Shown here one piece after another: positions 1-64,000 of a stretch of 64,000 nucleotides of DNA. Source of the stretch: Bacteroidales bacterium (GTDB lineage: Bacteria; Bacteroidota; Bacteroidia; Bacteroidales; F082); the NCBI GenBank assembly GCA_017427985.1, contig JAFRRS010000004.1:62001-126000 (forward strand), in the 5' to 3' direction. The translations under genes and the position numbers were made by a program. The notes under the pieces are model-generated. The model saw only the letters and a list, made by a program, of their open reading frames with translations, searched no databases and had not been told where the DNA came from. Positions within the stretch are counted from its first letter, which is position 1. Each line of letters opens with the position of its first letter.

Positions 1-370
1 AACCATATGAACGAATTTGAAATGCAACATCTTTATCATTTTCAATATTTACAGAAAGGCTTTTGGCATCAACAAAAGCAAGCAAGACCTTTCCATTTAC
101 CAACGTATAATCCGGACGACTATTGGTAGAACCTATCTCACGAAGACGCTCCTTCTCATTTGTTCCAAGTGAATGCTCAGTAAGCACCTGATGAGTGTTT
201 TGAACATCCCATCCGAATACAGATAAGAGTTCGTCTATCCATGTTCGCATGGTAGCCTCAGAAGCATTTTCCAGTTGACCTTTTGATTTTGCCATCTGGT
301 ATTTTGCAACTAACGCTTTTAAGCCATTTATTATCGACATTTTATCTTTCTTGTTTTTTAAACTTTTCAT
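1..370 (-). CDS. Partial restriction enzyme N-terminus, PD-(D/E)xK nuclease domain
   Basis: The reading frame is open from an ATG at 370 leftwards through the window edge, so only about 123 N-terminal residues are visible. An ATG at 340 (MSIINGLKAL) is an alternative start. The visible part contains a helical N-terminus, then FGWDV, a SRPDY motif about 83-87 residues in, and FVDAK followed by AFQIRSYG. This PDx(n)(D/E)xK layout is typical of the nuclease end of type IIG enzymes and HsdR-like subunits, where the family usually reads VEAK; here Asp replaces Glu. The methylase or helicase part would lie outside the window, so the exact class cannot be decided. It lies close to, and on the same strand as, the AAA ATPase and defence island to its right. 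Confidence 0.6.
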   Translation of the reverse strand, partial: MKSLKNKKDKMSIINGLKALVAKYQMAKSKGQLENASEATMRTWIDELLSVFGWDVQNTHQVLTEHSLGTNEKERLREIGSTNSRPDYTLVNGKVLLAFVDAKSLSVNIENDKDVAFQIRSYG

Positions 371-445
371 TTTGCAATATTAACAATTTTTCTCAAACTA
401 TACTACTGCTTTTATAAAAAACAAATGTTTTATTATCACCACACA

Positions 446-1657
446 TCAATAAATCATCCCAAACATCCACAGCGGAATCCTGTTGTGATGCCCGATTTCG
501 ATGCCGTCAAGTGCCAAAAAACTGTTTTCTATGTCTTTTATCTGCTCAAAACCTTTGTTTCTGCCACCAACTTCGAACAAATAGACATCGTCAACCAGAA
601 AATCACCTTTCTTTGGCAGAAAAATCCTGTGATTATAACTTAACTGATTGAAAAAGAATGTCTCACGTACAGTACCAATATTGACATTCGATGTCAAGGC
701 ATACATCAAATTTGGATTATTTAAATAAACTTTATCAGGACGCGTTAAACCTTTCAAACTCTTAGTTTCACTCGAAAGAAGTCCAAGCAAACCACCACGT
801 TCCAAAGCATTCAACATCTTCAAACCCTGATTGCGATCGGTGTCAATTTCCCTGTATAAATCAACCATGACTGGCGTTTGCGGAACCTTTTCAGCCAAAA
901 TCATCAGCATCTTTTTCGTCTTTCTGATGGTTGAAACCGACACATCGTCAATGGCAGGATAATCATTCTCAATAACTTGGTTAATAACCTGCTGCAGACG
1001 CAATCCATAGCTGTTTCGGGCTTCCTTGTAAAAAGGATAATAACCCTGACGCAAGTATTTTTCAAAAACAGGGAGCACTTTAAATTGAGAATCTATCTCC
1101 TCGGCAATGGCAACATGCTTTGTCAGCAGGTCATCAATACTTACTTGCTCAGTTTTGTATATTCCTTCAAATTCAAGATATTCGCGAAACGAAAGTCCTG
1201 GGAGATTGTAAACGACATGCCTTCTAGAGAGGTCGCCCTGCGACTTTTCAATACGCAACAACGATGAACCTGAATAAACAATGTTCAAATTCGGATAATC
1301 ATCGTAAATGTTTTTTATAATCGTTTGCCAATTATCATAATAATGCACTTCGTCAATGAAAATGTGCGTTCCTTCATGGGAATAATGATAGTCAATCAAA
1401 TCCATTATATTATGCGACGCAAACCACAGGTTGTCCAACGATATGTAAAGAGCTTTATTTGTGTCCTTAAAGTTTTCTTTTATTCGCTGAAGCATCATGG
1501 TCGTTTTACCCGTTCCTTTCGGACCTTTTATGCAAATCAATCTATCATTCCAATCAATTCTATAATATAATTCCCTATGGAAATCTAACTTGACAGTTGC
1601 CAGTTTGTTACGATAACTTCTTTGGATTTCTTCAAGATTTTCAATTTCATTAGCCAT
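446..1657 (-). CDS. AAA ATPase of the DUF4143-type (archaeal-style) family
   Basis: About 403 residues. There is a Walker A motif GPKGTGKTT near residue 45-52 (ATG numbering) and a Walker B-like FIDEVHYY about 50 residues later. A GSSLLR segment follows, and a C-terminal half ending in a restriction-fold-like stretch (FLVDDVYLFEVGG). This matches the AAA_14 plus DUF4143 family of stand-alone bacterial ATPases, which have no settled function. The frame is open further upstream to a GTG at 1702, but a TATATTTG promoter box lies at 1675-1682, so the ATG at 1657 (MANEIENLEE) is the better start. Three regularly spaced 17-bp repeats precede the promoter and suggest local regulation. Confidence 0.75.
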   Translation of the reverse strand: MANEIENLEEIQRSYRNKLATVKLDFHRELYYRIDWNDRLICIKGPKGTGKTTMMLQRIKENFKDTNKALYISLDNLWFASHNIMDLIDYHYSHEGTHIFIDEVHYYDNWQTIIKNIYDDYPNLNIVYSGSSLLRIEKSQGDLSRRHVVYNLPGLSFREYLEFEGIYKTEQVSIDDLLTKHVAIAEEIDSQFKVLPVFEKYLRQGYYPFYKEARNSYGLRLQQVINQVIENDYPAIDDVSVSTIRKTKKMLMILAEKVPQTPVMVDLYREIDTDRNQGLKMLNALERGGLLGLLSSETKSLKGLTRPDKVYLNNPNLMYALTSNVNIGTVRETFFFNQLSYNHRIFLPKKGDFLVDDVYLFEVGGRNKGFEQIKDIENSFLALDGIEIGHHNRIPLWMFGMIY

Positions 1658-1674
1658 ATCAAAAATATTTTTTG

Positions 1675-1682
1675 CAAATATA
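1675..1682 (-). promoter_or_regulatory. -7 promoter box for the AAA ATPase gene
   Basis: TATATTTG read on the minus strand matches the Bacteroidota -7 consensus TAnnTTTG. Transcription would start near 1670, leaving a leader of about 13 nt before the ATG at 1657. Confidence 0.6.
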
Positions 1683-1691
1683 CAAATAATA

Positions 1692-1772
1692 TCTCTATTC
1701 ACTAAATTTTTTCAAAAAAAATATTTCCATTCATTAAATTTTGATAAAATTAGTGTTTCCATTCATTAAATT
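1692..1772 (-). repeat. Three 17-bp direct repeats at exact 32-bp period
   Basis: On the plus strand the copies are 1692-1708, 1724-1740 and 1756-1772. The last two are identical (TTTCCATTCATTAAATT); the first differs at 3 of 17 positions. The spacing is exactly 32 bp, about three helical turns, so all copies face the same side of the DNA. The innermost copy lies where the -33 element of the ATPase promoter should be. This looks like an operator series. Confidence 0.55.
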
Positions 1773-1823
1773 AAAGATGATTCTGAACACCTAAATCTCA
1801 AAATTCGGAAAGTTGTGGAAAAC

Positions 1824-2573
1824 TCAAATCTTATACCTTATCGAAAGCACCGTCAAGATGTCTTCGTGCTTGTAGTTTTCTGAAGGCAAAAAACTGCGGT
1901 ATTCGTAGGTGAACGACAGGTCAAAGAAGAAATGCTTGGATAGCCTGTTCTGCAGATTTGTCACGCTGCAAATCAGGAAATCGTTGATGTCGAGCACCGA
2001 AGGCTGGTAGTAGGTCTGGTGTATAAACCAGAGATTTTTTGTCAGTCTCTGCTTCATTTTCGGCCTTATCGAGATGCGGTAGTTGTTGGTCGGGAGATGG
2101 GTGTCGTCGGAGAAGTCGACGCCGTCGTAGACGAACGCGCCGCTGATGGAGTAGTCGTAACTCCCGGGTTTCGTGAACAGCCTGACCTTCATGCCGATGA
2201 GTCCGCTCACCTTGAGGTCGTAGCCCTTGTATTTGTTCGTCAGCACCTCGCAGGCCAGAAACGGCGAGTATTTGTCGTACTGGTAAAGGTCAAGCATCAT
2301 GCCGCCGTTGATTTCGAAATTCATCTCTGTCCACTTTCGCTCTACGGCATTCTTTTCGATATGCGAACTGTAAATCATTTTATAATGGAAATCGAGCGAG
2401 ATGAGGCTGTCGTTGCGTTTCACCGAGGCATCTGTTACCACACTGCTGATATTGACATTTCCTGTTGTAAGATTTGCGCCAAGACCCAGATTGCAGTTCC
2501 ATCTGCCTTGCGAAAACAAGCTTATCGAACTGAATATCAATGATATAAGTAAAAATATCCACGCCTTGTACAT
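1824..2573 (-). CDS. DUF481-type outer-membrane beta-barrel protein
   Basis: A 249-residue protein with a cleavable signal peptide (MYKAWIFLLISLIFSSISLFSQG). The mature start contains LGANLTTGNVN, the hallmark opening of DUF481 (YdiY-like) barrels. Alternating amphipathic strands follow, ending in a terminal strand with aromatic and basic residues (LSIRYKI). The frame is open to an earlier Met at 2612, but a TATATTTG promoter box at 2590-2597 lies between, so ATG 2573 is chosen. It is a probable outer-membrane protein of unknown substrate. It lies just downstream of the GH92 gene on the same strand but has its own promoter. Confidence 0.65.
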   Translation of the reverse strand: MYKAWIFLLISLIFSSISLFSQGRWNCNLGLGANLTTGNVNISSVVTDASVKRNDSLISLDFHYKMIYSSHIEKNAVERKWTEMNFEINGGMMLDLYQYDKYSPFLACEVLTNKYKGYDLKVSGLIGMKVRLFTKPGSYDYSISGAFVYDGVDFSDDTHLPTNNYRISIRPKMKQRLTKNLWFIHQTYYQPSVLDINDFLICSVTNLQNRLSKHFFFDLSFTYEYRSFLPSENYKHEDILTVLSIRYKI

Positions 2574-2589
2574 GTCTGTTATTTGATTG

Positions 2590-2597
2590 CAAATATA
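2590..2597 (-). promoter_or_regulatory. -7 promoter box for the DUF481 gene
   Basis: TATATTTG on the minus strand. The predicted transcript begins near 2585, about 12 nt before ATG 2573. This rules out the longer in-frame start. Confidence 0.55.
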
Positions 2598-2618
2598 CAA
2601 TAAAAAATGCAATTACAA

Positions 2619-4847
2619 TTATTTCATTTTAAATTCCAATACTCCGCCGTCCATGATCTGCTTGTGCGAAATGGTGTAGTTTTTAATCGGGTTTCCGTTT
2701 AGTTTCACGCTCTTGACATGAATCTTGTCTGCTGTCTTATCCGGCGCGGAAATCACGAAATCCTTGCCGTTTTCGAGATGCAGAACCGCTTTTGTGAACA
2801 GCGGCGTCCCGATGACATATTCCGCTGAGCCGGCGTGGAACGGATAGAACCCGAGGCTCGAGAAGATGTACCATGCCGACATCTGACCGCAGTCGTCGTT
2901 GCCCGCGTAACCGCATGGTGTGGCGCGATAAAACTCGCTCCTCACCTGCTCCACCAGCTCCTGCGTGCGCTCAGGTTTTCCTGCAAAATTGTAAAGATAA
3001 ACGGTGTGATGACTCGGCTCGTTGCCATGCGCGTACTGCCCGATGAAGCCGCTTGCGTTGCCGTTGACCTCGCCCGAGGTGGCGGTCAGACTGAAATTCT
3101 CGTCGAGTTTCTTCAAAAACGCCTTTTTGCTTCCGAAAAGGTTTATCAGACCTTGCGGGTCCTGAGGCACGAACCACATGTATTGCCAGGCGTTGCCTTC
3201 GACAAAACAAGGCTGCTCGTAACTTAATGGGTCGAAACCATCAAGCCAGTTACCGTTTTCGTCTTTCGGACGGAAAAATCCAGTCTCAGGGTCGAAGAGA
3301 TTCTTGTAAAACATGCTGCGACGGTAGAAACGCTCGTAGTCGTCGGTTTTTCCAAGTTTCTTTGCCACCAATGCCACGCAATCATCGTCGAAAGCCTGCT
3401 CCATCGTGATGCTAACACTTTCATTTTGAAGAGTTTGCGGCAAATAACCATATTTCTCCCAAATCTCGAAAGGCGAATTGTAATGGCTTCGTGTGCTGCT
3501 CTCGACCATCGCCTGATATGCTTCTTCAACGTCGATGCCAGGAATTTCTGCCAAAATCGCATCTGCCAAAACCGGAATGGCATGGTTGCCGATCATGCAG
3601 TAGTTGTCCTGTCCCCAGAGATCCCAAATCGGCAGATAGCCGTAAGTTTTATGATGCAGAATCATATCATTAACAAACTGTGCAGCGTTTTTCGGGTCGA
3701 TTAAGGTGTAAAGTGGATGCGCGGCGCGGAAAGTGTCCCAAAGGCTGAACGTGCTGTGATATGTCTGCCCATCCGGCATCTGTTTGATTTCAAAATTCGT
3801 GTCCATGTAACGCCCGTCGACGTCGCTCATCGTGTTTGGCTGCATCAAAACATGGTAAAGACCCGTGTAAAATATGGTTTTCTGCTCGTCGGTGCCTTCA
3901 ACGTCGATGCGACTCAATTCTTTTTGCCAGACATCGTGAGCGTTTTGCACGTATTTGTCAAAGTTCCAGCTTTGAGCCTCGGCAAGCATGTTTTTACGTG
4001 CACCGTCGTTATCGACAGGAGAAATCGCCACTTTCACGATAAGTTCTTGATTATCAGAATCGTCAAAACTCAAAGCAGTGCGTAAAGTTCTTCCATTGAC
4101 AACGTCGCTGTTGCCGACATTGAGTTTACCGTTCATCAAAATATGCTTTGCAATCGGCTTCGAAAACTCAGCGCGGAAATACACTTTCCTCATTTTAGCC
4201 CAACCGGTGATGACGCGATAGCCTTCGACGGTGTGGTCGTCGACGATGCGAATCTGCGATTGAATGATATCGTAGAAACGACGGCCTGAGTAATATGCGT
4301 CGCCACGATAAGTGCCGCGATCCAGATCCAAAACAACAGTCTGCGGCTTTCCTTCAGGGAAAGTATATTTCGTGATTCCAGTCCTGACAGTTGCCGAAAC
4401 CTCCACATTCACGCCGCTTTCCTGCAGAAACACCTGATAATAACCAGGTTTTGCAGACTCATTCTCATGGCTGTAATGCTGACCGAAATCGGCATTTTGA
4501 AGCTGTTCGGGCGTCACCTCATCAGAAACAGGCATCAGGCTGACATCAATTAAATCGGTGCAGCCCGTACCGCTGAGATGTGTGTGCGTGAAGCCGTAAA
4601 TCACGTCTTTGTTATAGTCGTAGCCCGAGCAAGGGTCCCAAGTCACCATCTGCTCCGTCTCTGGGCTGAGCTGCACCATACCCTGCGGCATCGTAGCTCC
4701 TGGGAACGTGCTCCCGCTCAGCGCGCCCGTCTCGTCGGTCTGCGTCCCGATGAACGGATTGACATATTTCGTGTAGTCATTTGCATTCTGCGCAAGCACA
4801 AAAAGAGGCAGAATCAAGGCAAAAAACAGAGTGAGATATTTTTTCAT
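2619..4847 (-). CDS. Glycoside hydrolase family 92 alpha-mannosidase, secreted
   Basis: 742 residues with a signal peptide ending at FVLAQ. The N-terminal domain opens with YVNPFIGTQ, GSTFPGATMPQGMVQLSPE and GFTHTHLSGTGC, which are diagnostic for GH92 Ca-dependent exo-alpha-mannosidases. The catalytic (alpha/alpha)6 part carries YHSTFSLWDTFRAAHPLYT, PIWDLWGQDNYCMIGNH, EGNAWQYMWFVPQD and GYAGNDDCGQMSAWYIFSSLGFYP. Length fits the family. It would release mannose from N-glycans or yeast mannan in the periplasm or at the surface. No SusC/SusD pair or other polysaccharide-utilisation gene lies nearby, so the exact glycan and linkage (1,2 is commonest) are unresolved. Confidence 0.93.
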   Translation of the reverse strand: MKKYLTLFFALILPLFVLAQNANDYTKYVNPFIGTQTDETGALSGSTFPGATMPQGMVQLSPETEQMVTWDPCSGYDYNKDVIYGFTHTHLSGTGCTDLIDVSLMPVSDEVTPEQLQNADFGQHYSHENESAKPGYYQVFLQESGVNVEVSATVRTGITKYTFPEGKPQTVVLDLDRGTYRGDAYYSGRRFYDIIQSQIRIVDDHTVEGYRVITGWAKMRKVYFRAEFSKPIAKHILMNGKLNVGNSDVVNGRTLRTALSFDDSDNQELIVKVAISPVDNDGARKNMLAEAQSWNFDKYVQNAHDVWQKELSRIDVEGTDEQKTIFYTGLYHVLMQPNTMSDVDGRYMDTNFEIKQMPDGQTYHSTFSLWDTFRAAHPLYTLIDPKNAAQFVNDMILHHKTYGYLPIWDLWGQDNYCMIGNHAIPVLADAILAEIPGIDVEEAYQAMVESSTRSHYNSPFEIWEKYGYLPQTLQNESVSITMEQAFDDDCVALVAKKLGKTDDYERFYRRSMFYKNLFDPETGFFRPKDENGNWLDGFDPLSYEQPCFVEGNAWQYMWFVPQDPQGLINLFGSKKAFLKKLDENFSLTATSGEVNGNASGFIGQYAHGNEPSHHTVYLYNFAGKPERTQELVEQVRSEFYRATPCGYAGNDDCGQMSAWYIFSSLGFYPFHAGSAEYVIGTPLFTKAVLHLENGKDFVISAPDKTADKIHVKSVKLNGNPIKNYTISHKQIMDGGVLEFKMK

Positions 4848-4867
4848 AGCGATTAGATTTTCGTGGG

Positions 4868-4875
4868 CAAAAATA
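4868..4875 (-). promoter_or_regulatory. -7 promoter box for the GH92 gene
   Basis: TATTTTTG on the minus strand, about 20 nt before the ATG at 4847. It fits in the 36-bp gap after msrA, so the mannosidase is probably transcribed separately from the restriction operon. Confidence 0.5.
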
Positions 4876-4883
4876 AAAATTTT

Positions 4884-5393
4884 TCAATTACTATTAGCTT
4901 TTTTAGCAAATTCAAACAACTCAAGCGGCAAATGGCAATAACCGTCAGGGTTCTTCTCGAGATAATCCTGATGGTAATCCTCTGCTGTGTAGAAATTCTG
5001 CAACGGCATCACTTCGACGGCGATTTTGCCTTCGATTTTGGATTGCTGTTCTGCCATCACTTTGCTAATCGTTTCTAAATCAGCGACATCGGTGTAATAA
5101 ATGCCTGTTCTATACTGCAATCCAACATCATGTCCTTGCTGGTTGACGCTCGTCGGGTCGATGGCATGGAAATACATGTCGAGCAGGAACTCGAGGCTGA
5201 TTTTGCTCGGGTCGTACTCCACCATGACGGTCTCGGCAGCCTTGGTTTCGCCGCTGCAAACCTCTTTATATGTAGGGTTTTCCTTGATGCTGTTGGCATA
5301 GCCGACTTTTGTCTTGACCACGCCATTTATCATCTTAAAATAATGCTCGGTGCCCCAGAAGCAGCCTCCGGCAAGGTAAATCTTTTTTGACAT
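4884..5393 (-). CDS. msrA: Peptide-methionine (S)-S-oxide reductase
   Basis: 169 residues from ATG 5393; an in-frame ATG at 5414 would overlap hsdR. The catalytic motif GCFWGTEHYF places the reactive Cys at about residue 11. GYANS, YHAIDPTSVNQQGHDVGLQYR-like segments and AEDYHQDYL are standard MsrA features. No MsrB domain is fused. The enzyme reduces methionine-S-sulfoxide in proteins with thioredoxin. The ATG starts one base after the stop of hsdR (5395-5397), so it appears translationally coupled to a restriction subunit. That is an unusual partner. It may simply be a host gene abutting the island. Confidence 0.95.
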   Translation of the reverse strand: MSKKIYLAGGCFWGTEHYFKMINGVVKTKVGYANSIKENPTYKEVCSGETKAAETVMVEYDPSKISLEFLLDMYFHAIDPTSVNQQGHDVGLQYRTGIYYTDVADLETISKVMAEQQSKIEGKIAVEVMPLQNFYTAEDYHQDYLEKNPDGYCHLPLELFEFAKKANSN

Positions 5394-5394
5394 A

Positions 5395-8300
5395 TTATTT
5401 GTTGTTTTCTTCATTTATAATTTCCTCAGCAATACGCTCAGCTTGTTTCAGCACCGTTTCAGTTGCAAGTTGTTGCATATCAGGCGGATAGCCATATCTG
5501 CGCAAAAGCCTTTTCACCGCCACTTTCATCTTCGCCCGCACATTTTCCTTGATTGTCCAATCGATAGTGGAGTTTTTGCGGATAGTTTCGGTCAAAACAA
5601 CCGCCAATTCACGAAGTTTGTCCTTACCCATCAATTCCTTGGCACTTTCGTTGTCGGCAACAGCTGAATAAAATGCATATTCGTATGTTGTAAGCCCCAT
5701 ATTTTCGGCATCTTTGTCCTTTGCAACGATAGTTTTACTCAATTTGATAAGCTCATCGATAACTTCCGCCGCTGTGATGATTTTGTTATGATAACGAGTT
5801 ATGGTCCCGTCCAACATCTCCATCAATGTTCTTCCTTCAACCACATTGAATTTCGACATAACTTTTATCTCATTTTCCAACAATTTTCTAAGAACTTCCA
5901 AAGCTATGTTCTTGTGTTCCATATCTTTAAGTTCCATCAAAAATTCATCTGAAAGAATGGAAATATCAGGTTTTTTAATGCCCGCTGCATCGAACAAATC
6001 TATTACTTTTTCAGAAACTAAAGCTTTGTCAATAACTTGACGAATCGTGGTCTCAATTTCTTCATCTTTACGACCTGTACCTGTCTGGTCAAATTTACAG
6101 AGACGCGCTTTCACAGCTTGGAAAAATGCAACCTCGTCTTTCACATCCATAGCGGCATCCTGCGGAATCGCCAACGCAAACGCTTTACCCAAAGCTGTCA
6201 CCTCATTAACAAAACGTTTCTTGCCATCATCCAAACCTAAGATGAAATCCTCGGCTTTCAAAATCCAAGAGAGTTTCCCAGAAGTGTCCGCAGTGAAATA
6301 TTGTTTATAGTCGAAACCGAAGAACATCTGCTGTACAATCTCCAGTTTTTCCTGCATCAAAGCCACGGCCTGTTCCTGCTGTTGGGTCGGTTCGCCCCTA
6401 CCTCCAGAATCGGAATAGAACGACAAAGCTTTCTTTAAATCTGCCGCAATTCCAAGATAATCAACGACTAAGCCGCCTGGTTTGTCTTTATAGACACGGT
6501 TCACACGTGCGATTGCCTGCATCAGGTTATGACCCTGCATCGGCTTGTCGATGTACAAAGTGTGCAGGCAAGGAACATCGAAACCTGTCAGCCACATGTC
6601 ACGAACAATAACGAGTTTCAGCTCATCGTTCGGGTCTTTCATCCTGTCAGCCAAAGCACGACGTTGTTCCTTGGTAGTGTGATGTTTTGCTATTTTTGCC
6701 CCATCCGATGCCGACGATGTCATCACGACCTTTATAGCACCTTTTGAAAGATCATCAGAATGCCATTCGGGACGCAATTTGACGATTTCTTCATACAAAT
6801 CGGCGGCAATACGACGGCTCATCGCCACAATCATCGCCTTTCCTTCAAACACCTTCTGGCGTTCCTCAAAATGACCGACAATGTCTTTCGCTATGTTTTT
6901 CAATCTGTTAGGACTGCCGATAAGAGCCTCAAGTTGTGTCCATTTCGCCTTGGCTTTTTGGACATCGTTCATGTTGTCGGTTTCCAGTTCTTTATCAAGG
7001 TCTTGCACCAACTGACGACCTTCTTCGCTTAATTCGACCTTAGCGAGACGGCTTTCATAGAAGATACGCACCGTGGCACCGTCTTCAACGGCTTGCGCAA
7101 TATCGTAAACATCGATATAATTTCCAAAAACTGCCGGAGTGTTTTTATCCGTCAATTCAATAGGAGTGCCTGTAAAACCGAGATATGTGGCATTGGGCAA
7201 AGCATCACGCAGATATTTGGCAAAGCCGTATTTTATCTCAGAACCGATAACCTCATCGGCTTCATTCTTCACATCAACAGTCTTGGCTTTGAAACCATAT
7301 TGGGTGCGGTGCGCCTCGTCAGCAATAACTATAACATTACTACGTTCGGTCAACGTCTCGAAAGTGTTGCCTTCCTCGGGTTGAAACTTCTGAATCGTTG
7401 TGAAAATCACACCTCCCGACTGCACTTTAAGCAAACTCCTCAAATGCTCGCGACTCTCCGCCTGAACAGGTGTCTGCCTCAACAGCTGCTTCGACCCGAC
7501 AAAAGTTTCAAATAATTGATTGTCAAGGTCGTTTCTGTCTGTAATGATAACGATTGTAGGATTATAAAGCCTATGAACTATTTTTCCGGTATAGAAAACC
7601 ATGGTTAGCGACTTGCCGCTACCTTGCGTATGCCATACAACACCTGCGCGATGGTCGCCTTGAAGCTGTTCCGAAACTGTTTTCAATCCATAATTAGCCG
7701 GCGATTCATGTACCATCCAGCAACCATTGATGCCTGTTGCCCTCAAAGTCGATTCAACCGCCTTGTTAACTGCATAATACTGATGATAAGCTGCGATTAT
7801 TTTGACCGTTTTTATCGTAGTGAGACCTGTTTTAAGGTCCTCATGCTTTTGTTTTTCAAAAACAGTAAACGAATTGACAAGGTCGAGCAAGGTATCCTTA
7901 CGCAACATTCCGTTGACAAGAACTTCCAATTCACTCACAAGATGCGAGGCGATGTTCTCTCCATCGTCGCTTTTCCATGCTGTGAAACGGCTGTATCCTG
8001 CCGAAAGCGAGCCTGCCCGTGCTTCCAGACCATCTGAAATGACAACAAGCGCATTGTATGTGAATAGCGATGGTATCTGCTGTTTGTAGGTTTCAATTTG
8101 ACGATACGCGCTTTGCAATGTGGCGTTCTCATCGGCAGCGTTTTTCAACTCAAACACCACCAAAGGCAAGCCATTCACAAACAGAACCACATCCGGACGA
8201 CGGTTATGGCCATTTTCAATTATTGTGAACTGGTTGACCACCGTAAACTCGTTGTTCCACGGGTCGTTGAAGTCGATAAGCCAAGCCCTCTCGCCACGCT

Positions 8301-8619
8301 CCACGCCGTCTTTGGTAATTACAACCGGAATACCTTCGGTAAGCATACGGTGAAACGTCTCGTTGTTTGCCAAAATATCCGGCGAACTGATACGCATCGT
8401 TGTCTTCACCACCTCATCCTGCACCAGCCACGGCAACGACGGATTGAGTCGTTTTACTGCCTTTTCCAACTTATCAAACAGCACAACATCCTCAAAGCTG
8501 GCACGCATCGGATTTTCGCCATCAGGTGCAATGTCGGGACCATAAAGGTATTGATAGCCTTTGGCTTTCAGCAGGTCGATGAGCATCTGCTCTATATCGG
8601 ATTCATGGAGTGGTGGCAT
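5395..8619 (-). CDS. hsdR: Type I restriction endonuclease subunit R
   Basis: 1074 residues, normal for HsdR. The N-terminal nuclease carries RRPD (D143) and FELKN (E157, K159). The SF2 translocase follows, with Walker A TQGSGKS at about 331-337, IADEAH at about 432-437, FTGTP, MIVAMSRRIAADLYEE and the arginine finger region QAIARVNR. It cleaves and translocates DNA in complex with HsdM and HsdS. The start (ATG 8619) lies one base after the PIN gene stop, and msrA follows after one base. So hsdR is the fourth gene of the XRE-ImmA-PIN-hsdR-msrA unit and is separated from hsdM/hsdS by about 9 kb. Confidence 0.96.
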   Translation of the reverse strand: MPPLHESDIEQMLIDLLKAKGYQYLYGPDIAPDGENPMRASFEDVVLFDKLEKAVKRLNPSLPWLVQDEVVKTTMRISSPDILANNETFHRMLTEGIPVVITKDGVERGERAWLIDFNDPWNNEFTVVNQFTIIENGHNRRPDVVLFVNGLPLVVFELKNAADENATLQSAYRQIETYKQQIPSLFTYNALVVISDGLEARAGSLSAGYSRFTAWKSDDGENIASHLVSELEVLVNGMLRKDTLLDLVNSFTVFEKQKHEDLKTGLTTIKTVKIIAAYHQYYAVNKAVESTLRATGINGCWMVHESPANYGLKTVSEQLQGDHRAGVVWHTQGSGKSLTMVFYTGKIVHRLYNPTIVIITDRNDLDNQLFETFVGSKQLLRQTPVQAESREHLRSLLKVQSGGVIFTTIQKFQPEEGNTFETLTERSNVIVIADEAHRTQYGFKAKTVDVKNEADEVIGSEIKYGFAKYLRDALPNATYLGFTGTPIELTDKNTPAVFGNYIDVYDIAQAVEDGATVRIFYESRLAKVELSEEGRQLVQDLDKELETDNMNDVQKAKAKWTQLEALIGSPNRLKNIAKDIVGHFEERQKVFEGKAMIVAMSRRIAADLYEEIVKLRPEWHSDDLSKGAIKVVMTSSASDGAKIAKHHTTKEQRRALADRMKDPNDELKLVIVRDMWLTGFDVPCLHTLYIDKPMQGHNLMQAIARVNRVYKDKPGGLVVDYLGIAADLKKALSFYSDSGGRGEPTQQQEQAVALMQEKLEIVQQMFFGFDYKQYFTADTSGKLSWILKAEDFILGLDDGKKRFVNEVTALGKAFALAIPQDAAMDVKDEVAFFQAVKARLCKFDQTGTGRKDEEIETTIRQVIDKALVSEKVIDLFDAAGIKKPDISILSDEFLMELKDMEHKNIALEVLRKLLENEIKVMSKFNVVEGRTLMEMLDGTITRYHNKIITAAEVIDELIKLSKTIVAKDKDAENMGLTTYEYAFYSAVADNESAKELMGKDKLRELAVVLTETIRKNSTIDWTIKENVRAKMKVAVKRLLRRYGYPPDMQQLATETVLKQAERIAEEIINEENNK

Positions 8620-8620
8620 A

Positions 8621-9130
8621 TTATATAAGATTTTCCGGTATGTATTTTGTTATATCTATATTTGGCAACTTACTACCATTTGCTTGCACATCTTCAACAA
8701 ATTTTTTGCAATCATCCTCTGTCATTATACCACGTTTATATGCATAATACAAGAAGTCGAGCGTTGTCAAATATGTGATTCTTTTTTGTTTGCAATAATC
8801 TTTAATATCTCTGATATTACTACTTCCTATCACATTATTGGTGAAACGGCAGTATGACATGCAGGCACTTTCACCTTTGCCCCTCGTTTTAGAAAGCTTG
8901 GCATATTCAAATAACATTTCACCAGAAGGGCTAAACGCTTCCATTTTAATATTTTTCAACAATCTTATCTGATTATCCAACTGATTTTGAATAGGAAACA
9001 CTTCTTTATACACCACATCAAGAATCACATGCTCAAATTCAGGCAAGATTTCTGGAAGCATGCTTAAACGCTCCGCTTCGCAAAAATGAATCAACACATC
9101 AGCATCCAGCACTATCTTTACTTTTTCCAT
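8621..9130 (-). CDS. PIN-domain putative ribonuclease toxin
   Basis: 169 residues. The opening strand VLDADVLIHF carries the first acidic residue (D9, with D11). GKGESACMSYC supplies the central Glu of PIN domains. IGSSNIRDIKDYC and LTTLDFLYYAYKRGIMT correspond to the later acidic positions and the final helices. Known PIN proteins in such loci are Mg-dependent RNases acting as toxins. The gene overlaps the upstream ImmA gene by 32 bp and abuts hsdR downstream, so all three are co-translated. The SDD..(A/S) motif common in VapC is replaced by SSN, so this is a divergent branch and activity is not assured. Confidence 0.65.
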   Translation of the reverse strand: MEKVKIVLDADVLIHFCEAERLSMLPEILPEFEHVILDVVYKEVFPIQNQLDNQIRLLKNIKMEAFSPSGEMLFEYAKLSKTRGKGESACMSYCRFTNNVIGSSNIRDIKDYCKQKRITYLTTLDFLYYAYKRGIMTEDDCKKFVEDVQANGSKLPNIDITKYIPENLI

Positions 9131-9833
9131 ACCCTATAACATTTAGCAGTTCGAGATAATGCCCTTCGGATATTTTTTCTTCTTCAAACAACTTCCTTGC
9201 TTTTGAACCAAAATCACCGATTACAAGCCGTTCGCCATCACCTTTTTTATATAATTTGCCATCATAACCTCGCAAAGCCGCTTCTTTCGTTATGCTAAGA
9301 TTTCTCAATTCATCAGCATATTCCTGACCGATAACATGTAATTCTTTCAACCGCAAAACCATTGTGGTATGCGAAATGCCATAAAGATGCTCCAAACGAA
9401 GAATAGTGTCTATGCTAACTTCTTTTTTCTTCAACTCCTCTGCAGGAATGATATTCATCACGCCTTCTTTAGGCATCAGCAACGCTGAAGCGAACATATT
9501 GGCGGAACGTTCTGAAGGTTCAGTAAAAAGTGGGTTATAAAAATGCGGTTGTGGATTCTCATCAAAATAAAGATGATACAGTTCATGTGCGATGGTAAAA
9601 TGCTGGGCTCCCGGTGTCACCTTGCTATTCACAAGCACAAACCTGTTTTTCTTGTCAGGAGTTATGAGCGATAATCCAAAAATATTATCCGACAGCGGAC
9701 GAAAAACTGTCAATATATTAAGCTGGCGAAGGACTGTCTCTGTGTTGACGGGTTCGCTGCTCGAGATACGCAGATGTTCGCTGCGCATTTTTGCCGCAAG
9801 GTTCTCGGCTGTTTCAAAATCAATCTTTTTCAT
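9099..9833 (-). CDS. ImmA/IrrE-family metallo-endopeptidase
   Basis: 244 residues. The zinc motif HELYH (in FTIAHELYHLYF, about residues 84-88) and the downstream ERSANMFASALLMP, whose Glu-Ala/Asn-Phe-Ala helix supplies the third ligand, are typical of ImmA/IrrE peptidases. A helical region after residue 150 (RLEHLYGISHTTMVLRLKELH) is the usual substrate-facing extension. The family cleaves or inactivates its partner XRE repressor after a cue such as DNA damage. The start overlaps the XRE stop by 4 bp (ATGA), which implies a matched pair. It probably relieves repression of the operon containing the PIN gene and hsdR. Confidence 0.88.
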   Translation of the reverse strand: MKKIDFETAENLAAKMRSEHLRISSSEPVNTETVLRQLNILTVFRPLSDNIFGLSLITPDKKNRFVLVNSKVTPGAQHFTIAHELYHLYFDENPQPHFYNPLFTEPSERSANMFASALLMPKEGVMNIIPAEELKKKEVSIDTILRLEHLYGISHTTMVLRLKELHVIGQEYADELRNLSITKEAALRGYDGKLYKKGDGERLVIGDFGSKARKLFEEEKISEGHYLELLNVIGYGKSKDSAGC

Positions 9834-10165
9834 TCTTCAAGAAGTCTTTCCATTTTCATATAATTCAAAACAATATTCTTGAAGTCGGCAACCTCTTTCA
9901 TATCGTCAATATTGAGGTTGTCGGCACGGAAAGCACATGCAAGCATGCCTTTGAGCGCATTCTGGTCTTCTTCAAAAAACAGACTGAGATCACAGCCGAA
10001 CAGCAATGCCGCTTTTTCAAGAACATCCAATGGAGCTTCTCGGTCTCCACTTTCATAATTAGAATAAGTGGAACGATTAATGCCCATAAACTCGGCTACA
10101 TTTTCCTGATTATAGCCGTTTGCCACACGCAAAGATTTCAGATTTTTACCAATAACAGATTTCAT
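9830..10165 (-). CDS. XRE-family helix-turn-helix regulator
   Basis: 111 residues. The HTH spans about residues 6-60: NLKSLRVANGYNQENVAEFMGI followed by the recognition part NRSTYSNYESGDREAP. The C-terminal about 45 residues are helical and likely dimerise or contact ImmA. The gene is first of a five-gene unit and overlaps immA by 4 bp. A perfect 12-bp inverted repeat (arms 10213-10224 and 10250-10261) covers the -33 element of its promoter, consistent with autorepression. It is probably a repressor controlled by ImmA cleavage. Confidence 0.9.
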   Translation of the reverse strand: MKSVIGKNLKSLRVANGYNQENVAEFMGINRSTYSNYESGDREAPLDVLEKAALLFGCDLSLFFEEDQNALKGMLACAFRADNLNIDDMKEVADFKNIVLNYMKMERLLEE

Positions 10166-10190
10166 ACAATTTTAAATTTTTATTGTTTAT

Positions 10191-10222
10191 CAAATATTTA
10201 CCCTTTTCATATCCGTGGCAAA
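10191..10222 (-). promoter_or_regulatory. Promoter of the XRE-ImmA-PIN-hsdR-msrA unit
   Basis: On the minus strand TTTG lies at 10219-10222 and AATATTTG at 10191-10198, separated by 20 bp. This fits the Bacteroidota -33 TTTG / -7 TAnnTTTG arrangement with one mismatch. The -33 box lies inside the proximal arm of the inverted repeat, so repressor binding would block the sigma factor. Confidence 0.5.
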
Positions 10223-10261
10223 ATTACAAATAATTTTTGAAATAAGAACATTTTGCCACGG
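10213..10261. promoter_or_regulatory. Operator-like inverted repeat upstream of the XRE gene
   Basis: Perfect 12-bp arms CCGTGGCAAAAT (10213-10224) and ATTTTGCCACGG (10250-10261) are separated by a 25-bp AT-rich spacer. The arms begin about 48 bp upstream of the XRE start codon. The centre-to-centre spacing of 37 bp suggests two dimer sites or a looped tetramer rather than one simple dimer site. Confidence 0.65.
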
Positions 10262-10292
10262 AAAAATTTTTGTTTTTATTTCCAACAACCGT

Positions 10293-10421
10293 TTATGTCT
10301 GCTCCATACGGATAGCGAACCTCTCCATCTGAGCAGAGATATCCGCAATCATCCTCATCGCCTTCGCCGACAGTGTGAATGGAGATTTGTAGCCGTTATA
10401 TGTGTCTTTTTTTCGTGACAT
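10293..10421 (-). pseudogene. Fic-family protein remnant (N-terminus only)
   Basis: An ATG at 10421 opens a 42-codon frame ending in TAA at 10293-10295. The peptide runs MSRKKDTYNGYKSPFTLSAK and continues with IADISAQMERFAIRMEQ. In Bacteroidota Fic proteins this is the N-terminal helix preceding the DGLRLRK..N.I..I..SLAIEGN region. Everything after it, including the HPFxxGNGR active site, is missing, and the XRE operator begins about 30 bp downstream. The remnant still has a plausible promoter (TACTTTTG, 10468-10475). I read it as a fic gene cut short by the junction that brought in the XRE cassette, though a small functional peptide cannot be excluded. Confidence 0.6.
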
Positions 10422-10467
10422 TCGTTGGTTCTCTTTGCACGTTCCGTCAAATCATTCCATGGTTTTG

Positions 10468-10475
10468 CAAAAGTA
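10468..10475 (-). promoter_or_regulatory. -7 promoter box in front of the Fic remnant
   Basis: TACTTTTG on the minus strand, 47 nt upstream of the remnant ATG and just after the Avs-like gene stop (10515). It could give a transcript that reads through into the XRE operon. The rest of 10166-10514 outside the remnant and the inverted repeat shows no other gene. Confidence 0.4.
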
Positions 10476-10514
10476 ATTAATTCTCAAATCAATTCAACTG
10501 TCATTGTCTCTATA

Positions 10515-13500
10515 TTAACATGCCTTCTTGTAAGTTATCACATTCTCTCTGATAAAATATGCATTTGAAGAACCTAACTCAACCATTTTATTCAATATCC
10601 ACAAATAGCTCTCTATTAGTTTTTTATCACTTTTAATAGCAGAAATATGATCATAGAACAGCCTTTTTATCATCCTTTCTGCATATGTAGTCAACAAACA
10701 CTCACATAACTTCGGATTGGATTTTAGAATTTCAACAATCCAACTTATTCCATCGGGCATAAATGCTTTATTACCGAATGTCGAAAAAACTTTTATGGCT
10801 GAATTGATGAATGTTTTGCCTTTTCCTAGCAACAGCTTTTTATAAAACTCTTTTTGGTTCTCTAGCACGCTCCAATCACTTTCACTAGGGACACTGCTTC
10901 CATCAAAAAAAAGCAATCTTGTATCCAACATGAGTTTTTCAATTAATGGACACATACCATCTTCAGGCATCATCTCATAAAACACATTCCACAATGACCA
11001 AAAGTTTTCAATCTGTTTTTCATACACTTTCTCTTGAATCCCAAACACCCCATTTTGATGTAATTTGATTACAGTATTATCTAAAACATAATTGACGAAT
11101 TCCAACAATTCATCTCTACCATATCGATCAGTTGATTTATGTTTGAGTACAGATTCTATCAACATTTTAAACAATGGAACAGAGCACTTCAAATCCAAAT
11201 CCAAAAAACACAACGCCAAATACTGTACTATGTCCATTTTAACCTCATAATAGTTTTGACTAATAATTACGTCCTCTTTATCTTTCCCCATATCCTCTAT
11301 TAGGATTGGCAACACATGCATAATAAAACTAAAATAATCTGTATCATCAGAATGGATAGGGGTCAACGTAAACACTCGATATAAAACGAACCTATCGTAT
11401 TTATCAATTGATATTCCCGTCAAATCCAGTTTCAACTCTAAATCAGATACTTTTTTACAAATAAAATCATCCTCATCCTGAATATCAGATCCTTTTGCAT
11501 AATGGGTGTAAGGATGCATTTTTCTATATTCAGCCAATTCAATTAAGACAAGCCAAACTCTTTTGGCTATTTGGGGATAATGAGCAGAAAAGACTTCTCT
11601 AAAATATTGAATGTTTTTGTCAGATTCAAAATCCGCAAACGGAGCAATTAACATATACACTAGAAGTACTACTATCGCATTCACATCGTCTTCGGCATCC
11701 ATATTTTGCATCAACAAATGGAATGAAGATAGTGCAATTTCATTTTCGGTCACATTGTATTTGGGCACCATGCCATATTCATAGTGATAAGCATCCTGAA
11801 CAATGTTTACACCAGTATCATATAATTTCCTAATACACCATTCTTTTTGTGTTTCAGACATTTTTTCCGAAAAATCCCGCAAGCCAATATAAGCTAGCGT
11901 AACAGGCCTATCCAACAATCTCATTTCTAGAGGAACATCTTCTTTATCTTTTTTCGAATAATACAAATAACACTCTATCCAATCCTCAAAACCAAACAAA
12001 TCATTATCCTCCCACGCCTTTTGCATTAAACTTGCATATTTTGATGATTCTTGGTAGCAATCACACTCGTTTTGATTCTCTTTGATAAAATCCTTGATTA
12101 CCTCGTTATACTTTGGTGCAACCAAGAATCCACCAAGTTTGGGGTCATATTCTCCAATCTCATGGTTTCTAATATCCATTTCCAACAAATTTTTCTCCCA
12201 AACAATATCACCTAGCTCTTGGCTTTTCTGTTTTAGAACATCAAAAACATGGAACAATTCTTTATTCAAAGTCCTAATATTATATTGATAATCCTGAACA
12301 AAGCCCAACATTCCTCTATAATACTTGGTCCTATGAGGAAGTTTATTCGATTCCCACCGTTCTTTCTGAGCAAATGGGATTTCAGAATCCGCAGGTGCCA
12401 AAGAAGAACTTTCTTGCAATGTTCTACTTAAGTCCCAATCATAAAACTCTTTTATAGAAAAGAGAGGTAACATAGCGGTTCCTACTTCTTTAGGATATGC
12501 CATGGTAACACTCGACAACACAGCTAAAGGTGCAACATTATTGCTGTTTCTTATCACATAATCAAACACATAATTCAGGATACTCCGACTTGTTTCATTC
12601 TTCAGTTCTGCTATTTCCAGCAAATACTTTTCAAGGCTCATTAGCAAAGATTCAAGCAAGTGGCTCGTAACGCTTAGGGCTCTATATGCAAACCATAACT
12701 CCGCACATGCATATTTTGAAGAAACTGTTTGATCATCAATAACAATATCCACCTTTGTGACATCAAATTTATATCGAATACCAGGAGCATTTACGTAAAA
12801 ATCAACAGCATAATTTATAAATCCAACAATAAAAGCCAAACCTTCTTTTAGATGATACTTTAATAAATTGTAAAAAGGAGTCTTATATATTCCAGATGGA
12901 AAATAACGAGCATGTTTTATCCCCCAACACTCATCCTCATTAAGTTGATGAGGTAAAGTAAACAATTGACGATCTGAAAGGCTCTCCTCTATCGGCGTAT
13001 ATTTCCATTCTTTCCATGCTACTTCGACAACAAGTTCAGGCAATTCATTTACAAAATATTTATTGCCGACTCCAGAGAGGACTCTGTCCTTAACCTTTTG
13101 ATAGAAAAATTGCAGTTTCCATTTATTCTTGTTTTTTTCATGCCCATAACACCTTTTGACAAGAGAGATTGTTTCCTCTTTAGAAACAGCTACCAAATCA
13201 AACAGAATAGCTATAAGACTCTTTTCATAAAACTCATTATTATCTAACGCCAGTGTCCCGTTCTCAATTTCTCCAATATAATGCAACACAATAGACTTGG
13301 CAGCGCTCTGTTCATCCAAACAAACATCATCATATTTCAGCAATAGTTTATTATACCAATCAACCATGAAACTGATAATTGACAATCTGATTCCATCCAA
13401 CTGCTCAACATGATTACTTATAAAGCACAAAGCACTCTTCCAACCATCTCCAATTGGTATCAAAATAGCATTGTCACCAATAACAGCAGTCTCCTTACAA

Positions 13501-15566
13501 CAAGTTTTGATAATATGCAAACACTTAGCAAGAAAAGTGCCGTTGTTCAATAACAGATCCTTTTCAAAGGCTTCAAAAAAATAAGCACAATTATTCGATC
13601 TAAAAACAGATATCAATAATTCATCTGCCCAATACCTATCTATTGTGCTGTCTGAAAGCAAAACTTTTATTAATTCGACCAATTTATCATTGTTGTCAAT
13701 TAAATAGTCTTCAACCCACAAGCGGAAGGCTCGTCTAATGGCTGGCTCGTGGCCTAAATTCACGAAAAAGTCTTCTGGGTTCGAATACTCGTCAAATTTT
13801 TCTGAAACATATCTTTCCAATGCCCAATCCTCCAAAATATCATGCGTTGGAGAATATCTTCTATTGGTGTCCTCTTGAAAAACAATTTCATCGTTTTCCA
13901 AACATACAAGTGCATCTGCATCTATGGAATCATCTGGCTTTGTGAAAAGCTTCATTTCTTTGGCTCTTTTCACAGCAATGTTCATGAAAGCTTTTTCTCT
14001 CTTTATTGGCAAACCATCTTTTGTGTTTTGCACATCAACAACCAAAGCATTCCATAACAAGTCTTTAAAACCAGAAACAGAGAGATTCGACAAATCGTTT
14101 TTTGCTTTATTAAAAGCTCGCAATGCAAAATCCAGATATTTTGGGCATTGCAGCAGTTGCTTTATTTTTTCATTTTCTAATAATGGGTTTAAATTTGGAT
14201 AGTTTTGAGACACCGTCAACAATTCATTTTCATCAAGTTGCGGTATCTCTATTATTTGTTGACTAGCACAACCAATATCAAACTTTAATGAAAGAAGATC
14301 CAATGCATATTTTCGAGATGCCATTATGACCCTAACATCTTGGCAATTTTTAATTATTGTCAAAAATTGACTAAAAGCGCATTCTGGATCCGACTCTAAA
14401 AGTTTCTCAAGACTATCAATAAAAACAATCTTCTCTTGAATTAGCGAAACGCATGAAAAGATGTCGTCGATGGACTCATTGACACCTATACTTGAAAAAA
14501 CATTTGCAAAAGCTGGCACACTAAACTGATCGGCCCTGAAAACAAACACACTTGCATTTGGAAAGTCTTTCTTCAACAAGTCTTTAACCGCTGCGGTTTT
14601 CCCAACACCTGGCTTGCCAATAACGATTGTAATTTGAGAATGATTGATCGCATCCGACATTATCTCCATCAATTCAGTTCTCTGAAAATGTATTTCCTTA
14701 TCACCAAATCCAATCGTTGTTTTAATAGGTTTCAGTATTGCCTGACTATCATTTTGCAATTTCTTTATAGCAGCACTATATGGGGAAATTTGAGTTAAAT
14801 CAAAGTACCTGTAAAAGTCTTGTTCTTTTATACTCTCCAATGTAACACTTCCACCATTTGGATTAAGGCACGACACATAAGAATAAATGCTATTCCAAAC
14901 ATCTTCCTCGTTCAATGCCGACAAATCATTCTTACACAACTTGATGAGATTCAAGAAATTAGTCTTACAGATACTCCCCTCGTTCAAAAAATCATATTCT
15001 AAAACATCAACACATTTAACAAACTCCCACAAAATCTCATCGGCCAGTTCAGTATTATTATTTGCTTCCTTAAGAATCGTTCGAAATACGTCTAATTGTT
15101 CTCGTTTCGCTTTTATGCGGTTTACTTCTGAAAGAAAATCGGATGCACATGAATGTGTATTTGCCCAATTAAAAAGTGTTTTCAGATGATTTCTATCATT
15201 TTTTGTCAAACCTCCGCAAACAACAATCAGTTTGTCTTTCCTCTTATTAAACGAAGTGTTATTAAAATCTTTCCAAAAAGCAGTCAACACTTCTCTCCAT
15301 AATGCCGATTTTAAAGTAAATGCTATTTCATGTTTGATTTGAATCAGCAAACGATACTCATCATTTACAGATTTAGCAACAATCATCAAATCATCAGTCT
15401 CAAATCCTTGGTTCGTGACTTGTAATGCAATTTCTGCTATTGTACTTGATGGCACACAAGGAACATCGCCACCTACCAACATAGTTACAAGGAATGCGGT
15501 TTGCACATTTTGTTCAAAATTAGTACCGCCACCACCCTTTTGAAAAGCACTTCCTTTTTCTGACAT
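10515..15566 (-). CDS. Avs-like STAND NTPase with N-terminal Cap4/DUF4297-type nuclease
   Basis: 1683 residues in three parts. The N-terminal ~220 residues start GGGGTNFEQNVQTAFLVTML. They contain ETDDL (D58/D59) and, about 17 residues later, QIKHE (Q76, K78), a D...QxK nuclease site as in Cap4/DUF4297 domains. A P-loop NTPase follows, with Walker A GKPGVGKT (317-324), Walker B IVFIDSLEKLL (about 380-390) and the STAND-type MASRKY (about 416). SPTHDILEDWALERYV marks the winged-helix end near residue 600. The last ~1000 residues are helical and repeat-like, suitable for target sensing. Known Avs proteins of this build detect phage proteins and then cut DNA. It starts 6 bp after the hsdS stop, so it belongs to the hsdM-rhuM-hsdS transcript. 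The exact Avs class is undetermined. Confidence 0.72.
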   Translation of the reverse strand: MSEKGSAFQKGGGGTNFEQNVQTAFLVTMLVGGDVPCVPSSTIAEIALQVTNQGFETDDLMIVAKSVNDEYRLLIQIKHEIAFTLKSALWREVLTAFWKDFNNTSFNKRKDKLIVVCGGLTKNDRNHLKTLFNWANTHSCASDFLSEVNRIKAKREQLDVFRTILKEANNNTELADEILWEFVKCVDVLEYDFLNEGSICKTNFLNLIKLCKNDLSALNEEDVWNSIYSYVSCLNPNGGSVTLESIKEQDFYRYFDLTQISPYSAAIKKLQNDSQAILKPIKTTIGFGDKEIHFQRTELMEIMSDAINHSQITIVIGKPGVGKTAAVKDLLKKDFPNASVFVFRADQFSVPAFANVFSSIGVNESIDDIFSCVSLIQEKIVFIDSLEKLLESDPECAFSQFLTIIKNCQDVRVIMASRKYALDLLSLKFDIGCASQQIIEIPQLDENELLTVSQNYPNLNPLLENEKIKQLLQCPKYLDFALRAFNKAKNDLSNLSVSGFKDLLWNALVVDVQNTKDGLPIKREKAFMNIAVKRAKEMKLFTKPDDSIDADALVCLENDEIVFQEDTNRRYSPTHDILEDWALERYVSEKFDEYSNPEDFFVNLGHEPAIRRAFRLWVEDYLIDNNDKLVELIKVLLSDSTIDRYWADELLISVFRSNNCAYFFEAFEKDLLLNNGTFLAKCLHIIKTCCKETAVIGDNAILIPIGDGWKSALCFISNHVEQLDGIRLSIISFMVDWYNKLLLKYDDVCLDEQSAAKSIVLHYIGEIENGTLALDNNEFYEKSLIAILFDLVAVSKEETISLVKRCYGHEKNKNKWKLQFFYQKVKDRVLSGVGNKYFVNELPELVVEVAWKEWKYTPIEESLSDRQLFTLPHQLNEDECWGIKHARYFPSGIYKTPFYNLLKYHLKEGLAFIVGFINYAVDFYVNAPGIRYKFDVTKVDIVIDDQTVSSKYACAELWFAYRALSVTSHLLESLLMSLEKYLLEIAELKNETSRSILNYVFDYVIRNSNNVAPLAVLSSVTMAYPKEVGTAMLPLFSIKEFYDWDLSRTLQESSSLAPADSEIPFAQKERWESNKLPHRTKYYRGMLGFVQDYQYNIRTLNKELFHVFDVLKQKSQELGDIVWEKNLLEMDIRNHEIGEYDPKLGGFLVAPKYNEVIKDFIKENQNECDCYQESSKYASLMQKAWEDNDLFGFEDWIECYLYYSKKDKEDVPLEMRLLDRPVTLAYIGLRDFSEKMSETQKEWCIRKLYDTGVNIVQDAYHYEYGMVPKYNVTENEIALSSFHLLMQNMDAEDDVNAIVVLLVYMLIAPFADFESDKNIQYFREVFSAHYPQIAKRVWLVLIELAEYRKMHPYTHYAKGSDIQDEDDFICKKVSDLELKLDLTGISIDKYDRFVLYRVFTLTPIHSDDTDYFSFIMHVLPILIEDMGKDKEDVIISQNYYEVKMDIVQYLALCFLDLDLKCSVPLFKMLIESVLKHKSTDRYGRDELLEFVNYVLDNTVIKLHQNGVFGIQEKVYEKQIENFWSLWNVFYEMMPEDGMCPLIEKLMLDTRLLFFDGSSVPSESDWSVLENQKEFYKKLLLGKGKTFINSAIKVFSTFGNKAFMPDGISWIVEILKSNPKLCECLLTTYAERMIKRLFYDHISAIKSDKKLIESYLWILNKMVELGSSNAYFIRENVITYKKAC

Positions 15567-15572
15567 ATTTTT

Positions 15573-16652
15573 CTATACCATTAACTCCCCTCCCATCAGC
15601 CTCGGCAGCAACCTGTCACGAGTCTGGACAAGAGTGTTTATTTGTTCATTGTTGTTTTCCATTTTCTTCAATAATCCTTCCATTTGTACGGTCATTGACA
15701 ACAATTCATCATCAGAAGGTATTAAAACCATTGCTGTATCCAAATCACCTCGCTTAATATGTCCCATTGTAGTAGCATGACTTTGGGCTATTGAAATGAA
15801 TTCATTAAGATGATGTTTGCACCAAAAATAGTAAAACCACTTTGGATATTTATCGGAAGTAACCTTAAATAGATGCTGATTCAAAATACAATCTTCACCA
15901 TCCCAAATTTTAACCATCAATGATGCTGACCAAGCAAAAATCACATCTCCTGCATGAACAATATATTCATCTCCAACCTCAGTTGTTGCCCAGTCGGAAT
16001 CGCTTCCTATTCCACTTGATAATTCACGGATTTTTAGGACTGGCAATTTGTCTATTCCGTTCTTCGCTGGATATTTTTGGCAAGCCAAACCGTTCAAAAA
16101 TATTGCAATGGAGCTAAGCGGTTTCTCCTCCCACTCTTCCTTTGCCTCAACCACAAACCACTGCCTGAACAGCGTTTCAGCCATTGCTTCGAGAGTAGCG
16201 TTCTCGCGACGCAAAAGGTCTATTTTGTCGTCTAAAGAGGTGAGAATGGATGCGATGCGGCGCTGCTCATCTATTGAAGGAACAGAAACTGGTAATTCAT
16301 GAATATGATTTCTATTTAATGAAGGTACAGCACTTCCTGTATTTAATTGGGTGAAATCCATTGTTTTAAGCAAATAATACATAAACTTAGGATCGTTGCC
16401 TTTAAAGTCTTTGATATAAAGTACAGTATTATGTGCCCAATATGCTTTTGGATAATAATGAGGAATGCCTATGTTGCCACTTCTACCTATGGTAACTCCC
16501 GGACCATTTAATGTGTATTCATTGTGAAACCCAATCACTCCATTAGAACCCGCAACAGGAATATCACCATCTACCATTTTATCCTTTGGCAAATCGTGTC
16601 CTCTTTGGAATGTCACAACCTCTCCCAACTTATATTCTTTCCAGTCACTCAT
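15573..16652 (-). CDS. hsdS: Type I restriction specificity subunit S
   Basis: 359 residues from ATG 16652 (MSDWKEYKLGEV). Two target-recognition domains are visible: about 1-125 (GVTIGRSGNIG, AHNTVLYI) and about 170-300 (LNGLACQKY, VIFAWSASL). Each is followed by a conserved helical spacer: EQRRIASILTSLDDKIDLLR and the C-terminal NNEQINTLVQTRDRLLPRLMGGEL. HsdS gives the HsdM/HsdR complex its bipartite DNA target. Its start lies 2 bp after the rhuM stop, and the Avs-like gene begins 6 bp after its stop. No inverted second hsdS copy is present, so there is no sign of shuffling here. Confidence 0.95.
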   Translation of the reverse strand: MSDWKEYKLGEVVTFQRGHDLPKDKMVDGDIPVAGSNGVIGFHNEYTLNGPGVTIGRSGNIGIPHYYPKAYWAHNTVLYIKDFKGNDPKFMYYLLKTMDFTQLNTGSAVPSLNRNHIHELPVSVPSIDEQRRIASILTSLDDKIDLLRRENATLEAMAETLFRQWFVVEAKEEWEEKPLSSIAIFLNGLACQKYPAKNGIDKLPVLKIRELSSGIGSDSDWATTEVGDEYIVHAGDVIFAWSASLMVKIWDGEDCILNQHLFKVTSDKYPKWFYYFWCKHHLNEFISIAQSHATTMGHIKRGDLDTAMVLIPSDDELLSMTVQMEGLLKKMENNNEQINTLVQTRDRLLPRLMGGELMV

Positions 16653-16654
16653 AA

Positions 16655-17671
16655 TCAATCCTTTTTTCTGTTTTTTATCTCGTCTTCCAGTTGCTTCAGT
16701 TCTTCGGCTTCCTCTGCATCGGCTTCTTGTGCCGCAAAAGCCTTGCGTCGCTGGTCAAACTCGGCATAAACAGCTTCCACTTTGTCTTCCATCTGCTTTG
16801 TAGAAACTTTACCAGCTCCCTTCAGTACAGCTTTATTTTGGAATCCCAAAAGCGAATCAACATTTCCTCGCCAATAATTAAGTGTCAAATCCTGTCTTTC
16901 CTTCACACGCAGTTCGGCTGAGTCGAGAAACAGCACTGTAAGACGGTTTAAAGTATCAATTTCATCTGAAGTAAGATAATTCTTGGCAATATAAATATCC
17001 TGTTTGCGCACCACATTGCCCTTCCACGATGTGAGCGCCATATTAGGCAAGGAGGCATCAGCACGGCTCACTATGATTTCGGCAGCAGTCTTGTTGGTTA
17101 CGGCATATAACAATTTGTTCTGCGTTTCAGCAAAAAACATTTGTGTCGCCTTATCGGTTTTATCATAATCGCTGCTTAGCATCATAAGGTCGCGAATTTT
17201 CTGATAAAATCTTTTTTCACTTGCGCGAATATCGCGTATGCGTTCGAGAAGCTCGTCAAAATAATCGGGACGCCCATCGGGATTTTTCAACCGCTCATCA
17301 TCAATCACATAGCCTTTTACAATAAATTCCTTAAGATTCTTGTTCGCCCAAATACGAAATTGCGTGCCACGCTGGCTACGTACACGAAATCCAATGGCAA
17401 GAATCATTTCTAACGAATAAAACTTGGTGCTGTATTTTTTGCCATCTGCGGCAGTTATTAAGTAATCCTTAATAACTGAATCAACACTTAACTCCTTTTC
17501 TTTCAATATATTAGCTATATGAATATTGATATTTGGCACAGAGGTGTCAAAAAGTTCAGCCAATTGTTTTTGGTTCATCCAAACAGAACCATCTTTAGCG
17601 TATAATGTAACACTGACTTTGCCATCGTCAGTATTATAAATTATGATTCCATTCTTTTCCATAATATTCAT
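16655..17671 (-). CDS. rhuM: RhuM-family protein inside the type I operon
   Basis: 338 residues. The N-terminal part (VWMNQKQLAELFDTSVPNIN, then KYSTKFYSLEMILAIGFRVRS and RGTQFRIWANKNLKEFIVKG) is the conserved RhuM/Bro-N-like region. The middle has NKTAAEIIVSRAD and MALTSWKG, and the C-terminus is a charged helix ending NRKKD. RhuM was first described beside Salmonella pathogenicity genes but is most often found within type I R-M loci; its biochemical role is not established. It overlaps hsdM by 4 bp, so it is co-translated with the methyltransferase. Confidence 0.9.
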   Translation of the reverse strand: MNIMEKNGIIIYNTDDGKVSVTLYAKDGSVWMNQKQLAELFDTSVPNINIHIANILKEKELSVDSVIKDYLITAADGKKYSTKFYSLEMILAIGFRVRSQRGTQFRIWANKNLKEFIVKGYVIDDERLKNPDGRPDYFDELLERIRDIRASEKRFYQKIRDLMMLSSDYDKTDKATQMFFAETQNKLLYAVTNKTAAEIIVSRADASLPNMALTSWKGNVVRKQDIYIAKNYLTSDEIDTLNRLTVLFLDSAELRVKERQDLTLNYWRGNVDSLLGFQNKAVLKGAGKVSTKQMEDKVEAVYAEFDQRRKAFAAQEADAEEAEELKQLEDEIKNRKKD

Positions 17672-19191
17672 CCATTAATATTAATTTTTTCCAAATTCTC
17701 CAAAATCAATTTATTTAATCTCTCTTCTTCTTTCAATTGTTCCTCAAATTCAGCTTTCAATGCGGTGAAACGCTCAACAAAGTTGAAGTCGTCTTCCTCT
17801 TCTGGCAAGCCCACATAACGTCCTGGTGTAAGCACATAATCAAGCTCCGCCACGCGGCTCACTGGCACTGATGCACAGAAACCAGCGATGTCCTGATAAT
17901 CGGCAGATTCATCACGCCACAGATGATAGGTTTTGGCTATTTCCTGAATGTCTTCCTCCGAGAGTTCGCGCGTACGACGATTGATGAGATGGCCTTTGTT
18001 GCGCGCATCAATGAAAAGGATTTCTCCGGCTCGTTTTGTGCGGTTACGTGTCACAAACCACAGGCAAGCAGGAATCTGCGTGTTCAAAAACAGTTTGGCA
18101 GGCAAATTAACTATGCAGGCAATCATTCCTTTGTCAATCAACGCCTTGCGGATGTCTCCCTCGCCGCCTGTTTTGGATGTCAGCGAGCCTTTGGCCAGCA
18201 CAAAACCTGCCTGTCCCGATGGTGCTAAATGGTAGATAAAATGCTGTATCCAAGCAAAGTTGGCATTGCCCACAGGTGGCACTCCATACTGCCAACGTGC
18301 ATCGCTGCGCAGCTGGTCTCCACTCCAGTCGCTGTCGTTGAACGGCGGATTTGCCATCACGAAGTCGGCTTTCACATCGCGGTGCGCATCGTTGAGGAAC
18401 GAACCTTCGGTGTTCCACTTCACCTGCGAGGCGTCAATGCCACGAATAGCCAAATTCATTTTACACAAACGCCATGTAGTCTGGTTGCTCTCCTGTCCGT
18501 AAACCGAGATGTTCTCAATCCGTCCCTGATGTTCTTTCACAAACTTCTCGCTCTGCACAAACATACCGCCTGAACCGCAACAAGGATCGAGCACACGACC
18601 TTTATATGGCTCCAACATATTGACCAATAATTCCACGACACTGCGCGGCGTGTAGAATTGTCCTCCCTTCTTGCCTTCCGCCAAGGCGAACTCACCAAGG
18701 AAATACTCGAACACATGGCCTAACAAATCTGCACTTTTGGTGCTGGTATTTTGCAAAGTGGAGTTTCCTATCAGATCAATCAACTCACCCAAACTCGTCG
18801 GGTCAAGTTCCGATCTGGAATATACCTTTGGTAAAATGCCTTTTAGTGTTTTATTCTCTCGCTCGATGACATCCATTGCATCATCAATATATTTTCCGAT
18901 TTGCGGATTCTTAGCCACCGAAACAAGATACGACCAACGTGCATTGGCCGGCACATAGAACACGTTTTCTGCCATATATTCCTCACGGTCTTCAGGGTCG
19001 GCTCCATCAGCTTGCTGCTTCACCAACTCATTATACAAACTTTCAAATGAGATGGATATGTATCTCAAAAAGATGAGTCCCAACACAACATCCTTATATT
19101 TAGCTGCATCAATATTCTTACGTAATTTGTCGGCAGCCTTCCAAAGTTGCTTTTCCAATGGTTCTTCCTGTATTTCCTTTACTTTTGCCAT
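17668..19191 (-). CDS. hsdM: Type I DNA adenine methyltransferase subunit M
   Basis: 507 residues. The N-terminal HsdM helical domain (LWKAADKLRKNIDAAKYKDVVLGLIFLRYI) is followed by QFYTPRSVV, the SAM motif LDPCCGSGG (201-209) and the catalytic NPPF (281-284). The C-terminus is a coiled helix (EEQLKEEERLNKLIL) that would meet HsdS. It methylates adenine at the HsdS-specified site. It is the first gene of the hsdM-rhuM-hsdS-avs unit and is preceded by a good promoter box. Confidence 0.97.
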   Translation of the reverse strand: MAKVKEIQEEPLEKQLWKAADKLRKNIDAAKYKDVVLGLIFLRYISISFESLYNELVKQQADGADPEDREEYMAENVFYVPANARWSYLVSVAKNPQIGKYIDDAMDVIERENKTLKGILPKVYSRSELDPTSLGELIDLIGNSTLQNTSTKSADLLGHVFEYFLGEFALAEGKKGGQFYTPRSVVELLVNMLEPYKGRVLDPCCGSGGMFVQSEKFVKEHQGRIENISVYGQESNQTTWRLCKMNLAIRGIDASQVKWNTEGSFLNDAHRDVKADFVMANPPFNDSDWSGDQLRSDARWQYGVPPVGNANFAWIQHFIYHLAPSGQAGFVLAKGSLTSKTGGEGDIRKALIDKGMIACIVNLPAKLFLNTQIPACLWFVTRNRTKRAGEILFIDARNKGHLINRRTRELSEEDIQEIAKTYHLWRDESADYQDIAGFCASVPVSRVAELDYVLTPGRYVGLPEEEDDFNFVERFTALKAEFEEQLKEEERLNKLILENLEKINING

Positions 19192-19211
19192 TTTAAAAAT
19201 CTTTTATGATG

Positions 19212-19219
19212 CAAATATA
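19212..19219 (-). promoter_or_regulatory. -7 promoter box for hsdM
   Basis: TATATTTG on the minus strand, about 21 nt upstream of the hsdM ATG at 19191. It drives the modification and sensor genes separately from the XRE-controlled hsdR unit. Confidence 0.6.
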
Positions 19220-19256
19220 ATAAATATTCAACATCATTTCACCTTTTATTAATTAA

Positions 19257-19290
19257 AAAATGCCGCAGAAAATAATCTCTACGGCATTTT
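19257..19290 (-). terminator. Rho-independent terminator of the EF-hand protein gene
   Basis: A perfect 9-bp stem AAAATGCCG / CGGCATTTT (19257-19265 and 19282-19290) lies 25 bp after the stop of the gene at 19315-21504. On the minus strand it is followed by TTTTTTAATTAAT. It separates that gene from the hsdM operon. Confidence 0.75.
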
Positions 19291-19314
19291 CAATTAAACT
19301 AATAAACCACTAAA

Positions 19315-21504
19315 TTATTCCTCCGTCATCTCCATCGTTGTCTCAACAACCGTCTCCACCTTCGCCTTGCTGCACGGTCTCTTGTCCTTAGGGATGATGA
19401 AATATACCGCCACGCAAACGCCGACGATGACGATGAACCATCTCAAAATGCGTTTCCACAAAGGAGCCTTCGTGGTGAACGGGTCTTTTGTCTTGACAAT
19501 TGGATACTTGGCGATGCTCGTCAAGGTGGCGCCGAACTTCGTGTTGACCAGCACCCTCGCGTTCAATGCCCAGCCGTTGGCGTTCAAGATTGGCGAGAGG
19601 TTGCGTTTCCTCAACTTAAGCCATGCCATGACCATCGAAGGTCCTGAAATGATGGCAATGATGGCGCAGAACAGAATCACCCAGTGATACCAATGGATTC
19701 CAAGCCATGCAAACAAGCCTCCGACAGCTGAAGCCACCAAGCCTAATGCCAAGCCTATCGCGGCAAAGATACCTGCAAACTTGGCGATGTCGAACGGTGG
19801 CTTGACCTCAGGTTTCGCACCGTCAGTCGGAACGTTGGCATTGGCAATCTTGGTGTTAGCCTCTGCCATCACCTTGGCGTCTTTCTCGGCAGCACGTTTG
19901 TTTATCATGTCTTCTACCGACTTCGCCATCTTGCGGTAAGGCGACCAGAACGCCTGGCGGATGCTGATAGGATTCTCCACTATCTTCGTCACCGTGGCGT
20001 TCCAGCCAAGACCGTCACGGTCATAGAACACTGCGTTCTTGCCCACCATGATGCTTCCGACGTCGCCGTCAGTCACCACAGCGGCGATTGTCATGGTGCC
20101 AGGCTTGCTCTTGCAAGTGCAGTCGCAATACAGGATGTACATGTTGCTTAAAGGTGCCATCGAGCCTTGTGCGCCCATGTCGCTCACCTTGATGCAGAGG
20201 TCGCATGCACGCTCGTCGATGTACAGCGTTCCTGCCTGGAAAATGGCTTTCTTGTCTGGCGCGTACAGGTCGGCAAACGTCACGAAGTTGGTAAGCAAGG
20301 TGAAGAAGTCTCTGTAGAGATGCAACAGCTTGTCAACCTTGTCGATGGCGTTCGACTTCGACTCGAGAGCCTTATCCTGTGCCACGAGGTCGAGCAACGC
20401 TTCTTTCTTGTTCTCTTCGAGGCATTTCACCACTGCGTCATAGCCCAAGCCTTCGACGGCGGCACCAGCCTTGGCACCCATCCATGCGTTGTAGGCGTTG
20501 AACTTAGCTAAGATGCTAACCCATTGCTCTTCGGTGATATATTCAGCTTTCGGGAATTCTTTCTCGATAACGAGTTTCTTCAGGTTCGCCATGGCTCCCG
20601 CCCACGCAGGGTTAATCTCGTTGCCCAACGGCAGCCTGTGCTCCGCGTTGACGCGCGCCAACGGATATGTCGCAATCTCATTAGTGCTTGCCGCGAGGTT
20701 GTTTCCGCTAATCTCGCCAATCTTCGCTGACGACACATCCAAAACCGCCGCGCTGTCGGTGTTAAACGAAGCCAGTTTGCAGCGCATGAAGAAGTCTTCT
20801 ACCTTGTCTTTCACCGCCATGCAAGCCGCCAACGCAGCCGCGGTGTCGTCGCCGTAAGGGAAGATATTGGCTTTGTCAGCGTCGCCAGCCTCTTTCCATG
20901 CCTTGAAGTCCACCAAAGCAGCATAAAACGCCTCTATCTTGTCGGTGTCGATGCCCGCGTCGCCGCTTCTGTCGGTAACGCCGCCCATGCACCCGATGAT
21001 GCTCTTGATGAGAGCCTTCAAAGCGTCGTCGTCAGCGGAGTTTTCGGTGATGATGCCGTCGCCGTTGAATTTTGTCTTGGCAAAAATCGCCAGGCTGTCC
21101 GACACATCGGCGATGCTGATATTGTCTTTCTCAAGTCCAAGATTCTCAAGGATTTGCTTGGCTGTCTCCAAAAGATGCAGACCTTCCTCGTTGCTGGTGT
21201 TGAATGCCGAGAACGGGATGAAAGCGTCGCGTTTCAACAGCAACTCAGGGTCGTTGATGACCGCGGTGAGCCATTTCGACGCCGCCACGACTTCTTCGAT
21301 GTGAATCTTGCCGTCGCCGTTGGTGTCGAGCATCGCCATGGTCTTCTCGTCGATTTCCAGACCCTTCAGCGGGCAGCTCAGCGCCGTCCAAAGCTTCCTG
21401 TCAAGCTCATCCAAGTGCATAATGTCCTGTCCCGACTCGATGTTCACCCTCGTGACACCGCCTACCGTCGAGAACTTCCAGTCATAATTACCGTTTGATT
21501 TCAT
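19315..21504 (-). CDS. EF-hand-containing membrane protein of unknown function
   Basis: 729 residues without a signal peptide. A canonical EF-hand loop DTNGDGKIHIEE occupies residues 60-71. A degenerate second loop (KFNGDGIITENS) lies near 145-156, and GDAGIDTDKIE near 185. The middle contains a Cys cluster (ACDLCIKV, YCDCTCKSKPG). The C-terminal quarter has about three hydrophobic spans: FAGIFAAIGLALGLVASAVG, HWVILFCAIIAIISG and WFIVIVGVCVAVYFII. It ends in an acidic tail (VETTMEMTEE). I do not recognise a named family. The layout suggests a large cytoplasmic Ca-binding region on a membrane anchor. It is transcribed alone, with a terminator directly downstream. Confidence 0.7.
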   Translation of the reverse strand: MKSNGNYDWKFSTVGGVTRVNIESGQDIMHLDELDRKLWTALSCPLKGLEIDEKTMAMLDTNGDGKIHIEEVVAASKWLTAVINDPELLLKRDAFIPFSAFNTSNEEGLHLLETAKQILENLGLEKDNISIADVSDSLAIFAKTKFNGDGIITENSADDDALKALIKSIIGCMGGVTDRSGDAGIDTDKIEAFYAALVDFKAWKEAGDADKANIFPYGDDTAAALAACMAVKDKVEDFFMRCKLASFNTDSAAVLDVSSAKIGEISGNNLAASTNEIATYPLARVNAEHRLPLGNEINPAWAGAMANLKKLVIEKEFPKAEYITEEQWVSILAKFNAYNAWMGAKAGAAVEGLGYDAVVKCLEENKKEALLDLVAQDKALESKSNAIDKVDKLLHLYRDFFTLLTNFVTFADLYAPDKKAIFQAGTLYIDERACDLCIKVSDMGAQGSMAPLSNMYILYCDCTCKSKPGTMTIAAVVTDGDVGSIMVGKNAVFYDRDGLGWNATVTKIVENPISIRQAFWSPYRKMAKSVEDMINKRAAEKDAKVMAEANTKIANANVPTDGAKPEVKPPFDIAKFAGIFAAIGLALGLVASAVGGLFAWLGIHWYHWVILFCAIIAIISGPSMVMAWLKLRKRNLSPILNANGWALNARVLVNTKFGATLTSIAKYPIVKTKDPFTTKAPLWKRILRWFIVIVGVCVAVYFIIPKDKRPCSKAKVETVVETTMEMTEE

Positions 21505-21525
21505 AATACAAAATTTATTAATTTT

Positions 21526-21655
21526 AATGTGTTGCTTCGCAAAATGTGTTAAAATATGCTGCTTCGCAGAATGTGACGCTATGCGGAATCAGCCGAAGGC
21601 TGCACATTCGCCGTAGGCGCAAATTGCGACCGAAGGGAGCATCACATTCCAACAA
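21526..21655. repeat. Array A of micro-hairpins
   Basis: A run of odd-length palindromes with 3-nt loops, such as TTGC-TTC-GCAA, CTGC-TTC-GCAG, AGCC-GAA-GGCT and CGCC-GTA-GGCG, linked by AATGTG or CACATT. It fills the gap between the phosphoesterase gene (whose 3' end it enters by a few bases) and the EF-hand gene. The first 23 bases are the exact reverse complement of 22675-22697 in array B. Confidence 0.65.
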
Positions 21656-22514
21656 ATTCATAATTAATATTATTTCCAACTTTCAATATCGCATAATAAG
21701 CATCAGGATAATGGTCTTCGAGCGCATCAACCCTCAGATACACCACATCCTTGAACACCGTCAAATCCCTTGAATGTGAATGCCCTTGCAACACCATCGA
21801 CACGTCATATCTGTCAAACAAATCCGCCAAATCGTAGGTCTCTTCAAGATTGAAATTGCTCGTGTGACCCTGCGAAGCGTCTTTCTTGAAGAAATGTGTG
21901 TGCGTGAAAACCACTATATGCCTAAACCCTTGATTTTGTTTGCTTTTCAAAACATTTTCCAGCCAATCTCTCTGGTCAACGCCCAAAGTGCCGCTTACCG
22001 ATTCGAGTGCGATGTACAAATCTTTTAACCCGCTAACCGTCTGAACTTCAAACCAATACGTCGAAGAGCCGAATCTTGAATAAAACTCCTTCCACTGGTC
22101 GAAATATAGGTCGTGGTTGCCTGCACAATAATAAATCTTCCTTCCCGCATCGGCAACAGGCTTCACATGCTCTTCAAAATAATCGAAATGTCCCGTCGCG
22201 TTGATGACATCGCCGAGGCACAACGAGAACGGGGCTGCCACCGAATCCGCAAGATAATCAGACACATATCTGTCGAGGTTATTCGTCGAGAAATCGACAT
22301 GAACGTCGCTCATCGCATACACCTTGTATTCATCCGGAACACCCGAAATGACATCGTATCCGTGCTTCTCATTGTACTCCATCGACTGCGCAAACCTCTC
22401 GTCCACCGACTCATTGAAGGTGAAAAACAATCCTTTGTAATCGATGTTTTTCCCACAAGATGTCAAAACTAACACCAAAATAAAGATGTAATATTTAAAA
22501 CATTTGTTCATCAT
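21642..22514 (-). CDS. Calcineurin-like phosphoesterase lipoprotein
   Basis: 290 residues. The N-terminus is a lipoprotein signal with lipobox LTSC, Cys20 being the acylation site. Metallophosphatase motifs in order are SDVHVD, LGDVINATG, AGNHD, FTHTHF and LQGHSHSRD, giving the full set of metal ligands. The product is likely anchored in the periplasm or outer membrane and hydrolyses a phosphoester that cannot be named from sequence. No close promoter box was seen. The gene is bracketed by micro-hairpin arrays carrying a 23-bp perfect inverted repeat, so it may have been acquired or moved as a unit. Confidence 0.85.
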   Translation of the reverse strand: MMNKCFKYYIFILVLVLTSCGKNIDYKGLFFTFNESVDERFAQSMEYNEKHGYDVISGVPDEYKVYAMSDVHVDFSTNNLDRYVSDYLADSVAAPFSLCLGDVINATGHFDYFEEHVKPVADAGRKIYYCAGNHDLYFDQWKEFYSRFGSSTYWFEVQTVSGLKDLYIALESVSGTLGVDQRDWLENVLKSKQNQGFRHIVVFTHTHFFKKDASQGHTSNFNLEETYDLADLFDRYDVSMVLQGHSHSRDLTVFKDVVYLRVDALEDHYPDAYYAILKVGNNINYEFVGM

Positions 22515-22530
22515 TTCATGATTTTATAAT

Positions 22531-22699
22531 GTGGTCACTACGCTCCAATGTGAACTCCCTTCGGTCGCAATGTGCAGCCTTCGGCTGAATTTGTGCCTTT
22601 CAGGCATTGGGCGAAGCCCACACATTCCGCTTCAGCGGCACATTTTGCGAAGCCCACACATTCCGCTTCAGCGGCACATTTTGCGAAGCAACACATTTT
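22531..22699. repeat. Array B of micro-hairpins with a 36-bp tandem repeat
   Basis: Same building plan as array A: CAGCC-TTC-GGCTG, GGGC-GAA-GCCC and CCGCT-TC-AGCGG, joined by AATGTG, ACACATT or CACATTTT. Two exact 36-bp copies lie at 22611-22646 and 22647-22682, with a partial third at 22683-22699. No coding function is apparent. Confidence 0.7.
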
Positions 22700-22701
22700 G
22701 T

Positions 22702-23397
22702 TTATTTTATTTTATATTTAATTCCAATCCTCATCACCGCCTCATAAAACTTCACTGTGCCGTGAAAAATCCCTGCCGCCTCCAGCGTCCCTTCCGCCAC
22801 AGCGCTCCACCGCTCCTTGAAATCGTATCTGCCGCCAAGGCTGAAAATAGGCTCCCACATCCTCTCATATTCAAAATCATTGTAATTCGAGCCAATTAGA
22901 TACACATCCCACGGGTTGTCGAACCCCATCACACTGATTTTCATCTTATACAACAGGTTGAAAGGCTCCGTCACGTAGTTTTCCAATGAATGCCAGTCCC
23001 TGCCGAAAGCGTCGATAGTCCTTGAAAAAAGTCCCACCTGCGCCGAAAAATGACGCATCCTGAAGCCGACACTGCCGGCATAGACGAACTCGTATGTTTT
23101 GTAAATTGAAAAAATCCTCGAATGTAGCGTCCCGTCAAGGAAAAGGAAGCCGTTGCTGCACACCTCAAACGACTGGCTGACAGTCATTCCCAACGAATAT
23201 GTCTTCGCCGTCAATGCCTCAAGATTCAAGGTGAAATCGGTGTTGTCGACATGCAAGACGCCTTTCACGTCAGCGCCACCATACCATTTGAAGGTATTGT
23301 TGTAGCCGACAAGTCCGTTTACCTGAACCTCCTGGGCTCCCAGAGAAGCCGCCGCAAGCAGACATACCAGCAGAAAAACAAGCCTTTTTTTAACCAT
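22702..23397 (-). CDS. Outer-membrane beta-barrel protein, unknown function
   Basis: 231 residues. A signal peptide (MVKKRLVFLLVCLLAAASLGAQ) precedes alternating strands rich in Gly, Tyr and Phe (VNGLVGYNNTFKWYGGADVKG, MRHFSAQVGLF), and the last strand is FYEAVMRIGIKYKIK. It resembles small Bacteroidota porin-like barrels, but no specific family is recognised. Its own promoter (23423-23430) diverges from that of apt. Confidence 0.6.
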   Translation of the reverse strand: MVKKRLVFLLVCLLAAASLGAQEVQVNGLVGYNNTFKWYGGADVKGVLHVDNTDFTLNLEALTAKTYSLGMTVSQSFEVCSNGFLFLDGTLHSRIFSIYKTYEFVYAGSVGFRMRHFSAQVGLFSRTIDAFGRDWHSLENYVTEPFNLLYKMKISVMGFDNPWDVYLIGSNYNDFEYERMWEPIFSLGGRYDFKERWSAVAEGTLEAAGIFHGTVKFYEAVMRIGIKYKIK

Positions 23398-23422
23398 AGT
23401 CGCCCGTTACTTATAACCTTTG

Positions 23423-23430
23423 CAAATTTA
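23423..23430 (-). promoter_or_regulatory. -7 promoter box for the barrel gene
   Basis: TAAATTTG on the minus strand, 26 nt upstream of ATG 23397, divergent from the apt promoter. Confidence 0.5.
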
Positions 23431-23465
23431 TAAAAAAAACTATCCGATTTCACATAAATTTTTAG

Positions 23466-23473
23466 TATTTTTG
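23466..23473 (+). promoter_or_regulatory. -7 promoter box for apt
   Basis: TATTTTTG on the plus strand, 19 nt before ATG 23493. It probably also drives gldF, gldG and the DUF4340 gene downstream. Confidence 0.55.
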
Positions 23474-23492
23474 CTCACTAAAATTTTCAGAT

Positions 23493-24017
23493 ATGAAAGA
23501 CTTGAAAGAATATATTCGCACCATTCCGGATTTCCCGATAAAAGGCATTCAGTTTCGCGATATCACCACCCTTATCCAAAACGCAGAAGGCTTTCATCTC
23601 GCCATCGATAAGATGTGTGATCTGGTAAAACACCTTGATTATGATGTCATTATCGGTGCTGAGTCGCGCGGATTCGTTTTCAGCGCACCAATGGCGTATA
23701 ACCAAAACAAATCACTGGTGCTGATTCGCAAAAAAGGCAAGCTGCCGGGCAAGGTTGTCTCACAGGATTTCGACCTTGAATATGGCAGCGCCACGATAGA
23801 GATGCACGTCGACAGCTTCAAACCTGGCACAAAAGTACTCGTCATCGACGACCTTTTGGCTACTGGCGGCACCATCGAAGCAATGATAAAACTCATTGAA
23901 AAACAAGGCGGCATCGTCGTTGGAGCTTGCGTGTTCATCGAGCTGCCCGACTTGAAGGGCCGCGACCGACTCAAAGGTTATCCTGTTTTCAGCGCCGTTT
24001 CTTTTGAAGGTGAATAA
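23493..24017 (+). CDS. apt: Adenine phosphoribosyltransferase
   Basis: 174 residues, normal for Apt. The N-terminal IPDFPIKGIQFRDITTL and GAESRGF are typical, and the PRPP loop VLVIDDLLATGGT lies at residues 115-127. The enzyme salvages adenine to AMP using PRPP in the cytoplasm. It is the first gene of a plus-strand run; gldF starts 12 bp after its stop. Confidence 0.96.
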   Translation: MKDLKEYIRTIPDFPIKGIQFRDITTLIQNAEGFHLAIDKMCDLVKHLDYDVIIGAESRGFVFSAPMAYNQNKSLVLIRKKGKLPGKVVSQDFDLEYGSATIEMHVDSFKPGTKVLVIDDLLATGGTIEAMIKLIEKQGGIVVGACVFIELPDLKGRDRLKGYPVFSAVSFEGE

Positions 24018-24029
24018 ACATTTTCAACC

Positions 24030-24761
24030 ATGTACGCTCTTTTCAAAAAAGAAATAAACAACTTCCTCAGCTCGCTCATCGGGATATTGGTGGTGGTGGT
24101 GTTCCTGCTCATCACAGGACTGTTCCTGTGGGTGTTTAAAAGCGACTTCAACATCACGGCTTACGGCTACGCCAACCTCGACAGCCTCTTCATCCTCGCC
24201 CCGTGGGTGTTTCTGTTCCTCGTGCCAGCCGTCACCATGCGCTTCTTCGCTGAAGAGAAACGCACCGGCACCATCGAGATGCTGCTCACCAAACCGCTGT
24301 CCGACTGGCAGATCGTGTGCGCAAAATACCTCGCAGGCATCGCCCTCGTGCTACTCGCACTCATCCCGACGCTCATCTATTACATCTCTGTGTCACAGCT
24401 CGCCATGCCCGTCGGCAACGTCGACCACGGCGGCATCTGGGGCTCCTACATCGGACTGTTTTTCCTCAGCTCAGCATTCGTCTCCATTGGCGTCTTCTGC
24501 AGCTCAATCACTAATAATCAGATACTTGCGTTCATCCTCTCGGTGTTCCTCTGCGGATTCCTTTTCATAGGATTCGAGTTCATATACTCGATGTCGCTCT
24601 TCGGAAAAGTCGACCTTTTCATCCAGCAGCTCGGAATGTCGGCACATTACAGCTCCATGAGCCGCGGCGTCATCGACACCCGCGACTTGATATATTTTCT
24701 TAGCGTTATAGTGTTGTTCTTAAGCCTGACAAAACTCACTTTGTCGAGCAGAAAATGGTAG
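24030..24761 (+). CDS. gldF: Gliding-motility-type ABC transporter permease GldF
   Basis: 243 residues with six predicted membrane spans. ALFKKEINNFLSSLIG and FFAEEKRTGTIEMLLTKPLSDWQIVCAKY are the signature of the GldF / ABC-2 permease family. It pairs with GldG (next gene) and an ATPase, normally GldA, which is not in this window. In non-gliding Bacteroidales the same genes persist with unclear function. The stop TAG overlaps the ribosome-binding region of gldG. Confidence 0.92.
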   Translation: MYALFKKEINNFLSSLIGILVVVVFLLITGLFLWVFKSDFNITAYGYANLDSLFILAPWVFLFLVPAVTMRFFAEEKRTGTIEMLLTKPLSDWQIVCAKYLAGIALVLLALIPTLIYYISVSQLAMPVGNVDHGGIWGSYIGLFFLSSAFVSIGVFCSSITNNQILAFILSVFLCGFLFIGFEFIYSMSLFGKVDLFIQQLGMSAHYSSMSRGVIDTRDLIYFLSVIVLFLSLTKLTLSSRKW

Positions 24762-24769
24762 GAGGGGCT

Positions 24770-26530
24770 ATGGTTGACAAAAGAAAAAATATCAAGAGAA
24801 ACGAAATCCTGTCTTTGGTTATCACATTGACAATCATTGTGTTGATAAATATCATCGGTGCTTTCGTCTACACTCGTTTCGACCTCACTTCCGAGAAACG
24901 ATACACACTTTCCGACACCTCGAAAGGCATTTTGAAAGACCTCGACGACTACGTTTATTTCCGTGTTTATCTCGAAGGGGATTTTCCTGCACCTTTCAAA
25001 AAGCTTCGCAAAGAGACGAAAGAGATGCTTGACGAGTTCCGCGCCTACAGTAAATTCATTGATTATGAATTTATTAACCCTTCGGAAAGCAACGACCCCG
25101 CCGAACGTCAGGAGACTTACAAGATTCTTTGGCAGAGCGGTCTCGACTACTATACCGAGACGGTTCAGACCAACACGGGAATGCAGCAAATCATGATTTG
25201 GCCAGGCATCCTCATGAGCTATCGCGAAAACGAAATGCCTATCGACCTCATCTCAGGACAGTCGGGACAAAACCAGGAAACTGTGCTCAACAACTCGGCG
25301 CAAGACCTTGAATATAAACTCATTAGCGCGATAAAAGAAATCACGACGAGCAACAAACAAAGCATCGCCTTCATCGACGGACATGGCGAACTCGAAGACA
25401 TCCAGGTTTATGACATCGCCAACACGCTCTCGAAAAAATACAACATCAAACGCGCCACGCTCAACGAGCAGCTTAACTCGTTGATGACGAGGGATTTAGA
25501 CAAAGACAGCTCCATTGTGATAAAACCCGCCTACGACGGCATCATCATCGCAAAACCGACGCTGCCGTTCTCTGAAAAGGAGAAATTTATCCTCGACCAG
25601 TACATCATGTACGGCGGCAAGGTGATGTGGCTCCTCGACCCCGTCAGCGCCGACATGGACAGCCTTAAAAGCTCTGAGTCGACGATGGGTCTCACGCTGA
25701 ACCTCAACCTCGACGACCAGCTCTTCAGATACGGCATGAGGCTCAACAAAAACCTGCTTCTCGCCTATCCTTGCGCGCAAATCGGGCTCGTCACCGGACA
25801 AGGTTCCAGTATGCAGAGCATGCTTCTGCCGTGGTATTATTTCCCGCTTCTCGGCGCCGCCTCCGAACATCCTATAGTGAGAAACCTCGAGGCAGTGAAG
25901 GCCGATTTCGTAAGCTCTTTGGAACCCACTACTTCCGCGCCTGACATTCAAAAGATACCTCTTCTCAAAACATCTGACTACACCAAGGTTTCAACAGCTC
26001 CGGTTTATATCTCGCTGGAAATACTTAACGAGCGTCCAAACGCGAAGATGTTCCCGCAGAAGGGTCTCACCACGGCTTATCTCCTCAACGGCGTGTTCCA
26101 GTCGCTCTACGCCAACAGGATGCCCGAGTCTATCACCGACTCGCCTGAGATAGGCTTCAAGACGGAAAGCGTCCCTACCTCCATGATCATCGTGGCTGAC
26201 GGCGACATCATCCGCAACCAGCTCGCACAACTCGACTACGCCAAGAAAAACAACAAACGTGTAGGCGCGCCTCTGCCGCTGGGCTACGACCAGTACACCA
26301 ACAACACCTACGGCAACAAACAGTTTATCGACAACGCCATCAGCTATCTCATGGAAGGCGAAGGTCTCATCAGCGTCCGCTCTCGCGAGCTCAAAATCCG
26401 CCTCCTCGACATCAACAAAGTCAACGGCAACCCGATAATGTGGCAACTCATCAACGTGGTGCTGCCAAGTGCATTAATGATAATTTTAGGAATAGTTTTA
26501 GCATTTTTAAGAAAGAAAAAATACAATTGA
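24770..26530 (+). CDS. gldG: GldG, ABC-type transport system substrate-binding-like subunit
   Basis: 586 residues from ATG 24770; an in-frame ATG at 24755 would overlap gldF by 7 bp. AGGAGG at 24760-24765, four bases before ATG 24770, is a real Shine-Dalgarno site, unusual in this phylum, and decides the start. There is an N-terminal membrane span, an ABC-type uncharacterised transporter domain (SIAFIDGHGE, GKVMWLLDPV), GYDQYTNNTYGNKQFIDNAISYL, and a C-terminal anchor (LPSALMIILGIVLAF). It acts with GldF in the inner membrane. Confidence 0.93.
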   Translation: MVDKRKNIKRNEILSLVITLTIIVLINIIGAFVYTRFDLTSEKRYTLSDTSKGILKDLDDYVYFRVYLEGDFPAPFKKLRKETKEMLDEFRAYSKFIDYEFINPSESNDPAERQETYKILWQSGLDYYTETVQTNTGMQQIMIWPGILMSYRENEMPIDLISGQSGQNQETVLNNSAQDLEYKLISAIKEITTSNKQSIAFIDGHGELEDIQVYDIANTLSKKYNIKRATLNEQLNSLMTRDLDKDSSIVIKPAYDGIIIAKPTLPFSEKEKFILDQYIMYGGKVMWLLDPVSADMDSLKSSESTMGLTLNLNLDDQLFRYGMRLNKNLLLAYPCAQIGLVTGQGSSMQSMLLPWYYFPLLGAASEHPIVRNLEAVKADFVSSLEPTTSAPDIQKIPLLKTSDYTKVSTAPVYISLEILNERPNAKMFPQKGLTTAYLLNGVFQSLYANRMPESITDSPEIGFKTESVPTSMIIVADGDIIRNQLAQLDYAKKNNKRVGAPLPLGYDQYTNNTYGNKQFIDNAISYLMEGEGLISVRSRELKIRLLDINKVNGNPIMWQLINVVLPSALMIILGIVLAFLRKKKYN

Positions 26531-26538
26531 TAATGTGG

Positions 26539-26558
26539 AGACGGATGCAAATCCGTCT
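26539..26558. repeat. AGACGGAT hairpin, copy 1
   Basis: An 8-bp perfect stem AGACGGAT / ATCCGTCT with loop GCAA. It lies in the 41-bp gap between gldG and the DUF4340 gene. It is the exact reverse complement of the copy at 63023-63042. Confidence 0.7.
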
Positions 26559-26571
26559 AAAAGAATAAAAA

Positions 26572-27702
26572 ATGAAAAGAAAAAACCTTGTTTTAATAGT
26601 AATCGTCGCGATTCTCGTAGTGATCGCAGGCATCCTCATCGGTAACAACCGCTATCTCAGCACCTTACGTGGCGAAGCCGCCGACTTCACAGTCTACGAC
26701 ACCGCCTCGGTGACAAAGCTCTTCTTCGCCGACAAAAGCGGAAACAAAGTGCTGCTGCAAAGAACGCCGGAAGGCTGGAGCGTTAACAACGAATTCAAAG
26801 CCAACCAAAGCCTTGTTAACGACATGCTCTACACCCTCAACCGCATGAGAATCAAGATGCCTGTCTCCATCAAGAAAAGCGACAACATCGTCACCCAGAT
26901 GTCGAGTACCAACACCAAAGTGGAGGTGTTTCAGATGCTTCCGCGCATCAATCTTTTCAATAAGATAAAGCTGTTCTATCATGAGAAACGCAGCAAGGTG
27001 TTTTATATCGGCGGCGTCACTCAGGACAACAACGGAACTTATATCCTCAAAGAAGGTGGCGACAAGGTGTATGTCGTTCATCTTCACGGATTCAGGGGCT
27101 TCATCAGCTCACGTTTCACCGCCAACCCCACCGACTGGCGCGAACATATCATCTTCAACGAAAACATGGGCGACATCGCTTCTTTGAAGCTCGAACTCAA
27201 CGATGACCCTGACAACGGATTCATTATCAATGAAAATGGCCGCTATCAATTCTCCATGAACCGTCTTAACGGACAGCCGGTAGAGTTCGACACTTTGAGA
27301 GTCCTCAACCTCATGTCGTCATTCAAAGACGTGCGTTTTGAGTCGTTCCTTTATGATGTGGACGCCTCACGCCGTGACTCCATCATCAACTCGCCTTTCC
27401 AGGAAAGACTGACTCTCACGACAAAAGACGGCAAGAGCAAGAGCGTCACGACATACCGCATGCGCATCAACGCCGACCTTTTTGAATATAGCGAAGAGGA
27501 TCTCAACAACCCTGATTTCGACAAGATGATCAACAGCCCTGACCATCAGTATGCGTTGCTCAGTGAAAATAATGAATTTGTGCTTATCCAAAAATTCGTG
27601 TTCGGCAAACTTCTAAAGCCCGCCGACTACTACAGCAAAGACTACCACGAGGAAATACCTCAGGTTTACTTCAAGGAACTCGAAACAGTGGAAAGCCGTT
27701 AA
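26572..27702 (+). CDS. DUF4340-type protein downstream of gldG
   Basis: 376 residues with one N-terminal membrane span (LVLIVIVAILVVIAGILIG) and a periplasmic body. The pattern FTVYDTASVTKLFF..SGNKVLLQRTPEGWSVN matches the DUF4340 repeats that often accompany GldG-like transporters. It likely works with GldF/GldG, but its role is unknown. Its stop codon overlaps the sodB stop on the other strand. Confidence 0.75.
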   Translation: MKRKNLVLIVIVAILVVIAGILIGNNRYLSTLRGEAADFTVYDTASVTKLFFADKSGNKVLLQRTPEGWSVNNEFKANQSLVNDMLYTLNRMRIKMPVSIKKSDNIVTQMSSTNTKVEVFQMLPRINLFNKIKLFYHEKRSKVFYIGGVTQDNNGTYILKEGGDKVYVVHLHGFRGFISSRFTANPTDWREHIIFNENMGDIASLKLELNDDPDNGFIINENGRYQFSMNRLNGQPVEFDTLRVLNLMSSFKDVRFESFLYDVDASRRDSIINSPFQERLTLTTKDGKSKSVTTYRMRINADLFEYSEEDLNNPDFDKMINSPDHQYALLSENNEFVLIQKFVFGKLLKPADYYSKDYHEEIPQVYFKELETVESR

Positions 27703-28274
27703 AAGTTGCTTTCCACAAATTCCCAGTTGATTACCGCCCAGAATTCGTTCAAATAATTGGCGCGGACATTCTGGTAATCAAGATAATATGCGTGTTCCCA
27801 CACGTCGCACACGAGTAACGGCTTCAGGTCGTCTGTCAAAGGAGTCTGTGCGTTGCTTGTCTGCACTATCGAAAGCTTACCGTCCTTGTCGGCGACGAGC
27901 CAGGTCCAGCCAGAGCCGAACAACGTGGCGCATTTTTCAATGAATTTCGTCTTGAACTCATCGAAGCTGCCGAAGTCACGGATGATGGCTTCCATCAGCT
28001 TGCCCTTCGGCTTGTCCTTGGCAGGATTCGGCGTCATGCAGTTCCAGTAGAACGTGTGGTTCCACACCTGCGCGGCGTTGTTGAAGATGCCGCCGTTTGA
28101 GTTTTTGATAATCTCTTCAAGGCTCTTGCCTTCGAATGGCGTGCCTGCTATGAGTTTGTTCAGGTTATTCACATAAGCTGCATGATGCTTGCCATAGTGA
28201 AACTCCAATGTCCTCTGCGAGATATGCGGCTCCAGCGCATTCATCTCATACGGTAATTTCGGTAATTCAATCAT
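27699..28274 (-). CDS. sodB: Superoxide dismutase (Fe type)
   Basis: 191 residues from ATG 28274 (MIELPKLPYEM). Metal ligands are H26, H73 (WNHTFYW), D157 and H161 (DVWEHAYYLDYQ). Gln69 in NNAAQVWNH is the residue typical of Fe rather than Mn enzymes, although Bacteroides relatives are often cambialistic. It dismutates superoxide in the cytoplasm. It begins 6 bp after the fprA stop, so it is coupled to the oxygen-reducing flavoprotein. Confidence 0.96.
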   Translation of the reverse strand: MIELPKLPYEMNALEPHISQRTLEFHYGKHHAAYVNNLNKLIAGTPFEGKSLEEIIKNSNGGIFNNAAQVWNHTFYWNCMTPNPAKDKPKGKLMEAIIRDFGSFDEFKTKFIEKCATLFGSGWTWLVADKDGKLSIVQTSNAQTPLTDDLKPLLVCDVWEHAYYLDYQNVRANYLNEFWAVINWEFVESNF

Positions 28275-28280
28275 AATCAT

Positions 28281-29465
28281 TTATTTTAAGTTTTTTCCTA
28301 TTTCTAAGCCGAGATTATATAATTTCTCTATATCTTCCTCTCTAATCGGCGCTCCCTTCACCTCGACAGGCTCGCCTATGATGTTCCATTTGTTGTTTTC
28401 GGCGTTCTCTTTCAATGTCTTGAGACCGCCACCGCTCCACGACGCGCCTCCGAAGAGACCGAACACCTTGTTTTGAGGCTTGTATTCGCCAATCTCATGC
28501 AGCAGTCCGACCATGTTCGGGAAGATACTTCCGTAATGTGAGCAGGCACCTAAAATCACGCCTTTGTATTGCCAGATGTCGCTGAAAATGAACGATGTCT
28601 CTGTCTTTGACACGTCGTACACCTTTATCTCTTTCACGCCAGCTTCTGCCACGCCTCGCGCCACTATGTCAGCCATCCTGCCTGTGTTGCCGTACATCGA
28701 GCCGTAAACTATGACAACGCCTTCCTTGGCTTGATGCTGGCTCCATGCCACATAACGGTCGAGGACCCACTGCAGGTTGCTTCTCCAAATCAATCCGTGC
28801 GACGGGGCAATCATCTTGATGTCGAGAGGTCCGATTTTTTGGATGGTCTTCATCGCCATCATCGCCACCTTTCCGATGATATTAGAATAGTAACGGCGCA
28901 TGTCAGCCTCATAGAAATCGAGGTTCACCTCATCGTCAAAGATGCCGCCGTTCAATGCGCCAAAGCCTCCGAAAGCGTCGTTCGAGAAGATGATTTTCGA
29001 AGTCTGTTCGTATGTCGCCATCGACTCCGGCCAGTGGCACATCGGCGCCATGAAGAACTGCAGCGTGTGCGCGCCAAGGCTCAACGTCTCGCCTTCTGCC
29101 ACGATTTTCTTGTTCGCAATTGGTCCGTAGAAGTTCTCCAACGGCGCAAACGTCTTGGCGTTTCCGACAACCGTCACCTCAGGCCATTCTCTCAACACTG
29201 CGCCCACCGAGCCGCTATGGTCAGGCTCGTCATGATTCACAATGAGATAATCGACTTTGCGGTCTCCAAGGATTCGCTTGATCTGGAACAAATACTGAGC
29301 CATAAACTCAGGCTCAACAGGGTCAATCAACGCAACTTTTTCATCTACAATAAGATACGAGTTGTATGACACGCCATTCGGCAATTCCATGTGGTTTTCA
29401 AACATCTCCGTCTTACGGTCGTTCACACCCACATAATAAATATTCTCTGCTAACTGTATTTTCAT
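28281..29465 (-). CDS. fprA: A-type flavoprotein (flavodiiron) FprA
   Basis: 394 residues. The metallo-beta-lactamase-like domain has the diiron ligands HDEPDH (78-83), H144 in CHWPE and D163. APSHGL carries the last His. The flavodoxin domain begins near residue 252 (VIVYGSMYGNTGRMAD) with FMN loops GACSHYGSIFPNM and FGGASWSGGG. It reduces O2 to water, or NO, using electrons from rubredoxin. A flavin reductase-rubredoxin and a rubredoxin are encoded just upstream and sodB just downstream. Confidence 0.96.
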   Translation of the reverse strand: MKIQLAENIYYVGVNDRKTEMFENHMELPNGVSYNSYLIVDEKVALIDPVEPEFMAQYLFQIKRILGDRKVDYLIVNHDEPDHSGSVGAVLREWPEVTVVGNAKTFAPLENFYGPIANKKIVAEGETLSLGAHTLQFFMAPMCHWPESMATYEQTSKIIFSNDAFGGFGALNGGIFDDEVNLDFYEADMRRYYSNIIGKVAMMAMKTIQKIGPLDIKMIAPSHGLIWRSNLQWVLDRYVAWSQHQAKEGVVIVYGSMYGNTGRMADIVARGVAEAGVKEIKVYDVSKTETSFIFSDIWQYKGVILGACSHYGSIFPNMVGLLHEIGEYKPQNKVFGLFGGASWSGGGLKTLKENAENNKWNIIGEPVEVKGAPIREEDIEKLYNLGLEIGKNLK

Positions 29466-29487
29466 AATATTAAAATTTATTCCTATT

Positions 29488-29517
29488 TTGTCATTCCGAA
29501 CGCAGTGAGGAATCTCG
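29488..29517. repeat. TGTCATTCCGA...GAGGAATC repeat, copy in the redox operon
   Basis: TGTCATTCCGAACGCAGTGAGGAATCTCG lies between the flavin reductase-rubredoxin gene and fprA. It is a relative of the copies at 39105-39852. It is an imperfect palindrome and could affect the internal mRNA of the operon. Confidence 0.55.
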
Positions 29518-29540
29518 TTTCCCTCGCGAGAATCCTCCCT

Positions 29541-30149
29541 TCATGTCGGTTCCACATACTCAAACTCTTCCTTCCCATGCTTGCACAACGGACACACAAT
29601 ATCATCCGGCAACTGCTCGCCTTCGTACACCCATCCGCAGACACGGCACACCCAACACCCTTTCGTCACCGCTTTCTTCGGCTTGATATTCTTCTGATAA
29701 TAATCGTATGTGACCGTATCTTTGTCATTCACCAGCACTGCGTCGAGGATGTCGGCGATAAACATGGTATGTGTTCCGAGGTCTATCGACTTCACCACGC
29801 GGCAGGCGTAATAGGCGTTGATATATTTTGGCAGATACAGCACATGGTTCACGGCACGCAACTCCTGCTCGCAGTCCGCAAACTTGTTCACGTCCCTTCC
29901 CGACTTAAAACCGAAATGCTCGAACACTTTAAACGGCGTCTCCGTTGTCAACACGTTGATATTGAACACGCACGAGTCCAAAATCAGGTCGTGCGTGTAG
30001 TTTTTCTTGTTGACCACTATCGACAGACGCAACGGGTCGCTTGTCACCTGTTGCACTGTGTTGATGATGCAGCCGTTGTCGATGTTGTCGTAGTTCGTAG
30101 TCAGGACATAAAGACCATATCCAATCTTTGAAAGGGCCTTGCTATCCAT
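29541..30149 (-). CDS. Flavin reductase fused to rubredoxin (high-molecular-weight rubredoxin)
   Basis: 202 residues from ATG 30149. Residues 1 to about 150 are an FMN-binding flavin reductase domain (YGLYVLTTNY, CIINTVQQVTSDP, VFNINVL). The C-terminal about 45 residues form a rubredoxin with CRVCGWVYEG and CPLCKHGKEEFE, giving four Cys for one iron. In acetogens such proteins (Hrb) pass electrons from NAD(P)H to FprA; the neighbouring fprA supports the same role here. Confidence 0.93.
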   Translation of the reverse strand: MDSKALSKIGYGLYVLTTNYDNIDNGCIINTVQQVTSDPLRLSIVVNKKNYTHDLILDSCVFNINVLTTETPFKVFEHFGFKSGRDVNKFADCEQELRAVNHVLYLPKYINAYYACRVVKSIDLGTHTMFIADILDAVLVNDKDTVTYDYYQKNIKPKKAVTKGCWVCRVCGWVYEGEQLPDDIVCPLCKHGKEEFEYVEPT

Positions 30150-30157
30150 CAATTTCC

Positions 30158-30229
30158 AACTGATTAACTGACTAACTGATTAATTGACTAACTGATTAAT
30201 TGACTAACTGATTAACTGACTAACTGAAC
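30158..30229. repeat. Nine tandem 8-bp repeats (AACTGATT type)
   Basis: Nine head-to-tail octamers, AACTGATT, AACTGACT and variants, fill the gap between the rubredoxin gene and the flavin reductase-rubredoxin gene. A related, partly inverted array occurs at 58406-58506. Confidence 0.8.
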
Positions 30230-30231
30230 AA

Positions 30232-30390
30232 CTATTTCATTTCAAAGTGTTCTTTACCGACACCACAGAGCGGGCATGACCAGCTGTCTGGTAATTTGTC
30301 AAATGGAGTTCCTGGAGCGATGCCGTTGTCCGGATCGCCGACTGCCGGGTCATACTCATAACCGCAGACGTCACATACGTATTTTGCCAT
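30232..30390 (-). CDS. Rubredoxin
   Basis: 52 residues, the usual rubredoxin size: [20 protein letters not shown] followed by [19 protein letters not shown] and [13 protein letters not shown]. Both CxxC pairs for the Fe(Cys)4 site are present (CDVC and CPLC). It is a soluble one-electron carrier, here most likely serving FprA. It lies 18 bp after the DHOD-like gene and shares its transcript. Confidence 0.96.
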
Positions 30391-30408
30391 GTTTATAAGT
30401 TTTAGTTA

Positions 30409-31389
30409 TTAATTTAAATCGTTGTTTCTTCTCAAATATTGCAATCTCTCAAAGACTTTCACGTCAGCTGATGCACTGCATTTTCCTTTAAACTCACTGA
30501 TGCTCTTGAAGTTGTGCTTTTCCATCCATTTCTCGAGACCTTCTACCATATCCGCTACGTATTTCACGCCCTTGCGATACAACACGCTACACACCTGCAC
30601 CGACTCCGCGCCTGCAAGTATCTGACGCACAACGTCTTCTGGTGAATGAACGCCTGTCGATGCCGAAAGGTCGCATGGTATCTCCTGCGCCGTGAGCAAC
30701 GAAATCCATCTCAAAGTGTTGCTGTTCTCTTCCTCCACCGAAAGCGCCGAACCCGGAACCACTTTCATGTTCTCGATGTCGATTGTCGGGTTGTAGAAAC
30801 GGTTGAAGAGCACCAAGCCTGCCGCACCCGCCATCGAGAGACGGAACGCGAGGTTGCCGATGTTCGTGAAATGGTCGCCGAGCTTCACCGAGACAGGAAT
30901 CGTCACGGTCTTTTTCACCTCGTTGAAGATGTTAACCACTTCATCCTCAATGTTTTTAGATGCCACATCCTTGTCGAAAGGCGACACCGCGATGTTCAGC
31001 TCGAGAGCGTCGGCACCAGCGTCCTGAAGCTCCTTAGCAAAACTCGTCCACTCGCCCTTGTCAGCGCAGTTGATGCTCGCAATAATCGGGATGTCAACGG
31101 TTTTCTTAGCCTCACGTATGAGTTTCTCATAAATGGCAATCTCATTTCCGCGAAGGAAAGTCTTCATATACATATCCGCATCAGGATTGGAGTTATAAAT
31201 GTCAGTATAGCCCTCCTCTTTCTTAATATCCGAGAGAATCTGCTCCTCAAAAAGCGATTTCAGCACCACCGCTCCGGCTCCTGCCTTTGCGCAATTCACA
31301 ATACCGTCAACAGTTCCAGTAAATGTCGAACTTCCGACAACAATAGGATTTTTAAGCTTTAATCCAAGATATGATGTAGTTAAATCCAT
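30409..31389 (-). CDS. Dihydroorotate dehydrogenase-like flavoprotein
   Basis: 326 residues with a TIM-barrel start MDLTTSYLGLKLKNPIVVGSS and FMN-site strands IPVSVKLGDHFTNI and DLSASTGVHSPEDVVRQILAGA. The class 1 active-site motif NxSCPN is replaced by NIAVSPFD, so the catalytic Cys is absent. True pyrimidine-pathway activity is therefore doubtful. It is the first gene of the rubredoxin, flavin reductase, fprA, sodB group and may feed electrons to them. Its promoter box is at 31410-31417. Confidence 0.85.
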   Translation of the reverse strand: MDLTTSYLGLKLKNPIVVGSSTFTGTVDGIVNCAKAGAGAVVLKSLFEEQILSDIKKEEGYTDIYNSNPDADMYMKTFLRGNEIAIYEKLIREAKKTVDIPIIASINCADKGEWTSFAKELQDAGADALELNIAVSPFDKDVASKNIEDEVVNIFNEVKKTVTIPVSVKLGDHFTNIGNLAFRLSMAGAAGLVLFNRFYNPTIDIENMKVVPGSALSVEEENSNTLRWISLLTAQEIPCDLSASTGVHSPEDVVRQILAGAESVQVCSVLYRKGVKYVADMVEGLEKWMEKHNFKSISEFKGKCSASADVKVFERLQYLRRNNDLN

Positions 31390-31409
31390 TTTTAAAAATT
31401 TTGCGTCTA

Positions 31410-31417
31410 CAAAAATA
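31410..31417 (-). promoter_or_regulatory. -7 promoter box for the redox operon
   Basis: TATTTTTG on the minus strand, about 20 nt before ATG 31389. It is the only clear promoter box seen ahead of the five-gene redox group. Confidence 0.5.
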
Positions 31418-31454
31418 TTAAATAATTTGAAAAATCAAGCCTTTTCTGAAAAAT

Positions 31455-33095
31455 TTATTTGCAAATCACAACCTTCATGGTCTGGCTTCCCAGTTCTGAA
31501 TTAACTCTAATAGTATAAACTCCAGAACCCAAAGCATTCAAAGTTGTCTCCAACTCATTGATATTATTGGTATTAAATAAAACATTGCCAGTTATTCCGT
31601 ATACCGTTATTCCGTATACCGTAACTTCGTCATAAACAGCAACTTTCACCACTCCATTGCTCGGATTCGGATACACACTCACAATCTCATCACCGCTCTC
31701 AACTTCATTAACGTTGTCGTTCAGCATTGCCAAAGCCACTGTGAAATCAGGGATTCCGTAGCCGTCGTAGCTGTTAGGGCTGCTGGCGTTGTTGCCCGCT
31801 GCTCTCACAGCGTCACAAATCTCCTGCACCGAGGCGTTAGGACACGCCTGACGCAGACACGCCATCGCTCCTGCCAACACTGGGCATGAAAACGATGTTC
31901 CGTTGCCATTATAATAAAGTTGCCAATCCGGATATCCGCTCGCCACGTATGTGGCTTCTCCCATCGCCATCACATCCGGCTTGATGCGTCCGTCGTATGT
32001 CGGTCCCACCGAGCTGAAGTCGGCACGATAGCCATTTGCATCGACAGCACCCACAGTGATGATATGCTCAGCGTCTGCTGGGATTCCCAAAGTGCATGTG
32101 CCTTCACCTGCGTTACCTGCCGAGTTCATGCAAAGCATACCTCTGCTTGCCGCAATCTCAGCACCAATCGTCATCGGCGCAGTGTGTCCGTCAAAATGTG
32201 AGAACGGATGATCCCACTGCGGCATGTCAAAAGTGATGTATCCTAACGAAGTAGAGCACACGTCAACACCAAGACTATCAGCTAATTCCGCTCCCGAAAC
32301 CCAGTTGTATTCCTCCACAATGTTCTCACCGTTGCCATCTTCTGTGTGGAACAGATAATACGATGCTTTTGGTGCTGTTCCAACCATGTTGTTAGGGTCG
32401 TAAGCACCCATCGTGCTAAAACATGATGTGCCGTGCGTACTCTGCGAATACACTGATTCTGAGCCATATACGAAATCACGGACACCAAGAAAACGTCCCT
32501 CAGCTCGCATATTGTCGAAACAAGAATGAATGTCTGTACCAATAAAACCACCGTCCAAAACAGCAATCACGATGCCGGTTCCGTCATATCCCATATTATG
32601 CAAATCGTTGACCCTCAACTGACTAACCTGTGTCTCGGCACCACCGTAATAACCTCTCGAAACAACGCTGTTTTCAACAATTTTCATCTCATCGGCAAGC
32701 CAACGCTCCTTTTCTCTCTGAGCCTCTGGAAAATTCGGGCAGTTGCGCACCGTCTCCACAAACTCCAACTCATTGATAGCCGCAACCACAGCCGCGCTAT
32801 TAGTGTAAACTGACACGCCGTTGAGCCATTTTGAAGGGTTCAAAAGCTGCGCTCCGCAATCCGCAACAGCCTGCAAATACTGTGGATTAACAGGAATGTC
32901 GTATTCGTCAATCGCAATGTTGAGTCTTGCACGACGCTCTAACGCCCTCGCACTTAAAAACTCCTCTGGATTGTCAATGGAATAAGGTGAATTCGCCTTG
33001 TCAGTAAACTTCACCCAATAAATGTTTGTGGCAATCTGCGCCTGCGTTAAAACAGCGCAAATCAATAAGATAAGGAATAATGATAACTTCTTCAT
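31455..33095 (-). CDS. Secreted subtilisin-like (S8) protease with T9SS sorting domain
   Basis: 546 residues with a signal peptide ending at LTQAQ. A prodomain-like region with RALERRARLNI precedes the peptidase. The catalytic triad is D181 (VLDGGF), H221 (STHGTSC) and S401 (GNGTSFSCPV), with the oxyanion Asn at N328 (SAGNAG). The last about 75 residues (VSVYPNPSNGVVKV ... GVYTIRVNSELGSQTMKVVICK) form a type A T9SS sorting domain, so the enzyme is exported and attached to, or released from, the surface. A 15-bp tandem duplication inside the sorting domain (GTTATTCCGTATACC twice, near 31593-31622) repeats YGITV. Confidence 0.95.
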   Translation of the reverse strand: MKKLSLFLILLICAVLTQAQIATNIYWVKFTDKANSPYSIDNPEEFLSARALERRARLNIAIDEYDIPVNPQYLQAVADCGAQLLNPSKWLNGVSVYTNSAAVVAAINELEFVETVRNCPNFPEAQREKERWLADEMKIVENSVVSRGYYGGAETQVSQLRVNDLHNMGYDGTGIVIAVLDGGFIGTDIHSCFDNMRAEGRFLGVRDFVYGSESVYSQSTHGTSCFSTMGAYDPNNMVGTAPKASYYLFHTEDGNGENIVEEYNWVSGAELADSLGVDVCSTSLGYITFDMPQWDHPFSHFDGHTAPMTIGAEIAASRGMLCMNSAGNAGEGTCTLGIPADAEHIITVGAVDANGYRADFSSVGPTYDGRIKPDVMAMGEATYVASGYPDWQLYYNGNGTSFSCPVLAGAMACLRQACPNASVQEICDAVRAAGNNASSPNSYDGYGIPDFTVALAMLNDNVNEVESGDEIVSVYPNPSNGVVKVAVYDEVTVYGITVYGITGNVLFNTNNINELETTLNALGSGVYTIRVNSELGSQTMKVVICK

Positions 33096-33111
33096 ATGTT
33101 TAAATTTTTTG

Positions 33112-33119
33112 CAAAGATA
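33112..33119 (-). promoter_or_regulatory. -7 promoter box for the S8 protease gene
   Basis: TATCTTTG on the minus strand, 17 nt before ATG 33095, divergent from rluB. Confidence 0.5.
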
Positions 33120-33162
33120 AAAAAAACTTCTAACTTCTCACTCCTAACTCCTAACTTTTTTG

Positions 33163-33170
33163 TACTTTTG
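33163..33170 (+). promoter_or_regulatory. -7 promoter box for the rluB operon
   Basis: TACTTTTG on the plus strand, 34 nt before ATG 33204. It probably drives rluB, the endonuclease/phosphatase gene, atoE and dnaG. Confidence 0.55.
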
Positions 33171-33203
33171 CAGCCTAAAAATACTCTATAATTATTATAA
33201 ACA

Positions 33204-34457
33204 ATGAATAACGAAGAAAGAAACGGCAAACGTCAACATGTTGCCAGAAGAAAAACTGCCGAAGTCAGGAGATTCAGCGATGAGAGATTAGAGCAGTTTG
33301 AAAGAGAAAAAGCTCGCCGTGATGGCGATGAAGAACGCCACGAAAGAAGACCTTTCGGCGAAAGAAGAAGTTTCAGTCGTCGTGACGACGAAAGAAAACC
33401 ATTTGGTGAAAGAAGATCTTTCGGCCGTAATGACGACAGACCGTCAGAACGTTACGAAAGAAGCGAAAGAAAACCTTTCGGTGAAAGAAAGCCATTCGGT
33501 CGTCGTGATGACGACAGACCGTCAGAACGTTACGAAAGAAGTGAAAGAAAACCTTTCGGTGAAAGAAAGCCATTCGGTCGTCATGATGACGATAGACCGT
33601 CAGAACGTTACGAAAGAAGTGAAAGAAAACCTTTCGGTCGTAAATCCGATAGTACGTCAGAACGTTATGAAAAAAGAGAGCGTGGTGGCCGTCGCGGATA
33701 CCGCCGCGAAAAAGACCCTGAATTTGACCGCCCGCGCGCAACAGGCGAAATCCGCCTCAACAAATACCTCGCCGACTCAGGCATCTGCTCACGCCGTGAA
33801 GCCGACGACCTCATCCTCGCAGGCGCTGTCACAGTGAACGGCGAAGTGGTCACAGAACTCGGCACAAAAGTCAAAACAACCGACAAAGTGGTGTACGGCG
33901 GACAGACTCTGAACCGTGAAAAACTTCGTTATGTGCTTCTCAACAAACCTAAAGGCGTCATCACAACATCCGACGACCCTTACGAACGTCACACCGTCAT
34001 GGATCTTGTGCAAGACGCCTGCCAGGAACGCATCTACCCCGTTGGACGCCTCGACCGTAACACACTCGGCCTGCTCCTGCTCACCAACGACGGCGAACTC
34101 GCCAAGACCCTCACACACCCAAGCCATGAAGTGAAAAAACTCTATCACGTCACTCTCAACAAGCCTCTGACAAACAGCGACTTCGAGAAGATAGAAAACG
34201 GACTCATGCTTGAAGACGGCCCTATCAAAGTCGACAAAATCGACTACGTCACCGACGACCCTACAATGCGCGAAATAGGCGTTGAAATCCATTCCGGACG
34301 TAACCACATCGTCCGCCGTATCTTCGAAAGCCTCGGCTACGAAGTGATAAAACTCGACCGCGTCATGCTCGCAGGACTCACAAAACAAAACCTGCCTCGC
34401 GGACACTGGCGTTTCCTCACCAGCGCGGAAATAAGCATGCTTAAACGTATCGAATAA
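33204..34457 (+). CDS. rluB: Pseudouridine synthase RsuA/RluB family with repetitive charged N-terminus
   Basis: 417 residues. The first about 180 are very rich in Arg, Glu and Asp and contain a 26-residue repeat (DRPSERYERSERKPFGERK followed by PFGRRDD). From about residue 182 the normal enzyme begins: an S4 domain (IRLNKYLADSGICSRREAD), then the catalytic GRLDRNTLGLLLLTNDG with the nucleophilic Asp, and GRNHIVRRIFESLGY. It isomerises a uridine in 23S rRNA. Similar low-complexity extensions occur in other Bacteroidota RluB proteins and probably bind RNA. Confidence 0.93.
   Translation: MNNEERNGKRQHVARRKTAEVRRFSDERLEQFEREKARRDGDEERHERRPFGERRSFSRRDDERKPFGERRSFGRNDDRPSERYERSERKPFGERKPFGRRDDDRPSERYERSERKPFGERKPFGRHDDDRPSERYERSERKPFGRKSDSTSERYEKRERGGRRGYRREKDPEFDRPRATGEIRLNKYLADSGICSRREADDLILAGAVTVNGEVVTELGTKVKTTDKVVYGGQTLNREKLRYVLLNKPKGVITTSDDPYERHTVMDLVQDACQERIYPVGRLDRNTLGLLLLTNDGELAKTLTHPSHEVKKLYHVTLNKPLTNSDFEKIENGLMLEDGPIKVDKIDYVTDDPTMREIGVEIHSGRNHIVRRIFESLGYEVIKLDRVMLAGLTKQNLPRGHWRFLTSAEISMLKRIE
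33435..33668 (+). repeat. 78-bp coding tandem repeat in rluB
   Basis: Units start at 33435, 33513 and 33591; the third is truncated and diverges after about 50 bp. 78 bp is 26 codons, so copy-number change stays in frame and would lengthen or shorten the charged tail. Confidence 0.8.
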
Positions 34458-34459
34458 AC

Positions 34460-35746
34460 ATGAAAAAATTAACATTATTATTGTTTTTGACCGTATCATC
34501 TTTCGCCCTGCTCGGACAATCCGACACGCTGAAAGTGATGCAGTACAACCTCCTCAACTACGGCAACTACACAAGCTATTGCCCTCAAAGTGTCAACAAC
34601 GTTGCAGACAAGGATGTCTATATCAAAACCATCCTCTCTGCCTATTATCCGGATGTTCTCACGGTCTGCGAAATGGGCAGAAACGTCTCGCTGCCTAACG
34701 AGTTCCTCAAAAACAATTTGAACGTCAATGGCACAAACTATTGGATGACGAAAGGCGGCTCCAACACAACCAACTCCTCTCTCACCAACTGCATTTTCTA
34801 CAACTCCACAAAGTTGACCCTCGTGGCTCATAAGGTGGCGCAAAGCCATACCCGCGACGTCGACGTCTACGACTTCAAGCTGAAAAACGACGACAGCGGA
34901 AAAATCGTTTTCACATGCGTTGTCGCTCATCTTAAAGCCGGCTCGGGCTCGTCCAACGAAGGAACACGCAAAATAATGGCTGAAAACGTCATGAGATACC
35001 TCGAACAAAATTATCGCGAGAGAAACGTCCTCATCATGGGCGACTTCAACATTTACAAGGCTTCCGAAGATGCTTACAAGACGTTTACCAACCAGAACAC
35101 CTATCCGAATTCCTATTTCATCGACCCGCTTTATCCTTACGGCGTCGGCAACTGGAACTCAAATTACATGTTCGAGGATTATCATACCCAGTCTACACAC
35201 AAGGATGACAACGGCTGCCATTCGACAGGCGGCATGGACGACCGCTTCGACTTTATCCTGATGTCGGAAAATGTCTACGGCGGCAGAGACCATATCCGCT
35301 ATATCAACGGCAGCTATTTCGCCCTTGGTCAGGACGGACGGCATTTCAACAAAAGCATCAATTATCCTGAAAATTATGCAGTTTCTCAAGAAGTAGCCGA
35401 TGCTCTCTACAACAATTCCGACCACCTTCCTGTAATTATGGAACTTGTCGTGAATTATAACAGTTCTGATGTTAATGAATTGAATAACAATGTGCTAAAC
35501 TTCGATATTTTCCCCAATCCTTCAAGTGATAAAATAAATGTCAGGTTTTATCAGGATAATGTTGGAAAATCTAACATTTTGTTATTCAATACTTTAGGAC
35601 AAGCAGTTTATTCAGAGGATATTTTTGTCAACGACGGCGTAAATGAATATGTCTTGCCTGTCGAGAATCTTCCGAAAGGCTTGTATTTCTTAAGAATCAC
35701 CAATGTTGACGGCTTGACTGGCACAATAAAAGTTATCAAAGAATGA
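34460..35746 (+). CDS. Secreted endonuclease/exonuclease/phosphatase with T9SS sorting domain
   Basis: 428 residues. The signal peptide ends at FALLGQ. The EEP domain shows VMQYNLLNYG, the metal-binding Glu in VLTVCEMG, VVAHLKAGSG, LIMGDFNIY and the final DHLP motif (NNSDHLPVIM). The last about 75 residues (FDIFPNPSSDKINVRF ... GLYFLRITNVDGLTGTIKVIKE) are a T9SS type A sorting domain. A secreted nuclease or phosphodiesterase is likely; the substrate is not clear. It starts 2 bp after rluB and overlaps the next gene by 4 bp. Confidence 0.88.
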   Translation: MKKLTLLLFLTVSSFALLGQSDTLKVMQYNLLNYGNYTSYCPQSVNNVADKDVYIKTILSAYYPDVLTVCEMGRNVSLPNEFLKNNLNVNGTNYWMTKGGSNTTNSSLTNCIFYNSTKLTLVAHKVAQSHTRDVDVYDFKLKNDDSGKIVFTCVVAHLKAGSGSSNEGTRKIMAENVMRYLEQNYRERNVLIMGDFNIYKASEDAYKTFTNQNTYPNSYFIDPLYPYGVGNWNSNYMFEDYHTQSTHKDDNGCHSTGGMDDRFDFILMSENVYGGRDHIRYINGSYFALGQDGRHFNKSINYPENYAVSQEVADALYNNSDHLPVIMELVVNYNSSDVNELNNNVLNFDIFPNPSSDKINVRFYQDNVGKSNILLFNTLGQAVYSEDIFVNDGVNEYVLPVENLPKGLYFLRITNVDGLTGTIKVIKE

Positions 35747-37167
35747 AGTTTTTCCAAAAAGTCATAACCGGTTGTGTTAATTTCATGCAGAAATATCTGC
35801 CTGAGCCTTTCATTTTTGCAATCATTTTGACTTTTTTGGCAATCGCCGTGGCAATGCCTGTGTGCAAACAGAGCATCACGGAAGTGGTGAGCAACTGGGG
35901 CGGCGGCGTGTGGAATCTGCTTGGTTTCTCAATGCAGATGGCTCTCGTCCTCGTCACTGGCGCTACTTTGGCGGCTGCCCCATTTATCAAAAAAGGTATC
36001 AGCAGACTCGCTTCATTGCCTAAAACGCCTGCCAGCGCAATAGCTCTCGTGACAGCTATCTCAGCGGTGGCATGCTGGCTCAACTGGGGCTTCGGTCTCA
36101 TCGTCGGCGCCATTTTCGCTAAAGAGATAGCCAAGAAACTCAAAGGCGTCGATTATCGCCTTCTCATCGCATCGGCATATAGCGGTTTCGTGGTGTGGCA
36201 CGCTGGTATCTCCGGCTCTATCCCGCTGAAAATGGCTTCCGACCTCAACGACCTCGTGAAAGACACTAACGGCGTGATAACCAACACGATACACATCTCA
36301 AACACCATCCTCGACTATCATAACATCCTCATGGTGGTCCTCGTTACCATCGCGCTCGTGGCAATCAATTCTGCCATGCACCCCAAAACAGGCATCGTCA
36401 CCATCGACCCCGCCTTATTGCAAGAAGACGATGTCGTAGGGGCGAATCATCATTCGCCCGAATCGAATCATCATTCGCCCGAATCGAATCATCATTCGCC
36501 CAAATCGAATCATCATTCGTCCGTTACCCCTGCCATGAGATTGGAAAATAGCCGTCTCCTATCCGCCCTATTGGCCTTATTAGGCTTATCCTATCTTGTC
36601 ATCAGCCTGTTCATCAAGCATAAATCCTTCGACCTCGGCTCGGTTATCCTGCTTTTCCTGTTCCTCGGCATCATCTTGCACAAAACGCCTATCGCATACG
36701 TTCGCGCTTTCGCAAAATCAGTGAGCGGCGCGGCAGGGATATTGCTCCAGTTCCCGTTTTATGCTGGCATCATGGGCATCATCACTGGAGTCGGCGCATC
36801 GGGCATCTGCCTCGGCACAGTGGTTAGCGAGGCGTTTGTAAACATCTCTACGTCAACGACTTATCCGATATACACTTTCCTTTGCGCTGCCATTCTCAAC
36901 ATGTTCGTACCTTCTGGTGGCGGTCACTGGGCTATTCAAGCGCCTATCATGTTCGCCGCCGGTGAAGCACTCAACGTCGACCACGGACTCACGGGCATGG
37001 CAATAGCTTGGGGCGACGCTTGGACCAACCTCATCCAGCCGTTCTGGGCTCTGCCCGCTCTCGCTATAGCGAAACTCAACGCAAAGGATATCATGGGGTT
37101 CTGCCTCATCGATCTCGTCGTTTCCGGAATCATCATCATCGGCGGACTTCTAATCTGGGCAATATGA
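35743..37167 (+). CDS. Short-chain fatty-acid transporter (AtoE-type) with a repeat-derived insert
   Basis: 474 residues, strongly hydrophobic. LPEPFIFAIILTFLAI, WNWGF-like WLNWGFGLIVGAIFAKEIAK, SGFVVWHAGISGSIPL and FVPSGGGHWAIQAPIM are typical of the AtoE family, which moves short-chain fatty acids across the inner membrane. A hydrophilic loop at about residues 232-262 holds four copies of a heptapeptide around SNHHSP. It is encoded by a GTAGGGGCGAAT-type repeat (36436-36530) and is foreign to the family. The start overlaps the upstream gene by 4 bp and the stop overlaps dnaG by 4 bp. Confidence 0.9.
   Translation: MKFFQKVITGCVNFMQKYLPEPFIFAIILTFLAIAVAMPVCKQSITEVVSNWGGGVWNLLGFSMQMALVLVTGATLAAAPFIKKGISRLASLPKTPASAIALVTAISAVACWLNWGFGLIVGAIFAKEIAKKLKGVDYRLLIASAYSGFVVWHAGISGSIPLKMASDLNDLVKDTNGVITNTIHISNTILDYHNILMVVLVTIALVAINSAMHPKTGIVTIDPALLQEDDVVGANHHSPESNHHSPESNHHSPKSNHHSSVTPAMRLENSRLLSALLALLGLSYLVISLFIKHKSFDLGSVILLFLFLGIILHKTPIAYVRAFAKSVSGAAGILLQFPFYAGIMGIITGVGASGICLGTVVSEAFVNISTSTTYPIYTFLCAAILNMFVPSGGGHWAIQAPIMFAAGEALNVDHGLTGMAIAWGDAWTNLIQPFWALPALAIAKLNAKDIMGFCLIDLVVSGIIIIGGLLIWAI
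36436..36530 (+). repeat. GTAGGGGCGAAT-family element translated inside atoE
   Basis: GTAGGGGCGAATCATCATTC, then three more 21-bp units beginning at 36460, 36481 and 36502 (GAATCGAATCATCATTCGCC type), and a closing GTTACCCC. The outer ends are near-complementary (GTAGGGG / CCGTTACCCC). The intergenic relative is at 41359-41423. Confidence 0.8.
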
Positions 37168-39101
37168 TACCGCGCGACACCATAAACCAGATTCTCGAGA
37201 CAGCACGCATCGAAGACGTGGTGAGCGAGTTCGTCACGCTTAAAAAACGCGGCTCCAACCTCATCGGCGTATGCCCTTTCCATAAGGAAAAGACACCTTC
37301 GTTCAATGTCAACCCCGCCCGCAACATCTTCAAATGCTTCGGCTGCGGAAAAGCTGGCGACTCCGTGCGTTTCATCATGGAGCACGAGCATTATTCTTTC
37401 CAAGAGGCGCTTCGTTATCTCGCCAAGAAATACGGCATCAAGATTGAGGAACGCGAGCAGACTCCCGAAGAACTGGCGGCGCAGAACGAACGCGAACGTA
37501 TGTTCAACATCAACAGCTTCGCGCAAGACTATTTCTCCAATATCATGATGAACTCCGATGAAGGCTTGTCCGTCGGTCTCTCTTATTTCCGTGGACGCGG
37601 CTTCAGAGACGCCATCATCAACAAGTTCCAGCTCGGATATTGTCCAAATAGTGGTTCAGCCTTCACCGATTACGCTATCCAACACGGCTACGACAAAGAC
37701 CTTCTTATCAAAGTCGGCCTCACTGGAAGCTATGAAAACCGCCTCTATGACCGTTATCAGGGACGCGTCATTTTCCCGATTCATAACCTTACCGGAAAAG
37801 TCATCGGCTTCGGAGGACGTATCCTCACTTCCGAAAAAACCAAGGCAAAATACGTCAACTCTCCTGAATCGGAGATTTATAATAAAAGTCAGACTCTTTA
37901 CGGCATCTTCTTTGCCAGAAATGAGATTTCACGCCTTGACAACTGTATCCTCGTCGAAGGTTATGCCGACGTGCTGTCGATGCACCAGGCAGGAATTGAA
38001 AACGTAGTGGCAAGCTCCGGCACATCGCTCACAACCGAGCAGATTCGTATGATAAGCCGTTATACCAAAAATATAACGATGCTCTACGATGGCGACGCTG
38101 CCGGTATTCACGCCGCTCTGCGTGGCACGAACATGATTCTCGAAGAAGGCATGAATGTACGTATCGTGGTGCTGCCACCTGAAGACGACCCCGACTCCTT
38201 CGTGCAGAACAACCCTATCGAAGTCGTCACCAAATACCTGGCTGACAACGCCAAGGATTTTATCAGCTTCAAGACAAATCTCCTTCTGAAAGACGCAAAA
38301 AACGACCCGATAAAGAAAGCAGGTGTCATCAAAGACATCGTGGAGACTATCTCCGTCATTCCTGACCCTATTTATCGCGCCACTTATGTCAAGGAATGCA
38401 GCCGCATGCTTGAAGTCGCTGAGCAAACCCTCATGAACGAGCTCAACAAGCTCCTCCGTGCCAAATACCGCAAACAACTCGGTCTCGACCCTTCACAAAC
38501 CCCTCAACAAGAACAATATTCATCCTACCCCTCTCCGGACTCTCAGCAGCCTCCAATTGAGCAGGAATCAGTTCCTATCGGCTTCTACCAGGAGCAAGAG
38601 CTCGTGAAGCTCCTTCTCACTCACGGCACCGACACCATCGAGTTGGATGACTACACCACCACCGTCGCTTCACTCATCATCGATGACCTTAAAAACGATG
38701 GTCTGCTGTTCAAAAACGAGACACACAAAAAGATTTTCGATGCCTTCGACCGCGGTCTTGACACCGGCGAGCTACCAACGCTGCAGCAACTTATATCAAG
38801 TGAGGACCAGGACGTCGCCGAACTGACAGCCAATCTTCTCAGCACACAATACAAACTTGACGACTGGCTACGTCATCGCATCGTGGTGAAAACCGAAGAC
38901 GACGTCCTCAAAAAGACCGTCCTCATGTCCATCCTCCGTTTCAAAGACATGGTCATCGAAGACCGTCGCATCGAAATCATGAAAGAGCTCAAAGCTACCC
39001 CCGACCTCGACGAACAGCTCATCCTCCTCCAAAAAAAGAAACACCTCGACGACATCCGCCACCGCATCAACCGCGACCTCGGAATCGTAATTACAAAATA
39101 G
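37164..39101 (+). CDS. dnaG: DNA primase
   Basis: 645 residues from ATG 37164, which overlaps the atoE stop by 4 bp (ATGA). The frame is open further upstream, but those codons are atoE in another frame and carry no primase homology. The zinc finger uses C37, H40, C58 and C61 (CPFHKEKTPSFNV, FKCFGCGKAGD). The toprim core includes LVEGYADVLSMHQAG and MLYDGDAAGIHAA. The C-terminal third after a Pro/Gln-rich linker binds the helicase. It synthesises primers for DNA replication. Confidence 0.96.
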   Translation: MIPRDTINQILETARIEDVVSEFVTLKKRGSNLIGVCPFHKEKTPSFNVNPARNIFKCFGCGKAGDSVRFIMEHEHYSFQEALRYLAKKYGIKIEEREQTPEELAAQNERERMFNINSFAQDYFSNIMMNSDEGLSVGLSYFRGRGFRDAIINKFQLGYCPNSGSAFTDYAIQHGYDKDLLIKVGLTGSYENRLYDRYQGRVIFPIHNLTGKVIGFGGRILTSEKTKAKYVNSPESEIYNKSQTLYGIFFARNEISRLDNCILVEGYADVLSMHQAGIENVVASSGTSLTTEQIRMISRYTKNITMLYDGDAAGIHAALRGTNMILEEGMNVRIVVLPPEDDPDSFVQNNPIEVVTKYLADNAKDFISFKTNLLLKDAKNDPIKKAGVIKDIVETISVIPDPIYRATYVKECSRMLEVAEQTLMNELNKLLRAKYRKQLGLDPSQTPQQEQYSSYPSPDSQQPPIEQESVPIGFYQEQELVKLLLTHGTDTIELDDYTTTVASLIIDDLKNDGLLFKNETHKKIFDAFDRGLDTGELPTLQQLISSEDQDVAELTANLLSTQYKLDDWLRHRIVVKTEDDVLKKTVLMSILRFKDMVIEDRRIEIMKELKATPDLDEQLILLQKKKHLDDIRHRINRDLGIVITK

Positions 39102-39104
39102 TTT

Positions 39105-39276
39105 ATGGTATTCCTCGCACTTCGTGCTCGGAATGACAACCTCTTATTATATTTTGGCGCGGCACAACGTCTCAAGGTTTTATCATTAATCGTCAAGCCG
39201 CGCCACATTGTTTACGTTTAAAGCTCTTGTCATTCCGAACCCCTTCAGGGGTGAGGAACCCCATCAAGTAACCTCA
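39105..39276. repeat. 172-bp direct repeat, left copy
   Basis: Matches 39622-39793 at 166 of 172 positions. Inside it are palindromes TTCCTCGCACTTCGTGCTCGG, a long hairpin GGCGCGGC...GCCGCGCC, and a TGTCATTCCGA...GGAACC end. It fills the gap after dnaG and may also end that transcript. Confidence 0.85.
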
Positions 39277-39603
39277 TCAACCATACGACGAAACTCCTTG
39301 TCTTATATAACCTCTTTCATTAACAATCTCTCTCCATTCAGGATTTAACTTATTTATCAGAGCTTCCTTTTTCTTTCGATTCCATTTTTTTAGCTCTGTT
39401 TCCCTATCAATAGCATTGTTTATGTAATCAAACTCTTCATAATAAATACAATATTCACAATTATATTTATCTGTAAATGAGTTTTTAAATCGATGGTTTT
39501 TATGTTGCCTAATTCGCTCTTCTAAATTACCGGTAACACCAATATACAGAACTTTTCTGTATTTGTTTGTCATTATGTAAATGTAGTATTTTTTTGATTT
39601 CAT
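39277..39603 (-). CDS. Single-domain GIY-YIG nuclease
   Basis: 108 residues. The motif pair is YYIYIMTN and KVLYIGVTGNLEERIRQHK, followed by the catalytic Arg helix and the ITREAAI-like Glu region (INNAIDRETELKKWNRKKKEALI), then LNPEWREIV. Members of this small family are common and multicopy in Bacteroidota and are often linked to mobile DNA. Its stop codon directly abuts the left 172-bp repeat, and its start lies 18 bp from the right one. Its promoter must therefore lie inside the repeat. Confidence 0.9.
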   Translation of the reverse strand: MKSKKYYIYIMTNKYRKVLYIGVTGNLEERIRQHKNHRFKNSFTDKYNCEYCIYYEEFDYINNAIDRETELKKWNRKKKEALINKLNPEWREIVNERGYIRQGVSSYG

Positions 39604-39621
39604 AAATTTTGTTTTTATTTA

Positions 39622-39793
39622 ATGGTATTCCTCGCACTTCGTGCTCGGAATGACAGCCTCTTATTATATTTTGGCGCGGCACAACGTCTCAAGGTTTTAT
39701 CATTAATCGTCAAGCCGCGCCACATTGTTCCCGTTTAAAGCTCTTGTCATTCCGAACCCCTTTAGGGGTTCGGAACCCCATCAAGTAACCTCA
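39622..39793. repeat. 172-bp direct repeat, right copy
   Basis: Same orientation and same length as 39105-39276 with six substitutions, including GTTTACG/GTTCCCG and GGGTGAGG/GGGTTCGG. The GIY-YIG gene lies exactly between the two. Confidence 0.85.
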
Positions 39794-39816
39794 AATTGTC
39801 ACTTTTTTCGTTCCCC

Positions 39817-39852
39817 TGTCATTCCGAGCGACCGCAGGGAGCGAGGAACCTC
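39817..39852. repeat. TGTCATTCCGA...GAGGAACC repeat at the end of the dehydrogenase gene
   Basis: TGTCATTCCGAGCGACCGCA then GGGAGCGAGGAACCTC. On the minus strand it encodes the last codons of the dehydrogenase (FLAPCGRSE) and its TGA stop. Confidence 0.75.
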
Positions 39853-40751
39853 ATTATGTTATCTACAACGATCCCCAGTCTCACCTCAAACGCCTCCTCC
39901 GTCGCAAACCCCACATGCGGCATCAGCATCGTATTCGGTGCCCCCAGTATCGGATTACTGCTATCAAGCGGCGGCTCCACGTCATAAACATCAAGTCCCG
40001 CCCCCGCTATCGTGCCGTTTTTCAGCACCTCCGCCAGATCCTTGGTGTTCACCACCGGTCCCCGCGCCGCGTTCACGATAATTGCTGTCTTCTTCATGAT
40101 AGCGAAATCCTTGGCAGTGATAAAGTCACGTGTCTCGTTGTTCAGCGCGATATGAAGTGCCACGATGTCAGCGTCCTTAAGCAGCGTCTCCTTGTCGACA
40201 AACGTCACGCCTGGCACCTCTTTCGGCGTGCGGTTCCATGCTATCACCTTGCACCCGAAAGCCTGCGCCAACGCCGCCGTACGCTGCCCGATGGCTCCCA
40301 TCCCGATGATGCCCACCGTCTTGCCGCCGATCTCGCGCCCAGGGACGATAGAAGGGCCTTTGCAGCTGCGCGTTATCCGGTCGTTCTCGATAACATGACG
40401 GTACAGCCCTATCATCATGCATATCGTCTCCTCCGCCACAGCCTCCGTCGAATATCCCGCAGCGTTCTTCACTATGATATTGCGACGCTTGCATTCCTCC
40501 ATGTCGATATGGTCCAAGCCCGTAAACGCTATCGAAAGCATCTTCAGGTTCGGACAAGCGTCAAAAAAGTCCTTGCGCAACGGCATGTTGCTCTCCACAA
40601 CGATATCCGCCCCCGCAGCGCGCTCAATGTTCTTCTCTGGCCTTCTGTCGGGATATATCACGACCTCATGACCACGTTTCTTTAAATCGTCACAAGCCTT
40701 CTCTATGGCTTCTATTTTGAGTCCTAACGGCTCCAAAAAGACTATCTTCAT
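39819..40751 (-). CDS. D-isomer-specific 2-hydroxyacid dehydrogenase
   Basis: 310 residues. The NAD-binding motif is VGIIGMGAIGQRTA with WNRTP after the second strand. NAARGPVVNTKDLAEVL supplies the Arg, DVYDVEPP the Glu, and LMPHVGFATEEA the catalytic His. It resembles phosphoglycerate or glycerate dehydrogenases, but the substrate cannot be fixed. The C-terminus stops abruptly in FLAPCGRSE, coded by a repeat element, where relatives continue with FLAG.P.NVV. The promoter box is at 40781-40788. Confidence 0.88.
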   Translation of the reverse strand: MKIVFLEPLGLKIEAIEKACDDLKKRGHEVVIYPDRRPEKNIERAAGADIVVESNMPLRKDFFDACPNLKMLSIAFTGLDHIDMEECKRRNIIVKNAAGYSTEAVAEETICMMIGLYRHVIENDRITRSCKGPSIVPGREIGGKTVGIIGMGAIGQRTAALAQAFGCKVIAWNRTPKEVPGVTFVDKETLLKDADIVALHIALNNETRDFITAKDFAIMKKTAIIVNAARGPVVNTKDLAEVLKNGTIAGAGLDVYDVEPPLDSSNPILGAPNTMLMPHVGFATEEAFEVRLGIVVDNIMRFLAPCGRSE

Positions 40752-40764
40752 CGTTCTACGTTTT

Positions 40765-40783
40765 TTGTTGTTTCAAACAACAA
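40765..40783. promoter_or_regulatory. Perfect palindrome at the dehydrogenase transcription start
   Basis: TTGTTGTTTCAAACAACAA (9-bp arms, 1-bp centre) lies between the TATCTTTG box and the ATG at 40751. There is no U-run, so an operator is more likely than a terminator. Confidence 0.4.
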
Positions 40784-40788
40784 AGATA
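40781..40788 (-). promoter_or_regulatory. -7 promoter box for the dehydrogenase gene
   Basis: TATCTTTG on the minus strand, 30 nt before ATG 40751, partly overlapping the palindrome. Confidence 0.5.
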
Positions 40789-40808
40789 GTCTTTTTTTCT
40801 TAATCACG

Positions 40809-41153
40809 CTATTCCGCGCTCATCTTTTCAACAAGCATGAACTCGTCCATCACAATCTCCGTGAAATAACGCTTGTTCTTGTTGCTGTCCTCATACTGCC
40901 GCGTCTGTATCTTGCCCTCAATCGCCATCAAAAGACCCTTCCTGACAAGCTTCTCGACGTTCTCAGCCGTCTTTCCGAACGCAAGTATGTTATGCCACTC
41001 CGTCTCCTCTACAAGCTCCATCTTCTCGTTGTAGTGCTTCTCGTTGGTGGCTAATGTGAATTTCGCGAGCTTCCTGCCCTCGCCGAATGTCTTGACTTCC
41101 GGATTCATGCCCGGTCGCCCAATCAGATGAACTGAATTCCTTAAGGTTCCCAT
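40809..41153 (-). CDS. ssb: Single-stranded DNA-binding protein
   Basis: 114 residues from ATG 41153 (MGTLRNSVHLIGRPGMNPEV). The OB fold shows KLAKFTLATNE, ETEWHNILAFGKTAENVEKLVRKG and EGKIQTRQYEDSNKNKRYFTEIV. The protein is shorter than usual and lacks the acidic C-terminal tip (DDDIPF) that recruits partner proteins. It may be an accessory SSB rather than the main replication one. An upstream in-frame Met at 41207 lies on the wrong side of the promoter box at 41194-41201. Confidence 0.92.
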   Translation of the reverse strand: MGTLRNSVHLIGRPGMNPEVKTFGEGRKLAKFTLATNEKHYNEKMELVEETEWHNILAFGKTAENVEKLVRKGLLMAIEGKIQTRQYEDSNKNKRYFTEIVMDEFMLVEKMSAE

Positions 41154-41193
41154 TTTGTTAATGTTTTTAGTGTTGTTATTTGTTTTGACTCTG

Positions 41194-41201
41194 CAAAAAT
41201 A
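41194..41201 (-). promoter_or_regulatory. -7 promoter box for ssb
   Basis: TATTTTTG on the minus strand, about 41 nt before ATG 41153. It excludes the longer start. Confidence 0.5.
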
Positions 41202-41358
41202 TAACAAAAAAAATAATTAGTCGTACGAAAAACAACTAATTTTCAAACACCCTCGTAACATTCTGACTGACAACACGTTACAAAAGGTTTTTCCAAATCT
41301 CTATGTTTTTTAATTCTTAAAAAATTTTATTAAAAATTTTTAACATCCCATAAAAAAA

Positions 41359-41423
41359 TGTAGGGGCAAATAATCATTCGCCCCCACATTTCATTATTGT
41401 ACGGGCGATTATTCGCCCCTACA
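41359..41423. repeat. Two GTAGGGGC-type hairpins after the giant surface-protein gene
   Basis: Hairpin one spans 41359-41388 (TGTAGGGGC ... GCCCCCACA) and hairpin two 41399-41423 (GTACGGGCGA ... TCGCCCCTAC). They begin 9 bp past the stop at 41433 on the minus strand and probably act as a 3' end or transcription stop. The rest of 41208-41358 is AT-rich and shows no gene. Confidence 0.7.
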
Positions 41424-41432
41424 TTGTGTCAA

Positions 41433-44400
41433 TTACTTTACAACTGTAATGCGTTTGACTGCGCTACCGTTTTCAGTAATGATGTTCACCATGTAAACAC
41501 CGGCCTCGAACTGGCTCATGTCGATAACCATTTCGTCAGTATTCACATTCTGGTTGTACACCATCTGACCCATTGCATTGTAGATGCTGATCTGAGTCAT
41601 TGCTGTAGCCTCGATGTGGAGGTCGCCGCTTGTTGGGTTAGGATAGATTGCGTTGACAATCATGTTCTCCTCAACACCATCGGTATGTGTGTACTGGACT
41701 GTAACCATTTCTGATTCGCAGTTATCATACTCGGCAACGATACCGAATGTGTATGTATCACCTACGGTGAGACCATAGATGAACACGCTCTCTTCTGGTG
41801 TTGAACCGAGATACTGGCCATCAACATAAACACCGTATGAAACAGCATCTTCGTTGCCAACCCACTCAACCATTGCACCATCACCGTATGTTGCGTCATC
41901 ATAGTAGTAAGCTGTCAAGTTGGTTACAGGATCGCAAACAACTGTACCGCCGACTTCAACTGTCTCGCATTCTTCGCATGACATTGCATAGTCGCTGTAG
42001 ACAACTCTTACGCAATATTCATGTTCGCCTGCTTCAACACCTGCGTCAACGTATGATGTGCCAGAAACTGGAGCCATTGTGATAGGCTCGCCGTCACGCC
42101 AAATCATCACGCCGAGGATGTCGCCTGGCTGTGGTTGTGGACCTGGACCTGGAGCGTCAGCGTCAAGTTCATAGATTGCCACGAGGTTAGGATCCTGCTG
42201 TGAGTTACCGAAGAAGCATGTCTTGCCATCGTATGCTGCAATGAAGCAACCACCGGCAATACCTGTGCAACCAGGTGCTGTAGCTGAGAAGTCTAACACT
42301 GGGCTTGCGCTGATTGTGTTATTTGCAATGTTGTAATCGTAAACCTTGCAATCGCTGTTTGGCTGGCAGAACAGATAGAGGTGTTCAACGCCATCAGCAT
42401 CCGTGTAGTATGCTGAACCGTATGCGCTTGTTGGAGCTGCACCGTTCTGGACGAGAGCGCCACTTCTGTCATACAATGCCAATGTTGACCAGTTGCCTGA
42501 CCAGAAGCCGTCACGTTCAGGATCGTATGTGATGTGACGTGATGTCAAACCTGCGCAGTTGATTGTGCCAACCAATGTGCGTGTTGTGAAGTCTAAGATG
42601 AAGATCTGTGTAGCACCTGATGTACCATAGAAGTACTCACCGTCGGTTGTGAGGTCGCGGATACCTGTTGCACCAGCGATGTTGAAGCCTTCGATGAAGT
42701 TGCCTTCAAGGTCATACTGATAGAATGTGTAACCACCTGTTGGTGCTGACTGCCAGCTTGCTGTGTAGATGTACTCGCCATCTGTTGCAACTGCCTGCTG
42801 ACCGGCACTTGTGCCTGAGAAGTTGTAAACAAGATCCCACATGTCTCTTTCACCCTTAGCTGGTGTGAACTCAATGTCATCAACGCACATGATGTACTGG
42901 TCGTTGCAGTTGAAGTGACGGATAGCAATGTACTTGTTGCCAGCGTGTGCGCTGAGGTCGGCTGTAAACTGATACCATGTACCGAGTTTTGCACCTTCGC
43001 CATCGCGTGACTCGCGACCACCGTTTGCTCCACCCTTCTTGGCTGTCAATGTCCATTCCTGAACCATTGTCCAGTCTGTACCATTGTCAGAAACTGCTAC
43101 TCCGAAGTGATCTGCCGGATAGCTTGCGTCTGTTGCTGCTGCCCAGAATGATAATGTTGTGCCGTTAGCAATTGCCTGCTGACCCATTACGAGATACTCG
43201 TCTGGTGTGAGAGCGCCTGCTCCATTGATGTATGAACCGCTGCAGATAGCGTTTGTACCTGTTCTGTACCAGTCAAGTGTTAAGCTTGCATAGTATGTCC
43301 ATGTTGTTGGAATATTGCTTGTCAAGCACCATGTGTAACCGTCGTTGTTAGCATCGACAATTGTCCAGTCTGCTGGCAAACCGTTTTCAAAGCCTTCTGT
43401 CCAACCTGTACCTGGTTGTGGACCTGGACCTGGTGTGCCGTTCAATGTCCATGTGAGTGTGACATCGTTGCCGTTAGCTGTGACATCGTATGATGCTGTA
43501 CCAGCGTAGTTGCTGCATGGAGCGTATGTCCAATCGTAGCTCATCCAGTCACCCATACCTGTTGCATAGAATGCTGCAACTGCTGTGGTGTGCTCTGAAC
43601 CTTCTTCCATACCTTCAACTGGCATCTGATAGAATGGATATTCTGTCTCGCCAAGGTATGTGTTGTCGCACATGACTTTGTAGTACAATGGAGCACGATC
43701 ACCCTTGTTTGCAACACCAAGCTCAACGTCGTCAATCCAGATTTCGTATGCGTCGTAGTTGACATCGTGGAATGCGATGTAAACTTCCTGACCTGCGTAT
43801 GCACTCAAGTCGATGCTGTGTGAACGCCAGTTCTCATAACGAGTGTTCATGTGACGTACTGCTGCACCGCCGTTGCCTGTGCCCTTGGCACCACCACTCC
43901 AAACCTGTGTGAAGTCTGCTGCTGTTGGGTTGTCAGCTGTTGCAACGCACACTGAGAAGTTCTCAGGATAGTTGTCGTTAGCATTGTCAGCAAAGAATGT
44001 CAATGTTGAACCATTCTCGATAGCGTACTTCTGTGGTGTGTAGAGGTAGCTGTCTGTGTCGAATGCACCAACATAGTCAACGTATGAGTAGCACATTGCA
44101 AAGCCTGTACCACCGTGTGCAAGTTCTGTGTAGTCATAGCCACCGAGGTTGTCATCGCTGTGGATCCATTCACCACCGTCTGCATTGACTGTAAGAACGT
44201 TCCAGCCGTTCAAACCGCCTTCAAAGCCTTCTGTGAATGAGCCGCCACCTGGTTGTGGACCTGGACCTGGTGCAGGTGCTGATCCGCCTTCCCACATTGC
44301 CCAACCTGTTGGTGATACGTACAAACCTTCAACTGGAGCAACGATCTCTTCAAGAACGAATGAGAACTCTTCCTCATCTTCGTCGATGACCAAAATACCG

Positions 44401-47400
44401 TCGATTGGTGTGTAACCATCCGGTTCAATCTCAAGAGCATATTCACCCTTGCGGAGCTCGATGGTCATTGTACCTGTCTCGTCGAATGTGTATTCTTCTT
44501 CGAAGTCAATGCCTGTGATCTCCATGTCGATGCCAGCTGGTGACTGACCGTTGTTCAAAGCGAGGTTGAATGTCACGCTTGAAACCATATCCTTGTCAAT
44601 AACATTTGACCAGAGAATCTCTGACATACCGTCGCCTGTTGGACCTGGTGTCGGAGGAACTGGAGCTGAACCTGCGTAAGTGATTGTTACGTCGTCAATC
44701 CAGATTTCGTATGCGTCGTAGTTCACATCGTGGAATGCAATCCAGATCTCCTGGCCTGCGTATGCTGCCAAGCTGACCTCGTGTGAACGCCAGTTCTCAT
44801 AACGGTTGTCTGAACGACGTACTGTTGCGCCACCGTTGCCTGTGCCCTTGGCACCACCACTCCAAACCTGTGTGAAGTCGCTTGCTGTTGGGTTGGCTGC
44901 TGTTGCAACACAAACTGAGAAGTTCTCAGGATAGTTGTCGTTAGCATTGTCTGCAAAGAATGCAATTGATGAGTTAGCATCAACACTGTACTTCTGAGGT
45001 GATACGAGATATGCATCTGTATCGTATGCTCCGTCATAGTCAACGTATGAGTAGCACATTGCAAAGCCTGAACCTGTGTGTGCAAGTGTTGTGTAGTCAT
45101 AACCACCGAGGTTGTTATTGCTGTGGATCCACTCGCCACCGTCTGTGTTGACGATGATATTTGTCCAGCCTTCTAAGCTACCGTTTTCAAATCCGAATGT
45201 TGCTGTCTCACGGCTGCGGTCTGTTGGTGCATAGCCTTCGTATGTGGCTGCAACGCCCCACTGATACATACCGTATGGCAATGTTGCCCATTCTTCGTCT
45301 GTGTATTCGTATGTCTCAGCATCGATACCTTCAGCAATTGTTGTGACTTCAGCTAAAGCCTCACCGTCAATAACATTTCTACGATAGAGGTTGTAGCTTA
45401 CGAGTGAACGGTCGCCACGTCCTTCGAGTTTTGTACCGCCTGTTGCCAATGTGATATCGTCAACGTTCAAGATGAACTGGTCTGTGCAGTTGAAGTGGCG
45501 GATAGCAACCCAGATGTCTTGGCCTGCGTATGCGCTGAGGTCGACTGCGTACTGATACCATGTGCCTTGTCTGTCACCACGAACTGCACTGTAAGTTTCA
45601 GCACCGCGGTTGCCCTTGGCTGTCATTGTCCATTCCTGGATTGTTGTGAATGCTGCTGCTGTAGCTGTTGTTGTTGAAACAGCGACACCGAAGTGCTCAG
45701 CTGCATAGCTTGCATCCTGTGCGCATGCCCAGAACTGGATCTGTGCACCGTTCTCAGCTGAAATCTGTGCTGGAGAAACAAGGTAGTTATCTGGTGTCAA
45801 AGCTGCACCTGTCTGGTTAGCGTATGAACCTGAAATAACGTATGCCTCTGAAGCATCGTGACCTGTTCCTGACAAGTTCACGCCTGAGTTGTGGTAGATA
45901 CCAGGATTTGCACTTGATACCCAACCGTTACCGTCGTTGTCAGCGTCGATTGATGTCCAACCCATCATTGTGTCGTCATCAAAGTCGTATGTTGTTGCAC
46001 CAACGACTGGTGGAAGTGGTTCCTCATATCTGTAGAGTGTGATGTCGTCGACGTATGCGCAGTCGTCATTGCTGTTGACTGAGCTGTCTTTTGCATACTG
46101 CCACTTGTAGGTGTGTGTGCCTTCTGTTACGTCGAACTCTTTGTATGCGTATGCCTGCTGGCCGCTGATAGCTGCACCCTTCTCAACACCGTCGATGAAG
46201 AAGTGGAACTTGTCGTAGTTAGCCTCTGAAGAAACTGCTACCCAGAAGCCCATCTTGCCATCGTAAGGAACATCAACTGTCACCTCGATTTCTGATGTGC
46301 CGCTTGCAATGCCTTCGCATGTCGACTTGATAGCGTATGTGCCATCGTGTGGGTTAGTTGTTGTAATAGCCCATGGATATGTTGCAGGCAATGTGAACAT
46401 CTCTGGAATCTCACCTTCTTCGAAGTCGACAACCACCTCAGATGGTGTCCATGACCATTCAACATTAACGCCTTCTTCTGCCTCTGTAGCTGTAATCATG
46501 CTGAGAGGATAGTAGAACTCGCGTGTGATGATGTCTTCAACTTCTGTCAACTCATTGTAAACAACTGTGATGACAACACCTTCATTCTGATATCCTTCTG
46601 TGACGATACCGATAGCATACATACCAGCGAGGATTTCGCCTTCATACAAACCGGTCTCATCTGATGTGAATGAGAACTCCTGTGCGTTGCCGTGCTCATC
46701 AACACCGATAGCCACGATAGTTGCATTAGCGATTGGATGCTCAACGTCTAAGTCATAAACGTGACCTGAAACTGAACCTTCGCCTGTCATGTAAACAGTA
46801 ATAACTTCTGATGGCATTGACTCACCAGCGTCATAAACTGCTGTGATCTGGAAGTCGTAGCCTTCCATGTTGTATTCAAGACCTTCAACACTGTATGTGT
46901 TTGCTGTGATAGGTGTCTCGTTAACCTTTACACCGTCCATATAGAGGTTGTAACCCTGGAGTGTACGGTTGGCTTCCCATGTGAACACTGCTGCATCACC
47001 TGGATAGAGCTCGTCGCTCTCTACTGCGAAGCCCTCAACTGGGTCGATAGGTGTTGAGAAAGCGATGATCTCACCTTCTGTAGTACCGGCAGCGTTACGT
47101 GCGTTAACCTGCATGAAGTATGTCTGGTTGTTCTCGAGATCCATCAGGAATGCTGACTCTACGAGTTCGTCTGTCCAGTCGATCAATGCTGTTTGTGGAG
47201 GATACTGTGTGCCAACCAAAACCTGCATCTCTGTGGTGTAGTCACCAAGGATCCATTCTGCGAGATATGGAGTCTCTACAAATCCCTCTGCATCTTCTGG
47301 AGATACGATAACTGCCTGCTCAGGAGCTGGAATCTCTGCAACCGCCATGTCAACATTGAATTCTTCAGTTGTTGAAGCAACTGCTACATAGTATGTACCT

Positions 47401-49721
47401 GCTGGGACATACATGTCTTCGATCTGATATGTTGCTGTTCCAGGTGTTGGAGCTGCTGGTTCAGCTTGGATTGTGATGTCATCAACGAACAGATAGAACT
47501 GGTCGTTTGATGTGCAAGCGATAGAAACATACTTTGTTCCAGCTGGAAAGTCATAGCTGTATTCTTGATATGCTCCAGGTCCGTACAAAGTTGTGCAAGT
47601 CACTTCGCTACCCCATGTGAATTCTGTTGGGTCATTCGTGGTTGATGAATAACCGACTTTGAATGTTTCAGGATAGTTGCTACTATACCTTGCGGCATAG
47701 AAAGTGAAATTAACACCATCGTTGTCATCCAACTCAGGTGAAATGAGGTACTGAGGATAATTTTGTGTGTAATAGAATCTGAAAGTATAATTACCAGTAT
47801 TTCCCCCGTATGAGCTTGTTGGACCTGATGAGGAATGGCAATTATTCATTGTCCAGTCACCTATGCCATTTTCAAAACCTTCTTCAATGAGAGTCTGAAC
47901 GTCGCGGTTGCCACGGTTAGCTTTCTTCATTTCAGCTTTTGGAGTACCCATTGCTGTGCCGTCAATAGCTGCAACTTCGCTCACAACGCCGTTACCCTTC
48001 TTCATGCTAATCTCAGCAAGGTTCACTGTAGTCTCGCGACCTGTAGGAAGCTCTAAGAAACGAGTGTAGATAACTGGAGTGTAAGTTGCGTTGCTGCCCC
48101 ATGCTGGTGATGATGCGTTTGGATTGTATGTCCAAATCTTACCATTGTTGGTATCAACTGGATATCTGCCGCAGTATGCTGCGTATGGGCTGTCTGAATA
48201 GAACATAACCCAAATGTTGTTATTACCGCTAATGTAAGCAGGAACTTCGAGGTTGATATCGAAGAAATACAGAGCTGTTGGATTTTCAATAGCACCATAG
48301 CCGATAAGTGTACCAGCACCTGGATTAGCACCACCTTCTAAGATATAGCACTCGTATGGATATGACTCGCGAGCTGCTGCCTCAACTGTTGTGATTGTTG
48401 TTCCAGCAAGACCTAATTCTTCGATGTATGATACAGGGATCTGGTATCCGAAGTAGAATCCGCCACCTGCTGATGTGCCGTACCATGTGTTGGTGCCGGT
48501 ATAAGCATAGCTGAACCACATGTTCATTGGACCTGGGTTCACCTGTGGGCCATTGTAAACATAGTTGTTGTCAGCCATAGGACCAGGCTGGCCGTTGAAG
48601 TCTTCAGGATAGATGGCTGTAACAGCGTTTTCACCTGCAGTACCTGCACTGAACATGACATCATTGTCGAATGTCACTTTGTACATAGCGTCAGCACCTT
48701 CTGTTGCCTCTGGAAGATCATAGTTCTTGTAGATGCCTGCAGGAGCGTTGCCAGCGTAAGGCATTGCTGTTGGCTCGATAGCATTCTCAAAAACATCACC
48801 TTCAACAGGGTTGTAAGCGTTAGCTGTAACAGGGAACTGCTGTGCGTCTCTGTTGCCGCCAAAGAGAACTGTCATTGTGCTCTCAACTGGACCTTCTTCA
48901 GCTGTACCTGTTGTCACAGCAACCTCAAGTGGACGTGATGTAGTGAGTGTTGCAGGCAATACAGCATTGTATGAGAAGTAGTTACCGCTGAAATCCAATG
49001 CAGTGACTGTTGTACCACTGCCATTGATTGTGAACACGTATGGAGCCATCCAAGCGCCGTTCGGACGATTACCGAGATCGAGAACGTCTGGAGTTGTTGT
49101 GAGAGCTCCACCGCCACCAGCTGGAGTAATGTCGAGCATAATAACGCTCTTTACTTTAAGACGAGTACCGTTAACACCTGGATTTGAAGGGTCATAGGAT
49201 GTACCGTCACGATAAGCATACAAGGCTTGGTATTCAGTAGTTGTCATGACGACACTACCTGCGCCACTGCTCCATGAACCGGTAACATCATTGAGGCAAA
49301 TCACCAGAGTGCCAGCACCTGTGTACTCAAAAGGAGTAGTGAGTTCAACAGCTGTCTCGACAGGACTGCTAATGTCATTTGCCAAAGAGAATGAGCCGAC
49401 AAGGTCAGCATCTGACATGCTCACCCAAGCTGAAGTACTTGCGAATTCAACTACGTCAACTTCCTTCATGTAAACATTAAGGTTACGTGCGTATGAAGAA
49501 GTGTTCTTCAGCCACATTGTAAGTGTGTTGATTGTACCAGCCATACCGATTTCGTCGGCTGTGTACATCTGCTGTGAGATCGCTTTTTCATACAATGAGT
49601 AAGTCGGAAGATAACTATTGACTGTTGTCGCAGTAGGATCGCCAATAGTCACTTCGTCAGCTCTCATTGTGCCTACAAAGGCAAACAAAAGCATCGTTAA
49701 GAATAGAAAAACTTTTTTCAT
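41433..49721 (-). CDS. Giant modular T9SS surface protein with cleaved-adhesin domains (2762 aa)
   Basis: The signal peptide ends at GTMRAD. Residues about 22-200 are a TNSY-type module (VNSYLPTYSLYEK ... TPFEYTGAGTLVI), then an LDLGNRP.GAWMAPYV module. Cleaved-adhesin (gingipain K-type, jelly-roll) domains start near residues 614, 1095, 1244, 1510, 1827 and 2104; typical text is GWTSIDADNDG ... NYLVSP ... VAIRHFN ... VDDI. Fn3-like and carboxypeptidase-regulatory-like parts (GSVSGHVYDLDVEHPIANAT) lie between. GPGPQPG linkers separate modules. A propeller-like region covers about 2292-2520. Residues from about 2687 (AIYPNPTSGDLHIE) form the T9SS type A signal. It is likely an adhesin or hemagglutinin-like surface protein; the ligand is unknown. 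Confidence 0.88.
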   Translation of the reverse strand: MKKVFLFLTMLLFAFVGTMRADEVTIGDPTATTVNSYLPTYSLYEKAISQQMYTADEIGMAGTINTLTMWLKNTSSYARNLNVYMKEVDVVEFASTSAWVSMSDADLVGSFSLANDISSPVETAVELTTPFEYTGAGTLVICLNDVTGSWSSGAGSVVMTTTEYQALYAYRDGTSYDPSNPGVNGTRLKVKSVIMLDITPAGGGGALTTTPDVLDLGNRPNGAWMAPYVFTINGSGTTVTALDFSGNYFSYNAVLPATLTTSRPLEVAVTTGTAEEGPVESTMTVLFGGNRDAQQFPVTANAYNPVEGDVFENAIEPTAMPYAGNAPAGIYKNYDLPEATEGADAMYKVTFDNDVMFSAGTAGENAVTAIYPEDFNGQPGPMADNNYVYNGPQVNPGPMNMWFSYAYTGTNTWYGTSAGGGFYFGYQIPVSYIEELGLAGTTITTVEAAARESYPYECYILEGGANPGAGTLIGYGAIENPTALYFFDINLEVPAYISGNNNIWVMFYSDSPYAAYCGRYPVDTNNGKIWTYNPNASSPAWGSNATYTPVIYTRFLELPTGRETTVNLAEISMKKGNGVVSEVAAIDGTAMGTPKAEMKKANRGNRDVQTLIEEGFENGIGDWTMNNCHSSSGPTSSYGGNTGNYTFRFYYTQNYPQYLISPELDDNDGVNFTFYAARYSSNYPETFKVGYSSTTNDPTEFTWGSEVTCTTLYGPGAYQEYSYDFPAGTKYVSIACTSNDQFYLFVDDITIQAEPAAPTPGTATYQIEDMYVPAGTYYVAVASTTEEFNVDMAVAEIPAPEQAVIVSPEDAEGFVETPYLAEWILGDYTTEMQVLVGTQYPPQTALIDWTDELVESAFLMDLENNQTYFMQVNARNAAGTTEGEIIAFSTPIDPVEGFAVESDELYPGDAAVFTWEANRTLQGYNLYMDGVKVNETPITANTYSVEGLEYNMEGYDFQITAVYDAGESMPSEVITVYMTGEGSVSGHVYDLDVEHPIANATIVAIGVDEHGNAQEFSFTSDETGLYEGEILAGMYAIGIVTEGYQNEGVVITVVYNELTEVEDIITREFYYPLSMITATEAEEGVNVEWSWTPSEVVVDFEEGEIPEMFTLPATYPWAITTTNPHDGTYAIKSTCEGIASGTSEIEVTVDVPYDGKMGFWVAVSSEANYDKFHFFIDGVEKGAAISGQQAYAYKEFDVTEGTHTYKWQYAKDSSVNSNDDCAYVDDITLYRYEEPLPPVVGATTYDFDDDTMMGWTSIDADNDGNGWVSSANPGIYHNSGVNLSGTGHDASEAYVISGSYANQTGAALTPDNYLVSPAQISAENGAQIQFWACAQDASYAAEHFGVAVSTTTATAAAFTTIQEWTMTAKGNRGAETYSAVRGDRQGTWYQYAVDLSAYAGQDIWVAIRHFNCTDQFILNVDDITLATGGTKLEGRGDRSLVSYNLYRRNVIDGEALAEVTTIAEGIDAETYEYTDEEWATLPYGMYQWGVAATYEGYAPTDRSRETATFGFENGSLEGWTNIIVNTDGGEWIHSNNNLGGYDYTTLAHTGSGFAMCYSYVDYDGAYDTDAYLVSPQKYSVDANSSIAFFADNANDNYPENFSVCVATAANPTASDFTQVWSGGAKGTGNGGATVRRSDNRYENWRSHEVSLAAYAGQEIWIAFHDVNYDAYEIWIDDVTITYAGSAPVPPTPGPTGDGMSEILWSNVIDKDMVSSVTFNLALNNGQSPAGIDMEITGIDFEEEYTFDETGTMTIELRKGEYALEIEPDGYTPIDGILVIDEDEEEFSFVLEEIVAPVEGLYVSPTGWAMWEGGSAPAPGPGPQPGGGSFTEGFEGGLNGWNVLTVNADGGEWIHSDDNLGGYDYTELAHGGTGFAMCYSYVDYVGAFDTDSYLYTPQKYAIENGSTLTFFADNANDNYPENFSVCVATADNPTAADFTQVWSGGAKGTGNGGAAVRHMNTRYENWRSHSIDLSAYAGQEVYIAFHDVNYDAYEIWIDDVELGVANKGDRAPLYYKVMCDNTYLGETEYPFYQMPVEGMEEGSEHTTAVAAFYATGMGDWMSYDWTYAPCSNYAGTASYDVTANGNDVTLTWTLNGTPGPGPQPGTGWTEGFENGLPADWTIVDANNDGYTWCLTSNIPTTWTYYASLTLDWYRTGTNAICSGSYINGAGALTPDEYLVMGQQAIANGTTLSFWAAATDASYPADHFGVAVSDNGTDWTMVQEWTLTAKKGGANGGRESRDGEGAKLGTWYQFTADLSAHAGNKYIAIRHFNCNDQYIMCVDDIEFTPAKGERDMWDLVYNFSGTSAGQQAVATDGEYIYTASWQSAPTGGYTFYQYDLEGNFIEGFNIAGATGIRDLTTDGEYFYGTSGATQIFILDFTTRTLVGTINCAGLTSRHITYDPERDGFWSGNWSTLALYDRSGALVQNGAAPTSAYGSAYYTDADGVEHLYLFCQPNSDCKVYDYNIANNTISASPVLDFSATAPGCTGIAGGCFIAAYDGKTCFFGNSQQDPNLVAIYELDADAPGPGPQPQPGDILGVMIWRDGEPITMAPVSGTSYVDAGVEAGEHEYCVRVVYSDYAMSCEECETVEVGGTVVCDPVTNLTAYYYDDATYGDGAMVEWVGNEDAVSYGVYVDGQYLGSTPEESVFIYGLTVGDTYTFGIVAEYDNCESEMVTVQYTHTDGVEENMIVNAIYPNPTSGDLHIEATAMTQISIYNAMGQMVYNQNVNTDEMVIDMSQFEAGVYMVNIITENGSAVKRITVVK

Positions 49722-49778
49722 GTTAGAAAAATTTAGTTAATAATATTGTTAATTTCTCAATTTTTCATTTTTAACTCC

Positions 49779-49816
49779 AATAAGGAGCGTCACTTTTTAC
49801 GGTGACGTTCCTTATT
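49779..49816 (-). terminator. Hairpin between the two giant genes
   Basis: AATAAGGAGCGTCAC (49779-49793) pairs with GTGACGTTCCTTATT (49802-49816), 15 bp with one G-T wobble and an 8-nt loop. It lies 20 bp after the stop of the 2272-residue gene. An AT-rich stretch rather than a pure U-run follows, so partial read-through into the 2762-residue gene is possible. Confidence 0.6.
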
Positions 49817-49835
49817 ATTATTAATAGGTGTTCAA

Positions 49836-52800
49836 TTACTTCGTAACAGTGATGCGTTTCACGCTTGTACCGTTCTCAGTAACGATGTTGATCATGTAGA
49901 CACCTGATTCATACTGACCCATGTTGAGGATCATTTCGTCTGTGTCGACATCCTGATCGTAAACCATCTGACCCATTGCGTTGTAAACACTGATGTGCTT
50001 CATTGCTTCAGCCTTGATGTTGACATCGCCGCTTGTTGGGTTAGGATAGATTGCGCTTACGATTTCATTTTCAGGAACGAGGTCGTATTGATACAACACG
50101 TAGTTGTTGTTTGCAAGTTCCTCGTTGAGGTCTGACTCGCATTCGCCTGTCACTGACTGGACAACGAACACATAGTAACCTGCTTCAGTACCGATGTTGT
50201 CGATTGTGAAGGTCATGTCTGTTGTCTCACCAACAACGTCGAGTGTCACCACACCTGTTGACATGTCAGCGATACCAGCCCAGATCTTGTATGATTCGGC
50301 GATGCCGTTCCATGTGAGAGTCATTGCAGGATCATTGAATTCATAGTCGAGGTCTGTCACGCTTGCGACTGTACCAGCTGCGACTGTGACTTCTGCTGGG
50401 CATGAGAAGTTGTAGTTAGCGTCGACGAAGATGACTTCGTAAACGTGCTCGTTAAAGTCTTCTGCTTCGAACACATAGTAGCTGTCAGCTGTTGCACCGA
50501 TAACTTCACCATCTCTGAAGATGTTGAACTTGTTAGGTGTAATGTCTGATGTTGAACCACCGCTTGGGCCTGCTGCGCCGAGTTCATAGATACCGATGAG
50601 GTTCGGGCTCTGCTGGCTGTTGCCGAAGAAGCATGTCATGCCGTTGTAGTTACCGACGAAGCATCCGCCTGAGCTACCTGAGCAGCCTGGTGTGTTGCTT
50701 GAGAAGTCGAGGATTGGGCTTGAGCTGTAAACACCTGTTGTGATGTTGTAGTCATAGAGTAAGCAGTTGCTGCTTGGCTGGCAGAACACATACACGTGCT
50801 CTTCACCATTAGCGTCTTTGTAGTAAGCCACGTCTGATGCGCTTGATGGCTCTGGACCGACCTGCTGGATAGCACCTGTACGGTCGATGAGTGTCAAGTT
50901 GCCTGACCAGTTACCAACTACCCAGAAGCCGTCTCTTACAGGGTCGTAAGTGATGCAACGCATTGCACCGTAGCTTGTGGTGAATGTTGAAACCAATGCG
51001 TGGTTTGCAAGGTCGACACAGTAGACTGTTGCTGCGTTGGCGACGCCATAGAAGTAGTCACCGTCGTATGCCATACCGCGGAGTGTACCGCAACCTGCGA
51101 TTTCGAAGCCTTCGATCTGGTTACCGTTCTGGTCATATTTCCAGAAGTTGTGTGCTGCACTGCTGTAGCCCCAGTTGCTGGTGTAGAAGAACTCACCGTC
51201 TGTAGCAATACCATACTGGCCGCCTTCTGCTGCATTGAATGATGTGATGAAGTCCCACATCTCTCTTGCTGGTTCTGTTGCGATATTTGTACCGCTAACC
51301 TCTGCGTCTGCGTAAGCGCGTTTTGTCTGAGGAACGCCTAATGTGATGTCATCAACATTGAGGATGAACATGTCATTGCAGTTGAAGTGGCGGATAGCAA
51401 CCCAGATTTCCTGGCCTGCGTATGCGCTGAGGTCAACTGTCTTCTCATACCATGAACCCTGTGCTCTTGACTTACCATCGCGACCGATGCTGTTAGCGCC
51501 TGAGCTCTTGGCTGTCATTGTCCATTCTGCGATTGTTGTGAAGTCAGCGCCTGATGTGTTGCCTGTTGTTGAAACAGCGACACCGTAGTGCTCTGCTGCG
51601 TATGAAGCATCCTGTGCGCATGCATAGAATGAGATGCCTGTGTATTCAGCCTTGGCTGGTGATACGAGGTAGTTATCTGGTGTGATAGCTGCACCTGTTG
51701 CATTGCTGAATGAACCTGAGCATACCAAGTCAGCTGATGAGTTGTGGCCTGAACCGGCGAGGCTTGCGCCTGATGCCAAGTAGATACCGCCAATCTGTGA
51801 GCCAAGAACCCAGTTATAACCGTCGTTGTTAGCGTCGATTGTTGTCCAACCTTGCATTGTACCATCGTCAAATGTTGTTGTCTCACCTGTTGGAGGTGTT
51901 GGTGTTGGAGGTGTTGGGCCTGGACCTGGAGTTGGTGTGCCACCGTTCCATGCGAGGACAACCTCTGTGCAGTTTGCATAGCCTTCGAGGTCTTCAACCT
52001 GTGTTGTAAGTGATGAGCAGTCAACTAATGTGAATGTAGCTTCTGTGTAAGCACTCATACCTGTTGTGTAGATAACCGCAACTGCTGCTGTGTATGTCTG
52101 ACCGACTGTGAGGTTGGTGACGTCGAGCTGCATGTAGTTGTCTGTTGTCTCACCCTGGTAAACGTTGTTCAATTTCACGCTGTATTTCTCAGCGACTCTG
52201 TCTTGTGGGATAACATTTGTCCATCTTGCATAACCTGTTCCAGAAACAACCAATTCATCAACTGGAGCAAAGATTTCTGTGAAGTATGCGTCGAGTGTTG
52301 TCTCATCCCAGATGCTGACTTCTTCTTCAACGATTGTTGATTCAAAGCCTTCGAGTTCAACTGTCACTGTGTATTCACCTTTACGGAAGCCTTCCAATGT
52401 CACTGTGCCGTTCTCATCAAGTTCGCCAGTGATTACGAGGTTTTCGAAGTTGTTTGTGAATGTGGCTGTTGCGCCTTCAACTGAACCGATAGTGACATGA
52501 CCGTTAACTGTGACTGTTGTCTCCATATCCTTTGGAAGGACATTTGACCATGTGATAGGTGTCACAGGGTTGTCGTTGCCGCCTTGGCCGCCACCACCGT
52601 AGGTGATGTCAAGTTTAATCTGGTTCTTAACATTCAACACTGTACCGTTACCTGGAGCTGCCGGGTTGTAGGCTGCTGCATCCTGGTAGATACGGATAGC
52701 CTGATCTGCTGCGTTGAACACATAGTACTGGTTCGATGTTGTCCATGAACCTGTAAGGTCGTTCACAACAATGCAGAGGTTAGTTCCATCGAATGAGAAT

Positions 52801-55800
52801 GGAGTTGTAAGTTGGATTGTTGACCACTCGTTAGCAACCCAGTTAACATTGCCTGAGTAAACGAGGTCTGCATCTGTTACAGGGATCCAGTCTGTTGCGC
52901 CAGAGAAGCTGGTCTTGTCTGTGTTCACCATGTAGATGTTGAGGTTACGTGAAGCTGCGTTGACTGTAGCAGGCATGAAAGCGATGCTGTTGATTGTGCC
53001 AGCGCCACCGATTTCCTCAGCTGTGTAGATCTGGTCGGTGCATGAGTAGTTGTAGAGGTTGTATGTAGGAACATAGCTGTTTGTTGTTGCGCCTTCACCG
53101 ATGATGACTTCGTCGCGGTTACCCTTGTCGCCTGCTGGCATTGGGTAGATAGCTGAAACACCATACTGGTAGAGACCTGCTTCAACGTTGTTCCAATCGA
53201 AGTCGGCGAGCAATGTGTCTGTTTCATTCTCGCTGAGAAGGATTGAGTCAGCTGGAGTAACTTCACCTTCTTTAAGGATAGCTTTTCTGTAGACTGCATA
53301 GTGGTTGACACCGCGGTCTTTGCTGTTGCCTGACAACTCGACATCGTCAACATTGAGGATGAACATGTCGTTGCAGTTGAAGTGGCGGATAGCAACCCAG
53401 ATGTCCTGGCCTGCGTATGAGCTGAGGTCAACAGTCTTTTCATACCAGTTGCCCTGTGCTCTTGTCTCACCGTCACGGCCGATGCTGTTGATACCTGAAC
53501 CCTTTGATGTCATTGTCCATTCAGCGACTGTTGTGAAGTCTGCTGCTGATGTGTTGCCTGTTGTTGAAACAGCGACACCGTAGTGTTCTGCTGCGTATGA
53601 AGCATCCTGTGCGCATGCCCAGAACTTAATCTGTCCGTATGCAGCCTTCTGTGGTGATACGAGGTAGTTGTCAGGTGTGATAGCTAAGTTGGTTGCATTG
53701 CTGTATGAACCTGAGCAAACCATATCATTTGATGAGTTGTGGCCTGTGCCGGCGAGGCTTGCGCCTGATGCCAAGTAGACACCACCGCATGCTGAACCGA
53801 GGACCCATACATAACCGTCGTTGTTGGCGTCAATATTTGTCCAGCCTTCCATTCCACCGTCGAAGTTGTAGTTCAATGTGCCGACGTTTGTACCGCCGCC
53901 GTTACCACCACCGCTGATGGTTGTTGTCATTGACCATGTCACCTTTGCCGTTGAAGGATCCATCTCTTCTGCATAGACGCTCTTAACCGGGTTGTAGCTC
54001 TCGTGCATTACGAATTCAACTGTTTCTGTTGCATCGTATGCGAGTGTAATAGCTTCGCCATAAGCTGGTTCCATGCCGTCGAGTGTAGCCTTACCAGTGT
54101 AGTTACCGGCTTTAGCTATCATTGTGTAGAAACCTTGACCATCTGTAACAGCCTCGAATGAAACTGAGTTGTTGAACTCGTCTTTACCGCTGAATTTAAC
54201 AGTAACATCGGCTACTGGAGCACCGCTGATAAGTTCTGTAACAGTACCGTTGATTGTACCATAACCTGAAACATTGACGATAACAGGATCTGATAATGAT
54301 GATTCACCTTCACTGTAAACTGCTGAAACAGCCACCTCGTGACCTTCCATGTTGTATGGGAGGTTGCTGAGGTTATATTTGTTTTCAGTAATGAGCTGGT
54401 CGTTAACTTTCACATCACCGTAGTAAAGGTTGAAGCCTTCGAATGTACGGTTGGCAACGCCCTTGCCACCGCAAACGAATGTGGTCTTAGGGATGAAGTT
54501 GCGCTGGTTGAATGTAACTGAAGCTAATGCACTGCTGTTGTAACCTGATGCTGAAGCACCTGTTGCTGTAATACCAGTGAATGTTGCTGACTTGTATGTG
54601 CCTTTCACTATCTCCTGGATACCGACGAGGAGGTTGCCGCCATTATATGAATAAGGTGTATCAAGTTCTATTGTCATTGTTGCGTTGGTGCCATCAAGAT
54701 AGCCTGAGTAAACGATCTGAGCATTAGCTGCTGTGTAGTATGATGACAATGTTGTAGCGTCGACTTCCATCATGTAGACTTCAAATACGTCTGGTGCCCA
54801 AGCTCCTGTTGCTGGTGAGCTGAGGTAGTAAACCAATGATGTGATTTCACCGCCTTCCATCTCTTCGAGCATTTCGGCAGGATAGATTGTTTCGCTTCTT
54901 GTGTAGTAGTCTGCCCAGAGACCATAAACAGGAACGTAGCTGTTGGTCACTGTACCGTCAGCGACTGTGAGTTCACCTGTGAAGCCGCCTGTACCAGCGA
55001 GTTTCCACTTGATGAGAGTGCTTTCGTCTGTGAAGATTTCTGTTTCAGATGCTGTCACGTTGTTAGGAGCGATCAATGTTGAAGTGAAGCCCCATCTTGG
55101 ACCTGTCACTGTACCGTTTGAGTTCTTGACTTTGATCTGCCAGAAATACTGTGTGTTCTGTGTGAGGTTTGTAACAGTGTATGAACCATAGTTTTCATCA
55201 ACAATTGTCCAGTCCTGAGCGACTGTCATGTTGACTGGTGATGTGCCGAACAAAACCTGGTACTGAGCTGCGTTGTCGCCGCCTTCCCATGTGAGTGTCA
55301 CAGGAGCTGCGACATTTGTTGCGAAGTTGGCTGGAGCAATGTTTGTAATCTCAGTTGGAGCTGCAAATTGCTCAACCATACCTTCAACTGTTGTGATGTT
55401 GTCACCTGCAACGATCATGTAGTACTGACCTGCGAGGAGAGTTGCTTCTGTAATTTCACCTGTTATTGATATAGCGACCGGTTCAGATTCTAATGTTGGG
55501 TGGAAATTAGCAACCTTGTTGAAGATGCCGATGAATTCGCCACCTGATACAGAGAACTTAGCGTCTTTTGCAAGAGTGAACTGGTAAACAGCGTCAGCAG
55601 CAGTCTGACCCTGATATCCAAAGTAGTTTGGATGGAGGTCTGCTGGAGTGTGTGAGAATTCAGCAACGCCACTTGTGTATGACAATGAGAGTGTCTTTGC
55701 TGTCTCAACGATGTCAGCTTCACCTGCAGTGTAGTATGTAGCTGTCACAGGGATTGTCACCATGCTCTTGCCGCCTGTGTAGAACAATGTGAATTCTTCT

Positions 55801-56654
55801 GCATAGGTGCCATCGGCTGCGTTTTCGTTGACATCGATTGTGAATTCGAGGCTTTCTTCTGTTGCAAGAACGACATCTTCAATTGCCTGGCTCAATGCGA
55901 ATGGCTCTTGACCTGATGTGTTGCTGATTGTGCCATTGATAGTTGTTTCTTCAGCACCGTTATAGATTGTAACAGCGTATGGTTCCATCCAACCGTTTGT
56001 TGGTCTCACGCCCAAATCAAATGGATTTGGAGTAATAACGAGTTCACCTGTTGGTGTTGGAGGTGTTGGAGGTGTTGGACCGCCTGCTGTGTAGGTGAAG
56101 GTGGTCTTTGGCAGGAAGTTACGCTGTGAGGCTGACACTGACGACAGTGAGCTGTAGTTATAGCCCTGAACACTTGAACCATCAACTGCTTCACCATTCC
56201 ATGAGCATGACACGTATGAACCTGTAACTGTGTTGTAGAAACCAACGAGCAGGTTACCACCCTGATACTCGTATGGTGTAGCAAACACAACGTTCATCAC
56301 ATTGTCAGCAATGCTCAATGGACCTTCATAAACGACTGTGCCAGGACCGGCAAAATCGCTGATTGTAGCTGCTGAAACCTCAGATACGAACACCTGGAAG
56401 TTTGCTGAGCCCCAGCTTGCACTTGCCGTTGCAGCATAGAACGTCATTCCGGTGATTGTGCCGTTTTCCATGTCTGCCAATTCTGCAGCTGGAAACACCA
56501 TCTCACATTTCAGATATGCGTCGGCATAAAAACCGTACACCGGAACGTAGCTATTGGTAGCTGTTCCATCATGAACTGTGAGTTCATCTGCTCTCAGGAA
56601 GCTTGTGCTTCCTAAAAAGAGCACCATCAAAAAGAGAATAAGTTTTTTACTCAT
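49836..56654 (-). CDS. Giant modular T9SS surface protein, paralogue (2272 aa)
   Basis: The signal peptide ends at TSFLRAD. TNSY modules lie at about 23-193, 560-725 and 1180-1352. Each has the pattern TNSYVPVYG, ... TPY.Y.GGNLLVG, with NFLPKTTF or NFIPKTTF closing the first two. An fn3-like domain with YFWQIKVKNSNG lies near 470-540, and a regulatory-like domain (GTINGTVTELISGAPVADVTV) near 800. Cleaved-adhesin domains start at about 928 and 1588 and are nearly identical to each other. A Pro/Gly linker (PTPGPGPTPP) precedes the second. A propeller-like region (FITSFNAAEGGQYGIATDGE onward) spans about 1797-2030, and the T9SS signal begins near 2199 (AIYPNPTSGDVNIK). Its architecture parallels the downstream giant gene, 114 bp away. 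Confidence 0.88.
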   Translation of the reverse strand: MSKKLILFLMVLFLGSTSFLRADELTVHDGTATNSYVPVYGFYADAYLKCEMVFPAAELADMENGTITGMTFYAATASASWGSANFQVFVSEVSAATISDFAGPGTVVYEGPLSIADNVMNVVFATPYEYQGGNLLVGFYNTVTGSYVSCSWNGEAVDGSSVQGYNYSSLSSVSASQRNFLPKTTFTYTAGGPTPPTPPTPTGELVITPNPFDLGVRPTNGWMEPYAVTIYNGAEETTINGTISNTSGQEPFALSQAIEDVVLATEESLEFTIDVNENAADGTYAEEFTLFYTGGKSMVTIPVTATYYTAGEADIVETAKTLSLSYTSGVAEFSHTPADLHPNYFGYQGQTAADAVYQFTLAKDAKFSVSGGEFIGIFNKVANFHPTLESEPVAISITGEITEATLLAGQYYMIVAGDNITTVEGMVEQFAAPTEITNIAPANFATNVAAPVTLTWEGGDNAAQYQVLFGTSPVNMTVAQDWTIVDENYGSYTVTNLTQNTQYFWQIKVKNSNGTVTGPRWGFTSTLIAPNNVTASETEIFTDESTLIKWKLAGTGGFTGELTVADGTVTNSYVPVYGLWADYYTRSETIYPAEMLEEMEGGEITSLVYYLSSPATGAWAPDVFEVYMMEVDATTLSSYYTAANAQIVYSGYLDGTNATMTIELDTPYSYNGGNLLVGIQEIVKGTYKSATFTGITATGASASGYNSSALASVTFNQRNFIPKTTFVCGGKGVANRTFEGFNLYYGDVKVNDQLITENKYNLSNLPYNMEGHEVAVSAVYSEGESSLSDPVIVNVSGYGTINGTVTELISGAPVADVTVKFSGKDEFNNSVSFEAVTDGQGFYTMIAKAGNYTGKATLDGMEPAYGEAITLAYDATETVEFVMHESYNPVKSVYAEEMDPSTAKVTWSMTTTISGGGNGGGTNVGTLNYNFDGGMEGWTNIDANNDGYVWVLGSACGGVYLASGASLAGTGHNSSNDMVCSGSYSNATNLAITPDNYLVSPQKAAYGQIKFWACAQDASYAAEHYGVAVSTTGNTSAADFTTVAEWTMTSKGSGINSIGRDGETRAQGNWYEKTVDLSSYAGQDIWVAIRHFNCNDMFILNVDDVELSGNSKDRGVNHYAVYRKAILKEGEVTPADSILLSENETDTLLADFDWNNVEAGLYQYGVSAIYPMPAGDKGNRDEVIIGEGATTNSYVPTYNLYNYSCTDQIYTAEEIGGAGTINSIAFMPATVNAASRNLNIYMVNTDKTSFSGATDWIPVTDADLVYSGNVNWVANEWSTIQLTTPFSFDGTNLCIVVNDLTGSWTTSNQYYVFNAADQAIRIYQDAAAYNPAAPGNGTVLNVKNQIKLDITYGGGGQGGNDNPVTPITWSNVLPKDMETTVTVNGHVTIGSVEGATATFTNNFENLVITGELDENGTVTLEGFRKGEYTVTVELEGFESTIVEEEVSIWDETTLDAYFTEIFAPVDELVVSGTGYARWTNVIPQDRVAEKYSVKLNNVYQGETTDNYMQLDVTNLTVGQTYTAAVAVIYTTGMSAYTEATFTLVDCSSLTTQVEDLEGYANCTEVVLAWNGGTPTPGPGPTPPTPTPPTGETTTFDDGTMQGWTTIDANNDGYNWVLGSQIGGIYLASGASLAGSGHNSSADLVCSGSFSNATGAAITPDNYLVSPAKAEYTGISFYACAQDASYAAEHYGVAVSTTGNTSGADFTTIAEWTMTAKSSGANSIGRDGKSRAQGSWYEKTVDLSAYAGQEIWVAIRHFNCNDMFILNVDDITLGVPQTKRAYADAEVSGTNIATEPAREMWDFITSFNAAEGGQYGIATDGEFFYTSNWGYSSAAHNFWKYDQNGNQIEGFEIAGCGTLRGMAYDGDYFYGVANAATVYCVDLANHALVSTFTTSYGAMRCITYDPVRDGFWVVGNWSGNLTLIDRTGAIQQVGPEPSSASDVAYYKDANGEEHVYVFCQPSSNCLLYDYNITTGVYSSSPILDFSSNTPGCSGSSGGCFVGNYNGMTCFFGNSQQSPNLIGIYELGAAGPSGGSTSDITPNKFNIFRDGEVIGATADSYYVFEAEDFNEHVYEVIFVDANYNFSCPAEVTVAAGTVASVTDLDYEFNDPAMTLTWNGIAESYKIWAGIADMSTGVVTLDVVGETTDMTFTIDNIGTEAGYYVFVVQSVTGECESDLNEELANNNYVLYQYDLVPENEIVSAIYPNPTSGDVNIKAEAMKHISVYNAMGQMVYDQDVDTDEMILNMGQYESGVYMINIVTENGTSVKRITVTK

Positions 56655-56738
56655 AATTTGAATGATTTTGTTAATAAAATTTGTTAATTGTCTTCTATTT
56701 TTAAAGTTTGAACCTTATTTTTTCACAATTTTAACTCG

Positions 56739-56746
56739 CAAATATA
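56739..56746 (-). promoter_or_regulatory. -7 promoter box for the giant surface-protein genes
   Basis: TATATTTG on the minus strand, 84 nt before ATG 56654. It implies a longer leader (about 80 nt) than other genes here, room for post-transcriptional control. No comparable box precedes the second giant gene. Confidence 0.55.
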
Positions 56747-56808
56747 CGGACTTTTTTAATACGCGTGCGTGTTTTTTTCATTTTTTTATCAACATACCTG
56801 CAAATTTT

Positions 56809-58320
56809 TTATCCGACGTGGATATTTTCTTTCACAAGTTTCATGATTTTTTCCTCGTCATTGCCTAATTCTGCACGCAAATTCGCGTCGTTGAAGTTTC
56901 TGAGGTACTTGATGAGGTAATCGATGATGTTGTCTGAGAAAACGCCTTTTGCTGTGTAGATAACTCTGTCTTTTTCAAGCTCTTCGGCTGCTCTTACGCA
57001 TGAATCCGGGAGTTGTTCGAGAGCTTCTGCCACCGCCTTGTTTTTGTCGTCGTGGATGTTCACGCCGAGACCCACGTAGGTCTTTTCCGCCACTTTGAGG
57101 GCATCGGGGTGTTCCATGCCGTAGCGAGCCGCCGCGCACAGTGCCGCCATGAGCAGATAGAGGTCTGCGCAACCGTCTGAGGCTCTCCACTCAAAGGTTT
57201 GCTTGTCGCTGAAGTCGCGATTTGACGCTTTTTCAAGCGGGTTGCAGTTGGCGAGCATGTCTTTTCCGTTGCTGATCCAGCCGAGAGGCACGCGCACCAA
57301 GGCGCTGCGGTTTGAGAACGACCAGCAGAGCGATGTCGGGGCTTCCTGATGTGGCACTAAGCGCATGAATGACAACGGGTTAGGGTTGCCGAATGCCGGC
57401 AATGACGTACCTGCCATCATATAGCCTGCGATAGCTTTCTTTGCGTAGTCGGTGAGCTCGCCGTTTCTCACCATGACAGACTTGCCGTTCTTGGTGAACT
57501 TGCAGTGTACGTGGAGACCGCTTCCAGCCTTGCCCACTGTGATCTTCGGGGCGAAGGTGATGGTGACGCCGTACTGGTATGCCAACTGGCGCATAATCCA
57601 TTTAGCCACAACGAGTTGGTCGGCTGCGTCTTCGATATTTGTAGGCAAGAACTCTATCTCATTCTGTTCATAAATCTTGCCGTCTTTGGTGAAGTTTCCG
57701 ACTTCCGAATGGCCGTATTTGATGAGGCCGCCAGCCTGAGCTATGAGGCGCATGGCTTCCACACGGTAATCGGTGAACTTGTTAAACGGTGCGCTCTCGT
57801 GATAGCCTTTCTGGTCAGGCACTTCATAAGTCTCCTCGTCGTCGGCGATGATATAGTATTCGAGTTCTCCCATCGTCTCCATCTTGAGGCCTGTGGTGTG
57901 TTGGAACACTGTGTGAGCCTTGTGGAGGATATACTCCGGTGAGCTCTCGAACGGTTCTCCGTCGCGGTTGTAGAACGAGCATAGGATGTCGACCGTCGGG
58001 ATTTCGGTGAACGGGTTACGGAAGGCGGTCCTGAACTTCGGCATGACGTAGAGGTCCGATTTTCCTGCTTCGATGAACGGGAAGAGGCTCGAGCCGTCGA
58101 CGCGTTCTCCTGCCGAGAGTATGTTGTCGAGGTGTTCGAGGCTGTGGATCACGAAGTTAAGGGTTTTAAGGCGTCCGTCCCATCCGCAGTAATGAAAGTT
58201 AATAAATTCCACTTGATTTTCTTCACAATAGCGCATGATGTCGAGCTTTGTGAACTCTGCTGCCGGTTTCTGGAGAAAGCGAACCAGCAGGTTGGGATTC
58301 ATCTGAATTCTTGCGTCCAT
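56809..58320 (-). CDS. glnA: Glutamine synthetase
   Basis: 503 residues from ATG 58320 (MDARIQMNPNLL). An earlier in-frame Met at 58344 falls inside the promoter box 58342-58349. GS features include DGSSLFPFIEAGKSDLYVMP (the DGSS loop), the active-site Glu in ETMGELEYYI, NEIEF, GKAGSGLHVH, and NRSALVRVPL with the substrate Arg. FEWRASDGCADLYLLMAALCAA follows. The enzyme makes glutamine from glutamate, ammonia and ATP. Length and the RSALVRVP text fit the GSI-like form found in Bacteroidales. It is transcribed alone. Confidence 0.93.
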   Translation of the reverse strand: MDARIQMNPNLLVRFLQKPAAEFTKLDIMRYCEENQVEFINFHYCGWDGRLKTLNFVIHSLEHLDNILSAGERVDGSSLFPFIEAGKSDLYVMPKFRTAFRNPFTEIPTVDILCSFYNRDGEPFESSPEYILHKAHTVFQHTTGLKMETMGELEYYIIADDEETYEVPDQKGYHESAPFNKFTDYRVEAMRLIAQAGGLIKYGHSEVGNFTKDGKIYEQNEIEFLPTNIEDAADQLVVAKWIMRQLAYQYGVTITFAPKITVGKAGSGLHVHCKFTKNGKSVMVRNGELTDYAKKAIAGYMMAGTSLPAFGNPNPLSFMRLVPHQEAPTSLCWSFSNRSALVRVPLGWISNGKDMLANCNPLEKASNRDFSDKQTFEWRASDGCADLYLLMAALCAAARYGMEHPDALKVAEKTYVGLGVNIHDDKNKAVAEALEQLPDSCVRAAEELEKDRVIYTAKGVFSDNIIDYLIKYLRNFNDANLRAELGNDEEKIMKLVKENIHVG

Positions 58321-58341
58321 GATAAAAACTATTAGGACTGG

Positions 58342-58349
58342 CAAAGGTA
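58342..58349 (-). promoter_or_regulatory. -7 promoter box for glutamine synthetase
   Basis: TACCTTTG on the minus strand, about 22 nt before ATG 58320. Confidence 0.55.
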
Positions 58350-58405
58350 CGGCAAAAAACTATACGCGCGACAATTTTTTCAACAATTTTATCAACAATG
58401 AGAAA

Positions 58406-58506
58406 AGTTAGTCAGTTAGTCAGTTAATCAGTTAGTCGGTTAGACTGGACAATCAAAAAAATGAACAACTGAATAACTGAACAACTGAACAACTGATTAA
58501 CTGATT
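58406..58506. repeat. Inverted arrays of the AACTGATT octamer
   Basis: Five octamers read AGTTAGTC/AGTTAATC (58406-58445), followed after a 21-bp gap by five in the opposite sense, AACTGAAT/AACTGAAC/AACTGATT (58467-58506). The two halves can form a long hairpin. The TAA stop of meaB (58505-58507) lies in the last unit. Confidence 0.75.
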
Positions 58507-59611
58507 AGTGCTGATAAAGTTCAAGAAGGCGTCTTGCTCCTTCGTAGGCGCTGATTTTTTTGTCTTTGACGTTGTTCTCGACGATACCGAGCCAGTTTTT
58601 GATTTTTTCGTTCTCGTAGAAGTTGGATTTCAGGGTGTTTTCGATGGTGTCGAGCATCATCTGGACGTCCTGGCGGGCGCGTTTTTCGTCGAGATAGCCT
58701 GATTTTTTGATATTTTCGACGTGGGTTAGCACCATGTTCCAGACCTCTGGCACGTTGTAGTGTGTCATGGCGGAGCATGTTGTCACCTTCACTTCCTGTC
58801 CCGATTCGGAAGGCGGGAACAGATGCACGGCATTGCGTATCTCGGCGGCGGCGCGGTTGGCGCGGTTCACATTGTCGCCGTCGGCTTTGTTGACGACGAT
58901 GCCGTCAGCCATCTCCATGATGCCGCGTTTGATGCCCTGCAGCTCGTCGCCGGCACCGCCGATAAGCACGAGAAGAAAGTAATCGACCATGGAATATACG
59001 GCTGTCTCGCTCTGTCCGACACCGACAGTTTCGACGATGATGGTGTCGAAACCGGCAGCCTCACAGAGGATGATAGCCTCGCGTGTCTTGCGTGCCACGC
59101 CGCCCAATGTGCCTGCCGACGCTGACGGTCGGATGTAGGCGTTACGCTGCTGCGACAGTTCTTCCATGCGCGTCTTGTCGCCGAGGATCGAGCCCTTGGA
59201 ACGCTGCGAGCTCGGGTCTATGGCGAGCACGGCTACACGTTTGTCCTGACGGCACAGCTCCATGCCGAGAGCCTCGATGAAGGTGCTTTTTCCGGCTCCC
59301 GGGACACCAGTGATACCAAGACGGAGCGCCTTCCCGCTATGAGGAATACACTCCGCTATGATTTCCTGCGCAAGTTTCTGGTGAGCAGGCAATGAGCTCT
59401 CAACCAATGTGATAGCCTTGCTCAATATGGTGATGTCTCCGGCAAGTATGCCGTCGACATATTCTTTCAACGGAAGGAGCTGCTGACGGCTGAGCATCAG
59501 TCGTTCCAACGCCTTAGGGTTAACCTGCACTGCAGGCTGGTCGCTGCCAGTCACCTGCAATGCAGATTCCCATTCGTGCTTCTGATTTTCAAAATGTTCA
59601 TTTTCTACCAT
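58505..59611 (-). CDS. meaB: MeaB/ArgK-type GTPase, chaperone of methylmalonyl-CoA mutase
   Basis: 368 residues. Walker A GVPGAGKST lies at about 102-110, followed by LAIDPSSQRSKGSILGDKTRM, the characteristic RPSASAGTLGGVARKTRE, ETVGVGQSE and VVNKADGDN. The C-terminal dimerisation helix follows. MeaB protects and reloads the B12-dependent mutase in the propionate/succinate pathway; the mutase genes are not in this window. The -7 box (59616-59623) is so close that transcription should begin at or beside the ATG, so the mRNA may be leaderless. Confidence 0.95.
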   Translation of the reverse strand: MVENEHFENQKHEWESALQVTGSDQPAVQVNPKALERLMLSRQQLLPLKEYVDGILAGDITILSKAITLVESSLPAHQKLAQEIIAECIPHSGKALRLGITGVPGAGKSTFIEALGMELCRQDKRVAVLAIDPSSQRSKGSILGDKTRMEELSQQRNAYIRPSASAGTLGGVARKTREAIILCEAAGFDTIIVETVGVGQSETAVYSMVDYFLLVLIGGAGDELQGIKRGIMEMADGIVVNKADGDNVNRANRAAAEIRNAVHLFPPSESGQEVKVTTCSAMTHYNVPEVWNMVLTHVENIKKSGYLDEKRARQDVQMMLDTIENTLKSNFYENEKIKNWLGIVENNVKDKKISAYEGARRLLELYQH

Positions 59612-59615
59612 GTGG

Positions 59616-59623
59616 CAAAAATA
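59616..59623 (-). promoter_or_regulatory. -7 promoter box for meaB
   Basis: TATTTTTG on the minus strand, only 4 bp before the A of the start codon at 59611. Confidence 0.5.
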
Positions 59624-59649
59624 AACATTTTTTGGTCACGAAATATCTT

Positions 59650-60438
59650 TTAGTCAAAATTAAATCCGAAACCGATTGTCATCTGGTACATATCGCTTAA
59701 ATCGCCCCAGCTGTCTGTCACTTTGAAAAAGTCGGTAAGTCCAAATCTTGCAAAAATGACACCGTCGTCACCGGCGATGGAAATCAGGGCGTTCAAGCCA
59801 ACAGGATTGTAGTCGAGGCTGTTGGTGACGAGATGTTTTGAGCCGCCGTATCTTGCGAATGAGCGGACACCGAAGCGCCATTCGGCTTCAACACCAGCTG
59901 CTATTGCCAAAGGTGTGCCGTCGATATCCCACTGAACCTGCATCAAAACAGGGAGGCGCAAACTCCAGTAACGCAAGAAGCTTCTGTGAGCTAAATTGTT
60001 TACCGGACCGTTGCCTTCTTCTGACGAATAAGCGTTCAACGACTGGAGATAAGCTTTTCCTTCTTCATCAAGTCTCAAAACTCGATCGTGTGAAAAATAG
60101 TTGTAGCTGTTGCTGATACCGAGACCCCAAGCCATTCCGAAATGACCGCTTTTTTCCATAAAAATGGTATGCTGATTATAAGTACCCCATTCGAATGATG
60201 ATGAACGAAGTGGCATGTGTGCCTCAGGACCAAAAGGACCACTGTACAAATTCAGTTTGCCATAGTACAAATCCGGAAGAGTCTGATGAAGCTCGCTTTT
60301 GAAAATCTTCTGGACGATGGTAACTTTTTCGTCGCCATTGTTACCTTCTCTGATAATAACTGTTTTTTCTGTCTTCTGTGCGGATAAGCTTGCTGTTGCG
60401 AACAGCATGAAAGCTGCAAAAAGTAAATGTTTCTTCAT
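59650..60438 (-). CDS. Outer-membrane beta-barrel protein, unknown function
   Basis: 262 residues from ATG 60438 (MKKHLLFAAFMLFATASLSAQ, a clear signal peptide). The upstream in-frame Met at 60513 is excluded by the promoter box at 60472-60479. After a short charged stretch (KTVIIREGNNGDEKVTIVQK) come long amphipathic strands (GMAWGLGISNSYNYF, GVEAEWRFGVRSFARYGG), with a terminal strand YQMTIGFGFNFD. This is an outer-membrane barrel of the OMP_b-brl type. The substrate is not recognisable. Confidence 0.6.
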   Translation of the reverse strand: MKKHLLFAAFMLFATASLSAQKTEKTVIIREGNNGDEKVTIVQKIFKSELHQTLPDLYYGKLNLYSGPFGPEAHMPLRSSSFEWGTYNQHTIFMEKSGHFGMAWGLGISNSYNYFSHDRVLRLDEEGKAYLQSLNAYSSEEGNGPVNNLAHRSFLRYWSLRLPVLMQVQWDIDGTPLAIAAGVEAEWRFGVRSFARYGGSKHLVTNSLDYNPVGLNALISIAGDDGVIFARFGLTDFFKVTDSWGDLSDMYQMTIGFGFNFD

Positions 60439-60471
60439 ATTTTTTATGTTAATCAATTCAATTACAGAACG

Positions 60472-60479
60472 CAAAATTA
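60472..60479 (-). promoter_or_regulatory. -7 promoter box for the barrel gene
   Basis: TAATTTTG on the minus strand, 33 nt before ATG 60438. Confidence 0.5.
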
Positions 60480-60545
60480 TGGATTTTGCTGCATAGTTTG
60501 AAAAAAAATTCAAAACATTTTTAATACGTTTGTTTCGGAATAGGG

Positions 60546-60565
60546 AGACGGATTATCATCCGTCT
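60546..60565. repeat. AGACGGAT hairpin, copy 2
   Basis: AGACGGAT / ATCCGTCT with loop TATC, flanked by GGG and CTACA. It lies between the tolC-like gene stop (60592) and the barrel promoter, and may mark the end of the efflux operon transcript. Confidence 0.7.
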
Positions 60566-60591
60566 CTACAATAAATCAAATATTATTTAAA

Positions 60592-61902
60592 TTATTGATT
60601 ATAATATTTCAATACTTCCACTCTATAAAGATATTCATATTTTGCTTGAAGCATCTCGCTTTCCGACTTGAAGAGGCGGTTTTTGCTTTCGTTGAGTTCA
60701 AGCAAGGTTGTCTTTCCGGCAGCGAAGCTCTCGTTCGACAAGCGATAAGCCACTGCAGCGGCGTTGTAGGTCTCTTCAGCAGCCTTGTATTTCTGCTCTG
60801 CCGCCACCGCGTTATAAAACGCCTGCTGGATGTCCTTTTTCAGCTCCTTCTGCGCCGTGTTTATCGCAAGTTCCTGATTTTGAATGGAAAGCTTTGACAT
60901 CTCAACATTATATTTTGTCTGCATAGCATTGAAAATCGGCACGCTCAGCCTTAAGCCAAAACTGGTTCTGCCGTTGTTGCTGAGCTGGTCGGAAAAAGGC
61001 GGATTATAATAACCCGAAGTGAAGTAGTTATAATATCCTGTCGAGTAGCCAGCGAAGAGACTGAGCGACGGATACCATGCTGATTTTGTGGCTTTTACGT
61101 CGAGATAAGCCTTTTCGAGACGTATGTTTGCCGCCTCCATCCTCGGATGATGATTCAGGGCAAAACGGTATGTGGTCTCCTGCGAAGGCAGAGTCTGCGC
61201 ATCCATCGACGTAAACGACTCCGGCGACACCACGTCGAAGTTGTCGATGTTATCGAGTTCAAGAGCCTGTACGATGTCCAAAATGCTGAGCATCAAGGCG
61301 TTGTCGGCCTGCACGAGAGACGATTTCGCTGTGGCAACCTGTGCCGCACTCTCATAAACAATCGACTCAGCGACTTTCCCCAACTCAAAAAGCTGTTGCG
61401 TCTTGGCGTGCTGCTCTTCCGTCAAAGCCAACTGTTTTTCAGCCACGGATTTAAGTTCCTTATTATAAACGACTTGCATGTAATACGACATGATAAGGAG
61501 CTTCAGATCGTATTTGGCAGCTTCGAGGTCTTTTTTCGAGGCGTCGAGGTTCAGGCTGCTCGATTTCGTCTGATGGTAAAGGCTCAGACCGTTGAAAAGT
61601 GGCATTCCCACTGATATTCCCAGAGAAGTGGACGCGGAGTTGTCGGAGACGTAGACACCATTGGCAGAAGGCGACTGTCCGAAGCCGAAACTCTGGGAAG
61701 CGTCGGCGCTGACTGTCGGGAGCCAGGCGTTTTTCGACATCTTATATTGGAACTCGGCGTTGTTCTGGCTGAGGACGCTTTGGAGTATGGAAACGTTATG
61801 CTCTATGGCGTAGTCGACGCACTCGTCGAGGGTCCAGACCTTTTGCGCTGGGCTTGCAAAAGACAAGGTTATTATTGAAATTATTATAATTAGTTTTTTC
61901 AT
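60592..61902 (-). CDS. TolC-family outer-membrane efflux protein
   Basis: 436 residues. A signal peptide precedes VWTLDECVDYAIEHN, the typical opening of Bacteroidota TolC-like proteins. Two OEP repeats follow with long helices (KDLEAAKYDLKLLIMSYYMQVVYNKEL, QKELKKDIQQAFYNAVAAEQKYKAAEETY) and strands around FGLRLSVPIFN. It forms the outer-membrane channel of the tripartite pump encoded with the two upstream genes, starting 8 bp after the adaptor gene. Confidence 0.93.
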   Translation of the reverse strand: MKKLIIIISIITLSFASPAQKVWTLDECVDYAIEHNVSILQSVLSQNNAEFQYKMSKNAWLPTVSADASQSFGFGQSPSANGVYVSDNSASTSLGISVGMPLFNGLSLYHQTKSSSLNLDASKKDLEAAKYDLKLLIMSYYMQVVYNKELKSVAEKQLALTEEQHAKTQQLFELGKVAESIVYESAAQVATAKSSLVQADNALMLSILDIVQALELDNIDNFDVVSPESFTSMDAQTLPSQETTYRFALNHHPRMEAANIRLEKAYLDVKATKSAWYPSLSLFAGYSTGYYNYFTSGYYNPPFSDQLSNNGRTSFGLRLSVPIFNAMQTKYNVEMSKLSIQNQELAINTAQKELKKDIQQAFYNAVAAEQKYKAAEETYNAAAVAYRLSNESFAAGKTTLLELNESKNRLFKSESEMLQAKYEYLYRVEVLKYYNQ

Positions 61903-61910
61903 ATAGTATT

Positions 61911-62984
61911 TTATTTAAAAATCTCATTGCCTCTGATTTTGTCACCAGATTGAAGACCTTCGGTGACGACGATGTTGACGCCGTCGGAAAGACCTGTCTT
62001 CACTGGTGTTTTAATGTTGTCTTTGTAAACAAAGGTGCTGTCGTTGCTGTACACGATGCAGCTCTCAGGCACGATGATAGCATCGACGGCCTGTTCGGTG
62101 ATAATCTCGCCGTTGGCGCTATATCCTGCGCGCAAATTTACGCCATCAGGGATGATAAGCCTTGCCTTCATTTGGAAGAAAACGGCACCGCTCTCGGATG
62201 TTCCCTTGGGCGCGATGTATTCAAGCACGGCATCAAAACGCCTGTCGTTCATAGCACCGATGGTAATAACCATTGGCATTCCCTCGTTGATGCGCCCAAC
62301 TTCTGTCTCGTCCATCTTGCCCTCGAAAATCATGTCACGCATGTCGGCGACGGTGGCGATAGTCGTTCCGTCGTTGAACGTGTTAGCGTTGATGACGCTG
62401 TTTCCGACCTTCACCGGAATGTCGAGAATCATGCCGTCGATAGTGGATTTTATTGAGGTGTTGGTGTATTCAGAGGCGTTTTTAGAGATGCCTTCCTTCA
62501 CGATGTTGAGCTGGTCGAGGGCGTTGTTATAGTTTTCCTTTGCCTGTTCGTATTCGAGCTGCGAATTCTCGAACTCCTCGGCTGCAATCAAGCCCTTGTC
62601 TTTCAGCGCCTTCTGACGGTTAAACGACTTCTCCACGTTGTCGAGATTGAGTTTCGCGAGTTTCACCTGCGACTCTGTGGCGGCGAGATTTGCCACGTCA
62701 GGGATGATTTTCACCATCGCTATGACCTCGTCTTTTTTCACCATCTGACCGGCTTCCTTATAGATTTCGGAGATGATTCCTGACACCTGCGGCTTTATCG
62801 CCACTTCGTCACGAGGGTTGATCTGACCTGTGATAACGGTCTTTTTCTGTATCGTGCCGATGACGGCTTCCACTTCGGCATATTCCTTTTCCTTTGGTTT
62901 AGATTTCTTGAAAAGGTAGACGAACGTCCAGACTACTGCCGCGATTAACGCGATGAAAAACAATGCTTTAAGAACTTTTTTCAT
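61911..62984 (-). CDS. Periplasmic adaptor of an efflux pump (HlyD/MacA type)
   Basis: 357 residues with an N-terminal membrane anchor (ALFFIALIAAVVWTFVYLF). A lipoyl-like half-motif (VAIKPQVSGIISEIYKEAGQMVKKDEVIA) is followed by a coiled-coil hairpin (about 105-170), the second lipoyl half (IKSTIDGMILDIPVKVGNSV) and beta-barrel domains. It bridges the MacB-like permease and the TolC-like channel, whose genes flank it. Confidence 0.94.
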   Translation of the reverse strand: MKKVLKALFFIALIAAVVWTFVYLFKKSKPKEKEYAEVEAVIGTIQKKTVITGQINPRDEVAIKPQVSGIISEIYKEAGQMVKKDEVIAMVKIIPDVANLAATESQVKLAKLNLDNVEKSFNRQKALKDKGLIAAEEFENSQLEYEQAKENYNNALDQLNIVKEGISKNASEYTNTSIKSTIDGMILDIPVKVGNSVINANTFNDGTTIATVADMRDMIFEGKMDETEVGRINEGMPMVITIGAMNDRRFDAVLEYIAPKGTSESGAVFFQMKARLIIPDGVNLRAGYSANGEIITEQAVDAIIVPESCIVYSNDSTFVYKDNIKTPVKTGLSDGVNIVVTEGLQSGDKIRGNEIFK

Positions 62985-63022
62985 ATTTTTGATATTTTAA
63001 TATTTTTCTGTTTCCTTTTTAG

Positions 63023-63042
63023 AGACGGATTTGCATCCGTCT
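63023..63042. repeat. AGACGGAT hairpin, copy 3
   Basis: AGACGGATTTGCATCCGTCT, a perfect 8-bp stem with loop TTGC, in the 68-bp gap between the permease and adaptor genes. It is the reverse complement of copy 1 at 26539-26558. Confidence 0.7.
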
Positions 63043-63052
63043 TTACAATGTT

Positions 63053-64000
63053 TTATTCCTCGCGGATGGCGTCGATGGCTTTGATTTGGATGGCTCGGAT
63101 GGCGGGCAAAACGCCAGCCAGCAATCCTGACAACACAATTATCACCGATGCCGCCACCGCTGCACCAAAACCGATTTGCGGGTTGAGGAACATCACTTCT
63201 TCCGACGGCGTGTTGCCGACAACTCCTGCCACCACAGCCATTATCGCCACGCCAATGACAAGACCCACGATACCTGCCAAAACCGTCAGCAGCAGGCTTT
63301 CCGCCATCACCTGACGGATTATTAGAGCCGGCTTCGCGCCAATTGCCCTTCTGACACCGATTTCGCGCGTCCTCTCCTTGATTGTCACCAGCATGATGTT
63401 ACTCACGCCGACGACGCCAGAAAGCAGCGTGCCTATTCCAACAATCCAAATCAATATCTTTATTCCAAGGAACAAATACTCAAACATGTTAAACATCTCC
63501 TCGAAATCGAACATCATGATGGCACCTTCATCAGTTGGAGCTATGTCATGACGCTCACGCAAAAGAGCTTTCACGTCTTCCTGAACATCCTTTGTCTTAT
63601 AGCCTCTTGCCGTGGTAAACATAAAGAAATCGAACATGTCGCCAGTGTGATATGCCAGCTGCATCGTTGTAAGAGGAAGGATGACCGTTTCGCTCGTCGC
63701 GCCGCTGATGTTCACATGGTCGTTATATGCCTGAATCACCCCTATCACCTGATAATAAATTCCGTTTGCCTTAATCATCATGCCAAGAGGATTTTTGTCG
63801 GCACCAATCAAGTCTTCATAAACTTTCTTTCCCAAGACACACACTTTTCGTGACTCGGCAATATCCGTCTCGTTGATGAAACGTCCATAAACAATCTTGC
63901 CCCTGTCGATTTCATTATAATTAGGCATCACTCCTTTCATGCTGAAATTGCTGCCTTTTGTGCCGTAAAACACGTTGTTATCACCATTATATGAATAAAT
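63053..64000 (-). CDS. MacB-like ABC transporter permease, partial
   Basis: The frame stays open to the right window edge (IYSYNGDNNVFYGTKG...), so the N-terminus is missing; about 315 residues are seen. The periplasmic core domain (VYGRFINETDIAESRKVCVLGKKVYEDL, MGMMIKANG-like region, IGVIQAY) precedes the FtsX permease signature TIKERTREIGVRRAIGAKPALI and three C-terminal membrane spans. It works with the adaptor and TolC-like genes to export an unknown substrate. The ATPase would be a separate gene outside the window or absent here. Confidence 0.93.
   Translation of the reverse strand: MYSYNGDNNVFYGTKGSNFSMKGVMPNYNEIDRGKIVYGRFINETDIAESRKVCVLGKKVYEDLIGADKNPLGMMIKANGIYYQVIGVIQAYNDHVNISGATSETVILPLTTMQLAYHTGDMFDFFMFTTARGYKTKDVQEDVKALLRERHDIAPTDEGAIMMFDFEEMFNMFEYLFLGIKILIWIVGIGTLLSGVVGVSNIMLVTIKERTREIGVRRAIGAKPALIIRQVMAESLLLTVLAGIVGLVIGVAIMAVVAGVVGNTPSEEVMFLNPQIGFGAAVAASVIIVLSGLLAGVLPAIRAIQIKAIDAIREE

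Follow-up and report, generated by a model that had tools for sequence, protein, structure and literature searches.

The 1683-residue product of an avs gene lodged in a Bacteroidales type I restriction locus is, with a probability of roughly three in four, a self-contained phage sensor of the Avs type that acts through a nuclease, is carried as interchangeable cargo between hsdS and hsdR, and is not dependent on restriction. The locus lies in the window, that is, the whole stretch of 64,000 nucleotides that was analysed.

The avs gene and its operon

The avs4-like reading frame described in the first-pass annotation, at 10515..15566, proved to be intact on the minus strand with an ATG start, and its assignment draws on ORF, profile and fold evidence. 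Homologues align with the product from end to end, and dN/dS over the gene is ~0.19 (against a 74%-identical copy), which together put the frame far beyond chance. Positive selection in the sensor was considered and rejected: dN/dS was below 0.5 in every segment where it was computable, and residues 1201-1600, the most variable part of the protein in several pairs (L007/L008 being the exception), are therefore termed fast-evolving and not positively selected.

Upstream of avs, also on the minus strand, are hsdM (17668..19191), the accessory gene rhuM (16655..17671) and hsdS (15573..16658, with two target-recognition domains), in that order and with overlapping ends. As had been claimed, the end of hsdS stands 6 nt ahead of the avs start codon, and this junction is conserved among relatives (6 nt in L004, 4 nt in L012). 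Co-transcription of avs with hsdS is plausible from the gap and the shared strand; a scan of the window for the strict Bacteroidota promoter pattern gave 3 occurrences against 2.75 expected, which is chance level, and promoter claims are thus not based on that pattern.

On the 3' side, avs is followed by a 349-nt gap, an HTH repressor-like gene (9830..10165; CapH-like by profile matches), an M78/IrrE-like metallopeptidase gene (9099..9833; CapP-like, likewise by profile), a 169-aa accessory ORF adjoining hsdR (8621..9130) and hsdR itself (5395..8619), all on the same strand. The HTH-M78 block, directly before hsdR (8621-10262), is also found in L071 and L079, in the former together with the 169-aa ORF, and a 13-nt perfect inverted repeat with 25 nt between its arms (10212..10262, unstranded), a candidate operator upstream of the HTH gene, lies in a region conserved in both of these loci. 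It is possible that the HTH-M78 genes and the repeat constitute a DNA-damage switch for hsdR. Elsewhere in the window, two giant adjacent ORFs at 41433-56654 (2762 and 2272 aa) carry Cleaved_Adhesin and Por secretion-tail domains.

An Avs4-like receptor with a predicted nuclease head

The product is laid out as an effector (residues 1 to ~255; 14802..15566, minus strand), a STAND NTPase (~260-600; 13767..14788, minus strand) and a helical sensor from ~600 to 1683 (taken as ~601-1683; 10518..13766, minus strand). The NTPase that had been read from the sequence was recovered by profile search as nSTAND3/AAA at residues 295-428 and in the homologue alignment, with the Walker A motif GKPGVGKTA readable in the translation, and the predicted model bears out the ~1000 residues of helical sensor. 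When the whole protein was compared with the Avs profiles of PADLOC, as the annotation had suggested, Avs4 matched over residues 248-1677 (5e-161), and no other Avs profile matched at E up to 0.1. The score of 575 bits against the NCBIfam Avs4 model (NF041815) falls short of its equivalog cut-off of 1500 bits, and the protein is consequently filed as Avs4-like, not as strict Avs4.

Its sole solved relative by sequence is Avs4 (AVAST type 4, from an E. coli plasmid avs4; 8dgf, E 7.5e-73), an entry that, going by its title and PMC12931631, shows Avs4 bound to a phage portal. Homology to it spans the NTPase and sensor (residues ~260-1680), including the whole ~1100-residue helical sensor, at ~24-26% identity (~24% in the sensor), whereas the effector is unrelated in sequence. 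Over 1057 residues the sensor model (mean pLDDT 77) matched 8dgf with Z 29.7, against 11 for the runner-up, which places the C-terminal half among the helical sensors as proposed.

The claim of a DUF4297/Cap4-type nuclease site held in its fold and residues, but not in its profiles. Only chance-like matches were obtained with residues 1-289, both against Pfam (17 homologues, E up to 1) and in a PDB profile search, and Pfam Cap4_nuclease was absent from the genome carrying the window. D58, D59, Q76 and K78 are located as claimed. Together with E18, they show no substitution in 11 homologues (38-93% identity); when the comparison is widened to 17, the same holds for E18, D58, D59 and K78, and Q76 is almost invariant. 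The effector model (mean pLDDT 85) matched Avs3 (Z 14.2), Cap4 (13.5), LmuA (13.4), HerA-DUF4297 (12.9) and Hachiman (11.9), with residues 5-253 best superposed on residues 3-244 of the Avs3 effector domain (8dgc), a match tied with those of Cap4 and LmuA. E. coli Avs4 was not among the fold matches listed, and its N-terminus gave no blastp match to the effector at E 0.01. Residues 1-255 are thus assigned, by predicted fold and conserved residues only, as a Cap4/DUF4297-type nuclease of the PD-(D/E)xK fold. The head shares its fold and conserved E18-D58/D59-Q76-x-K78 with the Cap4, DUF4297, LmuA and HamA superfamily, but differs in being fused to a STAND receptor and in having no Pfam Cap4_nuclease match. 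As for Avs3, its structure was solved bound to terminase, whereas Avs4 was the only one of the PADLOC Avs profiles to match here. An Avs4-like NTPase and sensor joined to a head of Avs3/Cap4 fold together point to an Avs4-type receptor bearing an Avs3/Cap4-type nuclease head, as the models predict it.

In a tree of the NTPase-sensor region, proteins with this head group together (11 rows, 100/100), apart from E. coli Avs4, in a clade that spans Verrucomicrobiota, Flavobacteria, a Hymenobacter plasmid and a Methanoperedens MAG. A more distant Avs4-like relative, L037, has a trypsin-like head, and with the shared-head clade this lets effector exchange among Avs4-like proteins be seen directly. 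The L037 protein (at 8106-12971) overlaps an MBL-fold gene and lies near hsdM, hsdS and GmrSD. The same nuclease head, at 36-37% identity, also occurs in L024 and L025, with no Avs4 sensor match in the portion covered.

Several homologues are broken. In L033 (genome G121), avs lacks 19 nt present in L004 and is split into ORFs of 825 and 688 aa, which could reflect either decay or misassembly; the Akkermansiaceae homologue L003, from a MAG, has an in-frame TAG at codon 312; and the L011 homologue is also split, near residue 284. The deletion in G121 and the TAG in L003 would fit a decaying or inactive avs retained through linkage to the restriction-modification (RM) locus, but with the window copy intact, the gene-wide dN/dS as low as it is and the catalytic residues invariant, that explanation is highly improbable.

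By analogy with Avs3 and Avs4, the helical C-terminal domain would bind a conserved phage structural protein, and binding would drive ATP-dependent assembly of the STAND NTPase. Assembly would in turn switch on the N-terminal Cap4-type nuclease, as its fold and conserved catalytic residues suggest, so that DNA is cut and infection stopped, probably at a cost to the cell. A portal-like ligand is the best guess from homology to Avs4. With only ~24% sensor identity to the E. coli protein the ligand could differ, and the same activation logic might instead be set off by a terminase or by another structural or early phage protein; the high variability of residues 1201-1600 fits such a ligand, and for Avs5 the ligand is an early protein of a jumbo phage (PMC12931631). 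This is possible but the less likely case, as the whole-sensor fold matches portal-bound Avs4 far above all else.

Probable autonomy from the restriction system

The first-pass annotation had further raised a possible coupling of avs to the type I system, with firing once restriction has been defeated. The comparative evidence does not support this. No hsdM, hsdS or hsdR was detected with the window proteins near L003 or L005-L011, within the flanking DNA covered (several of the context loci are MAGs, and for some of them it is short on each side); L005 has RhuM upstream. In L002 (genome G116), avs is intact (1685 aa) while hsdS is reduced to its 3' end and hsdR to a fragment of 196 aa, and the genome has no hsdM orthologue (best match 35%). 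The presence of avs apart from RM neighbours, and its integrity where the RM genes have decayed, argue for a self-contained system that is autonomous from restriction, so far as can be judged from sequence comparison.

A precedent for coupling does exist in PrrC, which is embedded in a type IC locus and triggered by inhibition of EcoprrI (PMC12707154). The position of avs, 6 nt from hsdS in the hsdS-hsdR interval of a type I locus, would suit a protein that likewise kept watch on the type I complex, or on inhibition of that complex, and fired once restriction was overcome. However, exclusive co-occurrence with a type I complex was not seen in the comparison, since relatives lacking RM genes keep avs: Flavobacteria, Akkermansiaceae and Methanoperedens carry the protein with no type I genes in the flanking DNA covered, and it stays intact despite RM decay. 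Moreover, sister genomes have unrelated defence systems in this slot, and the sensor shares homology with that of Avs4, whose structure includes a bound phage portal (8dgf). A guardian role is thus very unlikely, and an autonomous sensor remains the preferred reading. Coupling of avs to the type I locus at the level of expression may nevertheless be compatible with the comparative evidence. A broader proposal, that the locus is a true immune hub in which any hsdS-hsdR cargo takes its cue from the state of the restriction complex or from the HTH-M78 switch ahead of hsdR, is also unlikely, if somewhat less so; were it true, restriction failure or DNA damage would raise or trigger the embedded system, avs included.

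Interchangeable cargo in the type I locus

Among 99 genomes searched, hsdR is present at 77-98% identity in 13 genomes of the genus besides that of the window, with fragments in 3 more. In 14 more loci from the genus, not all of them complete, hsdM and hsdR form a conserved core and the cargo differs. The hsdM-hsdS interval holds RhuM, SLFN, YhcG or little else. Between hsdS and hsdR, an Avs4-like protein is found in the window, L004, L012 and L033, HEPN_Swt1 in L070, SIR2 with HerA in L071, Abi_C in L072, SLFN, Fic, AbiL-like and RloB in L073, a Hachiman-like helicase with a DUF4143 ATPase in L074, an 803-aa protein (matching no Pfam or PADLOC family) with Fic in L075, a CBASS-type cyclase together with SLATT and Fic in L076, HD-CE/HATPase with Fic in L077, an IS200-type transposase in L078, HTH-M78 alone in L079 and AbiU in L080; L012, L033, L076, L078 and L080 reach contig ends, and their cargo lists may therefore be incomplete. 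No plasmid copies of the locus were found. Because so many other anti-phage genes fill the same position in relatives, the restriction locus resembles an exchangeable docking site for avs more than a partner wired to it.

Traces of exchange are also seen in the window itself. Within the gap 3' of avs, the fossil of a Fic gene survives as its 42 opening codons and a stop (10293..10421, minus strand). It was recognised from Fic genes that sister genomes carry in this slot, sharing 73-83% identity with the Fic starts of L073, L075 and L077, where the gene is whole, and 66% with that of L076. The remnant indicates that a Fic gene once stood in the slot, or that the slot recombined with another in which such a gene was present. 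The avs gene is itself a mosaic, with a nuclease of 99% identity followed by a remainder of ~70% identity. Compared with L004, its DNA is 99% identical over codons 1-150 and 57-85% identical after codon 200, the identity starting ~60 nt ahead of the hsdS stop, and the NTPase is nearer to that of L002 (82-89%) than to that of L004 (71-77%). The simplest reading is a crossover close to where effector and NTPase meet. In the slot, avs could share the operon promoter, and the conserved hsd flanks could act as homology arms; comparison of the loci shows it travelling as one of many interchangeable cargoes.

Defence genes embedded in type I loci are already known and are not new in themselves. EcoprrI-PrrC, DarTG2 and TgvAB are located at or near the hsdS-hsdR interval (PMC12707154, PMC12255303, PMC11411939); DarTG2 sits between the two genes, at a site already published as a possible recombination hotspot (PMC12255303), and TgvAB defends without HsdR restriction activity (PMC11411939). 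In contrast to those loci, the one described here takes many cargoes within one genus and retains a fossil of an earlier one, and its cargo in the window is an Avs4-like protein with a predicted Cap4-type effector. In Staphylococcus aureus, an AVAST type II system lies beside hsdM/hsdS and is exchanged with hsdMS (PMC12829572), but it is another Avs type, and it stands next to them in a genomic island instead of inside the hsdS-hsdR interval of one operon. No paper on Avs4 with type I restriction, and no description of this locus, was found in the literature searched. The additions made here are an Avs4-type sensor with a putative Cap4-type head in the hsdS-hsdR slot, a survey of the alternative cargoes across the genus, and signs of exchange in the form of the fossil and the mosaic gene.

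In summary, modular exchange is seen on two scales, with whole systems replaced between the hsd genes and, within avs, a nearly identical nuclease head common to receptors that otherwise diverge. The conserved hsd core makes the locus an easy slot in which to search for untried defence genes in Bacteroidales.
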